From Candidatus Saccharimonadota bacterium (GTDB lineage: Bacteria; Patescibacteriota; Saccharimonadia; Saccharimonadales; Saccharimonadaceae), in NCBI GenBank assembly GCA_028289065.1, contig JAQGHA010000010.1, positions 113,422 through 177,421 on the forward strand: a stretch of 64,000 nucleotides of DNA, written 5' to 3'. How positions within the stretch are numbered: position 1 is the first letter of the stretch; every line of letters starts with the position of its first letter. A program made the translations under genes and the position numbers. The notes below the pieces were generated by a model that was not told the origin of the DNA, did no database searches, and worked only from the letters and a program-made list of their open reading frames with translations. Below are positions 1 to 64,000 of the stretch, in pieces.

Positions 1-524
1 CCAAATAAACCAATGGAGTGTTGATCAAATGGTTTACCGTCGTTTGTAGTACCGGAAATAATAAAAGCCCGGCGACCACGGTAATGCAAAATAGCGTTAC
101 TATCAGGTAGGTACTGAGCAGTGTCAGTGTTACTACGCGAATCACCAATTGCGAAGGCTTGATACATAAACAGGCGAATATCACGGGCAGTGTCAGCGGT
201 GTTGATAATGTGAATATTACGCATAAAAACGCTCATTTCAGCATCAACAGTGTCATCGAATTCAAGAACAATGCCAAGGTTTTCGTTTTTAGCCATAGTA
301 AAGCCAATTAAACCGGTGTGCGGGTAATTATGGCTAAACGTCCAGCTCTCGTCATCAGTCCAACTTAATACGCCATCAATCCAGACGCCAACTTTATGCC
401 GTAAAGACGGGCCAGCGACATGGTTTTCGAAGCCAACATAGGGGTAGTAGAAATCGTGCACCACCCCGTATTTGTTTAAGCCAACATGCAGTTCGCCATT
501 ACTCAATACGATTGATCTAGCCAC
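1..524 (-). CDS. Glycoside hydrolase family 15 (glucoamylase)-like protein, partial (runs off window start)
   Basis: Minus-strand reading from GTG at 522-524 after an AGGAGG SD gives (V)ARSIVLSNGELHVGLNKYGVVHDFYYPYVGFENHVAGPSLRHKVGVWIDG..., typical of a GH15 N-terminal domain. Confidence 0.75.
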   Translation of the reverse strand, partial: MARSIVLSNGELHVGLNKYGVVHDFYYPYVGFENHVAGPSLRHKVGVWIDGVLSWTDDESWTFSHNYPHTGLIGFTMAKNENLGIVLEFDDTVDAEMSVFMRNIHIINTADTARDIRLFMYQAFAIGDSRSNTDTAQYLPDSNAILHYRGRRAFIISGTTNDGKPFDQHSIGLF

Positions 525-1746
525 TTAAGCCTCCTGTTCTGTGCGTTTCATGTAAGCGCCACCTGACGTCGCGAACAGCGTTAATGTAATAGAGGAAAGC
601 ATCGTACGGAGAGTCGTACGGGCTAAAGTAGGCGTGGACATCGCCATCGGTAAACCATTTAGTACACATATAATATGCGTGGTCAGAGGTTTGTAGTTTA
701 CGCCAATCAGCAATCAGTGCTTCGTCTTTGGTGCGAATGATGTCATCTTCAAGAGAATAGATGTGTTTCATAGCTTCATGTTGCATGCTGTTACCTACCC
801 AAGCGGTAAGGTCGCGTTCGCTGTCAGCCCAAGTGACGGTTTGCGGCATGCTAATTGTTCCAGCCGGTTCGTTGGCAGCAATTGCTTCAGAGGCAGTGTA
901 AAAAGTATTGTTAGAATCTTCTAACCAGCGACCAACAAACTCTTCGAAGAAATCGAAGATGCCAGTGTCTTCCCATTGGTGTTCGCCGAAGGTTTCGTAG
1001 TCCATAAACAAGTTAATGAGCGGTTGGTCTTGAATGGAAGCTTCCAGCCATTGATTATATTTATCAACGGTTAATGGCCACTCTTGCCATGAACGGTTGC
1101 TAAAACGGAAAGCGAGGTCGTCGCTGAGGCGATAATTCTTCAAAAGTAATGCAATATTTTCGGTGCCTTCAGGCTTGTATACAAAGTTAGGGCTGCGCCA
1201 GTCTAAAATTGGATCCCAACCTTCAGCTAGGATGCCTTTAAAGCCGTAATCATCGGCCCATTTTGCTAGGTCATTATTGTACGCTAGCTCTGTATTTCGA
1301 AAGACACTGGTTTCAACACCAAATAACTCACGGATTTTTGCTTTATGGGCTTCAACTTGGCGTTCGAATTCGGTACGGCTGTAAAAGAATGCTAGTGAGT
1401 GATAGTAAGTTTCGGCGACAATTTCAACTTGGCCGGTAGCCACCAAGCGTTTGAAGCTATCAAGAACATCTGGTGCCCATTGTTCAGCTTGTTCGATGAA
1501 TGTACCGGTAATACTAAGTGATACCTTAAACTCTGGGTGCTTGTTTAAAAGCTTTTCAAGTAAAGCATTCATTGGGCGGTATGATTTATCGGCGACTTTA
1601 TTTAAGATTTTTTCGTTACTACGGTTGCTTTGATTATCTGGGTCAACGAAGTAGTTGTGGTCGCTGGAGGTATCAAAGACACTATATTCGCGCACACGAA
1701 ACGGCTGATGGACGTGCATGTATAGAGTTATGCCGCGTTTGCTCAT
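517..1746 (-). CDS. Glycoside hydrolase family 57 (alpha-amylase/glucanotransferase-like)
   Basis: N-terminal YMHVHQPFR, ETYYHSLAF and FMDYETFGEHQW motifs. Confidence 0.85.
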   Translation of the reverse strand: MSKRGITLYMHVHQPFRVREYSVFDTSSDHNYFVDPDNQSNRSNEKILNKVADKSYRPMNALLEKLLNKHPEFKVSLSITGTFIEQAEQWAPDVLDSFKRLVATGQVEIVAETYYHSLAFFYSRTEFERQVEAHKAKIRELFGVETSVFRNTELAYNNDLAKWADDYGFKGILAEGWDPILDWRSPNFVYKPEGTENIALLLKNYRLSDDLAFRFSNRSWQEWPLTVDKYNQWLEASIQDQPLINLFMDYETFGEHQWEDTGIFDFFEEFVGRWLEDSNNTFYTASEAIAANEPAGTISMPQTVTWADSERDLTAWVGNSMQHEAMKHIYSLEDDIIRTKDEALIADWRKLQTSDHAYYMCTKWFTDGDVHAYFSPYDSPYDAFLYYINAVRDVRWRLHETHRTGGLSG

Positions 1747-2969
1747 GCAAATACCGCTTTCAATGGTGCCGCTTTAACATATTGACTCATGCACTTATTA
1801 GCAACATCATTCCATGATAGCTTGGCGTATTCACGAGTGACGTTAATACGCAGAGAATCTTTTAAGGCAGGCGAGGTAGCAATGCCGACCAGTTGGTCAG
1901 CTAAACGCTCGGTATCCCAGAAATCGTAGCGGAAAATGCTATTTAAGACTTCGCCAACACCAGATTGGTTGGTAACGATTAAAGCATTGTCGTGATGAGC
2001 CGCTTCTAAGGCGGTTAAACCGAACGGTTCGCTAATAGAGCTAAGGACGAATACGTCAGATACGCTGTAGGCATCGCGCCATTGTTTACCTCGTACGAAA
2101 CCAGTGAAGAAAATTTTATCGGAAATACCTAAATCAGCAGCTAAGCGAATAAGTTCATCCCGTTGTTCGCCATCACCAGCTAATAGCAGCGCAAAACGAT
2201 CGTACTTTTCAGAGGCTTTCGCAACAGCCCGTACAAGGTTAGCGAGGCCTTTTTGGATAGTGAAGCGGGTAATTGCGCTAATAATAGTGTATCCTTCGTC
2301 TTTTAGCCCTTCAAGGTAACGGTAGGTGCGATTATCGTATTCATATCCATCGTTGAGGCTATCGACGTCAATGGCGTTATGTACTACTTCAATTTTATCA
2401 GCCGGAATACCGTATTTTTCAACGATAATATCTTTGGTAATGGCGCTAACGGCAAGGATACGGTCAGCCATCATTAAGCCCTGGTATTCGATTTCATGCA
2501 CAATTGGATTACCGCGGTTACCACCCGCTCGGTCAAATTCAGTTGCATGAACGTGAACAATAAGCGGTGCTTTGGTTAATTCTTTAGCCCGCATACCAGC
2601 TTCCATGGTTAACCAATCGTGGGCGTGAATGGCATCGAATTGTTTACCGTCGACTAGCTCTTCAACGAAGTTATTGTAACGGTATTGCACGTCACGGATG
2701 GTTTTTAGTTCACCAAGTTCGTCGTGACCAGTTTCTTCAAGCAAGAAGTTAGAGTCGTAGGCGCCCATACCAAATTTATGAAGCGGCGAAAGCTGCGTAG
2801 CGCTATGCACTTTCATGAATTCAATATCATCGTGCTTAGCAGAATAGGGAACGACAAAGTCGATATCCGCGCCATTTAAAGCTAGGGCTTTGGAGAGATA
2901 ATAGCACGCAACACCCAACCCACCACTATTGTGTGGAGGTAACTCCCAACCCAACATTAATATTTTCAT
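1743..2969 (-). CDS. Glycosyltransferase family 4, glycogen/starch synthase-like
   Basis: MKILMLGWELPPHNSGGLGVACYYLSKAL; HAHDW; SISEPFGLTALEAAHH; overlaps the GH57 start by 4 nt. Confidence 0.85.
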   Translation of the reverse strand: MKILMLGWELPPHNSGGLGVACYYLSKALALNGADIDFVVPYSAKHDDIEFMKVHSATQLSPLHKFGMGAYDSNFLLEETGHDELGELKTIRDVQYRYNNFVEELVDGKQFDAIHAHDWLTMEAGMRAKELTKAPLIVHVHATEFDRAGGNRGNPIVHEIEYQGLMMADRILAVSAITKDIIVEKYGIPADKIEVVHNAIDVDSLNDGYEYDNRTYRYLEGLKDEGYTIISAITRFTIQKGLANLVRAVAKASEKYDRFALLLAGDGEQRDELIRLAADLGISDKIFFTGFVRGKQWRDAYSVSDVFVLSSISEPFGLTALEAAHHDNALIVTNQSGVGEVLNSIFRYDFWDTERLADQLVGIATSPALKDSLRINVTREYAKLSWNDVANKCMSQYVKAAPLKAVFA

Positions 2970-3099
2970 ACCCCTATTTACGATCGCTGTGAGCGATACG
3001 CATAGCTCCTTTTATTTTTGGCCATGTTTTCTGCCCGTATTATAGTTCTAAGCGTAGGCTTTTACAACAGTTCTTACGCTTTAAATAAAACATTGTTGT

Positions 3100-4254
3100 T
3101 TATTCTTCCACAGCTGCTAATTCGTGGGCTCGCCATACGGGTACAGCCTGGCGAAATGGTAACAACTGACAGTAGCCATAGAGTTCCATTAAGCGCCGTG
3201 CATACGTGCCCGTGCGACCTGAAACGTAGACTCCAAACCACTCAGCGTATCCCCAGTGTGAGCCAACTGGAATACCGACCGGTGCAGATGTGGGTGCAAA
3301 ACGCCGTTGTGGACGCTTTGTAGCCAGCCGAGTAATGTTATTGGCGACGTGTGTGGCTTGTTTTAACGTAGGCCAGGCCGTTCCGCTGTATTTAACGGTA
3401 TTATTATCACCAATCACATACACATCGGCCAGGGCCTCTAAATATGGGTTAACGTTCACTCGTCCATCCTGGGCGAGGTGGAAGTTCTCGGCATTATGCT
3501 TGAAGAAGGGGTTATTGGTAACGCCTGATGTCCAGATAGCGGTGGTGGTAGCATATGGTTTGCCATCTATGATAATCTTATCGTCCTCTAAGGCACCAAC
3601 TTTATGGTTAGTCAGTACTTTCACGCCCTGCTTTTTAAGTTGCTGGCTGATTTTAGTTGAAGCGGTTTTTGAGAGGTGAGGCAAGATAGTCGGTGCAGCC
3701 TCGACTAATGTTACTTTAGAAGCAGTTTGCTTTAACCTATAGATCGCTTTGAGTTGCTTAAGGTAATCGTTTAATGCAGCTGCCATCTCAACGCCGCTTG
3801 AACCGGCGCCAATAATGAAATAGTCCTTATCAAGTTGCTGGTGAACCAGCTCGTCATGAATATGTTCGTGGAAGTTTTTAATTTGATCCAAGCTTTTCAT
3901 ACCATACGAGTGTTCTTTCATACCTTCAATGCCGAAGTAGGTAGTGACTGAACCTAAAGCGAGGATTAACTTATCGTAGTGATAGTCTTTTTTACCAGCA
4001 ATCAGGTGACGCTTAGGGTCAAAGCTGGTAATTTTATCTTGCACAATTTCCACATTTGGATGTTCAGCAAAGATTATTTTAAGAGGGATGACCGATTCGG
4101 CAAAACTTTTACCTGTTGCTGTAGCGTATAAAGTAGCATGGTGCAAGAAATATGATTCATCGGAAATTAAGGTAATTTTACCTATCTGCTTTTTGCTAAG
4201 TTCAAGAGCCGCCTTCACGCCACCAAAACCCCCACCAACAACTACCACATGCAT
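3100..4254 (-). CDS. Type II NADH dehydrogenase-like FAD oxidoreductase
   Basis: GGGFGGVKAALEL and IGAGSSGVEMAAAL nucleotide-binding motifs; VYVIGDNNTV. Confidence 0.8.
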   Translation of the reverse strand: MHVVVVGGGFGGVKAALELSKKQIGKITLISDESYFLHHATLYATATGKSFAESVIPLKIIFAEHPNVEIVQDKITSFDPKRHLIAGKKDYHYDKLILALGSVTTYFGIEGMKEHSYGMKSLDQIKNFHEHIHDELVHQQLDKDYFIIGAGSSGVEMAAALNDYLKQLKAIYRLKQTASKVTLVEAAPTILPHLSKTASTKISQQLKKQGVKVLTNHKVGALEDDKIIIDGKPYATTTAIWTSGVTNNPFFKHNAENFHLAQDGRVNVNPYLEALADVYVIGDNNTVKYSGTAWPTLKQATHVANNITRLATKRPQRRFAPTSAPVGIPVGSHWGYAEWFGVYVSGRTGTYARRLMELYGYCQLLPFRQAVPVWRAHELAAVEE

Positions 4255-4339
4255 GAATGCTCTCCCTTTTTCTTATGTTAATCGTATCAGGGTAAGGCTT
4301 AAGCGTAAAGACCGGCGAGAACGATGGTACAATACTTTT

Positions 4340-4663
4340 ATGATAGATACAGAGGACACTGCAATAATTGTACGTATCAGCGGAATAGCTTTATCAATTT
4401 TGTCCGCAGTTATTATGTTTATTAAACCTTTTGAATATGTTACTAATACGCTAACGGTATATTTTCTTCTGATTGCTGCGTCGGTTTTAGTGATAGTCGG
4501 ACAAGTTATGACAATTGTGGTCAATAAACCGGCTGATTTTAAAAGCAGCACTCAGCGCCACGAAGCAATATACGACGCTATTTCTATTGGAATAGTTATA
4601 GTATTGTTTTGTATTTTTTTTGTAATTCCTTTTATTTTAAAGCATACTTCTTGGCTGTCTTAA
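4340..4663 (+). CDS. Small membrane protein (3 predicted TM), unknown
   Basis: Internal ATG of ORF 4088..4663, 6 nt after TACAAT; hydrophobic segments. Confidence 0.55.
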   Translation: MIDTEDTAIIVRISGIALSILSAVIMFIKPFEYVTNTLTVYFLLIAASVLVIVGQVMTIVVNKPADFKSSTQRHEAIYDAISIGIVIVLFCIFFVIPFILKHTSWLS

Positions 4664-4745
4664 CAGTAGTAATTATTGTATAACAGGTGTATACTTTTGA
4701 TAATCGCCTTAAAAGACGATCTTGCCCTTCGACAGAATAGAGACA

Positions 4746-5581
4746 TGATGAAAATGAAAGAGACGGCGTTTGCTGCAATTGTAGCCAGCGCCTTGGTGTT
4801 GTCGGGATGTACGGCATCTTCCTTGCCCGACCACAAACCGAGTGAGACTAGCACGAGCTCGCCCAGTTCAACAGACAGTGAAAGCAAGCCGGCTGCTCTG
4901 AATGTAGCCGAAGATGCATCGCTTCTACCAAAGTTCGCTACTGAAGCCGGAAGCGGCGCAAACGCCGGCCCAACGGCGCCCGGGGCGACAACTTCGACTG
5001 GTATCTACGATTCGAGCCAAGCCGCGCATGATAATTTCTATGCGTGGTGGCGCTATGAAGCCGTCGCTGCGCAAGACGGAAGGCTTTCGTTCGAAAAAAT
5101 TGTATATCCCATGGGTGCAATTGCCTGTGGTCGTATCGCCGCTGGTAGCTCGCCCGAAATGACAGCTACTCACCTCGACAAGAACTATGCAGTAACTGGT
5201 TCGGGTGCCCAAGGCGTGGTAGTTGGAGCACTCAATGCGCTGTGCCCCCGGTATAACACCGGGTATCAGTCGTTTTTCGACCAAAATGCACAAGCCTACG
5301 TTGAAGCGGTTGCTGAACGGTATACCCTCAATCCGCCCCATGCCGTATTTGATTACGGATGGTTCATGAAAGAAACTTGTGCCTACCTGGCAACAAGTAC
5401 CCGAGCCGGTGCTACTTTGTACAATCACATGGTGCACCTCAGCACACTCGGTGGCTTTTTCGCCGATGTTGCTCGAGCTGACATTGGCCCGGATGTACCA
5501 CGGGTAATGATCAAACTCGCTGTTTACAGCGGGTGCTTCGGATACTCACACATGCTTCCACCTGTCATCGCCAACTCCTGA
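4746..5581 (+). CDS. Predicted lipoprotein with Ser/Thr/Pro linker, unknown
   Basis: MMKMKETAFAAIVASALVLSGCTAS lipobox; GC-richer than neighbours; terminator follows. Confidence 0.75.
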
Positions 5582-5602
5582 CCCTGCAATCCATGTAGTA
5601 GC

Positions 5603-5638
5603 TTAAAGGCTCCGTGTGATACGCGGGGCCTTTTTGTT
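5603..5638 (+). terminator. Rho-independent terminator
   Basis: Hairpin around GGCTCCGTG...CGCGGGGCC followed by TTTTTG. Confidence 0.7.
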
Positions 5639-5669
5639 TTCTTTGGCATCTGTTAATATGGAGAAGCTT

Positions 5670-5744
5670 AGGGGTATAGTACAGCGGTTAGTGCGTAGGT
5701 CTCCAAAACCTGAAACCGTGGTTCGATTCCACGTACCCCTGCCA
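5670..5744 (+). tRNA. tRNA-Trp (CCA anticodon), encoded CCA end
   Basis: 7-bp acceptor AGGGGTA/TACCCCT, anticodon stem TAGGT-CTCCAAA-ACCTG, T-loop GGTTCGATTCC, G73 then CCA. Confidence 0.93.
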
Positions 5745-7178
5745 AGAGGAATTATCATTACAAAGAGCCATCATTTCGTATGGTTCTTTTAATTTTAACA
5801 GTAGTTTTCTGCCCGAAAGTTCCGAGTTCGAAAGTACTTTTTTGAGTATTTTTCTTTTACCGAGATAATCGGCAGATGTAAAGATATTATGAGCATTTTT
5901 AGCAACTTCTAACAGATGAGAAACTGTTTCAAGTCTAGTATTGTCAGATAGTTCGAAAGTAGTTAGTTGGGTTTGTAGATTTGCTATAGAAGTTTGGTAT
6001 TCTTTTGTTTTACGTTCGTATAAACTATCGTCAATTTTGTTATCTAAATGGTCTTCGTATATTCTATCTATTCGATTCTCATATTTAGCTATTTCAGACT
6101 TAATAGCATTAGTTTTAGATTCTACGTTTTTTCTAGCCTCAAGTTTATCAGCGTTGATGAGTTCAAGGATTGTTTTAATAACGTCATCAGGTACGATTAG
6201 TTTCTTTAAGGTTTTTTCGTAGTGATAAGTGAATTCTTTTTCTCGTATGTATTGAGCGTCATGTTTATATTTAAATTGATTACAGTGGCCGTAAGTGTAC
6301 TTTTGCTTTTTAGTTTCAAAAGTTACTAAACATCCACATTCGGAACATCGAATCAAACCTTTATATGTGAACGGTAAACCGCCAACTGATTTAGGTTTGC
6401 TTCTATAGCCTCTACGGTTATCTTCACAAGCGTCAAATAATTCTTTAGTAATTATCTTTTCGTAATGATGTTCGTATAAATTGCCATTAACTTGCATGAA
6501 ACCATAATAAAAAGGGTTCTTAAGTACTCGTTCGATATGACTGACGGCACAAGTTATATTAAACTTTTCAAACCATAGTGCCTTAATCTGCCTAAGTGTT
6601 AACGAACCAGTAGAATAGCCTTCAAATGCTTCCTTTACGGCCTGAGCTTCTAGGGGATTGATATCAACCCATTTCTTGCCGTCTTTAACAGCGTTTAAGT
6701 AACCTCTTGGTGCTTTTCCAGCTAACAATCCATCTCTACGCATTTGTGCCTGACGGCGCTTTACGTTATCGCTAATAGTATTTGAGTAAAGTTGTGATGT
6801 GGAAGTATTTAATGAGAGCATAAACCACTGATTAGCTGAGGAGTATTGAGTCAATACTAGGTAATCAGAAATAAAGTGAAGTTCAATCTTTCCAGCCTTA
6901 CAGAGGCTGTTCAGAATCCTCACTTCTGACGAACTTGGGTCACGTGAATAACGGTCTACTTTATCGAAAACAAGGGCAATAGGTTCGGTTATATTTGAAA
7001 GCCTCGAAATGACTTTGTTAAATTCAACACGGTCGCCTTTATATGCACTCTCTTTAATTTCGACTAATTCAAAGTCAAACTCGTTTTTGAGTGCATAATC
7101 TTGCAATTTATAAACCTGAGCAGGTAAAGCCTCGGCTTGGTCATCAGTTGATACCCTGGCAATTAGAATTGCTTTCAT
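5688..7178 (-). CDS. Large serine recombinase (resolvase N-terminus, recombinase and zinc-ribbon domains)
   Basis: MKAILIARVSTDDQAEALPAQ; GRAPRGY-like KAPRGYLNA; RCSECGCLVTF zinc ribbon; C-terminal coiled coil. Confidence 0.9.
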   Translation of the reverse strand: MKAILIARVSTDDQAEALPAQVYKLQDYALKNEFDFELVEIKESAYKGDRVEFNKVISRLSNITEPIALVFDKVDRYSRDPSSSEVRILNSLCKAGKIELHFISDYLVLTQYSSANQWFMLSLNTSTSQLYSNTISDNVKRRQAQMRRDGLLAGKAPRGYLNAVKDGKKWVDINPLEAQAVKEAFEGYSTGSLTLRQIKALWFEKFNITCAVSHIERVLKNPFYYGFMQVNGNLYEHHYEKIITKELFDACEDNRRGYRSKPKSVGGLPFTYKGLIRCSECGCLVTFETKKQKYTYGHCNQFKYKHDAQYIREKEFTYHYEKTLKKLIVPDDVIKTILELINADKLEARKNVESKTNAIKSEIAKYENRIDRIYEDHLDNKIDDSLYERKTKEYQTSIANLQTQLTTFELSDNTRLETVSHLLEVAKNAHNIFTSADYLGKRKILKKVLSNSELSGRKLLLKLKEPYEMMALCNDNSSWQGYVESNHGFRFWRPTH

Positions 7179-7284
7179 TGATTCTCCCTCGATCTGTCAT
7201 CATTATACTTTAAATTATTCTTTTCAACCTCAAGAAGAATCTCAATATATTCTTTGAGTTCTATAATATCTTCTTGAGTTAGAA

Positions 7285-8091
7285 TCATGGTTGGTGAGCG
7301 TCTATGTACGCATCTATTTCGGGGCTTTGACCTCTTACGAATTCAAACATTTCCCCGTGGTCATTAATATGACTATAAATAGGCTTAACGCCGTTATAGA
7401 AAAAATCGGGGTTATCTTCCTTTATAGGTTTCTTCAAACCTTTGGAAGCCCAGTATCTATTTTTTCCAAAAGTTGCAGTTAAGTCTTTACCTACGTATTT
7501 TTGAAGATATCGAGCAGTATTGGTTTTACTACCCTTATCGAGTATCAATTTAACAGTAGTGAAGCCGTGTGTATACTCTTCAAAGTTATAAACCGGTAGG
7601 TTATTGCTATCGAGCACCGGTTGACCGTTGTTTGGATTTAAGGCATTCGCTAATTTACCGTTATAGCCTCCAAATAACGCATGGAAGTGCAATGCGCCAT
7701 TCTTGTGTCTCTCGGTTACGAATATGTATCTAAATTTTCCATTTCTATCTCTTTGGTTCTTGACCCAGTTTTTTAGACGTTTGATAGAGTTTTCATCATC
7801 ATATCGTTCAGTGCCCATTGTGAAAGTACAGAATAGGTCGAAATCGTTACAGAGAATGTAGTCCTTAATAGATTTTCTGCTTCTCCTGATTGCTCTTTCC
7901 TGATTAGTCTCATAGATATATTCGTTATCTTCGTCTGATCTAAAGAACTTGGTTCGGCTTCCTCTTGGTGCTATTGTTATACCTTTCCTCATGGGCACAT
8001 TTGCCCTATAAATACGAACAGAGTCAGGGTACGTTGTGGCTTGTACGCTAACTGCAATATTCTCATTCATGATGTTATTTTTGTCCCACAT
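7285..8091 (-). CDS. HUH-type rolling-circle replication initiator (Rep)
   Basis: HUH motif in GALHFHALFGG; candidate catalytic Tyr motif ARYLQKYVGKD. Confidence 0.8.
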   Translation of the reverse strand: MWDKNNIMNENIAVSVQATTYPDSVRIYRANVPMRKGITIAPRGSRTKFFRSDEDNEYIYETNQERAIRRSRKSIKDYILCNDFDLFCTFTMGTERYDDENSIKRLKNWVKNQRDRNGKFRYIFVTERHKNGALHFHALFGGYNGKLANALNPNNGQPVLDSNNLPVYNFEEYTHGFTTVKLILDKGSKTNTARYLQKYVGKDLTATFGKNRYWASKGLKKPIKEDNPDFFYNGVKPIYSHINDHGEMFEFVRGQSPEIDAYIDAHQP

Positions 8092-8240
8092 ATCAAGTAG
8101 GGTGGGACGTTGCTCTGGATATTTTTTGATATCGAAAAGAAACCTATATATAGGTACATTAGATTAAAGCTCCCGCTAAAAGTTGGTAATGGCTACCAGT
8201 TTATTTGCAGTTTAAATATACCGATTATTAGGGTATAAAA

Positions 8241-8296
8241 AATACACGCAAAAAAGATGATAGAGCCTGCTTTCTTATCTTCTTATTGCGTGTATT
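8241..8296. repeat. Inverted repeat upstream of rep (candidate origin structure)
   Basis: AATACACGCAA (8241-8251) / TTGCGTGTATT (8286-8296), 11-bp perfect arms. Confidence 0.6.
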
Positions 8297-8441
8297 AATG
8301 CTTAGTACGGAATTATGAACGTTTGTAGATTTCCACGTCTGAGGGCACCGCTGCGTTTTTACCCCAACCATTTAAGGTCTATTCAGGTCTTATGGGGTCA
8401 TTATAACATTATGAAGTCACTGGCGAAAGATTCGGCACAGT

Positions 8442-8511
8442 GTTTCAATGGCAAGCTCGATTCTAGCACATGACTTCGTCAGGTGCGTATCGGCTTTTAA
8501 GCCGTTGAAAC
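8442..8511. other. Nested inverted repeats in the intergenic region (structured RNA or DNA)
   Basis: GTTTCAATGGC/GCCGTTGAAAC closing stem (one wobble), inner GCACATGAC-TTC-GTCAGGTGC hairpin, alternative CGGCTTTTAAGCCG. Confidence 0.45.
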
Positions 8512-8705
8512 TTTTCCAATATAGTCATTTCTAACAGCCTACTATCATTACCTACCTCTGTAATTAACGTAATAGTACTATTATATTGACGCATATGCTA
8601 AAAGATGTAAATAATACAGCTAAAAAAGCGATACAAGTTGATTTTAATAAGTTATATTACTTTTAGGCCAGAAGGCCAATAACAGGGGGAAAGGGGAAAT
8701 GATGT

Positions 8706-8897
8706 ATGTACTTTGTAATTAGAAAGAATCCAACTTGGAATCAGCAGTACTATTACTTGGTAAAAGCTAGCGGAAACCACGCTACGCTAGCAACCTCAGA
8801 AATGTACGTATCGAAACAGGCAGCAAAAGATTCACTAAATATCATATTTCGTGAGTCTAAAGACGCTACTTATACAGATGAAACCGGTGAGCAATAG
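8706..8897 (+). CDS. DUF1508/YegP-like small protein
   Basis: YFVIRKNPTWNQQYYYLVKASGNHATLATSEMYVSKQAAKDSL...DATYTDETGEQ. Confidence 0.6.
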   Translation: MYFVIRKNPTWNQQYYYLVKASGNHATLATSEMYVSKQAAKDSLNIIFRESKDATYTDETGEQ

Positions 8898-9078
8898 CTA
8901 GTTCAACATCTTAATATCTTACACCCATGTAGTTAGCGCTATATGGGTGTTTGATTCAACAAATATTATAGTAACAAACAATATTGAAAAAAACAGCATT
9001 AAATATGAAATCATTATATATCGCTCTTTCGTATATCAATAGACTAGCAACTTCTTAAGTGATACAATTCCATTAATT

Positions 9079-10047
9079 ATGGATGAGATACAGCTTTTAC
9101 TTGATGACCTATTTGATGGGCTAGATGAAACAAAACTTATAAGGGAAGGGGAAGACCTTAACTTTACCGATGTAAAGCAGGAGGTTCTTGTTACGCTAAA
9201 GTATCTGAGGTTACTTTCAGAAAATAAAAAATGGTATTATGAACTATCTAATCCGAAACAGCAAGCTGTATTGCAAGTTTCGCTTCAAACTATTGGCTAT
9301 CTTTTAGATATGAAAAACTTTACTATCAATCAGGCACGAGATTTTCAGCAAGAATGGAGGCAAATAATTGCCCAAGTAAGGGATTCGTATGATACATTCT
9401 ACGTAAATATAGTAAATGGTTTAATGTCATTTGTAGCATTAGAGGTTGCATCTACTAAAAATATTGATAGTGATTTGAAGAAGATAAAGAGCGGCCTGAA
9501 AGAAATACATTCTGCTGCAAAAGAAATCGAAGCAATTCGGCAGAATGTAGAAGTTGCAGCAGGAAAGACAAGCATAACTTCCTTTCAAACTTCTTTTGTA
9601 GAGCAAGCTAAAAAGCACGCCGATTCTGCTCAAAACTGGTTCAAAGGCTTAATAGTTAGTGGCTTAGTTGTTGCCTTACTCGGAGTAGTCTTTGTTATAT
9701 TAAGCTTTAACCAGGATTTTTTAAATACTGACCCTCGAGTGATCATCATTACTCTTACAATTAAACTTGTTGTTCTTTCGTCTGCAATATATTTTACCCG
9801 TATTTGTTCAAAAAATTATAATGCTCAAAAACATTTACAAACGATAAATGAACATCGGGTAAATGTTCTAGGTTCCTTACCTTCATTTATTGATTCGGTT
9901 AATGGAGATAATAAAGACTTAATGATTACAATTGGAGCAAAAACTGCATTTGAAGCTGGAGAAACAGGCCTTATTAGTACGAAGGAGGGTGCTGGTACGA
10001 GTAATGATGAGTTAACCCGTATCCTTGCTGATTTTATGAAGAGATAG
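9079..10047 (+). CDS. Coiled-coil protein with two C-terminal TM segments, unknown
   Basis: Long ORF; hydrophobic GLIVSGLVVALLGVVFVILSF; stop abuts the first cassette-array repeat. Confidence 0.7.
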   Translation: MDEIQLLLDDLFDGLDETKLIREGEDLNFTDVKQEVLVTLKYLRLLSENKKWYYELSNPKQQAVLQVSLQTIGYLLDMKNFTINQARDFQQEWRQIIAQVRDSYDTFYVNIVNGLMSFVALEVASTKNIDSDLKKIKSGLKEIHSAAKEIEAIRQNVEVAAGKTSITSFQTSFVEQAKKHADSAQNWFKGLIVSGLVVALLGVVFVILSFNQDFLNTDPRVIIITLTIKLVVLSSAIYFTRICSKNYNAQKHLQTINEHRVNVLGSLPSFIDSVNGDNKDLMITIGAKTAFEAGETGLISTKEGAGTSNDELTRILADFMKR

Positions 10048-10121
10048 TTCTAAACTCGTCCACTAGGGGCTGCCAAGCATGAGCAGTATAAAAAGTCTCT
10101 GTTTTGGAGGCTTTTTGTTTG
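10046..10121 (+). repeat. Cassette-array repeat copy 1 (site + terminator hairpin)
   Basis: AGTTCTAAACTCGTCCACTAGGGGCTGCCAAGCAT then AGTCTCTGTTTTGGAGGCTTTTTG. Confidence 0.85.
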
Positions 10122-10202
10122 ACTTAATATTACAAAAATGTTATTATAATATCGATCATCTCGATCAAGTTGTATCCACTGAATTCTTAAAAAGGAGCTT
10201 TT

Positions 10203-10418
10203 GTGAAAAAGCACATCATTGCCATGATCATCATGGCAGCAGGATCTGTGATTGGACTGCTTGCGGGTCTGATCGTTCTTCTGTCGACCGACTACAATTG
10301 GATCGCTGCCGTAATCACGACCGTTGTCATCGTCGTGGTCATGGGATTCATCGGCTTCGTGATCGCCGCCATCAACATGATCCACATCGCAAAAAACCCT
10401 TCGAGGATGCTCAGTTAG
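10203..10418 (+). CDS. Small two-TM membrane protein (cassette 1, GC-rich class)
   Basis: GTG start after AAAAAGGAG SD; upstream TTGACT-N17-TATTAT. Confidence 0.7.
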   Translation: MKKHIIAMIIMAAGSVIGLLAGLIVLLSTDYNWIAAVITTVVIVVVMGFIGFVIAAINMIHIAKNPSRMLS

Positions 10419-10542
10419 GTCTTCATAGTAACACACCCCGCCTCGAGCGTTGAGCCCCGTTGCTCCGTTGGAGTGGCGGGGTTCTCGTTTTTCTGGATAA
10501 TGTTCATATTTATGAGTTCCGAAATTTTGTTATAATTCAGCA

Positions 10543-10959
10543 ATGAAACAAGGTCAATACCCGGAGTCATTTTATAGAGTATCAGTAAAAGCAGTTATTC
10601 AGAATGATAGCGGCGAAGTATTAGCTGTTCATGAAGGCGAGGACTGGACACTTCCAGGAGGCGGTGTAGATCATGGAGAAGATCCGTTGACGGCACTCAA
10701 GCGCGAATTATATGAAGAGGCATTTATAACTTCAAAATTTGAAGCAGAATTCATAGGCACGGAATCATTTTACGTTGATAGTAAAGACGCTATGGCATTC
10801 TGGCTCATCTACAAAGTAAACATGACCGAACATAACTTTTCATTTAAACCAGGCGAAGATGCTGATGAAGTAGCATTTAGAAATCCTGCAGATTTCATAA
10901 AAAGCGATTCGTTATTTGCACGTCTTATATTCAAATATAGTTCGGAGCTCGTCCACTAG
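10543..10959 (+). CDS. Nudix hydrolase (cassette 1)
   Basis: Nudix box GGGVDHGEDPLTALKRELYEEAF; TATAAT 6 nt before ATG; ends ...SSELVH* inside repeat copy 2. Confidence 0.85.
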   Translation: MKQGQYPESFYRVSVKAVIQNDSGEVLAVHEGEDWTLPGGGVDHGEDPLTALKRELYEEAFITSKFEAEFIGTESFYVDSKDAMAFWLIYKVNMTEHNFSFKPGEDADEVAFRNPADFIKSDSLFARLIFKYSSELVH

Positions 10960-10974
10960 GGGCTGCCAAGCATA
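10939..10974 (+). repeat. Cassette-array repeat copy 2
   Basis: AGTTCGGAGCTCGTCCACTAGGGGCTGCCAAGCAT. Confidence 0.85.
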
Positions 10975-11066
10975 TACATATTGACATGTAGCTGTATTTA
11001 TGATAAAATGTTAACACACCGTGAAGCGCATGCTCCGATGTACATTTACAATTGTCTGTTGCTCCT

Positions 11067-11116
11067 AGTGAGTGGAAGTAAGGTTATTTAATTTTACAGC
11101 TTTACTCCCACTCACT
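11067..11116 (+). promoter_or_regulatory. 5' UTR hairpin upstream of 11167 gene
   Basis: AGTGAGTGG-a-AGTAA ... TTACT-c-CCACTCACT, 14 bp with one mismatch. Confidence 0.6.
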
Positions 11117-11166
11117 ATAGCTGCTCATTGATTCATCCACGCACCATCCAACCAAAGGAGCAAAAA

Positions 11167-11421
11167 ATGGCCGTACAGGAATCAGAAACCGAAGTTCCGC
11201 TTTACGCCACACAAGGTGGAGGAATCGCCGCCTACAAAAACGGCAAGTTTGTCTGGCACTCAGAGATTCCTGGCTTCATGATTGCAGAAGGCGCTAAGGT
11301 CGGCGATGTGATCCCTGATGAATGGGGTGTTGTCGGAATCAACCCGGCTGCCCATCGTGAGATGGAGCAGGATCAGACGGACTCTTCTGACGACTATTGG
11401 GACTACAATCCCATGCCGTAA
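11167..11421 (+). CDS. Small unknown protein (cassette 2, GC-rich class)
   Basis: MAVQESETEVPLYATQGGG... after AAAGGAG SD; TTGACA-N17-TAAAAT promoter. Confidence 0.65.
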   Translation: MAVQESETEVPLYATQGGGIAAYKNGKFVWHSEIPGFMIAEGAKVGDVIPDEWGVVGINPAAHREMEQDQTDSSDDYWDYNPMP

Positions 11422-11447
11422 TTCCAAAGCAACAGAGAATAGTATCC

Positions 11448-11502
11448 AGGAGGGATGAGTAATATAAGCGTATACCTGCGTTTCAATTTACTCATCCCTC
11501 CT
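11448..11502 (+). repeat. 15-bp perfect inverted repeat downstream of 11167 gene
   Basis: AGGAGGGATGAGTAA / TTACTCATCCCTCCT. Confidence 0.75.
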
Positions 11503-11561
11503 GCAGTTCCCCAAATGTATTTATTGAAATATATTTAGTGAACTGATAATTATAGAGATAT

Positions 11562-11641
11562 AGTTCTAAACTCTTCCACGAGGGGCTGCCAAGCATAAGC
11601 ATGATAGAAAAATCTCCGATTTGGAGGCTTTTTGTTATGAT
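11562..11641 (+). repeat. Cassette-array repeat copy 3 (site + terminator + extended -10)
   Basis: AGTTCTAAACTCTTCCACGAGGGGCTGCCAAGCATAAGCATGATAG...TCTCCGATTTGGAGGCTTTTTGTTATGAT. Confidence 0.85.
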
Positions 11642-11647
11642 GAAGCA

Positions 11648-12124
11648 ATGGATATTAATAACCCATTTGAAACATTTTCAAAGACTGCATTTCGCTTAGA
11701 AGCATTGCCCGAGTATATAGTGGACAGTGAAAAAGCAGCTTTTAAAGAATATTTATCGTCAGGAAAGATTCATGACAAGTCTGCTTCGAGTTGGGCTAAA
11801 ACGGTTAATGAAAATATCCAGGCAGGCAAGTCGCTGAAACGGCTTAGACTTATTTCTGACGAACTTACATCATATGAACAGTATGAACTTTTAGCCTATC
11901 CAGGGATAAAATTTGGAGAGGAAATAAGACTCAATGCGCGTACAGTTTACCAAGATGACTATCAATATGATTTTTGGTTTTTTGATAAAAAATATATTTC
12001 TCAAATGAAATATGAGGTTGACGGCACCTATCTAAGCTCTGAAACACGAATAGCGAATAAAGAAGAAAGAGAGATGCTGGACTATTGGATGAGTGTTTTT
12101 GAAGAATCAGAAATAATCAAATGA
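11648..12124 (+). CDS. DUF6879-like protein (cassette 3)
   Basis: FRLEALPEYIVDSEKAAFKEYL...DELTSYEQYELLAYPGIKFGEEIRL...YDFWFFDKKYISQMKY; ATG 6 nt after TATGAT. Confidence 0.65.
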   Translation: MDINNPFETFSKTAFRLEALPEYIVDSEKAAFKEYLSSGKIHDKSASSWAKTVNENIQAGKSLKRLRLISDELTSYEQYELLAYPGIKFGEEIRLNARTVYQDDYQYDFWFFDKKYISQMKYEVDGTYLSSETRIANKEEREMLDYWMSVFEESEIIK

Positions 12125-12203
12125 TTTCGATGTTCGTCCATTAGGGGCTGCCAAGCATAAGCATGATATAAAAGTCTCCGTTTTGGAGGCTTTTTGCTAT
12201 GAT
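12124..12203 (+). repeat. Cassette-array repeat copy 4
   Basis: ATTTCGATGTTCGTCCATTAGGGGCTGCCAAGCATAAGCATGATATAAAAGTCTCCGTTTTGGAGGCTTTTTGCTATGAT. Confidence 0.85.
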
Positions 12204-12210
12204 TGTAGCA

Positions 12211-12654
12211 ATGACTAATGAATACAAAGAAGCAATTCAAGCAGACAAGAATGATACACTCACCGAATGGCTGATTGATTATTTAAGTGACATTGAGCGA
12301 GGTCGTAATATTGCCCTTGCTGGTGGATTGGCCGAAGACGGTCAGTTCCATACTAATTTGATTAATTATCCTATCGAGAAATTTAAGATACTTCTAGGTC
12401 CAGACACCTCATTTCTATATTTTGAAGAACCGAATAAATTCAACACACGGGTAGAAGCGATGGTTGAAAGCTTAAAGAATGGCTGGAAACCTGTACCTTT
12501 TATCGCATCAGATTTATGGAACGAAGGACTTGAACTTAATGACGGAGCTCACCGAGCCGAAGCATTGAGAAGGTGTGGAGTAAAAACATACTCAACCGTC
12601 TTCTATTTTAGAAATCAAAAAGCGCTCGATAGTTTTGTTGAATCTCTTGAATAA
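12211..12654 (+). CDS. ParB/sulfiredoxin-fold-like protein (cassette 4)
   Basis: GWKPVPFIASDLWNEGLELNDGAHRAEALRRCGVKTYSTVFYF; ATG 7 nt after TATGAT. Confidence 0.55.
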   Translation: MTNEYKEAIQADKNDTLTEWLIDYLSDIERGRNIALAGGLAEDGQFHTNLINYPIEKFKILLGPDTSFLYFEEPNKFNTRVEAMVESLKNGWKPVPFIASDLWNEGLELNDGAHRAEALRRCGVKTYSTVFYFRNQKALDSFVESLE

Positions 12655-12730
12655 GTTCGAAGCTCGTCCACTAGGGGCTGCCAAAGAGCTTATGTTTTAA
12701 TAGATCACAGTAATGTGGTCAATTTGATTC
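12654..12730 (+). repeat. Cassette-array repeat copy 5 (right-half class B)
   Basis: AGTTCGAAGCTCGTCCACTAGGGGCTGCCAAAGAGCTTATGTTTTAATAGATCACAG... Confidence 0.85.
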
Positions 12731-12787
12731 CCCATACATTTGACTTTTCATATGTCATATGCTATAATATAACTGTACTTGTGAGAA

Positions 12788-12841
12788 ATACTCCAAGTTC
12801 AGGATTTGGAATTTCACATCTATTTCTATCGATTGGAGTAT
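12788..12841 (+). promoter_or_regulatory. 5' UTR hairpin sequestering the SD of the 12843 gene
   Basis: ATACTCCAA (12788-12796) pairs with TTGGAGTAT (12833-12841), which contains GGAG directly before ATG 12843. Confidence 0.5.
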
Positions 12842-12842
12842 C

Positions 12843-13100
12843 ATGGGCCTCGGCTCGCACCCCGGACTATCCGTCCTGCATCGTCTTCGTAATGGAGAAA
12901 CGGTTGAAATCGAGAACACCGGTATCTTCGTCAAGCAAATCCCTGGTGAACTTCAGCCTGACGATGATTATGTCGGCGCTCGTAATACGGTCAACCTGTT
13001 AAGCGTTGACCGTATTGAGCAAGGCTGGGTTGTTCCTCGTGAGGCTGGTTACAGCTTCGACCTCGGCGAGTGTGTTAAGGTCGAGATTGTCGACTGCTAA
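12843..13100 (+). CDS. Small unknown protein (cassette 5, GC-rich class)
   Basis: MGLGSHPGLSVLHRLRNGETVEIENTGIFVKQIPGE...; TTGACT-N17-TATAAT promoter. Confidence 0.65.
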   Translation: MGLGSHPGLSVLHRLRNGETVEIENTGIFVKQIPGELQPDDDYVGARNTVNLLSVDRIEQGWVVPREAGYSFDLGECVKVEIVDC

Positions 13101-13131
13101 ATCCTATCCTTCGCCCGAGAGCCCAAAAAAC

Positions 13132-13183
13132 TCTCGGGCAACACCCAGAGTTATTTATTGTGAATAAATAGTTGTGATTGTTG
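13132..13183 (+). repeat. R2 repeat copy a
   Basis: TCTCGGGCAACACCCAGAGTTATTTATTGTGAATAAATAGTTGTGATTGTTG. Confidence 0.65.
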
Positions 13184-13189
13184 AACGAA

Positions 13190-13271
13190 AGTTAGAAGCT
13201 CGTCCACTAGGGGCTGCCATAGAGCGTATGCTTAAATAGAATATATTGTAATGGTCTATTTTTGTTATTAT
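13190..13271 (+). repeat. Cassette-array repeat copy 6 (right-half class B)
   Basis: AGTTAGAAGCTCGTCCACTAGGGGCTGCCATAGAGCGTATGCTTAAATAGA...TTTTTGTTATTAT. Confidence 0.85.
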
Positions 13272-13277
13272 GTAGAC

Positions 13278-13766
13278 ATGGAAAAGCCTATAAATTTGTA
13301 CCATGCATCGCCTCAAAAAGATGTTTCTGAATTTGAACCACGGAATGAGTCTCCACGTTACACAGGCGAAGAGAATCTTGTATTCGCAACGCCACACAAG
13401 GAGGTGGCTGCCATGTTTCTAGTACCGAAAGATATTCCAACGGAAATAGGTAAGTACGGAGATGATCATGTAGTATTTGTAAATGGTACTGCAGAGGAGT
13501 TTAAGGCGCATGATATAGGCGGTGCGATTTATACCCTGCCTAATGATACGTTTGTAACCGATAGAGGAATTGGTATGGGTGATGTCGAGTGGGTAAGTAA
13601 CCAGTCGGTTAAGCCTATTTCCAAGACATTATACGAAACATCCATTGATGCACTACATGATAACCACGTAAGTGTGTACTTCTTAAATAAGGATGTCTTT
13701 TCTAGAATTCAAGCCAACCCGAGCAATGGGCTTGAAATTGTCAAAAGTTCGAAGCTCGTCCACTAG
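13278..13766 (+). CDS. Possible ADP-ribosyltransferase-fold-like protein (cassette 6)
   Basis: INLYHASPQKDVSEFEPRNESPRYTGEENLVFATPHKEVAAMFLV; ends ...SSKLVH* inside repeat copy 7; ATG 6 nt after TATTAT. Confidence 0.5.
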   Translation: MEKPINLYHASPQKDVSEFEPRNESPRYTGEENLVFATPHKEVAAMFLVPKDIPTEIGKYGDDHVVFVNGTAEEFKAHDIGGAIYTLPNDTFVTDRGIGMGDVEWVSNQSVKPISKTLYETSIDALHDNHVSVYFLNKDVFSRIQANPSNGLEIVKSSKLVH

Positions 13767-13826
13767 GGGCTGCCAAGCATAAGCATGATGATAAAAGTCT
13801 CCGAAATGGAGGCTTTTTGTTATGAT
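13746..13826 (+). repeat. Cassette-array repeat copy 7
   Basis: AGTTCGAAGCTCGTCCACTAGGGGCTGCCAAGCATAAGCATGATGATAAAAGTCTCCGAAATGGAGGCTTTTTGTTATGAT. Confidence 0.85.
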
Positions 13827-13833
13827 GAAAGTA

Positions 13834-14610
13834 ATGAAAAACTTAGTTATTGCCGTAAGTCCTGATTCTTCCCTTAAACTTCTTGGAGAATATGCAGACA
13901 TCATAGTACTTGATAAAGAATCTGTTCCGGTCACTATGCCATTTTATGAAACAGTTTATATTAGAAGCCACTTCGGTCGACCAGAAACCTTACCACAGGT
14001 TTATCGCACAGAAACTGAAGATATTATTAATCGAGCAAAACAGATAAATCCAAATATTAACTTCGTCGATGGCACCGACTCAGTAGACCTAATATTAGAC
14101 ACTGAAGACAAGTGGCGACAGTACGAGATTTACAGTAGCTTTATGCCGAATACAAAATTACTAAATGATAATTTAGACGTATCAGGTTTTGAGCGTCCAA
14201 TCTTTAAAAATCGGTTATCATCACATGGCAATGGGGTTACTTGGAATATAAATGAAACGACAATTCCCAGAGAAGATTGGCTCATTCAAGAATCACTAGA
14301 TATCACAGAAGAGTTACGCGTATACGTGATTAAGGGCAAAGTCTACCCAGTCGGTGCAATCCGTCAAAGCAAAACAATTGATCAAGGCACACAAGCAATT
14401 GACTCACGATATCTAACACCAGATGAAGTAGACTTCTGTCTAAAGATAGGGCTTCAAGCTCCCAGTTTAGATATAATTGGCCTAGATATTGCGCGTACTT
14501 CAAATGGCAAACTTTATCTGATTGAAGTGAATAGGTCACCCGGATTCGGTAAGTTTGCTGAATTAACAGGCGTTAATCTTGCAGATTTTCTGTATGATGA
14601 AAAGTTATAA
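13834..14610 (+). CDS. ATP-grasp (RimK-like) protein (cassette 7)
   Basis: PIFKNRLSSHGNGV...ITEELRVYVIKGKVYPVGAIRQ...IIGLDIARTSNGKLYLIEVNRSPGF. Confidence 0.75.
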   Translation: MKNLVIAVSPDSSLKLLGEYADIIVLDKESVPVTMPFYETVYIRSHFGRPETLPQVYRTETEDIINRAKQINPNINFVDGTDSVDLILDTEDKWRQYEIYSSFMPNTKLLNDNLDVSGFERPIFKNRLSSHGNGVTWNINETTIPREDWLIQESLDITEELRVYVIKGKVYPVGAIRQSKTIDQGTQAIDSRYLTPDEVDFCLKIGLQAPSLDIIGLDIARTSNGKLYLIEVNRSPGFGKFAELTGVNLADFLYDEKL

Positions 14611-14682
14611 CTTCGTGTACAGTGCCCTGCCAAGCATAAGTATTATAGAAAAGTCTCCGTTATGGAGGCTTTTTGTTATGAT
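14603..14682 (+). repeat. Cassette-array repeat copy 8 (diverged site)
   Basis: AGTTATAACTTCGTGTACAGTGCCCTGCCAAGCATAAGTATTATAGAAAAGTCTCCGTTATGGAGGCTTTTTGTTATGAT. Confidence 0.8.
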
Positions 14683-14689
14683 AAATATT

Positions 14690-14973
14690 ATGAATACCGA
14701 CTATGCAATCATAAGGCCACGACTGCACGCTGATTTTGAATTACCAACAAGACAAGAACTTTTGAAGTTGAAGCCTGGTGACAGTGTAAAGCTCATGTTT
14801 GAAGTTGGGAATGAAAATATCGAAAGAATGTGGTAACCCTTGCAGATACTTCGCGTGATGATACCTGGATAGGAACTATAGATAACGATGCTACCCAGCC
14901 ACTCACCGCAAATATATTGCCTGCAGATAAAGCCATAAGCTTTCATCCTTTAGATATTATCGCTACTTATTAA
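14690..14973 (+). pseudogene. Frameshifted DUF2314-like protein (cassette 8)
   Basis: ...LKPGDSVKLMFEVGNENIERMW* (stop 14834-14836) continues in another frame from 14833 as VTLADTSRDDTWIGTIDNDATQPLTANILPADKAISFHPLDIIATY*. Confidence 0.65.
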
Positions 14974-15054
14974 AGTTCGAAGCTCGTCCACTAGGGGCTG
15001 CCAAGCATAAGCAGTATTAAATTAGTCTCCGTTTAGGAGGCTTTTTGTTATACT
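14974..15054 (+). repeat. Cassette-array repeat copy 9
   Basis: AGTTCGAAGCTCGTCCACTAGGGGCTGCCAAGCATAAGCAGTATTAAATTAGTCTCCGTTTAGGAGGCTTTTTGTTATACT. Confidence 0.85.
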
Positions 15055-15060
15055 CATGAT

Positions 15061-15558
15061 ATGAATTTAGAATTTCCATATCAGTTAACGACATTCTTGG
15101 ATGACGAACCAACAATAGGTGAGCCAGTATATTATGGTGAGAACGGATGGTATCCACAAGTTGCGCTAAAGCGTAGGTTCAAAGCAGTCGGTATTACGGA
15201 GAATGAACTTCTTTTAAAAATGACAGAATACTTCAACTCAAAAAGAAGTTTTGAAATAAGAACTGGTGAACTTACACAACCTGAACGAATGCCAGTCAAA
15301 ATACTTGAAATAGCTCCAAATCCTGAGCTTATAAATTTTCACAATGATTTGATATCGTTTTTAGGAAATGCTATTTTGTCTAGATATCCTGAACGGGATG
15401 GTGCGAACTATTTACCACATGTAACAGCAGAATTTGACGGAAAAATGGTGATTAATGATAAAAAATACATTAATCAAACTTTTGATATTAAACGTATATA
15501 TTTGCTAAAAGATATTAGCGACGAGAATTCTGTTGCGTATAAAAGTTTTGATCTTTAG
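15061..15558 (+). CDS. 2H phosphoesterase/2'-5' RNA ligase-like protein (cassette 9)
   Basis: YLPHVTAEFDGKM...FDIKRIYLLKDISDENSVAYKSFDL; only one clear HxT motif. Confidence 0.5.
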   Translation: MNLEFPYQLTTFLDDEPTIGEPVYYGENGWYPQVALKRRFKAVGITENELLLKMTEYFNSKRSFEIRTGELTQPERMPVKILEIAPNPELINFHNDLISFLGNAILSRYPERDGANYLPHVTAEFDGKMVINDKKYINQTFDIKRIYLLKDISDENSVAYKSFDL

Positions 15559-15568
15559 TTCGTTGAAA

Positions 15569-15650
15569 AGTTCGAAGCTCGTCCACTAAGGGCTGCCATA
15601 GAGCTTATGTTTAAATAGACTACTGTGAAGTAATCTATTTTTGCTATTAT
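15569..15650 (+). repeat. Cassette-array repeat copy 10 (right-half class B)
   Basis: AGTTCGAAGCTCGTCCACTAAGGGCTGCCATAGAGCTTATGTTTAAATAGACTACTGTGAAGTAATCTATTTTTGCTATTAT. Confidence 0.85.
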
Positions 15651-15656
15651 TGAAAG

Positions 15657-16292
15657 ATGATAATTAACGATGTGCCATTCATTTCAAATACGCCCGACGA
15701 TACACATTGTTTGCAGGCTGCGTATATGAGCATTGCAAAGTATTTCGACCCAAAGTTCGATTTCTCGATGGACGACTGGGCTATTCTTACTGGTTATGAA
15801 GAGGGCTTGGGTACTTGGGCCAACGCTGGGCTAGTTTGGTTTACTGAGAATGGTTACGAAGTAAAACACTATGAAACATTCGATTTTAAAGAGTTTATCA
15901 AAAGCCCTAAAGAATATATGATACAAATTCATGGTATAGAAGCTGGAAACTGGGGCTATGAACACACTAATGTTCCTAAAGAAATACAACGAATGAAAGA
16001 ACTATTAGCTGCAGACATTGTCGAGAACAAAGAGCCGAGCATTGAGGACATTAAAAACGGTCTGAACGAGGGATATTTACCTCGAGTAACTATTAATGCT
16101 TATGTACTTGACGAAGAAGTTGGATATGAAGGTCATGCGGTCGTCATTACAGGATATGATGATAAGTTTATAGTTCTTCATGATCCAGGCTTGCCTGCAT
16201 TAGCTAATCGAAAAATTCCTGTCGATGTATTTATGAATGCTTGGTCTGCTCAAGAAAAAGAACTTGATTTAATTCGTCTAATTCGTAAGTAA
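15657..16292 (+). CDS. C39-like papain-fold cysteine peptidase (cassette 10)
   Basis: DTHCLQAAYMSIAKYF; YEGHAVVITGYDDKFIVLHDPGLPALANRKI. Confidence 0.65.
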   Translation: MIINDVPFISNTPDDTHCLQAAYMSIAKYFDPKFDFSMDDWAILTGYEEGLGTWANAGLVWFTENGYEVKHYETFDFKEFIKSPKEYMIQIHGIEAGNWGYEHTNVPKEIQRMKELLAADIVENKEPSIEDIKNGLNEGYLPRVTINAYVLDEEVGYEGHAVVITGYDDKFIVLHDPGLPALANRKIPVDVFMNAWSAQEKELDLIRLIRK

Positions 16293-16293
16293 A

Positions 16294-16373
16294 AGTTCGA
16301 AGCTCGTCTACTAGGCGCTGCCAAGTACAAGCATTATAGAGATGTCTCCATTTCGGAGACTTCTTGTTATTAT
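16294..16373 (+). repeat. Cassette-array repeat copy 11
   Basis: AGTTCGAAGCTCGTCTACTAGGCGCTGCCAAGTACAAGCATTATAGAGATGTCTCCATTTCGGAGACTTCTTGTTATTAT. Confidence 0.8.
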
Positions 16374-16379
16374 GTAGAT

Positions 16380-16687
16380 ATGACAAATAGCTACCAAAGT
16401 CTTATAAAAAATAAGTTAGTAACCTTTACTCACGAATGTAACTTGAATGAGCCAGTATTTGATGACGTAACGAGTGTAGCGGCAATTCCTTCTTATGTGT
16501 AAACCCGGCCCATCAAGGAAAAGGAGTAGGTGAAGCAATAATGCATCAGTTATTCAAAGCAGTATATGGACTAAATGTTGCATACGTATATGCAAAATTA
16601 TCTAAGACGAACCCATTTAAAGAAAAAATGAAGCACTCAGGTTTTAAAGAAACTGGAAACAGCTTATTTATGGATGTCTATAACTAA
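16380..16687 (+). pseudogene. Disrupted GNAT acetyltransferase (cassette 11)
   Basis: ORF 16380-16502 stops early; from 16499 another frame reads VNPAHQGKGVGEAIMHQLFKAVYGLNVAYVYAKLSKTNPFKEKMKHSGFKETGNSLFMDVYN* (GNAT motif A). Confidence 0.7.
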
Positions 16688-16760
16688 AGTCTAAGCTAGT
16701 CCATTTACAGCTGCCCAGCATATGTAATATAGAAAAGTCTCTAATGTAGAGGCTTTTTGT
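16687..16760 (+). repeat. Cassette-array repeat copy 12 (degenerate)
   Basis: AAGTCTAAGCTAGTCCATTTACAGCTGCCCAGCATATG...AAGTCTCTAATGTAGAGGCTTTTTG. Confidence 0.65.
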
Positions 16761-16846
16761 CTGACTGCTCATGTTTGCATTTGGTTCGTAAAAATGAGTA
16801 AATACAAATGCTACTCACAACCTACCTTGCAAAGAAGGAGTAAGAA

Positions 16847-17056
16847 ATGAGAGTACCTGTAGTAGTCACGGTTACACGAGCCGAAGATTCGACTCAAGTG
16901 ATCGATTCACTGCATCAGAACGACGTCGTCTACTTTCCACGAATGTCGGAGGATTCCCCCTAAACCGTGGTTTCGGTTGGTGGATGTCGCTATTACGGTT
17001 CGAAGGATATCATCGATAACATCGGTGATATCGCGTACCGTGCCAGTCGTGGGTGA
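16847..17056 (+). pseudogene. Small GC-rich-class ORF with an in-frame TAA (cassette 12)
   Basis: MRVPVVVTVTRAEDSTQVIDSLHQNDVVYFPRMSEDSP*TVVSVGGCRYYGSKDIIDNIGDIAYRASRG*; GAAGGAG SD. Confidence 0.5.
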
Positions 17057-17072
17057 ATAGTCCACAATCAAC

Positions 17073-17143
17073 AGCCCGCTCTACGATAATGGAATTGCCC
17101 AACCTTTGGTTGATGAGCTGCTTATCTACTAAAAGAGCGGGCT
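17073..17143 (+). terminator. Rho-independent terminator of cassette 12
   Basis: AGCCCGCTCT ... AGAGCGGGCT then TTTTC; long loop. Confidence 0.6.
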
Positions 17144-17156
17144 TTTTCATACAAAT

Positions 17157-17232
17157 AGTTCGAAACACATCCACTAGGCCGCCCAACATAAGCTATTTAC
17201 AAATACCTTATTTTGTGGTATTTTGTTTTTAT
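17157..17232 (+). repeat. Cassette-array repeat copy 13 (degenerate; last copy)
   Basis: AGTTCGAAACACATCCACTAGGCCGCCCAACATAAGC...AATACCTTATTTTGTGGTATTTTGTTTTTAT. Confidence 0.65.
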
Positions 17233-17239
17233 GAACGAA

Positions 17240-17503
17240 ATGGACAATGTGCCTCAAAATTCTTATAGTGAACTCAGTAATGAGTATATTAGGGATTATG
17301 TGAAGCAGTCCGATGCGAACTGGTGTTTAAGGCATCTCGCTCTTGTAGCCAGTAGACGGATAGAAGGTGATGCCGACGATGCTGTTCAACGAATATATGA
17401 AAGCTCAGGTGGGATAACGATTTTATTGCATAGCGAAACGCTGCTTAACAGATTGACTAAGGTTTATAAATGTAGTATAATTACTCTATCTCAATTGGCG
17501 TAA
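17240..17503 (+). CDS. Unknown small protein at the 3' end of the array
   Basis: MDNVPQNSYSELSNEYIRDYVKQSDANWCLRHLALVASRR...; ATG 7 nt after TTTTAT. Confidence 0.5.
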   Translation: MDNVPQNSYSELSNEYIRDYVKQSDANWCLRHLALVASRRIEGDADDAVQRIYESSGGITILLHSETLLNRLTKVYKCSIITLSQLA

Positions 17504-17569
17504 ACCGAACGAGCGTGCGCCATCCATTCGAGCTCCAGCTCATGGCTGGACAACAATTAAGGGGTTTCT

Positions 17570-17935
17570 ATGTCCATCACCTCACTGACCGTTTCACCGA
17601 ATATCGATGCCATCAAGAAGCTGCGTGAGGCAACGTCAAGAAGTCGACGGGCGTTCGCAAGGCTCGTCGTAGTCTTCCTCTTCCTCGACCTCGCGGCGTC
17701 GATGTACTTCACCAGCCTGGTGGTGTCGCGGCGCGAACTGTACTACAGCTACGTCTACGGCCCGACAACCAAGGTTCCCTACGACTTCTGGTCGGACGGA
17801 TTGGTAGTCTTGGTTACGACAGCCGTCGTCATCGCAATCATCGGCTTCGTGCTGTACTTCATGGCGAAGCAAGTCATCGAGCGACTCACCGAGCAGGACA
17901 CGCTGGACGACGAGTACCGCAGCATCGAGCGGTAG
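17570..17935 (+). CDS. Two-TM membrane protein, unknown (GC-rich class)
   Basis: SD AAGGGG before ATG; two hydrophobic stretches; C-ending codons. Confidence 0.7.
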   Translation: MSITSLTVSPNIDAIKKLREATSRSRRAFARLVVVFLFLDLAASMYFTSLVVSRRELYYSYVYGPTTKVPYDFWSDGLVVLVTTAVVIAIIGFVLYFMAKQVIERLTEQDTLDDEYRSIER

Positions 17936-17987
17936 AAACTCTCAACCGAGATCCACCAACGCAACCAGAAGTTGCCCGAGGTGTAGA

Positions 17988-18036
17988 TCTCGGGCAACTC
18001 CCAAAGGTATTTATTTTTAAATGGTTTTGATTGTTG
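17988..18036 (+). repeat. R2 repeat copy b
   Basis: TCTCGGGCAACTCCCAAAGGTATTTATTTTTAAATGGTTTTGATTGTTG. Confidence 0.65.
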
Positions 18037-18215
18037 AAGTGAGTGTAGGTAATCTCAAGAATCATAAAGCACTCTCATACGCTCACATAGATGACATATT
18101 TGCAAATTCTGCTAATTTGTTGTAAAAATAAACTATGTCCTTTTGAGTATGAACCGTAGTTCACTTATCAGGCTCACGATCCTTTTATCCCACATCTGAC
18201 AGAATAGAGCATACC

Positions 18216-19043
18216 ATGGAAGACAATTCGCATCTCTATGACGATCAGGAAGCTAAGAAAGGTCCAGATCCCGCTGTAGAAGAAGAAACGAGCAGTAAAC
18301 CCAAAAAAGTACCCAAGAAAGATCCCGTGTCTAGGACGATCATGGATCTTTCTCCGGAAGAGTACGCTCGCCTGCAGCTAGAAGTGCTGCGCGCGGCTCA
18401 AAGTGAAGTCGACTCTGTAGAAGAAAAACGGCGCAAAGCAGCCGCAGAAGCCGAAAAAAAGCGCCAGCAGGTAGAGGAAGCGGCACGTCTTGCAAAGATT
18501 CGCGCAAATACGCTGTTGCCGTATGATTTCGAATTCGGGTACATGAGCATGTTCACACGCCGTCGTTTTACGGGTTCACTCATCCTCGCAGCATTCATTG
18601 CCTGGTGTGTATATGTGCTTTGGCAAGGATTTTTGGGCAACAATGTAATCGACCCGTCGACTGCACTGCCAGAGGCGGTGGTTCTGCTTTACGGCTTGAT
18701 GCTGGTCATGTTGACAATCGTTGCGGTGTTCAATCTGTTGGTCATTGTGATGCACTTCAAGCGTGATCGACTGAAGGTTAAGGATGGAGTGTTGACCTAT
18801 GTGCCAGCAAGAGTCCTCTGGCTGTTCATGTTTGGTGGCGAGAAAAGCACTAAATCCATCGTGCTGAGCCAGGCAGGTACCCCTGACTTTCATCAGAATC
18901 CCATTGAAAACGTCTTCAACATGGATAGCACGTCACTGGTCTTAGATACGGCCGCTGACGAGAACGATGTCTTCAAAAAGCTTCGAGGCGTCAAACACAG
19001 CACTCTGCTGAAAGCCCACATCGCGAAGGCCCAGATACGATAG
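18216..19043 (+). CDS. Membrane protein with charged N-terminal coiled coil, unknown (GC-rich class)
   Basis: Charged K/E-rich helix then two TM segments; terminator downstream. Confidence 0.7.
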   Translation: MEDNSHLYDDQEAKKGPDPAVEEETSSKPKKVPKKDPVSRTIMDLSPEEYARLQLEVLRAAQSEVDSVEEKRRKAAAEAEKKRQQVEEAARLAKIRANTLLPYDFEFGYMSMFTRRRFTGSLILAAFIAWCVYVLWQGFLGNNVIDPSTALPEAVVLLYGLMLVMLTIVAVFNLLVIVMHFKRDRLKVKDGVLTYVPARVLWLFMFGGEKSTKSIVLSQAGTPDFHQNPIENVFNMDSTSLVLDTAADENDVFKKLRGVKHSTLLKAHIAKAQIR

Positions 19044-19063
19044 GAGATAAAAGACTCGTGATT

Positions 19064-19096
19064 GAGCCCGTGTTGCACACATTGCAACACGGGCTC
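19064..19096 (+). terminator. Strong hairpin terminator
   Basis: GAGCCCGTGTTGCA/TGCAACACGGGCTC then GCTTT. Confidence 0.75.
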
Positions 19097-19159
19097 GCTT
19101 TACTTACATAATAGTATTTATAATTTGCTAAAACAGCATATTTGTAGTATTATACAAAT

Positions 19160-19296
19160 AAATACATACAGTTTAAGAACAGGGAGGGTGTCGAGCTTTT
19201 TTTGTTCGATTTCAAGCTTGGTGTTTCGTACGCATGAAAAGTATATGCGCAGTAGGCAACAGCAAATTTGTAACCGGATAAAAATCCGGTTTTTTG
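19160..19296 (+). ncRNA. Candidate small RNA (promoter + terminator, no convincing ORF)
   Basis: TTGCTA-N17-TATTAT at 19125-19153; AACCGGATAAAAATCCGGTTTTTTG terminator ending about 19296. Confidence 0.35.
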
Positions 19297-19392
19297 TGTC
19301 TTGTCGTAGTATATTTTAATACTCCAAACGCAGATTAGAACACCTTAACAATCTGTCGAAATGAAAAAATACATGTGAATTTATGCCTCTTT

Positions 19393-19444
19393 GGGCAGTG
19401 GCGATGCGTTGATAAATATACTTGTCAACACCTCGCCGCTGCCC
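19393..19444. repeat. Long imperfect inverted repeat upstream of the T4SS-like operon
   Basis: GGGCAGTGGCGATGCGTTGAT ... GTCAACACCTCGCCGCTGCCC. Confidence 0.65.
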
Positions 19445-19520
19445 TAAATGGGGACTCAGTAGCGTTGTAGCGGACAATTCGTCCATTCCAATATAATTGA
19501 TTCCCTAAGGAGGGAGCATA

Positions 19521-20840
19521 ATGGCTGTTAACCGTCGTGCTTTAAGGGGTATAGGGAAACCTAACCTCGAAATTGACGTCGATGAACCCATCTATGAAGG
19601 AGACCTCGACACACCCGTTGAGGATGTTCATCAACCGATCATTCCCGTTCCGACGCCAACGTTTGAAAAGATGCTGGCCGACGAATATCCGTGGCTGATC
19701 GAAGGCAAGCCAAACGACTCCAAGCTGCTTTTCGCAGTGTGGTGGTTGTATACCCGGCTTCGCCTTTACAAGTTCAAGCAGATCCCCCTTCCCAGGGAGG
19801 TTTGGTCGTACGCCAAGGCCGCGGAAGAGCGGAAAGAGGCCTCTAACAAGATCACGGTCCAAGAAGATGCAACCGGTCAAGTAAAACCAGTTTCTTACAA
19901 AGGCGGGGTTGGCAAAACCAACGTCGCCGCTGTTCTGAGTGCTGCTGCAAGTATCGCCACCGGAGAAGACATCGTGTTAATCGATGTCAACCTCGATGGT
20001 GCGACCGTTCTGAGCCGTTTTCCGATTGATCCCGAGCTCATGGGGAGAGGTATGACCACTCCCGAGCTCGTCGCGCTCTATGAAACGGCAATCGCGGAAA
20101 GCAAGATGTGGCAACCTGTCGAGGAGGATGACCCTGAAGAGGGTATATTCGTCGACCAGGACAGGCTCGAAAATGGGCCATTCTCGCCGGCGATTGCTGC
20201 ACCAACGATTCGAGATCTGTTGAAGATGCCTAACCGGCCTTACAAGGATCCCGTCTCGAAGGTAATCCTCATCGCAGACGATTTCTCCAAGATTCGTCTG
20301 ACCGAAGAACAGTTCGAGCATGCACTGGAATACGCAATGCAACTCGGTTACCTCGCGGTAGCCGACACGCCTCCAGGCTCGAACCAGATCGCCAATAACG
20401 GAATCGACCGCAAGGTATCGCTTCCGCTTCGCATCGGCCGCTACGACCAAGAAATCTCACTGCAGCGAGTTAGCTCGATGCGGGGGGACAACGAGGTCGA
20501 AGTAGTCGAGATGCACACGGATGTTTCCAAGCGGTCAAGCAGCTCAAAGCTGCGTAGCCGCTGGAACACTCCACTAGTTGTGTTGAATGCGACGCCCAAG
20601 CGGCACTGCAACCGGCGAACCCAGTACGAGTTTGCCGAGCGCTTCGGTACGGTGCCGGATCACGTGATGCTCATTCCGTTCATCGAAAACCTCGACAAGA
20701 ATCACATCGACATCGAGGGCTACGACGCTCGGACGCGGTACCACATCTATGACCTGGTATACCGTACCTTCCAGAAGCTCGCCGAGATCAACGAACACAT
20801 CGCGGCAACCGCCGCGGTGACCAGTCAACCCGAAATCTAG
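19521..20840 (+). CDS. ParA/MinD-superfamily ATPase associated with the T4SS-like operon
   Basis: YKGGVGKTNVAAVLSAAASIATGEDIVLIDVNLDGATVLSRF deviant Walker A; AAGGAGG SD. Confidence 0.75.
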   Translation: MAVNRRALRGIGKPNLEIDVDEPIYEGDLDTPVEDVHQPIIPVPTPTFEKMLADEYPWLIEGKPNDSKLLFAVWWLYTRLRLYKFKQIPLPREVWSYAKAAEERKEASNKITVQEDATGQVKPVSYKGGVGKTNVAAVLSAAASIATGEDIVLIDVNLDGATVLSRFPIDPELMGRGMTTPELVALYETAIAESKMWQPVEEDDPEEGIFVDQDRLENGPFSPAIAAPTIRDLLKMPNRPYKDPVSKVILIADDFSKIRLTEEQFEHALEYAMQLGYLAVADTPPGSNQIANNGIDRKVSLPLRIGRYDQEISLQRVSSMRGDNEVEVVEMHTDVSKRSSSSKLRSRWNTPLVVLNATPKRHCNRRTQYEFAERFGTVPDHVMLIPFIENLDKNHIDIEGYDARTRYHIYDLVYRTFQKLAEINEHIAATAAVTSQPEI

Positions 20841-20871
20841 CGGCGAAAGCTGCCTGAACAAAGGAAAAGCA

Positions 20872-21222
20872 ATGGAAACCATCAATGCCATCCTCGAGGT
20901 GGTCAACAACTTGCCGGTGCACTTGCTGGCACTGCCCGTGGAACCGATTCACGAGCCGCCCGCCGATTGCGGCGTCATCAGCGGGCTTCTGAACAATGAA
21001 ATCGTTCAGAAGTTCTGGGGATGGACAAAGGCTATCCCGGTTCTCGGGAAGTACATCCTAGTCCCGATTTTGGCTGTTGTCCTCGCCATGTACTGGTTCG
21101 GCATGAAGCATGCCGGAAACAAGATACTCAAGGTGATCATGTCGGCGGTCGTGTTGACCATTGTCATACTCATCTTGCCGGGTCTCACCGAAGGAACGAA
21201 CATGTTCGGATCCTGCGGTTAG
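20872..21222 (+). CDS. Small membrane protein, possible VirB2-like pilin subunit
   Basis: Two TM segments, position in operon. Confidence 0.4.
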   Translation: METINAILEVVNNLPVHLLALPVEPIHEPPADCGVISGLLNNEIVQKFWGWTKAIPVLGKYILVPILAVVLAMYWFGMKHAGNKILKVIMSAVVLTIVILILPGLTEGTNMFGSCG

Positions 21223-21230
21223 TCGCACCG

Positions 21231-21266
21231 GGTAGCCCGCCACGGATTTGTCTGTGGCGGGCTACC
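21231..21266 (+). terminator. 13-bp perfect hairpin inside the T4SS-like operon
   Basis: GGTAGCCCGCCAC / GTGGCGGGCTACC, followed by CCCCCCGTTTTTT. Confidence 0.75.
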
Positions 21267-21300
21267 CCCCCCGTTTTTTCATCACAAGTTTTGAAAGGCG

Positions 21301-22815
21301 GTGACAACCGTGCTCTTTGGTTTTGACCCCATCAGCTGGCTTCTCGGGTTCTACGTGAAGGCGCTCGTCGTAACGATGAACTCCATCATGCAGCTCGTAG
21401 AGGTTGCTCTGCTACATCGTCCAACCATGACTGATTTTCCGATGTTTGACGACCTCGGAGGTCAGGCTGTGGGCAGTGCAATACCCATCTCGCGATTGGT
21501 GTTGTATTTCGTTCTGGCGTTTGCCATCTTCCTGCCAAAGGCTCGCGGTCGAATTATCCCGGCGATTGTTTTTGCCGTGATCATCTCGATCGCCACGCCC
21601 TACTGGTACAGGATTATCGGTGGAATGCTGGAATGGAGTAAGGATTTGACGAAAATGATGCTGTCTATCTTCGGAGATTCAGCAGTGGGTTCGAGTGAAC
21701 AAATCCTGAATGGTGCAGGCCAAATATTCAAGTTCAACTTTGCACCGCTGGCCGCGGTCGATCTGATTCTGGGCTCAGTGACGCTCATGAACGCCGTGGC
21801 TTCCGGGATGGTCGTACTCGCAATATCATTTGGGTACGCCGTCCTGACACAGATTCTGGCATTCGTCGGCTTATTCGTCGCAGCCCTTCTTGGGTTTGGC
21901 GGACGAGTTGATAAGTTGTTCCAGGCAATCGTATCAATTAGCTTGGTCGCTATTCTCTTCGGAGTTCCGGTGATGACGCTGATTATCGAAGTCGGGAAGG
22001 CGTTTTCGCAAAGTGAAGGGTGGGGTGTTGCAACCGGTGGCTCGGCGTTCGCGCAGGGTTTCGTGTTGAATGCCGCACTCTTCATAGCAGCACTTTCACA
22101 AGTGGTGCTGACATTCCTGTTTTACAAGGCAACCCAAACCGTCATGGGAAAGCTGAACACGTTTATTAGTGGAGGGAATATTTCTGCCCGCATGATGGGA
22201 AGAGATTTGAACCCGAACATGACGCAACAGCAATCCGTCAATCGTGCAATGACCGAGCCCGAAAGAGGGCTTCAGAGGGAGAGACCTGGATTACTCGGTG
22301 AGGGAAAGAACATCGCCCGTGGCGTAGCAAGAGACAAGGTAAGGCAAGGGCTAACTAAACCACGCCCTTCGCCTCAGGCTATTTCCGGTCCAGTCAGCAC
22401 AAGCACCGCTCCAGGTGTCCCATCAGGAGCGGCGTCTTCATCAACATCGCCCCTGGCGGCCGGTACGGCTGCAGGATCTGAAACGACGAGAATCCTTGTC
22501 GGTGAAGGTGCTGCAAGTGCCGGGACAACAGGCGCTAGCGCTATTGGTGCTGCAGAGACCGGAGTGGCCGTAAGTACTGCTGGTGCTGCCGTTGGTGGCG
22601 CCGCAGCATCTGGAGCAGCCGCAGGAACAACTGCTGCTGCAACTACCGCCACAACTGCTGCAACCGTAGGAACCGCAGCTGCAGCTGGCGCCCCAACAGG
22701 GGGCGTCGGTGCTGCTGTGGTCCTCGGAACTGTTGCTGCAAAGCACGGTATCGATACGGCCAAAGAAGTTAAACGCAGTGCGGATGCCGAGCGTCCTACA
22801 AGTAAAGGGAGTTGA
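21301..22815 (+). CDS. VirB6/TrbL-like polytopic membrane protein with Ala-rich C-terminus
   Basis: Multiple TM segments then low-complexity A/T/G tail; operon context. Confidence 0.6.
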   Translation: MTTVLFGFDPISWLLGFYVKALVVTMNSIMQLVEVALLHRPTMTDFPMFDDLGGQAVGSAIPISRLVLYFVLAFAIFLPKARGRIIPAIVFAVIISIATPYWYRIIGGMLEWSKDLTKMMLSIFGDSAVGSSEQILNGAGQIFKFNFAPLAAVDLILGSVTLMNAVASGMVVLAISFGYAVLTQILAFVGLFVAALLGFGGRVDKLFQAIVSISLVAILFGVPVMTLIIEVGKAFSQSEGWGVATGGSAFAQGFVLNAALFIAALSQVVLTFLFYKATQTVMGKLNTFISGGNISARMMGRDLNPNMTQQQSVNRAMTEPERGLQRERPGLLGEGKNIARGVARDKVRQGLTKPRPSPQAISGPVSTSTAPGVPSGAASSSTSPLAAGTAAGSETTRILVGEGAASAGTTGASAIGAAETGVAVSTAGAAVGGAAASGAAAGTTAAATTATTAATVGTAAAAGAPTGGVGAAVVLGTVAAKHGIDTAKEVKRSADAERPTSKGS

Positions 22816-22818
22816 CCC

Positions 22819-24399
22819 ATGGCTGATAAAGTAAAACCAGAGGACCTAACTCTGCACCCAAGAGGGCGAAGTCCTCGCTATGGATCACTGGGAGGTTTGG
22901 ACTTTCCGTTCATCCTTATCGTCGGGTCTGGTTTCTATATAGGATCAGACCTGGCTGCCGGGCCGATGCGTAGCTGGGTAACCATCCTAGGTGCGGTCGG
23001 TCTGCTGTTTTCGTTGATACGGTTAGGGAGATACAACAGGCGTCTTTACATGATGCCGAGCTTCCTTACCGCGAATTACTGGCTACGTCGTATCCGACAC
23101 AATCGGCTCTGGACGCAACAGCCAACAACGACACAGACGGTCGAAATCGCGAAGAAGGACGTTAGTTCGGCGCAGTCAATCCTGCCCATCCGAACCGTTC
23201 GATTTGGCGACCTGGGGCTCGTAGTGAACGAGAAATACAAGATGGTCTCGTTCGCTGTCAAAATTTCAGGTACCAACATCACGACGAAGACCATCTCTGA
23301 GCAGCAGGCCTTCAATGTCAAGCTGAGCAAAGCGCTGACATTCGCCTTCGCAACGGTTCGTCGATCTAACCCATGGATCGGCATGATCTACCGTTCTCGC
23401 CCGGACAACCCGTACGAGTACGAAAAAATCCTCCTCGATATCGTCGATGACCGAACACTGGTCCCGCAAGGAGAAACAAAACCGCTCGCAGAATGGGATG
23501 AAAACGACTACATAAATGCATTCGTGCATCAGGTCGTCGTTCAAGAGGGTCTCGAGACAATCGAGACACTCGTCGAGCCAGAAATGGTGTTCATGTTCAC
23601 TGTCAAGTACAGTAAACACTTCGGGAATGTTCTTGCAGAAGCCCAAAAAGCAAAAAGCAAGACGGAGGTGAAGTTTAGCTACAGAGACCTCCAAAAAGAG
23701 CCCTTCCACCGTCTTCAACAAGCGATTGTCCCGCTGTTGAGCGACGTCATGACGGGTGAACTTTCCGTAATGAACTTCGATGAAATGGTCATGTACCTGC
23801 GTAAGGCGCACGACCTGGACATCTCCCGGTACTACCTGGAAGCCTACCTTGCCGAACAAAGAGGCGAGTCGTTGTCCAGCACTAGCTGGATGCCGGTCGG
23901 CTACATCGACGAGTACAAAGACAAGGTCGACGTAAACGGGAGCTGGTCTGCCACCATCTACCCGACGTCCTTTCCTGATGAGTTCGCGTTCCCTTTCACA
24001 GGGCGCGCGTTCTACACTCCCAGAACGCTGCACTACACTGCAGCGACAATTGGGAAGATAACAAAGGGAGACCACCGCTATCGGTTCATTCAAGGCAAGA
24101 GTGACATGTCCGCCGGTGCGAAGGACTTCTTTGGGATCACCAGTAGTGGACCCAGGGCGCACCAGGCAGAGCGAGATGCCTACAACACAATGGCTCAGCT
24201 GGATAAATCAGGGTGGGCGGTTACATACCAGCCCATGTTGACCGTCAGCAAGCCGACTGAACGAGAGTTGGAAGAAACTCTCAACGAAGTCACCGCACAA
24301 CTTGATGGTTTGTTTTTTGAACCTCAGCGCGTGCTTGGTGAAAGCGTTCAGTGGGAGGAGTTTTTCACGGCCTCCACAGGTATTCCGCTTCACTTCTAA
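22819..24399 (+). CDS. SCO6880-like T4SS-associated membrane protein
   Basis: Two N-terminal TM segments, SCO6880/TraC-N-like context; immediately upstream of VirB4-like ATPase. Confidence 0.5.
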   Translation: MADKVKPEDLTLHPRGRSPRYGSLGGLDFPFILIVGSGFYIGSDLAAGPMRSWVTILGAVGLLFSLIRLGRYNRRLYMMPSFLTANYWLRRIRHNRLWTQQPTTTQTVEIAKKDVSSAQSILPIRTVRFGDLGLVVNEKYKMVSFAVKISGTNITTKTISEQQAFNVKLSKALTFAFATVRRSNPWIGMIYRSRPDNPYEYEKILLDIVDDRTLVPQGETKPLAEWDENDYINAFVHQVVVQEGLETIETLVEPEMVFMFTVKYSKHFGNVLAEAQKAKSKTEVKFSYRDLQKEPFHRLQQAIVPLLSDVMTGELSVMNFDEMVMYLRKAHDLDISRYYLEAYLAEQRGESLSSTSWMPVGYIDEYKDKVDVNGSWSATIYPTSFPDEFAFPFTGRAFYTPRTLHYTAATIGKITKGDHRYRFIQGKSDMSAGAKDFFGITSSGPRAHQAERDAYNTMAQLDKSGWAVTYQPMLTVSKPTERELEETLNEVTAQLDGLFFEPQRVLGESVQWEEFFTASTGIPLHF

Positions 24400-24436
24400 G
24401 CAAGGCGAAGTGATCATTTCGACAGTTAAGGTGTTC

Positions 24437-24474
24437 CCTGGGGGCTGTAAGGCGTAAGCTTTGCAGTCCCCAGG
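24437..24474 (+). promoter_or_regulatory. 17-bp hairpin capped by a GTAA tetraloop between T4SS genes
   Basis: CCTGGGGGCTGTAAGGC-GTAA-GCTTTGCAGTCCCCAGG, continuous pairing with G-T wobbles. Confidence 0.8.
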
Positions 24475-24483
24475 TTAACATCC

Positions 24484-24519
24484 CAGTTTTATATCTATAA
24501 ATGGATAGATGCAAAACTG
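24484..24519 (+). promoter_or_regulatory. Second hairpin in the same intergenic region
   Basis: CAGTTTT-at-ATCTAT-aaatgg-ATAGAT-gc-AAAACTG. Confidence 0.75.
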
Positions 24520-24566
24520 AGGTGTCAACCGACTCCTCATGAATCACTTTACAACTAGGAAAGCAG

Positions 24567-26102
24567 GTGTACGTCATGGACGGACCAGCATTTGAAGCAG
24601 GCCTCAAGGCATTCGTGCTTTGGCAGTCTGTGATTACCAACGCGCCACTCCAAAAGCGCGGCCTTTTGTTTGGGTACGAGCTTGAGACGTTGCGACGTCT
24701 CTACTTCAACCCCTTCACTCTTCAAGTCGACACTACGACGTGCTTGATGGAAGGTTCGCGCAACATGGGCAAGAGCGCCACCCTCAAAATCTTGTTCACC
24801 TTGTTGATGTCACTCGAAATCAACGAACTTGATAGCGAGGGTAACCTCGAGTACTTCCGTGCTCGGTCATTCAGTCGCAAATCATCAAAGGCGACGACTG
24901 AGGATGGGAGTGTGTACCACCCCGAATTCGAGCTTCTGGCCGAGGCTATGAAGCAAAAAATGTTTGTCCTAGGTCAGGGAACTGGCCTCAACTTGTTGAG
25001 TATCTTCAACAAAGAAACGGACATCATCGAATTCGTACTGGCGGCAATTGAGATGGAGCTGGAGCGCACACCGGGCCCAGACGTCACAAACGTCATCATG
25101 GTCGGTGTCAACAAGATGGTGCAGGAAGTCCAACCGACGCAAGTTTCGTTGGGCGTCTTGAACAACAAGCTCAGCGAACTTTCGTTCGCAGACCAGGAGA
25201 CGTACCACGTCAACTACCGCGCCCAGGTCGCTGAAACCTTCGAGCTGGACAATGCAGACCTGAAGAAAGAAGTGAAGGTCGTTAAAGCGACAGAAGTGCA
25301 GCAGGTGCGGCCTGAGCACATCCGAGCATCGAGCGAAGCTCGGTTCTACCAGGCCATCGACCTCGCCATGACGTGCATACACCAGATTCTCGAAGGAGAT
25401 TACGGTGGAGCGTTTAATGGATATGTCGACGTGTACGACGTGCTTGCGCGCCGTGTTGGTCACATTGACCTAGAGGCACTTCCGCCAAAGGGTCAAGCGC
25501 TTTTCGAGATGGCATTGCTGCGAGCGCAGTCGAATGCCATCATTGCCTCAAAGCAGGATATTGGCGGTGGCCGTAACCTTCTGAAAACGATTCCGCACTA
25601 CAACGCGGGCGACGAAGAAGGCATTGCCATCAAGAGCCCAGCGCACCTTCGGTCGCTGGCGCTTTGGATGATCCGGCAACGGTCATTCCCAACAGCAGAC
25701 TTCCGTACTATCCAGTTCGGAAGCCAACTGCTCCAAGCAGGAGACGCTGGTTCAGCTATGCGCGGGCTTGCACTTGAGATCGAGCAGGGCTTTGGCTACC
25801 GGATGATCTTCGGACAGCCCAGGCAGAAGAAAACCCTTGATCGCTACCGCGAGCTCAACCTGGCCGAGCCATATGTCCAATTGATTCCGGATTTGAAACC
25901 GGGTCAAATGATTCTGTTGCCGAAGGACAACGAACCAGTGGTGTCACGAATCATCGTGCCGCCATCGTTGCGTTCGGTCATCAAGACGGACGCTGCACGA
26001 CACATCACCGACAAGGTGGACCGTGGCAAAGAGGCGGCTGAGATGCGCGAGCGTTTCGCAACGCTGCGTCCCCACGGAACACTCCTGAAGAAGAAAGCGT
26101 GA
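24567..26102 (+). CDS. VirB4/TraC-like ATPase
   Basis: P-loop LMEGSRNMGKSATLKILFTL; HRSFPTADFRTIQFGSQLL region; operon context. Confidence 0.65.
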   Translation: MYVMDGPAFEAGLKAFVLWQSVITNAPLQKRGLLFGYELETLRRLYFNPFTLQVDTTTCLMEGSRNMGKSATLKILFTLLMSLEINELDSEGNLEYFRARSFSRKSSKATTEDGSVYHPEFELLAEAMKQKMFVLGQGTGLNLLSIFNKETDIIEFVLAAIEMELERTPGPDVTNVIMVGVNKMVQEVQPTQVSLGVLNNKLSELSFADQETYHVNYRAQVAETFELDNADLKKEVKVVKATEVQQVRPEHIRASSEARFYQAIDLAMTCIHQILEGDYGGAFNGYVDVYDVLARRVGHIDLEALPPKGQALFEMALLRAQSNAIIASKQDIGGGRNLLKTIPHYNAGDEEGIAIKSPAHLRSLALWMIRQRSFPTADFRTIQFGSQLLQAGDAGSAMRGLALEIEQGFGYRMIFGQPRQKKTLDRYRELNLAEPYVQLIPDLKPGQMILLPKDNEPVVSRIIVPPSLRSVIKTDAARHITDKVDRGKEAAEMRERFATLRPHGTLLKKKA

Positions 26103-26108
26103 TAGAAC

Positions 26109-27314
26109 ATGCGAAAATCTTGGGTGGCGATTGTCATACTGCTGTTGGCAGTCGCCATCTTCGGTCCCATCGTTCTTCTGAGCGGTGTGATTGTAGGTGG
26201 TGGTGCTATCATTGCGGCGGCTGGCTGCCAAGCACCATTGCTTCAAGTAGCAGTTGCGCAGACAGCAGAAAGTACTACAACACTGCCAAAAGCAACTACG
26301 GAGTATCTCGAAAAAAGGAACGTCAAATCACTTGCTGAGCAAAACATGGAACGTTATCTCGCAGCCCAAACAGCTGAGGGAGTTCCATGGCAAGTGATAG
26401 CAGCGTTGCACTATCGTGAGGCCGGCATGGATCCAACCAAGTCGATCTCCAACGGCGCAACACTTGGAAGTGGTGTCAATGTCGACGGCGTTAACGTCGT
26501 CGAAGATGCCAACCAAGATGCTATCAACATGGCAAAGCATTTCAAGCGAATGGCAAAGTCTGTCTACGGCATCGATGTTGAAAAAGATGCTATGACAGCC
26601 GAGCTGTGGGGACAGGCCTTCTTGGCCTATAACCGCGGTTCGCTGTACAAGAGACAAGGAAGCACCTACGATCAGTCACCATACGTGATGAACGGGCTCG
26701 ATGAGAGTCATATGAATATGCGTTGGGTTGCTGCCGATACCGTTAACGGCGTCGATGGCAACAAGGCTGGTGCATTAACTGTGCTTCAGTACCTCGGAGC
26801 TGGATCATCCAATGCAAGCAGCGGGCTTAGCTGTGAAGCAACGTCGGTTACGGCCGACTTGGCCAATCCGCTTGACGGAAAAATGGTCGTATCGAGCATC
26901 TTTGGCGAGCGATTCCACCCTATCTATCATCGCTGGATTCTGCATGATGGCTTGGATATTGTCGGAAGTAGCGGCATCCAAGCAATTTCTGCAGGAAAAG
27001 TGGTGTGGTCGGGTCCTAACGGTACGTTAGGCAATTATGTGAAGATCGATCATGGCAACGGACTAATGTCCGGGTACGGCCACATGTCAAGCATCGATAG
27101 CGCCGTCAAGGTTGGCGCGACGGTTCAGGCAGGTCAGCACCTTGGTGTAATGGGAAAGACGGGCGCCGTAACTGGGGTGCACGTTCATCTGAAGATATGG
27201 GTACCCGATAGTACCGGGAAATCTGTGTCGACAGACCCTGAAGAGTTTTTGGCTACGCACGGTATCATCATCCCGCGCCAGTCTGGACTCCCCAAAAGTC
27301 CCTACGTAAAATGA
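26109..27314 (+). CDS. Peptidoglycan hydrolase: N-terminal TM, transglycosylase-like domain, C-terminal M23 peptidase
   Basis: GVPWQVIAALHYREAGMDP; GERFHPIYHRWILHDGLDIVG; GVHVHLKIW. Confidence 0.85.
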   Translation: MRKSWVAIVILLLAVAIFGPIVLLSGVIVGGGAIIAAAGCQAPLLQVAVAQTAESTTTLPKATTEYLEKRNVKSLAEQNMERYLAAQTAEGVPWQVIAALHYREAGMDPTKSISNGATLGSGVNVDGVNVVEDANQDAINMAKHFKRMAKSVYGIDVEKDAMTAELWGQAFLAYNRGSLYKRQGSTYDQSPYVMNGLDESHMNMRWVAADTVNGVDGNKAGALTVLQYLGAGSSNASSGLSCEATSVTADLANPLDGKMVVSSIFGERFHPIYHRWILHDGLDIVGSSGIQAISAGKVVWSGPNGTLGNYVKIDHGNGLMSGYGHMSSIDSAVKVGATVQAGQHLGVMGKTGAVTGVHVHLKIWVPDSTGKSVSTDPEEFLATHGIIIPRQSGLPKSPYVK

Positions 27315-27422
27315 ATTCGTTCATTGGGACAGGCATATTCACGGCCGACAATACTGGATAGCGTTATGATCGACGCTTCATTCGATCGTCCTACAGGGTT
27401 TGATTATCCTGTAGTTGCCGCG

Positions 27423-27467
27423 GCAGCGGGCAGCCTCTTTCGGGAGGACTGCCCGCTGTCGCGGACA
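27423..27467 (+). terminator. Hairpin terminator at end of T4SS-like operon
   Basis: GCAGCGGGCAGcctctttcgggaggaCTGCCCGCTGTC. Confidence 0.65.
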
Positions 27468-27572
27468 AACAATACGCACCATAATGGGTGCTTTTTTTAT
27501 GCTATTTTGTTGAAACTGTAAAAGAAATAAAAAGCCTTCGTTTAGAAGGCTTTTTATAATTTATGACGGTAT

Positions 27573-30503
27573 TTATTTTACCTCAGCTTTTAGTAACCCG
27601 TCTGTATAAGCATATGTATAATTTGCATTATCGAACTGACCTATTGGATATTCATGAGCTGTATCCCAGCTATCTGGAGCCGCATTACAACCAGCTTCAC
27701 CAACAATAATCATACCTTTAACCCTGTCGAACCCAAGAACAACACCAGTATGACCACAAATTCCGCCACCCGGGCAAGACTGTGATCCAAAACGAGTACT
27801 AAATATTGCATTCACACGAGGTGTATGACCAATTTCTACTTGTGGGTTCCTTGCAGAAAGGTTCCGTATAACCGTCCCACCGTTTCCAGGTTGCGTACCA
27901 GCACCCATACCGCCAATGGTAGTAAACTTATTAATGAAGTATGCCGAGAAAGAAACGCAGTTGGAAAGCGGGCCGCCTCTACAATCTTGAGCAGCGCCAC
28001 CAATATACTGCATACTATCGGCCTTGTTATCGAGATATCTCTTAACAAATCCTTTTGCTTCTTCGATGGTCATTCCATCTTGAAGCTTTCTTAGACGTTC
28101 AGCTTCGACACGAGCCGCCGCTGCAGCTGCTGCTTCACCTTTTATCGCTTCCATTTGTCCATTTACTTGGTCAAAAATCTGTTGTGCTTCAATAACGCGT
28201 TTATCACCATGAGAAACTTTTTCATTAGGACGTTCAAAGTTCCATCGCCAATACGCAGCAGCTGCTGCTGGGTCGGTTATTCCAACAAAGCCTTCCCATT
28301 CATTTGCCTCCGGATTATCACGCTGGGTTCTGCCCTTCGACTCATCGATAGTGAAATTCACTTGGTAGGTAGGGTCTAGTACAGATACACCTTTTTCTTT
28401 GGCGGTGTTTTCCAAAGCTATTCGTCGTCCAAATGTATGTTGGAATAAACCTAAGCCTTTATCCTTTCGGGAAGTTTCCTCTTCTATTCCAGGCTTGTAA
28501 TACTTAGACTCAACGGATGAATTTCCAGCTGCTCCAGCGGCTGCTGCGAGCGACGCGCCAGCTGCGACCATCTGCCTTACAATAATTGTCTTTGCCTCTG
28601 GCCAACCAAAAGCGGCCGCTGCACGGTCAATTCCACCTTGCAACAAACGGTTAGGGTCAGCAGCAATAGCTTCAATTTCACTAAGTGCCGAGTTGCCTTG
28701 TGCGGCGGCGTCAGCGGCTGCTTTCGCTTCTGCGGCAGCCTTTGCTTCAGCATCTTTAAATCCTTGAATCTCCGCTGCCTGATCGGTGTCCGAAACGCTT
28801 GCAAGTAAAATGTAGGCATACATCGTCTCAACTGGTAATAAATGCGGCTCTTCGATATTAGCTTGAAGAGCGCCACCATTAGCAGCTAATGCATCTTTTG
28901 CTATTCCAACGTACTTTTCGAATAATTTCGCTTGATATGCGTCTGCCGGTGCTTTTATATCAGTGAGTAATGATTGAACATCAGGGGAATCCAGTACACT
29001 TTTATCATTAGCAGCAGCATCAAGTACGCTGAGGGCGGTGAGGGCAGTATTAATATAATGTACATCGGTGTGAAAACCTTTTACTGAATTTAAGTCTTTG
29101 AATGTTACTTGCATTAAGCGAGATTGTTTTACAAGTTCTGCATTGGTAGTTTCATATACCGGCACACCTTCTTGGTAAGTGGTTGAGACTACATCTTTAT
29201 TATGGAATTTCAAACGTATAAACGAAGCAGCAGAAGAAACATCGCCTTTATTAATAAGGTCTTTAATTTTTTGTATAACTAGCTGTTCGGGTGTCGCAGT
29301 TTTTTCATCTAGTTCAGGGACATCGCTTACTACATCAGGTACAGCCGATATTGGTTGAGACTCAATAAGCTTGCCATCTTCATCAATGGCCGTGTCGGGT
29401 AAACCGATATTATCAGGGTTAATATTTGTATCAAGTTTTGCTTTCAGATTTTCTTCGGGCGATGATGGAAAAATAGAGGTGTTGGGTTTTTCTGATTCTT
29501 TTAGTTCGACATTTACAGCGACATGAGTTTCAGAAATCGTTCTGGCGGCAGGAACTTCCGGCGCTGGAAAAACAGATGTAGATTCTTTTTCTTTGACAGT
29601 ATTTATATCATTTCCTACGCCCACTTCAATTTGACTAGAACTGGCAACAGGGGCTTCTGGTGTACCGAAAACGCTAGCTGAAGGCTTCGCTATAACTTGA
29701 TTGGTTGGCAATCCAACTTCGATAGCTGTTTCACCATTTTGAGTACTCACATTCGATGAGGCTTTGGTTGTTTGTATAGGACTTGCAAATGCCACGGTGT
29801 TTGCGGTGAGAACAGATGTTGCAACCATGGCAACAGTACCGGTACTTCTAATAATTTTTGCATGTTTTTTTGTAAAATTCGCAATATCTTCAACATACGA
29901 GGGTATTGTTTCGAATTCTATAGCAACGTTCAAATCATCAAGTATTTTATCTGCCAAATTCAATGCCGACAGCTCAGAAGCGGTAACTGACTTTTTCTGA
30001 GAGGAAGCATGGAGTTTTTTGTGACTTTTTTGTACATACTCTCTTTTTAAATTTCTAATCTTATCATCACCGATAGCTAATCCTATGGCAACAAAAGCAT
30101 CATTCATGTGATCTTCGAGAGTTATTTCAGGATTAAGTGCAATATCGATATATACCTTAGCCATATCCAATAGCGTCGATTCAGGAAAGTCTAAGTCACA
30201 AGTCTTTTTTATTGCCTCGCTGAATTTGGTTTCGGCATCGCGAATTTTATTTGCCTTACCTCTCGTTTGAGGCCTGATTTTGTGAACATCATCATTGTAT
30301 GAACTAAGTGTGCTCCAAAATGCATCAATCGCTAATTCATGACATATTTCATGCTCGGAGGTGACTATATTCTTTGGTAAATCGTCATATATCCGCTTAA
30401 TACCGTCTAAACCTGGTTTTCGGCCAAGCGATAAACTACGAGAATTAGTATTTTTAGTTTCAACTTCTAGTTCTTTTTCTCGGCGTATTTTAAGCGGTCC
30501 CAT
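27573..30503 (-). CDS. Large membrane-anchored protein with phage-tail-lysozyme-like and CHAP-like domains
   Basis: AGAAGNSSVESKYYKPGIEEE...GLGLFQHTFGRR; C-terminal NCVSFSAYFINKF...GHTGVVLGFD; TM near residue 220. Confidence 0.65.
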   Translation of the reverse strand: MGPLKIRREKELEVETKNTNSRSLSLGRKPGLDGIKRIYDDLPKNIVTSEHEICHELAIDAFWSTLSSYNDDVHKIRPQTRGKANKIRDAETKFSEAIKKTCDLDFPESTLLDMAKVYIDIALNPEITLEDHMNDAFVAIGLAIGDDKIRNLKREYVQKSHKKLHASSQKKSVTASELSALNLADKILDDLNVAIEFETIPSYVEDIANFTKKHAKIIRSTGTVAMVATSVLTANTVAFASPIQTTKASSNVSTQNGETAIEVGLPTNQVIAKPSASVFGTPEAPVASSSQIEVGVGNDINTVKEKESTSVFPAPEVPAARTISETHVAVNVELKESEKPNTSIFPSSPEENLKAKLDTNINPDNIGLPDTAIDEDGKLIESQPISAVPDVVSDVPELDEKTATPEQLVIQKIKDLINKGDVSSAASFIRLKFHNKDVVSTTYQEGVPVYETTNAELVKQSRLMQVTFKDLNSVKGFHTDVHYINTALTALSVLDAAANDKSVLDSPDVQSLLTDIKAPADAYQAKLFEKYVGIAKDALAANGGALQANIEEPHLLPVETMYAYILLASVSDTDQAAEIQGFKDAEAKAAAEAKAAADAAAQGNSALSEIEAIAADPNRLLQGGIDRAAAAFGWPEAKTIIVRQMVAAGASLAAAAGAAGNSSVESKYYKPGIEEETSRKDKGLGLFQHTFGRRIALENTAKEKGVSVLDPTYQVNFTIDESKGRTQRDNPEANEWEGFVGITDPAAAAAYWRWNFERPNEKVSHGDKRVIEAQQIFDQVNGQMEAIKGEAAAAAAARVEAERLRKLQDGMTIEEAKGFVKRYLDNKADSMQYIGGAAQDCRGGPLSNCVSFSAYFINKFTTIGGMGAGTQPGNGGTVIRNLSARNPQVEIGHTPRVNAIFSTRFGSQSCPGGGICGHTGVVLGFDRVKGMIIVGEAGCNAAPDSWDTAHEYPIGQFDNANYTYAYTDGLLKAEVK

Positions 30504-30506
30504 GTA

Positions 30507-32111
30507 CTAATCTTCCTTCGGTGTTTCACTTTTTTTATCAGAATATACTACTACTTGTGCCTTACGTAAAATGTTTTTACCCAATTTTCCTACAAGCGTT
30601 TCCCAGATTGTATCAATTTTTTCTCTCATTACTTCATCGAGCTTTTGGGTATTTTTAGGTATAGAGACGACATCGCTAACGTTTAGTATTCCTACTTCAG
30701 GTATTTGCAATAGGGGAGGTAGAGGCTTATCGATGAAAGCTTTTATGTAATCGTCATCAGCGTCATCATTCGCGTCATAACTTTGATCAAGTTCTCTTTG
30801 CATTGCCCTCGTCGCTACATATAAAGGTTTGAGAATATCAAATACATCAGCTGGTTTTACAAGTCTTGGACTTTGAATGATTTTATCATATTGCTGCATC
30901 ATATCTGAGGTTATACCACTATGTACAGAAATAGTTGGAGCAACTTCATTGAATTCAAAATTCAAAACTTTCTGCTGATCATCAATTGTTTTTAGTATTT
31001 CATCAAATTTTTTTCTAGTACGGTCTATAACAAGCTCAACTTCTTCAATGACGTCAATAACTGCATTCTTTTCGATTTCATTATCACTCAGCGCTTCGTC
31101 AATTAATGAAATATTTTTTAGAATAGCAATAAGTTCTTTTGAAGTCGCATTTTCTTTAGCTTTTTTAATAAATTCTTCGATTTGGTCCATGCTAACATCT
31201 ACGATTTCATCTTCGTCATCTTCGGAAAAATCAATCGTATCTATCGTTTCTGAATCATGAATTATCTCAGCTGGCTCAAAAATCCCACTTTCATCGTCTT
31301 TTCTTGCCAATTCCGCTTCGGCCAGTTTTATTCTTTTTTCTTCTTCTGCGGCGATAATTGGCCCGGCAAGTGCTTCACGCTCATTGAGCTCGTCGGTTAC
31401 AGCAAGAAGTCTAACTTTGAAAAGCTTAGTTCGATCCTCTTCTAGTGTTTCTAACCGGGTATCCAAAACAACGATTTTTTCTTCCGCATCTGCAAGAATT
31501 TTTTCATGTTCTTCATATTCTGCTCGGTGAACGTTTATAGAATCAATTGCAGCGTCTCGTCGTTTTTCATGTTCTTCTTGGCTTTTTTCACCTGATTTTA
31601 TGTAGAACGTTATATCTTCTATAGCCTTGCTACTAGCCTTCAAGAGGTCGTCAGCTTTACTTTTACTAGCTGTAGCTTCATTAGTTCTTGAACCCTTTTC
31701 ATTTAATAAGCCATTCACGAGGTGATCTCGATATGCTGTAAGCGCGTCTATCTGCAATTGGATAGCTTGATCCGTTAAAGCAATCTTTCTTTCATAGGTA
31801 TCATCCGTATATTGAGTTATTTGATCGGCTGCTTTTGTAATTTTTTCAAAAGTAGCTTGTGCAAATACCTCCATGGTTTGTAGCTTTTCATTTGCGTCAT
31901 TATATCGTTTATGAATTCGGTCAGCATTAGCCTCAAGTGTACTTTCTGATTTAGGTTCGTTTGCTTCTTCTGGTTCTTCGACTATTTCCCCAATTGAAAT
32001 AGATTGATCTTGTGGTTCTAAATCATCAGGAGATATACTCGAATGTAGCAACACGTCGGTTGGCACACTATTGTGTTCGGTATTGTTCAGTTGCTCATAG
32101 ATAGTAGACAT
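30507..32111 (-). CDS. Acidic coiled-coil protein, unknown
   Basis: Extended E/K/D-rich helical segments; co-directional cluster. Confidence 0.65.
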   Translation of the reverse strand: MSTIYEQLNNTEHNSVPTDVLLHSSISPDDLEPQDQSISIGEIVEEPEEANEPKSESTLEANADRIHKRYNDANEKLQTMEVFAQATFEKITKAADQITQYTDDTYERKIALTDQAIQLQIDALTAYRDHLVNGLLNEKGSRTNEATASKSKADDLLKASSKAIEDITFYIKSGEKSQEEHEKRRDAAIDSINVHRAEYEEHEKILADAEEKIVVLDTRLETLEEDRTKLFKVRLLAVTDELNEREALAGPIIAAEEEKRIKLAEAELARKDDESGIFEPAEIIHDSETIDTIDFSEDDEDEIVDVSMDQIEEFIKKAKENATSKELIAILKNISLIDEALSDNEIEKNAVIDVIEEVELVIDRTRKKFDEILKTIDDQQKVLNFEFNEVAPTISVHSGITSDMMQQYDKIIQSPRLVKPADVFDILKPLYVATRAMQRELDQSYDANDDADDDYIKAFIDKPLPPLLQIPEVGILNVSDVVSIPKNTQKLDEVMREKIDTIWETLVGKLGKNILRKAQVVVYSDKKSETPKED

Positions 32112-32131
32112 AATAAATCCTTTCTTGTACG

Positions 32132-33505
32132 TTATGGTGCTACGGTTGGCATTGGTTCTGGGGTTGATGTAGGGCTTTTTGTCGGTACTTCAACATCTAA
32201 CGGCTGTAAAGCTCCGATTGTTATTTTTGCAGATCTGATATTGAACTTATTGTCTGTCGCGAAGCCTACGGGTGGGGTGACAGTAGCTGCGGGCATTTTT
32301 GTTGCATCATCTAGAGGCACATCGGGAAGCAATTTATAGCTACCACCCTTAAAAAGAGGGGGTACCTTAGGGTTGCCTACAATCTGTTGAATGATGGCGT
32401 TATCAATCGCTTTTTCAACCGTAAGAGCATCTCCTGGTAAATCAATATTGTCTTGACTAGCTAAGACTTCACTCAGTTCTTGAATTGCTTTAATTTTTGC
32501 ATACTGGTACATAGTCTGTTGTTGAGCAGAGTCGGCGTATGAAGCAACCAACGCTTCTCTGGCTGCATTAAATACCTCATCCTTACCAAGTTTCAGGAAT
32601 AACCCATACTCCGGGTTGGGGAATGTCATAAATTCACCTTCATGAGGGTCGGCGTCAACGTATGCTCCATCATTCTGATATTGAATCTGCATATCTATAT
32701 CAAACAGGCTTTTAGGGTCCCTGAAGGTAATTACTAGTTTCGATCGATCGACTGTAACAAAGTCCCCTTGAACTTCGATAGAACCGGTTGGATCACAAAT
32801 ATTAACTCCAAAAGGAATATTATTTAACGTAACTTCAGGGAAACCGCTATTTGTCACAAACTTTCTAAGGTCAATACCGTTTCCAAGGACCGCTTGACCT
32901 TCTGCTTGCTTATTAATATTTTCTTCAGTTAAATAAGGCTTCTGCTTTATAGGCGTAGCACTATTTGCGTCTGCAAGCAGTATTTCTTCAGCTATTTCAC
33001 CACTAAGGCTGACCGCCAAAATAGTTTTTTCAGGTTTATCACAAGTATCAGGGTCAAAAGGAGAAACACCTAAGGTTTCAAGCGGAGAAACCTCGGTTAT
33101 GTCTTCGTTGTTGAAGTTAAATTTTAAATTATCTAATGCAGATGTTGCGTTATCTCGAACCCCGCCGAGGTTAAATCCATAAGCACCACCCGCGACAACG
33201 GCAATTGCTAGGGCGGCTATAGATGATTTTTTTACTATTTTTCTTAAATGCTCGTTCTTTTTACCAGGCGTAACGTTATTCTCAGCGGCTCTTGGTGCTG
33301 GTGTATCATTTTTTGGTCGAGTCTCGGGGGCAGGCTGTACGACGGGTCGAGGCTGAGGCTGCTGTCGTTGTTGTGGCTGCTGTTGCCTTTGTCTGGCTTG
33401 TTCGGTTGTTCTACTTGAAAGCCATTTACTTAGATCATTAATATCTACACCAGTGTGATGGTCGTCGTATTTCTCTTGTTCGGATTTGTTTAAAAATTCA
33501 CCCAT
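32132..33505 (-). CDS. Membrane-anchored extracellular protein, unknown
   Basis: Q/P-rich cytoplasmic N-terminus, one TM (SSIAALAIAVVAGGAYGFNL), large C-terminal domain. Confidence 0.65.
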   Translation of the reverse strand: MGEFLNKSEQEKYDDHHTGVDINDLSKWLSSRTTEQARQRQQQPQQRQQPQPRPVVQPAPETRPKNDTPAPRAAENNVTPGKKNEHLRKIVKKSSIAALAIAVVAGGAYGFNLGGVRDNATSALDNLKFNFNNEDITEVSPLETLGVSPFDPDTCDKPEKTILAVSLSGEIAEEILLADANSATPIKQKPYLTEENINKQAEGQAVLGNGIDLRKFVTNSGFPEVTLNNIPFGVNICDPTGSIEVQGDFVTVDRSKLVITFRDPKSLFDIDMQIQYQNDGAYVDADPHEGEFMTFPNPEYGLFLKLGKDEVFNAAREALVASYADSAQQQTMYQYAKIKAIQELSEVLASQDNIDLPGDALTVEKAIDNAIIQQIVGNPKVPPLFKGGSYKLLPDVPLDDATKMPAATVTPPVGFATDNKFNIRSAKITIGALQPLDVEVPTKSPTSTPEPMPTVAP

Positions 33506-34224
33506 TATTTTGCCGCCATAGTGTCATTACTAATAAATGGTAGATAGCTTAGTAACTTTTCACTATATTCATTCGTGTAGCACGATAGGTTAAATAGATA
33601 AGGCGCATGTCCACATGCTTCAGCCGCTTGATCTCCGTAATTCATAACTGCGGCCGCTGGAATACCGAGAACGCTAGTTGTCGCTACAAAAGCCATGCTA
33701 AACATCAATCCTGAGGAAAGCGGTTTACGAAGTGGCGGACGCTCATATTTAACATTTGAACCAGGGTCTGGATCAGAGTCTGAATTAGAACCTTGATCAT
33801 CATCAGGAACTTGAGGAAGGACAACAGTTTCTTGCGTAGCAAAACTATCTGGTTCTGATGAACTAATCATGGTACTACCTGAAATATCTTCAATCTCTTC
33901 ATCGTCTGACCAAGACCCCTGAGAAGTATTGTAATTCTCCGTTTGCGGTTGGCTACCTGCAGAATTCAGAGTTGAAGCCAGACTGGCAATTCCTAGTATC
34001 GCAGGGTGTACTTCACCGCTTGAAGAACTGGTTTTGATTTTTAAACTCATTTCGAACTTATTAGTCCCAGTTCCAGGACTGAGGAATTTTTGTTCAGGCT
34101 GGGCCTGAAGTTCGTTTATCCGTGGTACATGCTCCACAATTTTTCCTTTTTCATCAACGGAAAATACTACGCCTTCATGCCGATATTTTTTTCCAGGCAC
34201 TGGTATAAATTCAGAGTTTGTCAT
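33505..34224 (-). CDS. Single-TM protein, unknown
   Basis: Start/stop overlaps with neighbours; C-terminal TM. Confidence 0.65.
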   Translation of the reverse strand: MTNSEFIPVPGKKYRHEGVVFSVDEKGKIVEHVPRINELQAQPEQKFLSPGTGTNKFEMSLKIKTSSSSGEVHPAILGIASLASTLNSAGSQPQTENYNTSQGSWSDDEEIEDISGSTMISSSEPDSFATQETVVLPQVPDDDQGSNSDSDPDPGSNVKYERPPLRKPLSSGLMFSMAFVATTSVLGIPAAAVMNYGDQAAEACGHAPYLFNLSCYTNEYSEKLLSYLPFISNDTMAAK

Positions 34225-35384
34225 TACTTGGCATCCTTATTGGTTTTCGTTGAAGTAGACTTGTCTTCTAACGCCGGCAGAGCGCTTTCTACCACACCAC
34301 ACGTCATAGGTTTACTTGCTTCTTCTTTCTTTGAAGAAAATATCCCTACCTCTGTATAATCATTTAGCTCGTCAATATTCCCTTGATCAGGTTTAATATT
34401 GTTCGTTTGTTTGATAACAATCTTAGCATTTCTTACAAGTTTTGCTGTTTTTTCCAATGTCATCTTTGATAGTGCGATAGACACTTCATTTCTATAGTTA
34501 TCTACATCAAGAATCTTGCCTTTTACTGCCTCACGAAGGTTATTTTTCAATTTTTCATCATATCCTTCAACGGCTTTTGAAATAAGGGGAGTACATTCTT
34601 TGTCAACTTGCGTAAGTATAATAAAATCGGCGTATCTTTCGAGCGTCTGTTCAATGTTCAACTTTTTTGTTTTCATCTCTTGGACTATATCAAGATCTGC
34701 CATCTTGATATCTTTAATATTTAGATCCTCTAAACGGTTATCTATCGAGTCAGCAACAAGTGTCCAAAAATCAAGCTGTTCTTTTATTTCACTTGGAGCA
34801 CTGTCGTACGTCTTAGCCGATCCATCTTTTATATGAACATCTGCAGTAAGAGCAGCTTTGGATGCCGTTATGGTTAATTGTTCTGTATTAGGATCTAAGG
34901 TTACGGCAACTTGTTTAGTATCGAGCATAACATCGGTTTCAATGATAGCTTTGCGAGTGACATAGTCGGAATTAAAATCTTTTCCAGCAAAAGATTGATC
35001 CATAGCAATGGTCACTCCCTCTACCGCCGTCTCTGCATGAGCAAGAGACACTGTATCCATGTCATCCATGTATGCATGAAGAATTTTAGCATGCCCATTG
35101 CTCGTGACTCCACCTTCGCTGACAACTTTTGGCGACGTAGCATTCGCTACCGAGACTATGTACCCAACACCACTAACAGCCCCTACCAGAATACCGGCAA
35201 CTGCCACTCCACCCATGATGCTAACAAGATTACCACCAGAGAAATAACGCCTGGTCTTTCTTTCCGGTATATTTTGAGTTAATTCGTCGCGTTGTTGTGT
35301 TGACTCGCTATTAGAAATACCGCCCATTGCAAGAAGTTCTTCAACCTGTCGTTGGTTGTATGTTGGTGTCTTTGGTTTTCTCAT
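34224..35384 (-). CDS. Membrane-anchored extracellular protein, unknown
   Basis: Internal ATG (MRKPKTPTYNQRQVEELLAMGG) after GGGAG SD; one TM then extracytoplasmic domain. Confidence 0.65.
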   Translation of the reverse strand: MRKPKTPTYNQRQVEELLAMGGISNSESTQQRDELTQNIPERKTRRYFSGGNLVSIMGGVAVAGILVGAVSGVGYIVSVANATSPKVVSEGGVTSNGHAKILHAYMDDMDTVSLAHAETAVEGVTIAMDQSFAGKDFNSDYVTRKAIIETDVMLDTKQVAVTLDPNTEQLTITASKAALTADVHIKDGSAKTYDSAPSEIKEQLDFWTLVADSIDNRLEDLNIKDIKMADLDIVQEMKTKKLNIEQTLERYADFIILTQVDKECTPLISKAVEGYDEKLKNNLREAVKGKILDVDNYRNEVSIALSKMTLEKTAKLVRNAKIVIKQTNNIKPDQGNIDELNDYTEVGIFSSKKEEASKPMTCGVVESALPALEDKSTSTKTNKDAK

Positions 35385-35623
35385 TATCACACTCCCAGGT
35401 GTATATAATTTAGAGCTGCCACTCCAGCCGACTAACTTATGTATATATATAAACTTAATTTGCTTTAATGTCAACTGTTGCTATTAAAATTAAAATATCT
35501 CACTACAAGTGAGATTACTATTCCTTTATTTATTCGACAGAAACAAAAATGAGAAGTTATTGTGAGGAGGTAGTGTGGGGCAAAATGAGCCAACCACACT
35601 ACCTTCCACGACACCACGATGTG

Positions 35624-36175
35624 CTACTGGTTGTTGACGATGAACTCTTTCAGCCGCTTGTCGCGCCGAGCGGCACGGGAGGACGTTAATGCCAGCCTCG
35701 GGAGCTTCGGTCGTGTGAACGACTCGATCGGAATGTTCACCTTTAGCTTATTCCACAGGAGACCGATGGTCAGAAGGAGGAATAAGATCAGGTAGACTAT
35801 GCTCGATCGTCCAGCCCAGCCATCCACCGCCAGAAGGTTTCCCTCGGGAAGGAATGACAAGAACGAATTCGCTCGCAGTACAGCTCCACCGCCAGTATCC
35901 ATGACAAACACGGTTACACAGAAGGGTGCAATGATCGACACCACGGCTTGAACAACTGTTTGCATAGGTACATCAGCACCACTGCGAACTCGGTTAGCCG
36001 AACGTAGCGTCACCGCCATCACGACGAATAGGCCGACAAGTACGAAGACAGAAACGAGCATGGAGATGATGCTTTTCAGGATCAACAGCACCCCTCCGGC
36101 CGAAATCAAATCAACGCTGTGCAAGATTATCCCGAATGCCGCAAGGGCAAGCAAGACCGTTCGATATTGCAACAT
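35624..36175 (-). CDS. Polytopic membrane protein, unknown (GC-rich class)
   Basis: About four TM segments; leader hairpin TGC-c-CCTA-tgtca-TAGG-a-GCA. Confidence 0.65.
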   Translation of the reverse strand: MLQYRTVLLALAAFGIILHSVDLISAGGVLLILKSIISMLVSVFVLVGLFVVMAVTLRSANRVRSGADVPMQTVVQAVVSIIAPFCVTVFVMDTGGGAVLRANSFLSFLPEGNLLAVDGWAGRSSIVYLILFLLLTIGLLWNKLKVNIPIESFTRPKLPRLALTSSRAARRDKRLKEFIVNNQ

Positions 36176-36394
36176 GTCTTTCTTCTTTCTACTGGGTCAG
36201 GGTCGTATGCTCCTATGACATAGGGGCACATGCAAAATGATAGCATTCATTTTCTTTTATGCAAATAATGTTTTAAGAAACTTATTTTACTAACTGTAAA
36301 TAATATTGACATAAATTCATTTACAGGTACACTGTAAATGTCGTATAGCGTAACTGAAAAATTCATGATTCACAAACGAGAGCAGGTGATTAGT

Positions 36395-36736
36395 ATGTCC
36401 TTCTTCATAAACGTAAGGCCTCCGAAAGTAGGTTGGATAGAGTCCGGCAAGCGGTTCTTCTACAACGATGAGGAGAGGAGCCGGTTTCCATTTGTAGCCA
36501 GGGCCTTGGCTACAGTCCTAAGGACAGTGTTCTTCGTGGGTGGACCAATAACATTACTGGACGACATCGGTAACGCCGTGCCGGGTCTCAACATTTTTAC
36601 CATGGGAAATGATGTTGTGGCTGCGTTCACTCTGTTCGCACTCATCCGGATCTGCGTGATTCATCACCAGGCCAATAGTCTAATCGAGATGAAAGTCTTG
36701 GCTGCCGACTATCGAATGCTCAGGAACTCTCTGTAA
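36395..36736 (+). CDS. Small membrane protein, unknown (GC-rich class)
   Basis: MSFFINVRPPKVGWIESGKRFF; leader contains CATTTACAG-gtaca-CTGTAAATG hairpin. Confidence 0.6.
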   Translation: MSFFINVRPPKVGWIESGKRFFYNDEERSRFPFVARALATVLRTVFFVGGPITLLDDIGNAVPGLNIFTMGNDVVAAFTLFALIRICVIHHQANSLIEMKVLAADYRMLRNSL

Positions 36737-36858
36737 CCGTGCGACGCCCCAGGGCACCGAAAGAGACTTCGTTCTCGATCGGTGCCCTCGGGCACAACAA
36801 CTCGACTTACGTTCCTTACCACCAATTTAGGTGGTTTTTTGTTATCATAGGCACGTAA

Positions 36859-36890
36859 AAACACCGCCTTTGAAGACGGTGTTTTTTAGT
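36859..36890. terminator. Hairpin terminator
   Basis: AACACCGcctttgaagaCGGTGTTTTTTAG. Confidence 0.65.
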
Positions 36891-36898
36891 AGTGTGCC

Positions 36899-37105
36899 TT
36901 AGAGTTTAATAACCCAAATCAACACAGCGGCGGCTACTGCGGCCAGGACAAAGAACAGTCCTAAACCTACAGGTGAACCCCAGCTAAACCATGAACCCCA
37001 AGCTCGCCAGTGACTCCAGTGGGCTTTGGAAAGTTCCTGCCACTCGGCGTACTGTTGCTTAGCTTCTTGGTCTCGCTTTAGCTTTTTTTCTTCGCGATCA
37101 ACCAT
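36899..37105 (-). CDS. Small single-TM protein, unknown
   Basis: Charged N-terminus, C-terminal TM; SD AAGGAG. Confidence 0.6.
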   Translation of the reverse strand: MVDREEKKLKRDQEAKQQYAEWQELSKAHWSHWRAWGSWFSWGSPVGLGLFFVLAAVAAAVLIWVIKL

Positions 37106-37239
37106 AGTGATCTCCTTGTTAAATTATCGACCTGCCGTTGTTCGATAGAATACCGCAAATCTGTGAATGTCGTTGGCAGGCGACCAGACCGCTAGGCGGA
37201 TTTATTTCAAAGCTATAATAGCATATTCATTTAAGGCTG

Positions 37240-37932
37240 TTAATGAGCTTCGGAAACAGCAAGCTTTTTACGGAACCGGTTTGATAAACCTTTAGCTATA
37301 ACCGTGACAATAAGTACCCAGGCAATACTCACACTCCAGCCCGCCAGCACATCGGTAGGGTAGTGAACGCCCATGTAGAGCCTTGAAAGCCCAATAAGGA
37401 TAATGGTACTAGCGCCAGCAATAATCGCTGTTAATCGCCATTTTGTATTCCACAATATCACTATTAGACATAACACTAAGGCGCAGCTCACCATGGCATG
37501 GCCACTTGGAAAAGAGTAGCCCGTTTCAGTAATAGCAGACTGCCAGAAGGCCGGGCGATCGCGATGGAAGATAAGCTTCAACAGGAAGTTTGCTAAGGCC
37601 GCACCACCAACCCCGAACAGAACAATCAAAGCGTTCAATCGTTGTTTACGATATATAATATAAGCCAATATCAGTATTGTTATCGGCAATATACTTTCGA
37701 CGTTTCCAATAGTAGTAATAAACAAGAAAAATCCATCTAAAAACGGTGTCGATAAAGAATGGATGTAATTTAATAAGACTATTTCGATATGGATTGGTTC
37801 GTTTTCCAGCACTTCGTCGGCCAGCTTAACGAAGACTATGATTGGAGTCCAAAAGAGTACAAAAGCTAACCCAAGCCGAATTGCCTTGCGGCCTTTAAAT
37901 ATATTGAGAAAACGTTTCATGTTGTTATTCAT
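37240..37932 (-). CDS. PAP2-family phosphatase
   Basis: KLIFHRDRPAF, YSFPSGHAM, SRLYMGVHYPTDVLAGW. Confidence 0.9.
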   Translation of the reverse strand: MNNNMKRFLNIFKGRKAIRLGLAFVLFWTPIIVFVKLADEVLENEPIHIEIVLLNYIHSLSTPFLDGFFLFITTIGNVESILPITILILAYIIYRKQRLNALIVLFGVGGAALANFLLKLIFHRDRPAFWQSAITETGYSFPSGHAMVSCALVLCLIVILWNTKWRLTAIIAGASTIILIGLSRLYMGVHYPTDVLAGWSVSIAWVLIVTVIAKGLSNRFRKKLAVSEAH

Positions 37933-38023
37933 TAATACTCAGTATACGCTGTGAGATACCTCACAGCTGCATTGTTTTTTAATTGTTATTATTTTTAAGT
38001 AATTAATGAACAAGGAGAAATAT

Positions 38024-38701
38024 ATGGAATCTAACACATCCAAAGCTGGCATTATTGTCGCTGCTATTGTAGCGCTCGCAATCGGTGCTTTTGGTGGTTA
38101 CATGATCGGCAATAATATGAACGACATGAACACCAACGAATCATCATCAAATCAACAGTCAGTCAAACAAGCTGACTTACGCGTAGCATTAAATAACGCT
38201 CTGCGTGAGCACGTGACTTCTAGCCTGGTTGTAGCGCGTAATATCGTAGATAATGCACCTACAGCAAAAATAGAAGGCGCCAAGGCCGCTCAAACCGCTA
38301 ATGCCGTTGCCATCGCAACTGCCGTGGGTGATATTTACGGTGAAGATGCTCAAACGGCTATTACTACACCATTCGTAGAACACATTGCTCAATCAAATAA
38401 CTACGCTCAAGCTGTCGCAAATGGTGACACTATGGCACAAGCGACTTCACTTTCAGCCCTTCGCGCCGAACTGCGTAAAGTAGCGACTGTCTTCAACAGT
38501 GTTATCCCTAGCGTACCAACTGACACACTTTATGACGCATTAAGCGCTCACGAAGACTTGCTTAACCAAGCAGCAGTTGAATATAAGGCAGGTAACTTTG
38601 AAAAAGCCTACAACTTAGAGAATGAAGCCCTTGTGCAAATCTCTGGCGGTGCTGAAGCACTTACAACCGGTATCGTTAAGTCAAAACCTGACATGTTCTA
38701 A
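38024..38701 (+). CDS. Membrane-anchored alpha-helical protein, unknown
   Basis: N-terminal TM GIIVAAIVALAIGAFGGYMIG; SD AAGGAG. Confidence 0.65.
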   Translation: MESNTSKAGIIVAAIVALAIGAFGGYMIGNNMNDMNTNESSSNQQSVKQADLRVALNNALREHVTSSLVVARNIVDNAPTAKIEGAKAAQTANAVAIATAVGDIYGEDAQTAITTPFVEHIAQSNNYAQAVANGDTMAQATSLSALRAELRKVATVFNSVIPSVPTDTLYDALSAHEDLLNQAAVEYKAGNFEKAYNLENEALVQISGGAEALTTGIVKSKPDMF

Positions 38702-38862
38702 TAGAACAAATTCTAATAAATATACCCATCGTTTGGTGGGTATATTTTATTTGATGAAAATTAAGCTGAGGAAGTACTTAGGAAGTAGGTTTTAACCACA
38801 ACCTCTACACCTTGTATAAGGGGTGAATAATTGGTAAAATAAAGGCAATACATTGGGGGTAT

Positions 38863-39561
38863 ATGATCGGAAATAATTTACGAGGAAACGTAGTTTCCCG
38901 GGCTATGCGAGTGCCCTTAGTAAAATGGGTGAAGGAACATAAAGGTAACAGTATCGCTATAAGCGGTATTATCTTGCTAATTATCATTGGGATAGTTGTA
39001 CTATTTGCTGTAACCCATGAAAAAACCGCTGAAGTAAAACTTACGCAAGTTGGGCTAGACTACCAACAAAAGCTACCTGAACTGAAAAAATCCGTCGATA
39101 AGACACCTAACGATGCTACTGCCCGTAAAAACTATGGCGTTGCTTTATATGCTACTGGCGACTTGGAAGGTGCCAAGAAACAATACGGACAAGCTGCCAA
39201 GCTTAATAATAAAGACGCTGTTATTCTTAATAACCTCGGTAATATTTATCGTGACTTAGGTAATGTCGATAAAGCGATTGATACATACAATAAATCGATT
39301 CAGCTTAATCCCAAATCGCTCAATACATATGCCAATTTAGCTAACATACAGATGTATAGCGAAAATAAACCTCAAGATGCTATTGACACTTATAATCGCG
39401 GGCTCTCCGAATTACCTAATAATACGCAACTTGAGTTGTTATTAGCCATTGCCTATGAACACGCGGGCGATGTATCGAATGCTAAGAAAACTTACAATGC
39501 CATATTGTCACATGATGCGAACAATAGTGCATCGAAGTTAGCGCTTGAACGATTACGCTAG
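38863..39561 (+). CDS. Membrane-anchored TPR protein
   Basis: ATARKNYGVALYATGDLEGAKKQYGQAAKLNNKDAVILNNLGNIYRDLGNVDKAIDTYNKSIQLNP. Confidence 0.85.
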   Translation: MIGNNLRGNVVSRAMRVPLVKWVKEHKGNSIAISGIILLIIIGIVVLFAVTHEKTAEVKLTQVGLDYQQKLPELKKSVDKTPNDATARKNYGVALYATGDLEGAKKQYGQAAKLNNKDAVILNNLGNIYRDLGNVDKAIDTYNKSIQLNPKSLNTYANLANIQMYSENKPQDAIDTYNRGLSELPNNTQLELLLAIAYEHAGDVSNAKKTYNAILSHDANNSASKLALERLR

Positions 39562-39615
39562 CTGGCGACGACTCAGATAAGCATTCAATAAACACAACTA
39601 TAAGATAGGTAAAGG

Positions 39616-42600
39616 GTGATAGAAAATATAAAATACGGATATACGAAGAGGGTAAAGAACGCAGTTGTTTCTGTATTTTTATTCGTACTTAGCGTACTGG
39701 CCGTAACTGTATTTATTGACCCAGTACAAGCACTGGCTGCACCAGTTGTAACAAGTGTTGCACCGTCATCAGTGAGTCCAAATGGTGGTGACAGTATTAC
39801 CATCACTGGAAGTGATTTCGTTGATGGCGCCTTGGTGTACTTTGATAATATCCCAGCATCGTCCGTTACTTTCATCAGTCCCGAAACGCTGACTGCGGTA
39901 ACTCCGGCGAATAATACGGGAGTTAAAGATGTAACTGTTATAAATCCGGACACATCAGAAAATACATTAGTTAATAGCCTTACGTACACTGAATCAACCA
40001 TGACAGTTACTAGCATTGCGCCTACATCGGGTACGGTATTAGGAGATGACGATGTACTCATTTCCGGATCGAATTTTAGCCCTGGCGTCGCCGAAATTAC
40101 CAAAGTTAGCACCGGTGGAGCATTTTCTTGTGGAATTTATAACAATGAGGCGTACTGCTGGGGTGATAACAGTTTCGGTCAACTAGGTAATAATTCGAAG
40201 ACCCAATCCAGAGTACCAACACCCGTAGATACCTCTGGCGTGCTTGCCGGCAAAACAATCACTTCAATAAGCGCCGGTGATTACCGCGCTTGTTTGGTGA
40301 CGTCCGATAACCTTGCCTATTGTTGGGGATACGGTGATAACGGTGAATTAGGCAATGGGGGATACACTGCATCTCTTGTACCTGTCAAAGTACTATTGAC
40401 CGGTGCCCTTGAGGGCAAAACAGTAAAATCAATCTCAACTGGCCTCTTTCATACCTGTGTTGTTGCCTCTGATGACAAAGCCTATTGCTGGGGGAGTAAT
40501 AGCAGTGGCCAATTAGGTAACAATTCGACAGTCACGGCCCGCGTGCCGGTAGCAGTCAGTACAGCCGGTGTGTTAGCTAATAAAAATATTGCATCAATTG
40601 AAGCCGGTGGTCTTATTACCTGTGCCGTCACTACCGATGGTCAGGCGTCTTGTTGGGGTGCAAACTATTACGGCCAACTAGGTAACGGTGGAGTAAACCA
40701 ATCAAACACTCCAAAAGCAATTTATATGTTCGGTGTTTTATCGAATAAAACTATTACATCAATAAGCAGTACGAACGATCATACATGTTTAATTGCATCT
40801 GATGCGCAGGTATATTGTTGGGGTGGACCAAATGACTATGGACAATATGGAACCGGCGCCACTGGAACACAATCTGAAATTCCAGTAGCGACATATACTG
40901 GCGGGGAGATAGCGGGAAAAACCATAGTCGCTATTAGTACTGGTGCATACCATACATGTGCGCTTGATTCTGACAGTAAAGCATATTGTTGGGGTCGAAA
41001 CGAGTCAGGTCAACTTGGCATTGGGTCAAATTCAACTGCAACCCGTCCTGCAGCTGTTATTGCATCGGGCGCCTTGGCTCATAGAAAGATAACATCCATC
41101 AGTACTGGTACGGTACAAACATGCGTAAGTACCAACGATGGAGCGGCTATTTGTTGGGGTGTTAATATTCAAGGTCAGCTAGGTAATGGCTCAACAACCG
41201 CTTCCAACACGCCAGTTCAAGTAGCCAACGCGGCTATAAAAAATATAGATGTGACATTTGGCGGAATTGCTGCAACCAACGTGCAAATAGTATCTTCAAC
41301 TTCATTAAGCGCCAAGACACCTGCTCAATCTGCCGGCGCAAAAGATGTTGCGGTATCTCGTTATGATAGCGAAGTTGTCACGCTTCCGAATGCGTATACC
41401 TACATTGCAAACTCTTCTATAACGTCGGTCTCTCCAGCCAATGCGCCGAAAACAGGTGGCGACACAATTACAATTACCGGTACGGGCTTTGATGCAAATA
41501 CAAAAGTGAAATTGGCTGGAAATTATATCGATACCGTAACGTATATTGATGAAACCACGTTAACATTTATTACACCTGCAGCCGCTTCAGCTGGGCCGGT
41601 TGATGTATCGATTGAGGATACATCTGGGGCAACATCTACACTTACCGATGCATTTACGTACACCATACCGGATCCTGTGCTTGTATCAGTTTCACCGGCA
41701 GTGGGGCCTATGAATGGCGGCACTTCGATTACTATTAATGGTACTGGTTTTGATGCAAACCCAGATGGAGCCACATGGTATCAGGTACATATTGGCGACA
41801 TTTTAGCTACAGATGTAACATACGTAAACGATACGACACTGACTGCATCCACGCCGGCGGGCACCATTGGAATGAACGATGTTTCGGTCTCAAGCATATA
41901 TACGAATACCGTAACGCTGGCAGAAAGCTATACATATATAGCTCAGTCATATGCGTTTACGAATACCGCCTTAAACTTATCAAAGGATGAAATAGGTACG
42001 TTAGTTATTACCGCCCGTAATGGAAGCAATGCGCCCGTGACATCAACCGTACCTACCACAGTGACACTGGCGACAACGTCGGCTGGAGGTGCTTTTGCGC
42101 GCAACCTCAGCGAAGATATTACTAGTCGCTGGAGTTATACAACGGTTATTATTCCTGCCGGGCAATCGTCGGTGAATGTGTATTACAAAGATACAGCCAT
42201 AGGCACCCCAACAATTACGGGTACAGTCGAAGGTGTTGCATCGTTTACTCAACTTGCAACCATTAGCTCGCCATTTAGGTTTGTCGTTAATGGTGTCAGT
42301 GACCCAATTAAAGCCGGTGTGCCGAGCTCAGTTACTATTCGAGTTACCGATAAAAATGGCGTCCAACGTAATGATTACACCGGCACTATTGTGTTTAGTT
42401 CAGATGATCCACTCGCAACCTTACCGCTCAGTTATACGATGAAGCCAACTGATTATGGTATAAAGACGTTCACTAATGGTGTAACGATGGGAAGCGTTGG
42501 CGAATTCTGCGTTACAGCAGCCGATTCAGTTGATAGTGCGCTTGTAACGGGCCAACAGTGTAGCATTACTGTTCAATCGGCTACCGTTGGTACTATTTCA

Positions 42601-45600
42601 AAATTAGCTATTATCACCCCAGAACAACATATTACCGCTGGGAATTACAGTTCACCAATCACCATCCAAACTCAAAATGACTCAGGTGTAAGCGTTCCAG
42701 TCGCCAGCCAACAACACATCTATCTTTATTCGCCCTCAACCAGCGCCGAATTTAGCAATGACGGTGTAACTTGGTCGGGTACAATGCCTTTTGATACAAC
42801 TATTGAAACCGGCACCTCGTCAACAAATGTATATTTCCGGGATTCAGTTGCCCATACAACAACTATTAAGGCGAGCGATAATTCATCTGAAGCAACTGGA
42901 GCTGACTTTGGTTGGTTGAATGCTAACCAATCAATAACAACCGGTTTATCGCCACCAACCAAACTACGCGTTACTGGATTACAAGCCATGCTAAGCGGTC
43001 AAAAATCCTCCTATATGGTTGAATTAATAGACGACGCAGGCAATCTTGTTAGTACAGACTCCGATATTACCATTCGCGTAGATGGAGACACCCTGACCTC
43101 TCGCTTTTATAACCCAGCCACCAACCCAACCAGGACAGCCGGACCAACAGAATTTATTATCCCAACCGGCTTAAGTGGTGTAACTATTGGCTTTAGTGAT
43201 ACAACCCTAAGCTCCGGTACTGACTTCACTCGTCTTACATTTATTGATGGTCGTCCTCAAACCGATGCCATCCGATTACAAGACGCCACAAAAGACGTAC
43301 AGATTGTAGCGGCTCTACCAACCCAAATTAGTCTTAATGCCGAACTTACGACCATGGAAGCCGGCAACTCAACTGCAGTAGATATTCAATTACTTGACGA
43401 TGACGACCAAATTGCTCCTGCCGTTGAAACGACCGTTATCAACTTAGGTAGTTCTACCGGAAGCGGTCGTTACTCGCTGACCCAAACACCATTGACACCC
43501 ATATCATCGATCACTTTAGAGCAAGGTCAAACTACAAAACGCATATATTTCCAAGATACTGTTGCTGGAACGAGTACGTTAAGTGCCAGTCGAGCCAACA
43601 TGACGTCACAATCGGATAGTATTGAAATTACTACTTCCAATACCACGCGATTTGGTATTACTCCATTCAGTTCAACGACAACGGTTAACAATAGCTCTGA
43701 AGCCTTCACTATTACGAGTTATGACGTTTTTGGCAATATCGTCGTTCAAGATGCAGCACTGAACGTATACCTATACAGTGACCAGCCATCAACCGGCTTT
43801 TCAAACTCGCCAGCCGGCCCATGGAATGTAAGCTCGACTACAATCCCTGCTGGGCAATCATCGGTACAATTTTATGCAAAAGATTCGTCATTTTATGACA
43901 ACCCATTACAATTAACCGTCAGCGATAAATCTAGTTTAGATACCCCAGATACCGATATTGCCAATGCAACTGCCTCGCTATCAATAACCAGCCAACCCAT
44001 TTCCAGTATTGCCATCACATCAACTCCACAAACCGTTATTGCGGGTACTGTAGCTAATAAAATTGATGTCGAATTACGCGAAAGCAACGGCACACCAGCC
44101 TTACAAGACGGTACTGCGCGTGTAAATATCTCCATTTCTAATGGTAAATTTATAGCCACCAATGACGCTTCAGCCGTCACGATTAACAGTGTAGCCATAC
44201 CACGCGGTACGGCCACAGCATCGTTTTATTATTACAGCGAAAAGGCGGGGACATACACTATTAACGCCACAGTTACCGGAACCGCTACGACAACTACGCA
44301 GGCTATAACGGTTGATGCTGCCGCACCATCAAAGGTCATATACGAATTAGGGACACCACCAACCACTCCGAATGTAGCAACCAATGCGATTAAAGCCGTT
44401 ATTCGTGACCCGTTTAATAACAATGCTCATTTCAATAACGATAAAACCCTCACCTTAGCATCAACATGTACAACTGGATCATTCTCGTTAAGCAATACTA
44501 ATTGGCAAGGCATATCATCAATAAATATTACCGCCGGTGTCAGCGATGCGACCTATTACTATAAAGACAGTAACCCGGGTACGTGTACGCTCACTTCATC
44601 AATTAGTGGTATTACAACCGCCAGCCAGCAGGTGACAATAAATAGTTTTGCGGTGCAAAGTTTAGTCTTTTCAACGACCGCTCAAACTATAAAAGCTGGT
44701 GAGAAGACAGGTGTTATTACCGTTGAACTTCGTAAAGCCGATGGATCACCGGCATATCAAAATGGTTCAACCCAATTACAACTACAAGCAGACAGCGGCC
44801 AGTTCTTCGCTAACTCAGGTGATACGCAAACCGTCAGTACGATTACTATTGCTGCTGACCAAGCATCAGCCTCATTCTACTATTCTGGCACCTTATCCGG
44901 CACACGGACTATTACCGCTAGTATAGCGGGTGCGCCTAACTCGGTATCGCAACAAGTTACTATTACACCAGAACAAGCGTCTCAACTTAGCTTTACCACC
45001 CAACCGCAAACTGTTCCCGAAGGGTCGCCATCGGCTATAGTGCACGTAGCAATTCAGGACATGTATGGTAATAGTACACAAATTACCTCTAATAAGGTAT
45101 TGAACCTTACTTCAACTTGTATCAGCGGTACTTTCTCGGAAGACGATGTTGATTGGCAACCAGTCGCGAGTATTGCATTACCAAGTGGCAGCACTGACGC
45201 GAGTTTCTTTTACCGTTCGATGATTCAGGGAAGCTGTAGTTTAACGGTGAGTGCGAATGGGCTGCAATCTGCTAGTCAAAATATGACAATTTCTGATAGC
45301 AATTTCCCGGTGAGAATTGGTTTAAGTGTGCCGAGTGAAGAAGTAATAAAAGGTGAGACGCGCAATATTCTCATTTCATTATTAGATCAAAATGGTGATA
45401 TATCAGCAGCGAAGGTACGCACAACCGTATATGTTTCGACATCGTCGGACGGAGTATTTAATAACGCCAGCGTCGTCATTAATCCGGGAAGTTCAACGGC
45501 AACAGTTACGTATAAAAATAACATCTCTGACCAGGTGACTATTTATGCTCGCGACCAAGTGGGAGCTACAGACAGTGTAGGAAGCTTAGCAGATACCAGC

Positions 45601-48600
45601 GCTACCCTGACATACATTGAAGGCGCACCGTCGTCGGTTAAAATTCAAGCTCCTTCAACCGCCCCAGTAGGTGCGTCGACTGCTATAACAACATCATTAT
45701 TAAATACATACGGTTTACCCGTTTCGGCTGCTAGTAACACAATCGTTACATTTAGTTCGACCGATCAAACTGGGTTATTTTATGATGCCAATGGAAACAC
45801 TACTACTCAAATTACTGTTCTTGCCGGTCAGTCGCAAGCTACTATAAAATATCGTCAAACTACCGTTAACGTTGCTACCATCCGAGCGCAATCAACCAAC
45901 CTAACCCAAGCAACTTTGGATATTTCGACTATATCGCAAAACAATATTTCTGAAATTAGGTTCATTACCGGCCCGCAAACACTGGAAGTAGGTGTCGAAG
46001 GGACATTCCGAGTAGGATTATACGATGAATACGGTAACGTAGCCGTATCAAGCGGTGACATTACCTTGTATGCACAGTCAAATAGTACAAGTGTGTTATC
46101 GAACAATGGGCAGTTTACTATACCAGCCGGGCAATCAAATGCGACCTTTACCTATAAACAAAATACGGTTGGCCCGTTCACTATTACGGTGAGTGATTCA
46201 CTGACGGGTACTTCTGGTGCAATAACTACGATTACTCAAAATGGCGAAGCGATTGTGGGTAACCCGAAATCATTCCGTATTACACCAACTAATACCCAAC
46301 TCGAACGCGGCGGGGTCACAAATGCCATTACTGTCGAACTTCTGAATACTAATAATCAGGCGACACCGGCTACTAATGGAGGCCAGGTCGTCAACCTCGG
46401 CGACGTAAATAGTATTGGAAAATATTCATCAACACCTAACGGTAACTTTACCAGCCAGTTAGCGCTCACAGTACTTAATGGACAGACTTCGGCAACCTTT
46501 TATTACCGCAATGATACCAGTGCAGCCGGCACCTATTCAGTAGCAGCGAGTAGTACATTTGGTCAAACGCTTATTACTAAAAATGCGTCTGTCACTTTGG
46601 TTTACGGCGAACCAACTCAGCTGAAATACATTACTCAACCAATTACAGTCGAGGCAAATAGCCCATCGCGTGTGCTAACTATTCAACTGCAAAACCAATA
46701 TGGTAAGGGGGTGCCTGCGAATGGTGACAAAACAGTGTATCTATCAAGTGACTCAAACACTGGCCAATTTGCCAGTTCAAAAGTTGATTGGGGAGTCGAT
46801 AGTATTATTATTCAAAATGGCGCTTCAACGGCTGACTTTTACTACAAGGATACCGAAACGGGCGGACGGACAATTACCGCCAGTGATACATTACCGTTAT
46901 CTCCCGATGTCCTGCTTGCTAACGGGGTACAGCCACTCAGTGTCATCCCATCAACGAATACGCAACGAATTGTTAACAATTTCTTGGTTACTAATATTTC
47001 CGACCCTCAATCACAAGGTACGAATAGCTCGCTGGTTTTAATCGCTCGTGATGTTGATGGCTACATTGTTGAAAATTATAGTGGAACCGTGACATTTACC
47101 AGCAACGACCCACAAGCCGAATTACCGGATGATTATACATTTATTCCAAGTGTCGATAAGGGTGTAAGAGTATTTACCAATCACGTGTCATTTAGTACTG
47201 AGGGCGAAATGGTAGTCACAGCCACCGATACCAATGGCATTAACGGTGAACAGGCCGATATTACCGTCGGCGAGGCAAATACTAACCCAATTACTGCCCT
47301 GGCAATTACTCAGCCATCGTCACCGGTTACGATTGCGCCAAATACTACATCGCCAAACATCACTATTGAACTGCGCGATGCACTTGGTCATTCGACCAAT
47401 GCGGCAACGGGCGGTATGGCAATTCGCTTAACAAGCTCGTCGGCTACAGGCCAATTCGCCACCAGCACTGGCGGCCCATGGCAATCTAGCCTTGTTTTGA
47501 ATATTGCTGAAGGTCAAAGTTATACAAACGTTTATTACCGCGATTCAGCGGTTGGCGATGCAACTATTACTGCCCGTGATTGGAATAATGCGGCAGATAA
47601 TTCAGCTATTAGCAATGCTACTCTCGATGTTCTTGTTCATCGTACGTACGTTGCAGGTCAACAAACCATTCAAACACTTAACGCTTTAGGCCAGTACGAA
47701 ACAAGTGCACAGCTATTCGCACATACTAACGATGGGTCAGTAACAGGTAGAGTTAATAATGTCTTCAATTCACGTAACTTAGTAGATAACCAACCGGTAG
47801 CAGTGGAATGGCGAGTTCAATGGCGACAAGGTGTTAACCTTATCATGTCGGACAGCGCAAGTAATGAAACCGCTTTCACGTTTAATGTTGACCCAATTAA
47901 TACAACGGCTGGGGCTAATAACTTCTATGCGGTCGCCGAAACCACCGAAACCACATTCCAAGATAGTTACAGTGTCGTTAGTAAACAGCTTCAAGCTACT
48001 GTGTCGCCATGGAAAACAAGTATCGCCACTCAAAGCTACGCGCTTAACAGTAAACCGGTGGCTGCGACGGTAAAATTCCAAAATAATAATGCAGCCGCAA
48101 ACCCGGTGATCGTAAACATCTTCTTACTTCCAGCCGATGCTACAAATACAGTAAATGCAGTCAATGTCACTGGATATGCATCGCCCGGCAGCACGCTCGA
48201 ATATAGTATTCCTGCCGGTATTGCATCCTTAGGCGGAACATACAAGCTACTTGCCGTGACCTATGATGCCGATGGCAATACAACCTCACAGGTAGTTTCT
48301 AGCAGCTTTACAGTAATGGAAACTGCACCAATTGTTCCAACCACGCCGGTATCGCCAACTGACCCAACCAGCAATGACCCATCAACGCCTTCAGACACAT
48401 CAACAACTATTCCCGTTACTGAACCCGAAATACCAGTTAAGCCGGTGTCGCCTGAAGCGCCGTCGGCTGGTTCAGGAACAACCCCGACACCAATCGTTGC
48501 AGGTGCTGCCAATGACGCCTTAACAACCGCCGCAATTTTTGCTACCTACGGTACAACGCTGTTTGTTGGAATATTCTTATTCCGTGAATCATATAAAGAA

Positions 48601-49773
48601 TGGGCGCGAATCCACCGCATACGTACAGTGCTAAAACGTGAGCAGCAACTAGCGAACGACAAGAACACGTTCCTTTCACTGGCCTCGCATTACCTACGAA
48701 CCCCAATTACCATCTTAGATGCAACCGTAGGTATGATTCCAAACAGCGCCGTACTCAAATCGGTAGTCACTTCGTTACGCTTAAAAGCCGATGCCTTACT
48801 TGAAAATGGAGTGGCAACCACCCTAGCTGATATTAATAGCCCAGATATACAAAAAATTACCCGTACTGCGTTTGCATCGATATATTTCTGGCTTCCAATT
48901 GTCGTTTCAATCGCCTTAACCCTAGCTGTGACGCTACTGCTCAATACCGCCGCATCAGGCGTGACGCTCAATGATACGTTGGTTTATACGGCAATTATAG
49001 TATCGGCACTTGTATTAATAGTTGGCTTTGGAGCCCGAACGCTATATATAAACAAAGAAGTGTCGGCTGCTAAACAGATCATGGAACAGCATAGGTCACA
49101 GCTATTTAGTGCCAAAACCAGCTTTATAACCGCCCTACAAACAGAACTTTCAAATGAGATTCTACAGCTTCGTGAAGCACTTTCGACTAACACTACAATC
49201 CCGCTCAATGTTAAACCGCTGATTGAAGATGGTACGCAGCGTCTGCAAGGCCTTGTATCGAAACTGTCTGTGATTGCTAATATTAATGGTGTTTCTATGC
49301 AGGCAGATGATTTCACACCGCAGGAATTGGTGCAATCTAGCATTCAAATGCATCAAACTGAAATTGAACAAAAAAACCTAGTGGTAGAACAGAATTACAC
49401 CGAAAATGCGAAAGTGACACAAGACCAACGGATGCTTCGTTATGTTACCGGCACGGTATTGAATAATGCTGTTATGTTCTCACAGCCAAATAGCCATATC
49501 GAGATTAACTCTACTAAGAAGGGACGAAACACCCAAGTATCGATCACTAATGAAGATAGTTCATTTGGAAGCGCTGAAACAATCAGCGCAATGTTCGAAC
49601 CATTCAACCATGCTACTCATGAGAATGACTTAACCGTTGATGGCATCGGTTTAAGCCTGTACCTAGATAAATTGATTATGGAACATTTAGGTGGTTCAAT
49701 TTCAGCTAGTAACTCCGCCTTGCGACACAGTGCGACCATCAATATATTATTCCCTTCCGCTAAGTCATTATAG
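39616..49773 (+). CDS. Giant (3385 aa) surface protein: IPT/TIG domains, nested RCC1 repeats, many Ig-like repeats, TM segments, C-terminal histidine-kinase-like module
   Basis: Signal/TM; VTSVAPSSVSPNGGDSITITGSDF; seven CWGxN-type RCC1 blades; repeated TIPAGQSSVxFYYKD; C-terminal FLSLASHYLRTPIT, VLNNAVMFSQPN, DGIGLSLYLDKLIMEHLGGSI. Confidence 0.9.
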   Translation: MIENIKYGYTKRVKNAVVSVFLFVLSVLAVTVFIDPVQALAAPVVTSVAPSSVSPNGGDSITITGSDFVDGALVYFDNIPASSVTFISPETLTAVTPANNTGVKDVTVINPDTSENTLVNSLTYTESTMTVTSIAPTSGTVLGDDDVLISGSNFSPGVAEITKVSTGGAFSCGIYNNEAYCWGDNSFGQLGNNSKTQSRVPTPVDTSGVLAGKTITSISAGDYRACLVTSDNLAYCWGYGDNGELGNGGYTASLVPVKVLLTGALEGKTVKSISTGLFHTCVVASDDKAYCWGSNSSGQLGNNSTVTARVPVAVSTAGVLANKNIASIEAGGLITCAVTTDGQASCWGANYYGQLGNGGVNQSNTPKAIYMFGVLSNKTITSISSTNDHTCLIASDAQVYCWGGPNDYGQYGTGATGTQSEIPVATYTGGEIAGKTIVAISTGAYHTCALDSDSKAYCWGRNESGQLGIGSNSTATRPAAVIASGALAHRKITSISTGTVQTCVSTNDGAAICWGVNIQGQLGNGSTTASNTPVQVANAAIKNIDVTFGGIAATNVQIVSSTSLSAKTPAQSAGAKDVAVSRYDSEVVTLPNAYTYIANSSITSVSPANAPKTGGDTITITGTGFDANTKVKLAGNYIDTVTYIDETTLTFITPAAASAGPVDVSIEDTSGATSTLTDAFTYTIPDPVLVSVSPAVGPMNGGTSITINGTGFDANPDGATWYQVHIGDILATDVTYVNDTTLTASTPAGTIGMNDVSVSSIYTNTVTLAESYTYIAQSYAFTNTALNLSKDEIGTLVITARNGSNAPVTSTVPTTVTLATTSAGGAFARNLSEDITSRWSYTTVIIPAGQSSVNVYYKDTAIGTPTITGTVEGVASFTQLATISSPFRFVVNGVSDPIKAGVPSSVTIRVTDKNGVQRNDYTGTIVFSSDDPLATLPLSYTMKPTDYGIKTFTNGVTMGSVGEFCVTAADSVDSALVTGQQCSITVQSATVGTISKLAIITPEQHITAGNYSSPITIQTQNDSGVSVPVASQQHIYLYSPSTSAEFSNDGVTWSGTMPFDTTIETGTSSTNVYFRDSVAHTTTIKASDNSSEATGADFGWLNANQSITTGLSPPTKLRVTGLQAMLSGQKSSYMVELIDDAGNLVSTDSDITIRVDGDTLTSRFYNPATNPTRTAGPTEFIIPTGLSGVTIGFSDTTLSSGTDFTRLTFIDGRPQTDAIRLQDATKDVQIVAALPTQISLNAELTTMEAGNSTAVDIQLLDDDDQIAPAVETTVINLGSSTGSGRYSLTQTPLTPISSITLEQGQTTKRIYFQDTVAGTSTLSASRANMTSQSDSIEITTSNTTRFGITPFSSTTTVNNSSEAFTITSYDVFGNIVVQDAALNVYLYSDQPSTGFSNSPAGPWNVSSTTIPAGQSSVQFYAKDSSFYDNPLQLTVSDKSSLDTPDTDIANATASLSITSQPISSIAITSTPQTVIAGTVANKIDVELRESNGTPALQDGTARVNISISNGKFIATNDASAVTINSVAIPRGTATASFYYYSEKAGTYTINATVTGTATTTTQAITVDAAAPSKVIYELGTPPTTPNVATNAIKAVIRDPFNNNAHFNNDKTLTLASTCTTGSFSLSNTNWQGISSINITAGVSDATYYYKDSNPGTCTLTSSISGITTASQQVTINSFAVQSLVFSTTAQTIKAGEKTGVITVELRKADGSPAYQNGSTQLQLQADSGQFFANSGDTQTVSTITIAADQASASFYYSGTLSGTRTITASIAGAPNSVSQQVTITPEQASQLSFTTQPQTVPEGSPSAIVHVAIQDMYGNSTQITSNKVLNLTSTCISGTFSEDDVDWQPVASIALPSGSTDASFFYRSMIQGSCSLTVSANGLQSASQNMTISDSNFPVRIGLSVPSEEVIKGETRNILISLLDQNGDISAAKVRTTVYVSTSSDGVFNNASVVINPGSSTATVTYKNNISDQVTIYARDQVGATDSVGSLADTSATLTYIEGAPSSVKIQAPSTAPVGASTAITTSLLNTYGLPVSAASNTIVTFSSTDQTGLFYDANGNTTTQITVLAGQSQATIKYRQTTVNVATIRAQSTNLTQATLDISTISQNNISEIRFITGPQTLEVGVEGTFRVGLYDEYGNVAVSSGDITLYAQSNSTSVLSNNGQFTIPAGQSNATFTYKQNTVGPFTITVSDSLTGTSGAITTITQNGEAIVGNPKSFRITPTNTQLERGGVTNAITVELLNTNNQATPATNGGQVVNLGDVNSIGKYSSTPNGNFTSQLALTVLNGQTSATFYYRNDTSAAGTYSVAASSTFGQTLITKNASVTLVYGEPTQLKYITQPITVEANSPSRVLTIQLQNQYGKGVPANGDKTVYLSSDSNTGQFASSKVDWGVDSIIIQNGASTADFYYKDTETGGRTITASDTLPLSPDVLLANGVQPLSVIPSTNTQRIVNNFLVTNISDPQSQGTNSSLVLIARDVDGYIVENYSGTVTFTSNDPQAELPDDYTFIPSVDKGVRVFTNHVSFSTEGEMVVTATDTNGINGEQADITVGEANTNPITALAITQPSSPVTIAPNTTSPNITIELRDALGHSTNAATGGMAIRLTSSSATGQFATSTGGPWQSSLVLNIAEGQSYTNVYYRDSAVGDATITARDWNNAADNSAISNATLDVLVHRTYVAGQQTIQTLNALGQYETSAQLFAHTNDGSVTGRVNNVFNSRNLVDNQPVAVEWRVQWRQGVNLIMSDSASNETAFTFNVDPINTTAGANNFYAVAETTETTFQDSYSVVSKQLQATVSPWKTSIATQSYALNSKPVAATVKFQNNNAAANPVIVNIFLLPADATNTVNAVNVTGYASPGSTLEYSIPAGIASLGGTYKLLAVTYDADGNTTSQVVSSSFTVMETAPIVPTTPVSPTDPTSNDPSTPSDTSTTIPVTEPEIPVKPVSPEAPSAGSGTTPTPIVAGAANDALTTAAIFATYGTTLFVGIFLFRESYKEWARIHRIRTVLKREQQLANDKNTFLSLASHYLRTPITILDATVGMIPNSAVLKSVVTSLRLKADALLENGVATTLADINSPDIQKITRTAFASIYFWLPIVVSIALTLAVTLLLNTAASGVTLNDTLVYTAIIVSALVLIVGFGARTLYINKEVSAAKQIMEQHRSQLFSAKTSFITALQTELSNEILQLREALSTNTTIPLNVKPLIEDGTQRLQGLVSKLSVIANINGVSMQADDFTPQELVQSSIQMHQTEIEQKNLVVEQNYTENAKVTQDQRMLRYVTGTVLNNAVMFSQPNSHIEINSTKKGRNTQVSITNEDSSFGSAETISAMFEPFNHATHENDLTVDGIGLSLYLDKLIMEHLGGSISASNSALRHSATINILFPSAKSL

Positions 49774-49784
49774 TAAGCTATATA

Positions 49785-49836
49785 AAATAAAATGACGCCA
49801 GTCGTATAAGTGTACTGGCGTCATTGTTTTTAGTTA
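49785..49836. terminator. Bidirectional hairpin terminator between convergent genes
   Basis: AAAATGACGCCAGT...ACTGGCGTCATTGTTTTT. Confidence 0.75.
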
Positions 49837-49844
49837 TTGCTAAA

Positions 49845-50237
49845 TTATTGAACAGCTATTAGTTCAATATCAAATACTAAATCACTATTCGGTGGGATAG
49901 CTGATGAAGCCCGGCGGCCACCATAGGCCATTTCTGAAGGAATTACTAAGCGCCGAGTGCCGCCAACTTTCATACCAGGTACACCAATAGTCCAGCCGTC
50001 AATTACTTGATGAAGCCCGAAAGTTGCTGGACGACCGGAGTCGTGGCTGCTTTCAAAAATTGAACCGTCGGTACAGAGCGCGCCGGTGTAGTGAGCAGTA
50101 ATGGTAGCGCCAACTGGAACTTCTTCGCCGGTTCCAACAACCAAATCAATAGTTTGGAGTTCTGCGACTTTAGTTTTCTTTCCTAGCGGAATATAGTCTT
50201 GTAACGTAGTGCCTTTAAGCTTGTGTGGATTAGTCAT
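49845..50237 (-). CDS. FKBP-type peptidyl-prolyl isomerase
   Basis: VPVGATITAHYTGALCTDGSIFESS...VIPSEMAYGGRRASSAIPPNSDLVFDIEL. Confidence 0.92.
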   Translation of the reverse strand: MTNPHKLKGTTLQDYIPLGKKTKVAELQTIDLVVGTGEEVPVGATITAHYTGALCTDGSIFESSHDSGRPATFGLHQVIDGWTIGVPGMKVGGTRRLVIPSEMAYGGRRASSAIPPNSDLVFDIELIAVQ

Positions 50238-50377
50238 ATAACTATTATACCAAGCTCGTAGACAGTCGTAAGTATTGCTATATATTGTATTTTAGTATAT
50301 TGTATTTTTATCTCAGAACACTAGAGAGCCCTTTTTCCATTTTTTAGCGAAAGCTAAAAACCAACCATCGGAGTGTC

Positions 50378-50671
50378 ATGACTACTGACGTATCGACCAA
50401 ACCGCTTTCCCGAGGCCAGCTTCGCATCCGATCCAGCGATGCCCACGAAGCCAGCCAGTATTTTTTGGTGTGCTTCGTACCCGGCGTGTCCGCCTTTTTG
50501 CTTGCATTGAAGGCAGCTATGGACAAATCCTGGGAGGATACAGCTGACATAGCTGTCATCTTGCTGGTGAGCTTCATCCTCGCAGTCGTCACCAGTCTCT
50601 GGCTGGCAACGATCAGGTTGAGCCGCTACTACACCAACAAGGCCGACCAGTACGACCACAAGCTCCGATAA
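50378..50671 (+). CDS. Small two-TM protein, unknown (GC-rich class)
   Basis: Leader hairpin TTTTTAGC-GAAA-GCTAAAAA; SD CGGAG; two TM. Confidence 0.65.
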   Translation: MTTDVSTKPLSRGQLRIRSSDAHEASQYFLVCFVPGVSAFLLALKAAMDKSWEDTADIAVILLVSFILAVVTSLWLATIRLSRYYTNKADQYDHKLR

Positions 50672-50717
50672 TCACTCCCCGAGAGTGATACCCTTGAGCG
50701 AGTGTTGCCAGGGTAAA

Positions 50718-50765
50718 TCTCGGGCAACAATCAAAGTTATTTATGCTAAATGGTTTTGATTGTTG
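50718..50765 (+). repeat. R2 repeat copy c (12-bp perfect inverted repeat)
   Basis: TCTCGGGCAACAATCAAAGTTATTTATGCTAAATGGTTTTGATTGTTG. Confidence 0.65.
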
Positions 50766-50813
50766 CTACCAAAGTAAAGCTAGATACCATGTTTGTTTGC
50801 TATGATGAGAGCA

Positions 50814-52154
50814 ATGAAATCACATCAAAACCGAATTCTTCTCATCGCTATTCTTGCATCCTTTGTTGCCTTTCTTGACGGGTCGGTAGTGGGGGTAGCG
50901 CTGCCTCAAATAAGCGAGCAGCTCGGCGGTGGTTTGCTCACGCAACAATGGGTGAACGATGCCTACTTAATTACACTCGGTACCTTAATTCTTGCCGCCG
51001 GCTCATTGTCAGACATTTTCGGCCGTAAAAAAATTATTACTATCGGTCTAATCGGCTTCTTAGTTACGTCGTTACTTTGTGCGGTCGCACCCACCGCTGA
51101 ATTCTTGATTATATCGCGTAGCTTACAGGGTATTGCCGGAGCGTTACTCGTACCAAGCTCATTGGCAATTATTATTAGTGCCTTTACGGGCAGCGAACAA
51201 GCCAAAGCCATCGGGAGATGGACAGCCTGGACGGGGATTGCCTTTATTATTGGCCCACTAGTGGGTGGTTTATTAGTCGACTTTTCTTCATGGCGTTTAA
51301 TCTTCGCTATTAATATCATCCCGATCGTCATAGCACTGATACTACTAAAGCGGCTTAATTTCGAAGAGGAAATGAAAACCCGCGCTAAGGTAGATGTCAC
51401 TGGCATTATTTTGGGGGCAGTTGGGTTAGGCGGTATCGTCTATGCCCTTATTGAGCAGGGGAATTATGGCTGGAGCAGTTCCCTTATATGGGGTACGTTC
51501 GTTGCTGGCCTTATATCACTCATCGTGTTTATATATCACGAGCGAGTTACCAAACAACCAATGCTTCCACTTCATTTATTTACGGTGCAAAATTTTAGCG
51601 TCGGTAACATTGCGACGTTCTTCATTTATGCCGCTTTAGCACTGCAAGGTTTTTTATTAGTTATCTTCCTTCAACAAGTTGCTGGTTATTCAGCGACTAT
51701 GGCAGGGTTAGTATCACTTCCAATAACATTCATTATGTTTTTCTTATCGTCTAAATTCGGAGCATTATCTGGGAAATACGGCCCACGATTATTTATGGCG
51801 ATAGGTCCAATCGTTGCTGGGCTGGGTACGTTATATATGCTAACCGTCTCATTGCCGACCGATTATTGGACACAATTACTACCAGCAATTATATTATTCG
51901 GCTTAGGCTTATCTATAACCGTCGCTCCATTAACATCGGCAATTTTAGGCTCAATTAAACCAGCCCAAGCCGGCATAGGCTCGGCCATTAACAATGCCGT
52001 TTCCCGAATCGCCGGACTGCTATCGGTAGCAGTTATTGGGCTATTTATGGGCACAAATGTGACCCTTGAAGGCTTTCACCAAGGCATGATACTTTGTACT
52101 GTTCTACTATTCGTAGGTGGGGTAGTCTCGGCTATTGGTATCAAAAATAGTTAA
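50814..52154 (+). CDS. MFS multidrug transporter, DHA2/EmrB-QacA-like
   Basis: SFVAFLDGSVVGVALPQIS; GSLSDIFGRKKI; many TM segments; ATG 7 nt after TATGAT. Confidence 0.88.
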   Translation: MKSHQNRILLIAILASFVAFLDGSVVGVALPQISEQLGGGLLTQQWVNDAYLITLGTLILAAGSLSDIFGRKKIITIGLIGFLVTSLLCAVAPTAEFLIISRSLQGIAGALLVPSSLAIIISAFTGSEQAKAIGRWTAWTGIAFIIGPLVGGLLVDFSSWRLIFAINIIPIVIALILLKRLNFEEEMKTRAKVDVTGIILGAVGLGGIVYALIEQGNYGWSSSLIWGTFVAGLISLIVFIYHERVTKQPMLPLHLFTVQNFSVGNIATFFIYAALALQGFLLVIFLQQVAGYSATMAGLVSLPITFIMFFLSSKFGALSGKYGPRLFMAIGPIVAGLGTLYMLTVSLPTDYWTQLLPAIILFGLGLSITVAPLTSAILGSIKPAQAGIGSAINNAVSRIAGLLSVAVIGLFMGTNVTLEGFHQGMILCTVLLFVGGVVSAIGIKNS

Positions 52155-52220
52155 TTGAGTTCGTTGTTTTATTACTAAATTTGTGTTATAAAAAGCATCG
52201 TCAGTCTACGAGAGGAAATT

Positions 52221-52388
52221 ATGGATGCAGTTCTCGAGCTACCCGTGATCTCAAGCGAGATCGAAGAGGAAGCCGTCTGTTCATGTTCGTGCAGAGCCTG
52301 CGAAAGCAACGACCACTGTCACAGAGCTGAAACATCGTGCTTCTGGTACAAACGACTCAAACCCCGTTACCACTCGCAAGGGTGGTAA
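52221..52388 (+). CDS. 55-aa Cys-rich mini-protein (not in supplied ORF track)
   Basis: MDAVLELPVISSEIEEEAVCSCSCRACESNDHCHRAETSCFWYKRLKPRYHSQGW*; AGAGGA SD; terminator overlaps stop. Confidence 0.6.
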   Translation: MDAVLELPVISSEIEEEAVCSCSCRACESNDHCHRAETSCFWYKRLKPRYHSQGW

Positions 52389-52394
52389 CGGGGT
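52361..52394 (+). terminator. 13-bp perfect hairpin terminator overlapping mini-protein stop
   Basis: ACCCCGTTACCAC / GTGGTAACGGGGT. Confidence 0.75.
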
Positions 52395-52467
52395 GCTTTC
52401 ATTTATAACTCAGGAGTTTAGGCTCTATATATTGCAAACTTAAGCATTATGTGATATAATACATATA

Positions 52468-52884
52468 ATGAATCGGCTTACTCCTGAAACTATTTCGCCA
52501 ACACCTCTATCTTTGGCAGAACAAGCGTTCCTTGATCGCCAAAACTTCGACGGTACTCAACGTGTACGTACAGAGCAAGTCGGCCGTAAGTTGCTTGCCT
52601 TGCTTTCTCCTACTGTTAGCGAGCAATATTCATGGCTTAAAACAACCAACCCCACTGATCACACAAATTACGCACAAGGTTTAGTGGAAATTAAACAGTT
52701 ACAGCAAGCTATTCTTCTAGAAAAAGGAGAATACCCTGACGGGCCCGGTACCTATAGAAATTTGCAGTACGCCCATCGGATGGAAGCGGTTGGAACAGCC
52801 GTGTTAGTATCAGAAGCTTTGATGGGTGGCGATGTCTTAAATGGCACAGTGCCAATTATGGATGAAATATTAAATAATAATTAA
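52468..52884 (+). CDS. Unknown 138-aa protein
   Basis: TATAAT 7 nt before ATG; continuous ORF. Confidence 0.6.
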   Translation: MNRLTPETISPTPLSLAEQAFLDRQNFDGTQRVRTEQVGRKLLALLSPTVSEQYSWLKTTNPTDHTNYAQGLVEIKQLQQAILLEKGEYPDGPGTYRNLQYAHRMEAVGTAVLVSEALMGGDVLNGTVPIMDEILNNN

Positions 52885-52983
52885 ATTCAAACATGTAAGA
52901 TATTTTACAGTCTGAAAGCAAGCTTAGTTATATAGTAGCTCCAGAGCATATAGCTCAAATACAGGTATAAATGAAGGGATAAG

Positions 52984-53211
52984 ATGGACGTATCAACAGC
53001 AATTACACTGCTTACAATCAATGTCATAGTCCTCTCAATTGTTATTATATTTATAATAGTTGTAGCGATTATTCTCATTGTGAAGCTGAACAAGGTAGCC
53101 AAAAATGTCCAGCAAACGACAGCGAATTTTGCTCACTTGAGCGAGTGGTTGTCACCAGCTAAACTGTTTGGCACATTAGCGAAAACTATTAGTACATTTA
53201 AGAAACGATAA
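52984..53211 (+). CDS. Small single-TM protein, unknown
   Basis: N-terminal TM; directly upstream of YtxH-like gene. Confidence 0.6.
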   Translation: MDVSTAITLLTINVIVLSIVIIFIIVVAIILIVKLNKVAKNVQQTTANFAHLSEWLSPAKLFGTLAKTISTFKKR

Positions 53212-53225
53212 TTAAAGGAGATAAT

Positions 53226-53570
53226 ATGGGAAAAATTGAAAGCGTAATTTTAGTAGCAGTTGGTAGTTTTATTGCTGGTGTGCTTTTAGCACCAAAAAGT
53301 GGTAAAGAAACCCGTCAAGACATTATGGATAAAACAAATGACTTGAAGGGAAAAGCCAGCGATGGCATGCGTGAAATGAAAAAAGGCGCAGCATCAGTAA
53401 AAGACGAGATTACTGATGGTTTTGAAAATGTTAAAGACATTGCTAAAGATGCAACCGGTGATGCTAAACGAACAGCTGCCCGCGTTAAGAACGAAGCGAC
53501 TGCACGAGCTGATGCTGTAAAGCAAAAGACCCAACGCACTGCTGATAACGTCAACGACACCCGTAGTTAA
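53226..53570 (+). CDS. YtxH-domain protein
   Basis: VGSFIAGVLLAPKSGKETRQDI followed by repetitive amphipathic helix. Confidence 0.85.
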   Translation: MGKIESVILVAVGSFIAGVLLAPKSGKETRQDIMDKTNDLKGKASDGMREMKKGAASVKDEITDGFENVKDIAKDATGDAKRTAARVKNEATARADAVKQKTQRTADNVNDTRS

Positions 53571-53622
53571 TTGTATTTACAAAGCTATATAAATAAGAGG
53601 CACGAAAGTGCCTCTTATTTTA

Positions 53623-55413
53623 TTATTCTTCGATAAAGCCACCAGATTGGTGCTTCCACAACTTAGCGTAAGAGCCTTTAGCCTTAACCAGTTCTTCGTG
53701 TGAGCCTTGTTCGGCTATTTCGCCGTCTTTAAGTACGACAATCCGATCAAGTTTAGAAATAGTCGAAAGGCGGTGAGCAATAACGATGCTAGTGCGACTT
53801 TTCATAAGTTTGGCTAAAGCATCTTGGATTAGCGCTTCGCTTTCACTGTCCAGAGCAGACGTAGCCTCGTCTAGCACTAGGATAGGGGCATCTTTGATAA
53901 TTGCCCGCGAAATTGCAATGCGCTGCCGTTGACCACCTGAGAGCTTCACGCCGCGTTCACCAACCACCGTATCTAACCCAGCCGGCATCTTTTTAATGAA
54001 TTCCCAGGCGTGAGCTTGTTTGGCGGCTTTAATAACTTCACGGTCAGTAGCATTTGGTTTTCCATAGGCAATATTTTCACGGATACTTCGGTGAAACAGT
54101 AGTGGCTCTTGGGGAACATACGCAACGGAGTGGCGTAGGCTTTGTTGGGTCACTTTAGAGATGTCTTGATTATCGAATAGGATAGCCCCGGATTGGAGAT
54201 CCGTAAAACGAAGCAGCAGGCGAGTGAGGGTAGTTTTGCCGGAACCAGATGGCCCAACGAAACCTACTTGCTCACCAGCTTTAATATCGAATGATAAGTT
54301 TTTAAATAGCATATCATCAGGCAGAGCATCAGCATGTCGAAAGGCAACATTTCGGAATTCGATTTTACCTTTTTTAATTTTAAGCTTTTTGGCATTTGGT
54401 ATATCAACAACCGAATGGGCTTCTTGTAAAATATTCGTCATTTCATAGGCATCACCGAAAGCACGTGATGTCGCTCGCAGGATATTATTAAAACCCCATA
54501 ACTGACCGAGTATTTGCGTACTATATGTAATGGCTAATACTAAAGTACCTATCTGAACTCCAAACCATTGTTGGCCACCGATTAATACAATAAACGCCAA
54601 GCCACTAAGCGCCACAATGACCACTCCAAAGCCTATGTCGCGTTTGGTTGAGGCGACCATTAAATTATTCGTTGCCTTGCTGGCTTGCACATTCAGCACG
54701 TCGTAGCGTGAGCGTTCTACGTCTTCATGGGCACCGCCTTTGACGGCCATTATATTAGTAATACTATCAGCCAACTGGCCGCTCAATTTCGTTTTCGTCT
54801 CGGCTTCAGCAATGGTGAGCTTTTGGACATTCTTGAAACTGATAGTCGCAATAATCATAAAGACAGCCGCAAAAACGGCAATGAAGGCCGTAAATAGTGG
54901 CAATTGCGGTCCAAGAATAATAAAGGTAAACAGAAACGAGAACATCAGTGGCAGTAAGTTGAACATAACCATATTTGATAAAATTACGAATGATGAAGCA
55001 AATTTATTTACCTGCGACACCAGCGAACCACCAAAGCGGGCGTTGTGGAAATCCAACGATTGCGTTGCCAGGGTGTCAAAACTTTTTCGGTTCAGGCCAT
55101 AGATTACTTTAGTTTCTAGTGTCCAACCCAAAAACAAAACCGCTCGCCACAAAACAAGTTCACCTAAAGCGATAGATATAATGTAGGCAATTATCCAAGG
55201 TGAGAAAGTTTGAAATAATGTATCAGGGCTATAAGTGTTAGTGGTAAGTTCATTGATGACATGGGCGATTATCCATCCGGTAGCGTAGGTATTTAAAAAA
55301 ATCGCTAACGGAATAAATAGTAAGGTTGGTATGAGTAGCTTCTTATTAAGCCGAACTTCATTCCAGTACAACGCCAACGTCTGCTTCATAGAGGTAAAAT
55401 TATTATTTTTCAT
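53623..55413 (-). CDS. ABC transporter, fused permease-ATPase
   Basis: GPSGSGKTTLTRLL, LSGGQRQRIAISRAI, ILVLDEATSALD. Confidence 0.93.
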   Translation of the reverse strand: MKNNNFTSMKQTLALYWNEVRLNKKLLIPTLLFIPLAIFLNTYATGWIIAHVINELTTNTYSPDTLFQTFSPWIIAYIISIALGELVLWRAVLFLGWTLETKVIYGLNRKSFDTLATQSLDFHNARFGGSLVSQVNKFASSFVILSNMVMFNLLPLMFSFLFTFIILGPQLPLFTAFIAVFAAVFMIIATISFKNVQKLTIAEAETKTKLSGQLADSITNIMAVKGGAHEDVERSRYDVLNVQASKATNNLMVASTKRDIGFGVVIVALSGLAFIVLIGGQQWFGVQIGTLVLAITYSTQILGQLWGFNNILRATSRAFGDAYEMTNILQEAHSVVDIPNAKKLKIKKGKIEFRNVAFRHADALPDDMLFKNLSFDIKAGEQVGFVGPSGSGKTTLTRLLLRFTDLQSGAILFDNQDISKVTQQSLRHSVAYVPQEPLLFHRSIRENIAYGKPNATDREVIKAAKQAHAWEFIKKMPAGLDTVVGERGVKLSGGQRQRIAISRAIIKDAPILVLDEATSALDSESEALIQDALAKLMKSRTSIVIAHRLSTISKLDRIVVLKDGEIAEQGSHEELVKAKGSYAKLWKHQSGGFIEE

Positions 55414-55463
55414 TCTTATAATTATATAACATCGCAGCCAGCTTTTTTGTTATGATAGGCCAT

Positions 55464-56294
55464 ATGAGTTCTATTTATACCGCATACAAAGATAAAATTA
55501 TTGTCGTAGCCGGCGGTGCATCTGGCATTGGCGAACATATTGTCAGGCAATTATCCGTGTTTGCTAAAACCGTTATTATTATGGATCGTAACAAAAAAGC
55601 TGGCACAACTATTGTTAAAGACCTAGCCGATGAAGTGTTCGTTGAACAAGTGGAGATGAAAGACACTAAAGATGTTCAAAAGGTCTTGAAACGAATTAAT
55701 AGCAAGTACGGCACAATTGACTATTTCTTTAATACAGCCGGTACTTTTTTAGCCGGAGAGATCCGCGATACTCCAGTTGAAGATTGGCATCTTATTGCCG
55801 AACGGAACTTACAACCAATTATTAACGGCACTGCTACCGTCTATGAAATTATGCGCGATAACGGGCATGGTCACATTATCAACGTGGCATCGGCAGCTGG
55901 TTTATTTATCGTTCCAGCAATGAGTGTATATGGAGCCACAAAAGCAGCAGTGGTTAGCTTGTCGCTCGGTTTACGCCTTGAAGCTAAAACGCTCAATATC
56001 AAAGTCAGCGTTGTTTGCCCTACTGTTGTTGAAACGCCACTCTACGAAACCGCCATGTACGATGGCATAGACAAAGAAAAAGCTTTAGATTATTTGAAAA
56101 AATCAAAGGCTCAACAACCTCAAAAAGCTGCTCGCCGTATTATTGAGGCAACTGCTAAGAATAAAGCGATTATCCATACTGCACATAGCACCCTTTTTGC
56201 CTGGGCATTATACCGTTTTTCGCCAACACTTTATATTGCTACTGCTCGACGGTTCGTAACATTGTACCGAAAATCACTTCGTTCCCACTATTAG
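55464..56294 (+). CDS. Short-chain dehydrogenase/reductase
   Basis: VVAGGASGIGEHIV; YGATKAAV; ATG 7 nt after TATGAT. Confidence 0.9.
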   Translation: MSSIYTAYKDKIIVVAGGASGIGEHIVRQLSVFAKTVIIMDRNKKAGTTIVKDLADEVFVEQVEMKDTKDVQKVLKRINSKYGTIDYFFNTAGTFLAGEIRDTPVEDWHLIAERNLQPIINGTATVYEIMRDNGHGHIINVASAAGLFIVPAMSVYGATKAAVVSLSLGLRLEAKTLNIKVSVVCPTVVETPLYETAMYDGIDKEKALDYLKKSKAQQPQKAARRIIEATAKNKAIIHTAHSTLFAWALYRFSPTLYIATARRFVTLYRKSLRSHY

Positions 56295-56357
56295 TGAAGT
56301 TTTTTACAGTATTCGTCTTACGTTGCTCCTACACTTAATGTATATAAAGGAGAACCT

Positions 56358-56483
56358 ATGGACGACGAAGAAATTGAAACCCCAGATATCTCAAGTGATC
56401 CAACCGCCTCAGAACATTTACCAGTGGCTGGTGAAATACCAGAGCCTGATCATCAAGTGTCAGAAGACGATTTAGACATTTAA
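56358..56483 (+). CDS. 41-aa highly acidic mini-protein
   Basis: AAAGGAG SD then MDDEEIETPDISSDPTASEHLPVAGEIPEPDHQVSEDDLDI*; 1 nt before next ORF. Confidence 0.5.
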   Translation: MDDEEIETPDISSDPTASEHLPVAGEIPEPDHQVSEDDLDI

Positions 56484-56484
56484 T

Positions 56485-56835
56485 ATGAGTAAAAATACAT
56501 CTAATCGTTTGGTGCCTATTTCTATTGGCTTAGTTATGTTAGGTTTCGGCGTCCATCAAGTACTTGAATCAAAAAAGTGGAGAAGTTACGTACCAAAAAT
56601 CGTTAGTGATATAGTGCCGCTTAAACCCGAGGTAATTGTTACCGCCCATGGCTCGGGAAACATAATTTTAGGTTTGATGTACATATTTTTTAATAAATAT
56701 GCATTTTCTCGTTGGGTAGCCACGGCTTGGTGGTTCAATGTCATGCTACTTTGTGGCCGACATAGTAAAAAAGAAGGGTTACGCGATTTACCAATTTTTA
56801 TTACCAGTTTTTGGTATGCGCTTAAACGCCGTTAA
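56485..56835 (+). CDS. Small membrane protein, unknown
   Basis: Hydrophobic segments; abuts acidic mini-protein. Confidence 0.6.
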   Translation: MSKNTSNRLVPISIGLVMLGFGVHQVLESKKWRSYVPKIVSDIVPLKPEVIVTAHGSGNIILGLMYIFFNKYAFSRWVATAWWFNVMLLCGRHSKKEGLRDLPIFITSFWYALKRR

Positions 56836-56894
56836 TAGTTACATTCATAAAGTTTATCGATCTATTGGGCATGTTATATTTGTAAGTAACAATT

Positions 56895-57425
56895 ATGAAT
56901 AAACTAACACTTTCAGACTTTAACTTTCTTCTGTCGGAAACTCCTATAAAACCACGTTTAAAAAACGAACTCAGGTTTGTTACCAGTACTGAAAATATGT
57001 CCGACGAAGAGTGGAACGATAGAGAACTACTGAGCATCACAGATAGAAACGGCAATAAGGGTGTTTTACTTATCTCAATTGACGACAATTTATACATATT
57101 ACCTTACGAATTTAAAGCTGGCATTACCAGCTTGTCAACCGGCCGGTCACAATCAATCATTTGCGACTTCTGCCAAACTTGGCAATACGGGAACAAGGCC
57201 GGTAGTATTAGCTTTAGTAAGGATAGAGTCTCAAGCATCAGCTACTTGTGTTGTGGCGATTTAAAATGCAGTATGCATGTACGCAATAAAACCAGCGCAG
57301 CCCATACTTCACGTGCACAGCTACGCGAAGACTTATCAATTGAACAAAGAATCGAGCGCTTAAACAGCCGTATGAAAATTATAGTATCTGGTTTACCGTT
57401 GGAACCTGTTCACTTATCAATGTAA
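56895..57425 (+). CDS. FBP/FusB-like (EF-G-binding) treble-clef zinc-finger protein
   Basis: ICDFCQTWQ...YLCCGDLKCSMHVRNKT...EQRIERLNSRM. Confidence 0.6.
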   Translation: MNKLTLSDFNFLLSETPIKPRLKNELRFVTSTENMSDEEWNDRELLSITDRNGNKGVLLISIDDNLYILPYEFKAGITSLSTGRSQSIICDFCQTWQYGNKAGSISFSKDRVSSISYLCCGDLKCSMHVRNKTSAAHTSRAQLREDLSIEQRIERLNSRMKIIVSGLPLEPVHLSM

Positions 57426-57464
57426 ATTTGCTATACTTGGTATAGTAATATAGAAAGCAAAATT

Positions 57465-58520
57465 ATGACTGATAAAGAAATAGCAAAAATTAAATTTGGA
57501 CTGGATTCCTTTGGCGATATTCCGGTTGATGAGAATGGGAAACTATTTACCCATGCCGAAGCAATCCGCCAAGTAATTAAAGAGGCGGTGCTTGCAGATA
57601 AGCTTGGTATTGATGTCATTGCGCTCGGTGAACATCACCGACCTGATTTTTCTATTTCTAGCCCAGAAACGGTCTTAGCAGCGATAGCTGGTCAAACGAA
57701 AAATATAAAATTGGCATCGGGTGTAACGGTTTTGAGTTCGGACGACCCAGTACGGGTATTTGAGCGTTTTTCGACACTTGACGCAGTATCTAATGGCCGA
57801 GCGCAAGTTATTTTAGGCCGTGGTTCATTTACTGAATCGTTCCCATTATTTGGCTACGAGCTAACTGATTACGAAACATTATTTGCAGAAAAGATTGAAT
57901 TGTTTACGCAATTGTTAAAAGAGAAACCAGTAACATGGCAGGGCACAAAACGGGCACCACTTGATAATGCCGATGTGTATCCAAAAACTGAATCAGGTCA
58001 CTTGGATACTTTAGTGGGCGTTGGTGGTTCACCGCAATCAATGGTGCGGGCTGCTCACTATGGCCTTCCAGTTGTCTTAGCTATCATCGGTGGTTCTCCG
58101 GAGCGTTTTGTACCGTACATTGACTTATATAAAAGGGCTGCCAAAGAATTTGGGACTGAAGCGCATCCGGTAGGTATGCATTCACCTGGTTTTATTGCTG
58201 ATAGCGATAAAGAAGCTCGTGACATTGCTTGGCCGGCCCATAAAAAAAATTTTGACCGCATTGGGAAAACCCGTGGCTGGTCGCCGATTACCCGTGACCA
58301 CTTTATTAATGAAGTAGAAAATGGCTCATTGTATATTGGCTCTGTTGAAACAGTTGCTCAAAAAATTGCCAAGGCCATTAAGGCGCTTGGCGTTCAACGT
58401 TTCGACCTAGTGTATGGTGGTGGCCCGATGCCTGCCAGTGCTCGATTAAAAATGGTACAGTTGTACGGTGAAAAAGTCATTCCACGAGTTCGCGAACTGC
58501 TTGCTGAAAAGTCTGAATAA
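57465..58520 (+). CDS. LLM-class (luciferase-like) flavin-dependent oxidoreductase
   Basis: FGLDSFGDIP...DKLGIDVIALGEHHRPDF...LASGVTVLSSDDPVRVFERFSTLD. Confidence 0.88.
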   Translation: MTDKEIAKIKFGLDSFGDIPVDENGKLFTHAEAIRQVIKEAVLADKLGIDVIALGEHHRPDFSISSPETVLAAIAGQTKNIKLASGVTVLSSDDPVRVFERFSTLDAVSNGRAQVILGRGSFTESFPLFGYELTDYETLFAEKIELFTQLLKEKPVTWQGTKRAPLDNADVYPKTESGHLDTLVGVGGSPQSMVRAAHYGLPVVLAIIGGSPERFVPYIDLYKRAAKEFGTEAHPVGMHSPGFIADSDKEARDIAWPAHKKNFDRIGKTRGWSPITRDHFINEVENGSLYIGSVETVAQKIAKAIKALGVQRFDLVYGGGPMPASARLKMVQLYGEKVIPRVRELLAEKSE

Positions 58521-59168
58521 ATGAATATCAAAACCATCGGTATTATTGGAGCAGGAAAAGTTGGCATTGTATTAGCTCAGCTGGCTTTAAAAGCTGGCTA
58601 CCAAGTATTTATAGCCGGGTCAGCGAGTGCTGATAAAATCGCTTTGACGGTTTCAGTTTTAGCTCCAGGTGCGATAGCACTGACAAGTAAAGAAGTTGCT
58701 GAGCGGTCTGACGTTATTATTCTCGCTATTCCACTTGGCAAATACCAACAACTTCCAAAAGATGAACTTGACGGAAAGCTGGTTATTGATGCTATGAACT
58801 ACTGGTGGGAAATTGATGGCGATCGACCCGACTTAACAAACCCAGGCGTATCATCAAGTGAAGTTGTCCAGCAGTACTTATCTCAGTCACGAGTTGTTAA
58901 AGCCTTTAACCATATTGGCTATCACGATCTGCATGACGAAAGCCGGCCCGAAGGTGCATCCAACCGAAAAGCCATTGCAATTGCTGGCGATAGTGCAGAA
59001 GACATACGTGAAGTTACGCAAATCGTGAATAACCTGGGCTTTGACCCGGTTTTTATTGGCAAATTATCTGAAGGTATCAAACTACAGCCGGGTGGCCAAG
59101 TATTTGGTGCACACGTTGACGCACCTCAGCTTCGTCAGATGATTAAAAATTTTGCTATTATTAAGTAA
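58521..59168 (+). CDS. NAD(P)-binding F420-dependent oxidoreductase-like protein
   Basis: IGIIGAGKVGIVLAQLALKAGYQVFIAGS; VVKAFNHIGYH. Confidence 0.8.
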   Translation: MNIKTIGIIGAGKVGIVLAQLALKAGYQVFIAGSASADKIALTVSVLAPGAIALTSKEVAERSDVIILAIPLGKYQQLPKDELDGKLVIDAMNYWWEIDGDRPDLTNPGVSSSEVVQQYLSQSRVVKAFNHIGYHDLHDESRPEGASNRKAIAIAGDSAEDIREVTQIVNNLGFDPVFIGKLSEGIKLQPGGQVFGAHVDAPQLRQMIKNFAIIK

Positions 59169-59876
59169 ATGATAAATACTTTCACCAGCCCTCATCAAGA
59201 ACATCATAAATCCCAACGCGCCCCTTGGTTAAGAGCCGCTGTGCTTGGTGTTAATGACGGAATCGTTTCCACGTCTGGATTGATGCTTGGAGTATTAGGA
59301 GCATCAGCAAACCATACGGCAATTTTGACCGCGGGTATAGCTGGCTTAGTTGCGGGCGCAATTTCTATGGGAATGGGTGAATACGTTTCAGTAAGCTCTC
59401 AAAAAGATTCTGAAAAAGCTGATATAGACATTGAACGACGTTCTATTGCATCAAATCCTACTGAAGAACTTGCCGAATTGGCCTGGATCTACGAACAACG
59501 AGGCGTAGAAAAAAGCCTAGCTCTTAAAGTGGCAACTCAACTTCACGCCAATGACGCTGTAAATGCTCATGCTCGTGACGAATTAAATATTAATCAAAGA
59601 ATTTTGGCAAATCCACGACAAGCAGCAGTTGCATCAACCATCGCTTTTTCTGTAGGAGCAGCACTACCAATTATTGCTACGTTACTTGCAAATAATTCTA
59701 ATGGCGCGCATGTCATTATCGCCTTTTCGATGGTTGGTTTAGCTATATCAGGCAGCATAGGAGCATACATTGGTGGTGGCAATAAATTACGCGCTGCATT
59801 ACGAGTTTTGATAGGTGGCGCAGCAGCTATGACTATTACGTATGCCATTGGGCTTTCCATCGGTACATTCCTTTAA
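59169..59876 (+). CDS. VIT1/CCC1-family transporter
   Basis: WLRAAVLGVNDGIVSTSGLMLGV; GAISMGMGEYVSVSSQKD. Confidence 0.92.
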   Translation: MINTFTSPHQEHHKSQRAPWLRAAVLGVNDGIVSTSGLMLGVLGASANHTAILTAGIAGLVAGAISMGMGEYVSVSSQKDSEKADIDIERRSIASNPTEELAELAWIYEQRGVEKSLALKVATQLHANDAVNAHARDELNINQRILANPRQAAVASTIAFSVGAALPIIATLLANNSNGAHVIIAFSMVGLAISGSIGAYIGGGNKLRAALRVLIGGAAAMTITYAIGLSIGTFL

Positions 59877-59933
59877 ACACTTACAGCAAGCTGTTTTTTT
59901 AACCCTTCTAAAATGGTATAATGTATTAAAGTA

Positions 59934-60857
59934 ATGGATTTTGTACAAGAAATAACTGACTTTTTTGCTGAACCCAACGCCTATCGTTCGGTACTTATTT
60001 TGATAGGGTCAATTATCTTGTCATATATCTTAAGTAAATTCTTAGCAGCCGGGATTATCAAAATAGCACAAGCGGTTTCAGTGCGTTCTGACAAAGAATC
60101 AAATGAAGAACGGTTCATTCGCTTGCGACAAGTTGAAACCTACCTTAGCGTGACCGTAGCGGTCATTAGGGCGACAGTGGTTGCGGTTGTGGCCTATGTG
60201 GTGTGGCGAATGATTAGCCCGTTAACAAGCAGCGGGGCAGCTGCTATTGGTGCAAGTGCCTTTTTTGTAGTGTTCGCCGGCCAAACACTCGGTACAATTT
60301 TACGCGACATTACCTCGGGTGCCATTATGATCATCGAGCAATGGTTTAACGTCGGCGACTTCGTAAAAATCGAGCCCTTTGGTAATGTTGCCGGAGTCGT
60401 TGAAAGACTGACGCTTCGTTCAACGAAGCTCCGGAGTATTAGTGGTGAAGTTGTGTGGATACATAACCAACAAATTCATGCCGCCCATGTGACACCACGC
60501 GGTGTCCGAACTGTCGCCGTTGACGTCTTCGTCCGTGATAAAGACGAAGGCTTAAAAACGCTCAAAGAACTTATTAAAGCCGTGCCTGTTGGCTCAACAA
60601 TGCTAGCCAGTCCACTGAAAGTTTCGAAACCAGAAGAATGGGGGACATCACTATGGCGTATTACCATTACTGGACAAACCGCTCCCGGCCGAGAATGGCT
60701 AATTGAAAACTTCTTTGTAAATGCCATCAAAGAAGTTGACTCAACAGTACGCAATAAAATGAACCGTGTGTTTGTATATGAACCAATTGCTCGTTATGCT
60801 GACCCAGTGGCTGACAAAAAATTCAAACGGGCCGTTCGAGCTCGAAAAAATAACTAA
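59934..60857 (+). CDS. MscS-family mechanosensitive channel
   Basis: AFFVVFAGQTLGTILRDITSGAIMIIEQWFNVGDFVKI. Confidence 0.9.
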   Translation: MDFVQEITDFFAEPNAYRSVLILIGSIILSYILSKFLAAGIIKIAQAVSVRSDKESNEERFIRLRQVETYLSVTVAVIRATVVAVVAYVVWRMISPLTSSGAAAIGASAFFVVFAGQTLGTILRDITSGAIMIIEQWFNVGDFVKIEPFGNVAGVVERLTLRSTKLRSISGEVVWIHNQQIHAAHVTPRGVRTVAVDVFVRDKDEGLKTLKELIKAVPVGSTMLASPLKVSKPEEWGTSLWRITITGQTAPGREWLIENFFVNAIKEVDSTVRNKMNRVFVYEPIARYADPVADKKFKRAVRARKNN

Positions 60858-61051
60858 GCCTTTTTACTGCTTTTACCGTTGTGCCAATATCCACAAAACT
60901 CACATACATATTGTTGAAGAATTCTAGCCGGCGCTGATAATTCTGCCTCAATTTCAGTAGCATATTTTCGCTTCTTTTTAGTACCCACCAAACAGTACTC
61001 GGTCGGGTTCGGTACAAGTGGAAAGGCAGGGCTCCGTTTGATGTGTTTCAT
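60854..61051 (-). CDS. Small zinc-ribbon-like protein
   Basis: MKHIKRSPAFPLV...YVCEFCGYWHNGKSSKKA. Confidence 0.5.
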   Translation of the reverse strand: MKHIKRSPAFPLVPNPTEYCLVGTKKKRKYATEIEAELSAPARILQQYVCEFCGYWHNGKSSKKA

Positions 61052-61182
61052 ATACCTAGTATATCTTCTGGACGGCAATTGTAACAAAATAATATAATTG
61101 CAACTTACGCACTTTGTTGGTTAAATGTAATACGTACCGAAAAATTTTCGGAAGTTCTTTGCAAATGAAAGCGGTGTGAATC

Positions 61183-61653
61183 ATGGAAGCTTTTTGGCGA
61201 ATACTTACAGATCTTTTCAACGAAATCGCCTTCCTACTGGGACCCGGCTTTTTCGGTTTCGACACGTTCTACCTAGGGATTGCCCTGTTTTTCGTCGTTG
61301 TCACACTCATCTTTGACGCCCATTGGGTAGAAAAGTGGCGCCCCAAAAACTTCTGGATTACCGTGCCGTGTGCAGTCATCGCAGCCTGGACGACGGTGCT
61401 GGCGATCCACGGTTCCGAAAACGTCGCTTTCCTGGTTTCACTAATCGTGTTGGCGATATGGCTGGTCAAGCTCCTCGGAGCATTGAAAAAACGCATCATC
61501 TGGAAGATTGTCGTCATCCTGGTGACTGTGTTCATCGTCATCGTCATCGTCAACATGACGAAGGATCAGCCTGAAAGCAATTTCGTGGCGACTATGATTA
61601 ACGAGGGGGTCAATATCCTGGGTAATTTCCTAGAGTCTTTGGCCAATCGTTAG
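61183..61653 (+). CDS. Polytopic small membrane protein, unknown (GC-rich class)
   Basis: Leader hairpin CCGAAAA-A-TTTTCGG; several TM; terminator after stop. Confidence 0.65.
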   Translation: MEAFWRILTDLFNEIAFLLGPGFFGFDTFYLGIALFFVVVTLIFDAHWVEKWRPKNFWITVPCAVIAAWTTVLAIHGSENVAFLVSLIVLAIWLVKLLGALKKRIIWKIVVILVTVFIVIVIVNMTKDQPESNFVATMINEGVNILGNFLESLANR

Positions 61654-61842
61654 GCTCACCACTACTCGAAATGTTCCGGACCTCCGCTTAGGCGATGAGG
61701 GTCCGGAACGTTTCGGGGAACATAACACCCATGTGGTGTTTTTTATTTGCATAAATATAATATTGATGTAAAACTTATATCTAGATTTTGGCGCAAGCCA
61801 CTATCTCGTACTCTCAATCTCGACTATCGAGGAAGGTGTGAC

Positions 61843-62820
61843 GTGACTGACAATCCGCAAGACAACCCCGACGAAAGCGAACAACCGCCCGACAAACCAG
61901 CGATTGGTATGGGCGGCAACCAGTCGACACCCGACGACGTCCCGAACGACGATAGCCCCTCAGACCCGCCGCCCGACGAGGATCCGCGAGAGCGGAGCTT
62001 CATGAACATGTTGACGAGATGGTTCATCGAAATCGAACCACTCGTCGAGGACATGATAGTCAGGGCGCACGTCCGGGCTCAGAACGCGATGAAGGACAAG
62101 ACCGAGCCCAATATTCGTTATGAATCGCGGAAGCATTTTCTGCAGATTTTCTGGGTAATGACGATTTGCTGGTTGCTGTACATTTTTCTGGGAGCTGCGT
62201 ACATAGCGGGCTCCGGAAATGCACCAGCAGCACTCATGGGAGTAATCGCCATTTACAGCATTGCTTGGGCAATTTGGCGTTTTTCCATCCACCTGCATGT
62301 CAACCGAAAGAACGTTTTCAACGAGGCAGCTTTCAAACGGTTTAGAAGACAGAAGGTGCTGGCAGTGTTTGGCTTGACCGCCGTCGGCTCTTTGGTGTTT
62401 ACCTACATCGCGAACCTTCTCAGTGTGGCACCAGGCTGGACGACAGTGTATCTGGTAGCCTGTATCGTGTTGACCTACATCACCCTGCGGGAGCATTACA
62501 AGTGGGCGGAGCTGTATGTAGTCAAAATTGGATGGGACCTGTTTGCGAAACGCCCTGAAAATGGGCTGTTCCTGCTGGCACCGTTCAATCGCCACCTATA
62601 CTTGCTCAACGTCAACACCATCACCCGGGCCTCTTCGTACCTTGCGCATGCCATCGGGTGCGACCGGTTCCGGCTCTTGCTTGACGGCGGTCCACCCGAC
62701 GAAGAAAAAGATTCAGAGGGGTATGAAAATGCAATGTTCTGGATGAATTCGAAATACATCAAGGACGGGGAGCTTTTCGATCGCGCAATCAACCAGGCAA
62801 TCGAAAGCAAGCGAGGCTGA
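61843..62820 (+). CDS. Membrane protein with acidic Pro/Asp-rich N-terminus, unknown (GC-rich class)
   Basis: GTG start after GAGGAAGG SD; about four TM segments. Confidence 0.65.
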   Translation: MTDNPQDNPDESEQPPDKPAIGMGGNQSTPDDVPNDDSPSDPPPDEDPRERSFMNMLTRWFIEIEPLVEDMIVRAHVRAQNAMKDKTEPNIRYESRKHFLQIFWVMTICWLLYIFLGAAYIAGSGNAPAALMGVIAIYSIAWAIWRFSIHLHVNRKNVFNEAAFKRFRRQKVLAVFGLTAVGSLVFTYIANLLSVAPGWTTVYLVACIVLTYITLREHYKWAELYVVKIGWDLFAKRPENGLFLLAPFNRHLYLLNVNTITRASSYLAHAIGCDRFRLLLDGGPPDEEKDSEGYENAMFWMNSKYIKDGELFDRAINQAIESKRG

Positions 62821-62826
62821 GAGCTA

Positions 62827-62864
62827 CGCCCGCTGTCTAGTTATCCGACTAGGCAGCGGGCGCT
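62827..62864 (+). terminator. Rho-independent terminator
   Basis: CGCCCGCTGTCTAG...CTAGGCAGCGGGCG followed by CTTTTTC. Confidence 0.8.
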
Positions 62865-62919
62865 TTTTCTTTTTTCTAAAATATTTCATCGGAATTCGAC
62901 GAGGTGATATACTACTGCC

Positions 62920-63393
62920 ATGAGTATAGAAAACGAAAAATTAACACCACGTCACCCGCATGTAAAAATTGTCCGACACATCGTTCCTGTAGATGTTGAA
63001 CCGATAACAAAACCTTCTAAAGATTCTTTCCACCGCATCTCGATGATTGTCTCCACTAAATTGGGCTCACCAATAGCGTTTCTTCTAGCCGTATTACTTA
63101 TCGTTGTATGGATTTTAACCGGCCCACTTTTTCACTTTTCCGATACCTGGCAGTTGGTAATTAATACCACTACAACGATCGTGACTTTCTTAATGGTATT
63201 CGCGATTCAAAATACCCAAAACCGCGACGCTCGTGCCATGCAATTGAAGCTTAATGAACTTATTAAAGGTAGCCGGGGCGCTCGCACCGAATTCGTTGAT
63301 ATTGAAGACTTAACCGACACCGAACTTGATGTCATGCAAGCTCAATTTAAAGAGTTACACGATCAAATCCTTGAGAAAAAAGCCAAACTCTAA
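62920..63393 (+). CDS. Low-affinity iron permease family protein
   Basis: [55 protein letters not shown]. Confidence 0.85.
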
Positions 63394-63461
63394 ACTGTTT
63401 TGCTAAATAAAACTCCTAAATGCTATACTATAAAAAACGTAAGCACTAAGGAGTTCAGTTT

Positions 63462-64000
63462 GTGAGTAAAATAAAACAAGCCGGTATCTTCGTGCTCGGA
63501 CTGGCCCTTAGTTTTGCGCTTATTCCTGTATCGACATACGCCCAAACAGCTATTCAACCGCCCGTTACCGAAGCCCGTTGTACCATTGCAAGAGAAAGAA
63601 TAACAACGCACATTGCCAATATAACCACCCTTCAAACTGACAGGGCTACGTTGCAAACTTCTATTACCAACCGTATTAACGCCTACATAACCACCGCTAC
63701 CGATGCTGGTTATCCTGATATCTCAGAACTCACTACTGCTCGAGATTCTGTTACGAAAGCGATAAGTACCTACACTATTCAGGCGGCGGCCTATAAAACA
63801 GCCTTAAATAAGGTAGAGAGTACACCTTGTGGAGAGGGAACAGGCGAGTTTGTTATTGCCGTTAACTCCGCTCGTACTGAACTTATTAACTTACGAACTA
63901 AAAGTGCAGCCGTAAAGACTGCGGTTAAGCAGGAGGCTGTACCGGCACTATACGATTACGCTGCCTGGCTGAAAACCGCGACTAGCGACACCAAGGAGAA
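63462..64000 (+). CDS. Secreted protein, partial (runs off window end)
   Basis: GTG after AAGGAG; signal peptide VSKIKQAGIFVLGLALSFALIPVSTYAQ; coiled-coil. Confidence 0.65.
   Translation, partial: MSKIKQAGIFVLGLALSFALIPVSTYAQTAIQPPVTEARCTIARERITTHIANITTLQTDRATLQTSITNRINAYITTATDAGYPDISELTTARDSVTKAISTYTIQAAAYKTALNKVESTPCGEGTGEFVIAVNSARTELINLRTKSAAVKTAVKQEAVPALYDYAAWLKTATSDTKE

Follow-up and report, generated by a model that had tools for sequence, protein, structure and literature searches.

The locus described here raises two questions: whether a Saccharibacteria genome encodes a large surface protein and a sensor kinase in a single chain and, if so, whether the kinase part still acts as a kinase. 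It lies in a 64,000-nucleotide stretch of DNA from a Candidatus Saccharimonadota bacterium, called the window below. A first-pass annotation had described one of its open reading frames as a giant adhesin fused to a histidine-kinase-like module, and read it as a receptor coupling adhesion directly to signalling upon host contact. The observation on this frame is confirmed, and the interpretation is partly supported. The gene, its upstream neighbor and the extracellular part of its product have the following features.

38863-39561, + strand: membrane-anchored TPR protein, 54 nt before the giant gene; conserved upstream partner
39616-49773, + strand: whole giant receptor ORF, 3385 aa; the fusion recurs in independent genomes
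39616-39738, + strand: N-terminal signal sequence with a hydrophobic stretch at aa 12-46 (hydropathy; positions approximate)
39742-40005, + strand: first TIG/IPT domain region, aa 43-130, end approximate (TIG, TIG_SUH; CoaZ_rpt_PGGG at 42-116)
40093-41265, + strand: RCC1 repeats with seven CWG motifs, a β-propeller, aa 160-550, approximate (Pfam: WD40_RLD 3.8e-74, RCC1 1.7e-51)
41416-41925, + strand: further TIG domains, aa 601-770 (Pfam)
41938-47586, + strand: Ig-like repeat of ~102 aa, at least 14 (about 15) full and several partial copies, aa 775-2657 (iterated HMM)

The frame starts with GTG and runs uninterrupted, with no internal stop. The surface-type repeats noticed earlier resolve into TIG domains (Pfam E-value 4.5e-29 in the giant protein), the RCC1 propeller and the long array of ~102-residue repeats, the copies of which were counted with an HMM iterated from seven seed copies. 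An AlphaFold2 (AF2) model of this repeat, built from 28 aligned copies, is an all-β domain with a pLDDT of 91.7. By fold it comes closest to Ig-like domains from surface glycosidases, with TM-scores up to 0.65 and weak E-values (best 5.8e-3, nothing below 1e-3); an S-layer protein stands lower among these weak matches, and a sequence search of the PDB gave weak matches to FimG. Because the sequence and fold matches are both weak, the label "Ig-like" rests on the predicted shape. A signal peptide and a long extracellular array of repeat domains are features of giant surface adhesins, and the protein has both. It may bind other cells, and a role in sensing host contact is plausible. In PilX2, a pilin of Saccharibacteria, an RCC1 propeller is a proposed host-binding part (PMC12206443), a precedent that makes host contact plausible as the signal.

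The signalling module was defined as the C-terminal 425 residues, with three transmembrane (TM) segments, two helical hairpins and an HATPase_c domain. Its order is exchangeable ectodomain, TM1, DHp1 with the His, TM2, TM3, DHp2 without the His, and the catalytic (CA) domain.

48517-48582, + strand: TM1, aa 2968-2989 (hydropathy, AF2)
48643-48831, + strand: DHp1, a HisKA-like hairpin with FLSLASHYLRTPIT (HisKA profile, alignment, AF2)
48688-48690, + strand: candidate phospho-His, aa 3025, His65 in module numbering (His in 36/37 members)
48880-49038, + strand: TM2-TM3 hairpin between both DHp hairpins (hydropathy, AF2; constant spacing)
49102-49299, + strand: DHp2, a HisKA-like hairpin without the His; Thr (T216) in its place, nt 49141-49143
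49300-49755, + strand: HATPase_c (CA) domain, N-box Asn and G2 box kept (Pfam, alignment)
49549-49563, + strand: degenerate G1 box, NEDSS versus DxGxG in relatives (alignment)

These assignments bear out what had been reported of the tail. The HATPase-like region (aa 3270-3380) matches HATPase_c with an E-value of 1.7e-6 in the whole protein and 2.3e-7 in the 425-residue module; the scores over both searches, 28.9 (whole protein) to 31.7 bits, exceed the Pfam cut-off of 26.4. Its N-box (LNNAV), F-box (MFEPF) and G2 box (DGIGLSL) are kept. The HisKA profile is weak on the first box of the window copy (E 0.018, below cut-off) and matches its relatives with E-values up to 2.1e-6 (10 of 13 members). 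The two further TM segments form the TM2-TM3 hairpin, and the "second degenerate helix" seen earlier is part of a genuine HisKA-like hairpin, which a profile comparison aligned to the H-box of GacS. In the AF2 model the helices span module residues 8-78 (TM1 and the first DHp1 helix), 85-109, 129-153 (TM2), 160-231 (TM3 and the first DHp2 helix) and 240-265, followed by the α/β CA domain. The pLDDT of the model is 74.8, with low confidence at residues 361-383, from the F-box to the G2 box. Foldseek matched the module to histidine-kinase cores with E-values of about 1e-11.

A search with the module found members in the window genome and in 10 of 150 other genomes of its family (11 of 151). Across the order (Saccharibacteria), 29 of 391 genomes have members, as do 8 of 381 in a phylum sample that includes other families and classes of Patescibacteria; the named records with the module are Candidatus Saccharibacteria. 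Member proteins range from about 620 to 6781 residues and carry RCC1/TIG domains, NHL propellers, Fn3, GLUG, PA14, DUF11 or short Cys-rich stretches as ectodomains.

Two homologous halves in one module

Alignment of 37 distinct members showed which parts of the module are kept. The DHp1 box is of the type FxxL[AS][ST]HY[LI][RN]TP, with the His in 36 members and Asn in one, and no member has a His at the equivalent place in DHp2. Of the 37, 36 have the N-box Asn and 32 an intact G1 box. Most relatives have every catalytic box intact, that is the DHp1 His and the N, G1, F and G2 boxes of CA. In all aligned members TM2-TM3 and DHp2 stand between the His-bearing DHp1 and the CA domain.

The spacing is constant. 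E35 and H65 are 30 residues apart in 37/37, the TM hairpin from P134 to R181 measures 47 residues in all spacing classes listed, and R181 is followed after 35 residues by the place equivalent to the His (T216) in 36/37. In the model of the window copy, the two halves have matching helices of 71 and 72 residues, with His65 at a depth of 57 residues in the first and T216 at 56 in the second. A profile-profile comparison of TM1-DHp1 with TM3-DHp2 matched the two in that same register with a probability of 93.3% and an E-value of 2.8e-7, and controls with reversed, shuffled and CA profiles gave 1.9% or less. Together, the profile match, the fixed spacing and the helix register show that the two halves are homologous and stand at equal height below the membrane.

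The simplest history would be a joining or duplication of TM-DHp(-CA) kinase units with complementary loss, the first half giving up its CA and keeping the His, the second giving up its His and keeping the ATPase. The equal register suggests that DHp1 and DHp2 of one chain may pack as one four-helix bundle; alternatively, it could reflect two separate homodimeric bundles. In the intact relatives, the CA carried on DHp2 would phosphorylate the His of DHp1. Tentatively, the family might be a single-chain asymmetric kinase, with DHp1 beside DHp2-CA as a built-in pseudo-heterodimer that ties one ectodomain to one catalytic event, and the clade of the window protein a derived form in which a giant RCC1/TIG receptor signals through a pseudokinase.

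One member departs from the common pattern at the His itself. In the protein encoded at L073:4962-11441 (genome G208), Asn replaces the DHp1 His and G1 is intact; a stand-alone receiver gene lies 46 bp upstream on the same strand.

Loss of the G1 box and the state of the window copy

The G1 box reads NEDSS in the window copy and NTTNA in the related giant of genome G065, and is unrecognizable in that of G057, which also lacks the N-box and part of G2. These three giant RCC1/TIG proteins form one clade with an SH-aLRT support of 93 (99 for the window protein with G065); G057 is a long branch, and a single loss of G1 in one clade rests on the support of 93. G1 is lost as well in members from two further genomes (G049 and G734). 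The idea that its loss marks all giants was rejected, since the box persists in giants of 1.2-2.8 kaa from other families.

Loss of the box is accompanied by a change in conservation. Between pairs of intact members, CA is on average 6 percentage points more identical than DHp1, whereas for the three pairs within the G1-lost clade its identity falls 8 to 12 points short of that of DHp1, a deficit beyond about 99% of 496 intact pairs, which are not independent of one another. A CA less conserved than DHp1 fits a relaxed constraint on the ATPase with DHp1 still kept. DHp1, 48% identical between the window protein and G065, is the best-kept cytoplasmic part.

The window protein has a kinase fold with a catalytic motif lost inside a family of intact kinases, one of the features of a pseudo-histidine kinase. 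Since G1 is lost, CA is relaxed and the DHp1 His is kept, it is, on balance, likely to be a pseudokinase receptor, in which the signal from the ectodomain would pass through DHp1 to an unlinked partner with no ATP-driven autokinase step. Loss of G1 is no proof that ATP binding is lost; the N, F and G2 boxes stay and HATPase_c scores above its cut-off. Judged by its boxes, the kinase reading holds for the family and the window protein is probably without kinase activity. The part of the first-pass reading that stands is therefore the direct fusion of large exchangeable ectodomains to a histidine-kinase-type module; the part that is not supported for the window copy is autokinase function, with G1 gone. 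That reading had been said to fall if ATP-binding residues were missing and homologues lacked the His: the former is true as far as G1 is concerned, and the latter is not, the His being present in 36 of the 37.

That the window protein is nevertheless an active receptor histidine kinase, in which a ligand drives autophosphorylation of His3025 by CA and the phosphate goes to an orphan response regulator, appears unlikely. It has the His, N-box, F-box and G2 box of such an enzyme, and most of its relatives look catalytically complete. A regulator could be at hand. As had been noted, none adjoins the giant gene, and only 2 of about 29 member loci have one within 200 bp. The genome-wide search that had been suggested for orphan regulators found 8 receivers elsewhere, along with 8 ordinary HisKA matches, mostly paired by position; at least one or two of the receivers (C8:98260 and C1:133471, both near contig ends) have no immediate kinase. 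Against this stand the NEDSS sequence in place of DxGxG and the relaxed conservation of CA relative to DHp1 in the clade.

The residues around the His are less decisive. The H+1 residue is Tyr in 32, His in 4 and Phe in 1 of the 37 members, and Tyr in the window copy. In four HisKA kinases, kinase activity depended on an acid at H+1 and phosphatase activity did not (PMC3510030), which speaks against autophosphorylation here. The ordinary kinases of the window genome carry Glu (4) or Gln (3) at H+1; because Gln occurs there, the evidence is weak, and a missing acid cannot be taken as proof of a dead kinase. The Thr at H+4, kept in 35/37, corresponds to the Thr/Asn required for phosphatase activity (PMC3510030). 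By analogy, Tyr at H+1 together with this Thr weakly hints at phosphatase or acceptor roles.

A second alternative is decay of the kinase tail, with the protein now serving as a membrane-anchored adhesin only. The loss of G1, the further losses in G057 and the faster divergence of CA than of DHp1 in the clade are what decay would produce. On the other hand, three independent giants have no stops or frameshifts, DHp1 is the best-kept part and retains its His, and the spacing of DHp2 is unaltered, so that decay is improbable.

The preferred explanation, the pseudokinase receptor, would then work as follows. In the lineage of the window protein, G065 and G057, CA has lost G1 and is relaxed, while DHp1 has stayed with its His. 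The helices below the membrane would shift upon binding at the RCC1/TIG/Ig-repeat stalk, in which the TPR protein may assist. DHp1 would in turn serve as phospho-acceptor, phosphatase or competitor toward a response regulator or partner kinase encoded elsewhere.

Recurrence of the fusion and its gene neighbors

Misassembly or a chimeric join of a surface-protein gene to a kinase gene, which the 17 contigs of the genome and the absence of the module from the other sampled genomes of its genus might suggest, is rejected as extremely improbable, since the fusion recurs with an intact His in independent genomes: the 6781-residue G057 protein has the TIG/RCC1 N-terminus, the ~102-residue repeat family and the tail of the window protein on one contig, the C-terminal piece in G065 alone, a frame of 3534 aa running off its contig, joins window-type repeats to the tail, and many genomes fuse other ectodomains to the module. 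Together with the uninterrupted frame, this contradicts the possibility of two separate genes that the first-pass annotation had raised.

The gene directly upstream recurs with the giant. Homologues of the TPR protein were found in only 4 of 151 family genomes, the window genome, G057, G065 and G114, and in all four the TPR gene directly precedes the N-terminal part of a giant surface protein, either TIG/RCC1 or similar. If the giant has a partner in signalling or in assembly outside the cytoplasm, the TPR protein is the strongest candidate. G114 has two such loci (L117 and L118), and its full C-terminal kinase module was not found, both contigs stopping inside the giants; one of these two giants has an ectodomain of a different, non-RCC1 type. 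In G127, a genome of the same genus as the window genome, only about 1 kb separates the homologues of the two genes flanking the pair, a PAP2 phosphatase gene and the ORF at 49845-50291, and no giant stands there. Because these flanking homologues adjoin without the giant, the TPR-giant pair is taken to be an accessory island.

Two other sets of member loci are of note. At L069 and L068 (G203 C12), a stretch of about 33 kb contains four paralogous receptors with the kinase module, adjoining a row of guanylate-kinase-like, HrcA-like and GrpE-like genes, members of which are found near receptor genes in related genomes too. The member at L038 (G213 C11) was read through one in-frame TAG and may be a pseudogene or contain a sequencing error.

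Elsewhere in the window, an 80-90 nt repeat (AGTTCGAAGCTCGTCCACTAGGGGCTGCCAAGCATAAGC, a spacer and AGTCTCCGTTTTGGAGGCTTTTTG) occurs at least 12 times in positions 10046-16770. The copies sit singly in the gaps along a row of small ORFs, at the 3' ends of these, and some contain the stop codon. In form this resembles an array of gene cassettes with a terminator-like 3' half. A serine recombinase gene (5688-7178, - strand) overlaps tRNA-Trp (5670-5744), and beyond it lie many small ORFs of unknown function, a ParA-like gene and a phage-tail-lysozyme ORF (27573-30503). This region is probably an integrated mobile element.

Relation to known kinases and receptors

Little is known about host sensing by episymbiotic Saccharibacteria, and a recurrent receptor class with exchangeable ectodomains on a conserved, recognizable signalling module supplies concrete genes for its study. 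The open-licence literature searched yielded no account of a Saccharibacteria kinase with tandem DHp or fused to an adhesin, and a module with His and ATPase on two homologous hairpins around a membrane hairpin is undescribed in the papers and family libraries searched. Such a module would show a dimeric kinase folded into one chain, and the disarmed giant clade would be a natural experiment on DHp function without ATP.

The window module is a variant of the HisKA/HATPase_c sensor kinases such as PhoR/PnpS, WalK and HK853, with which it shares the TP-bearing H-box, the hairpin DHp and the N, F and G2 boxes of HATPase_c; HK853 is among its Foldseek matches at E-values of about 1e-11. Unlike these kinases, the family has a TM hairpin and a His-less second DHp between His and ATPase, carries Tyr, His or Phe at H+1 and mostly lacks an adjoining response regulator, and the window copy lacks G1 as well.

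DivL and RetS, both among the fold matches of the module, have the kinase fold and are thought to work through DHp contacts, not as ordinary autokinases. DivL lacks the His, whereas the window clade keeps the His and has lost G1; the giant ectodomain and the second DHp set the window protein apart from both. The Bacteroides hybrid two-component systems also combine a large extracellular part of propeller and Ig-like modules with a kinase core in one chain. In contrast to them, the giant protein has no receiver or AraC output, has three TM segments before CA, and has its DHp duplicated.

The proposed division of labor has a parallel in the split histidine kinases CheA3 and CheA4 of Rhodobacter (PMC3591291), in which the phospho-acceptor His and the ATPase are likewise on different, complementary units; in the module, these units are of the HisKA type, not CheA P1/P4, and belong to one membrane-spanning chain. 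Finally, PilX2 of Nanosynbacter lyticus TM7x (PMC12206443) shares with the giant an RCC1 seven-bladed propeller displayed on a Saccharibacteria surface protein; PilX2 is a pilus component without a signalling module, whereas the window protein joins its propeller to one.
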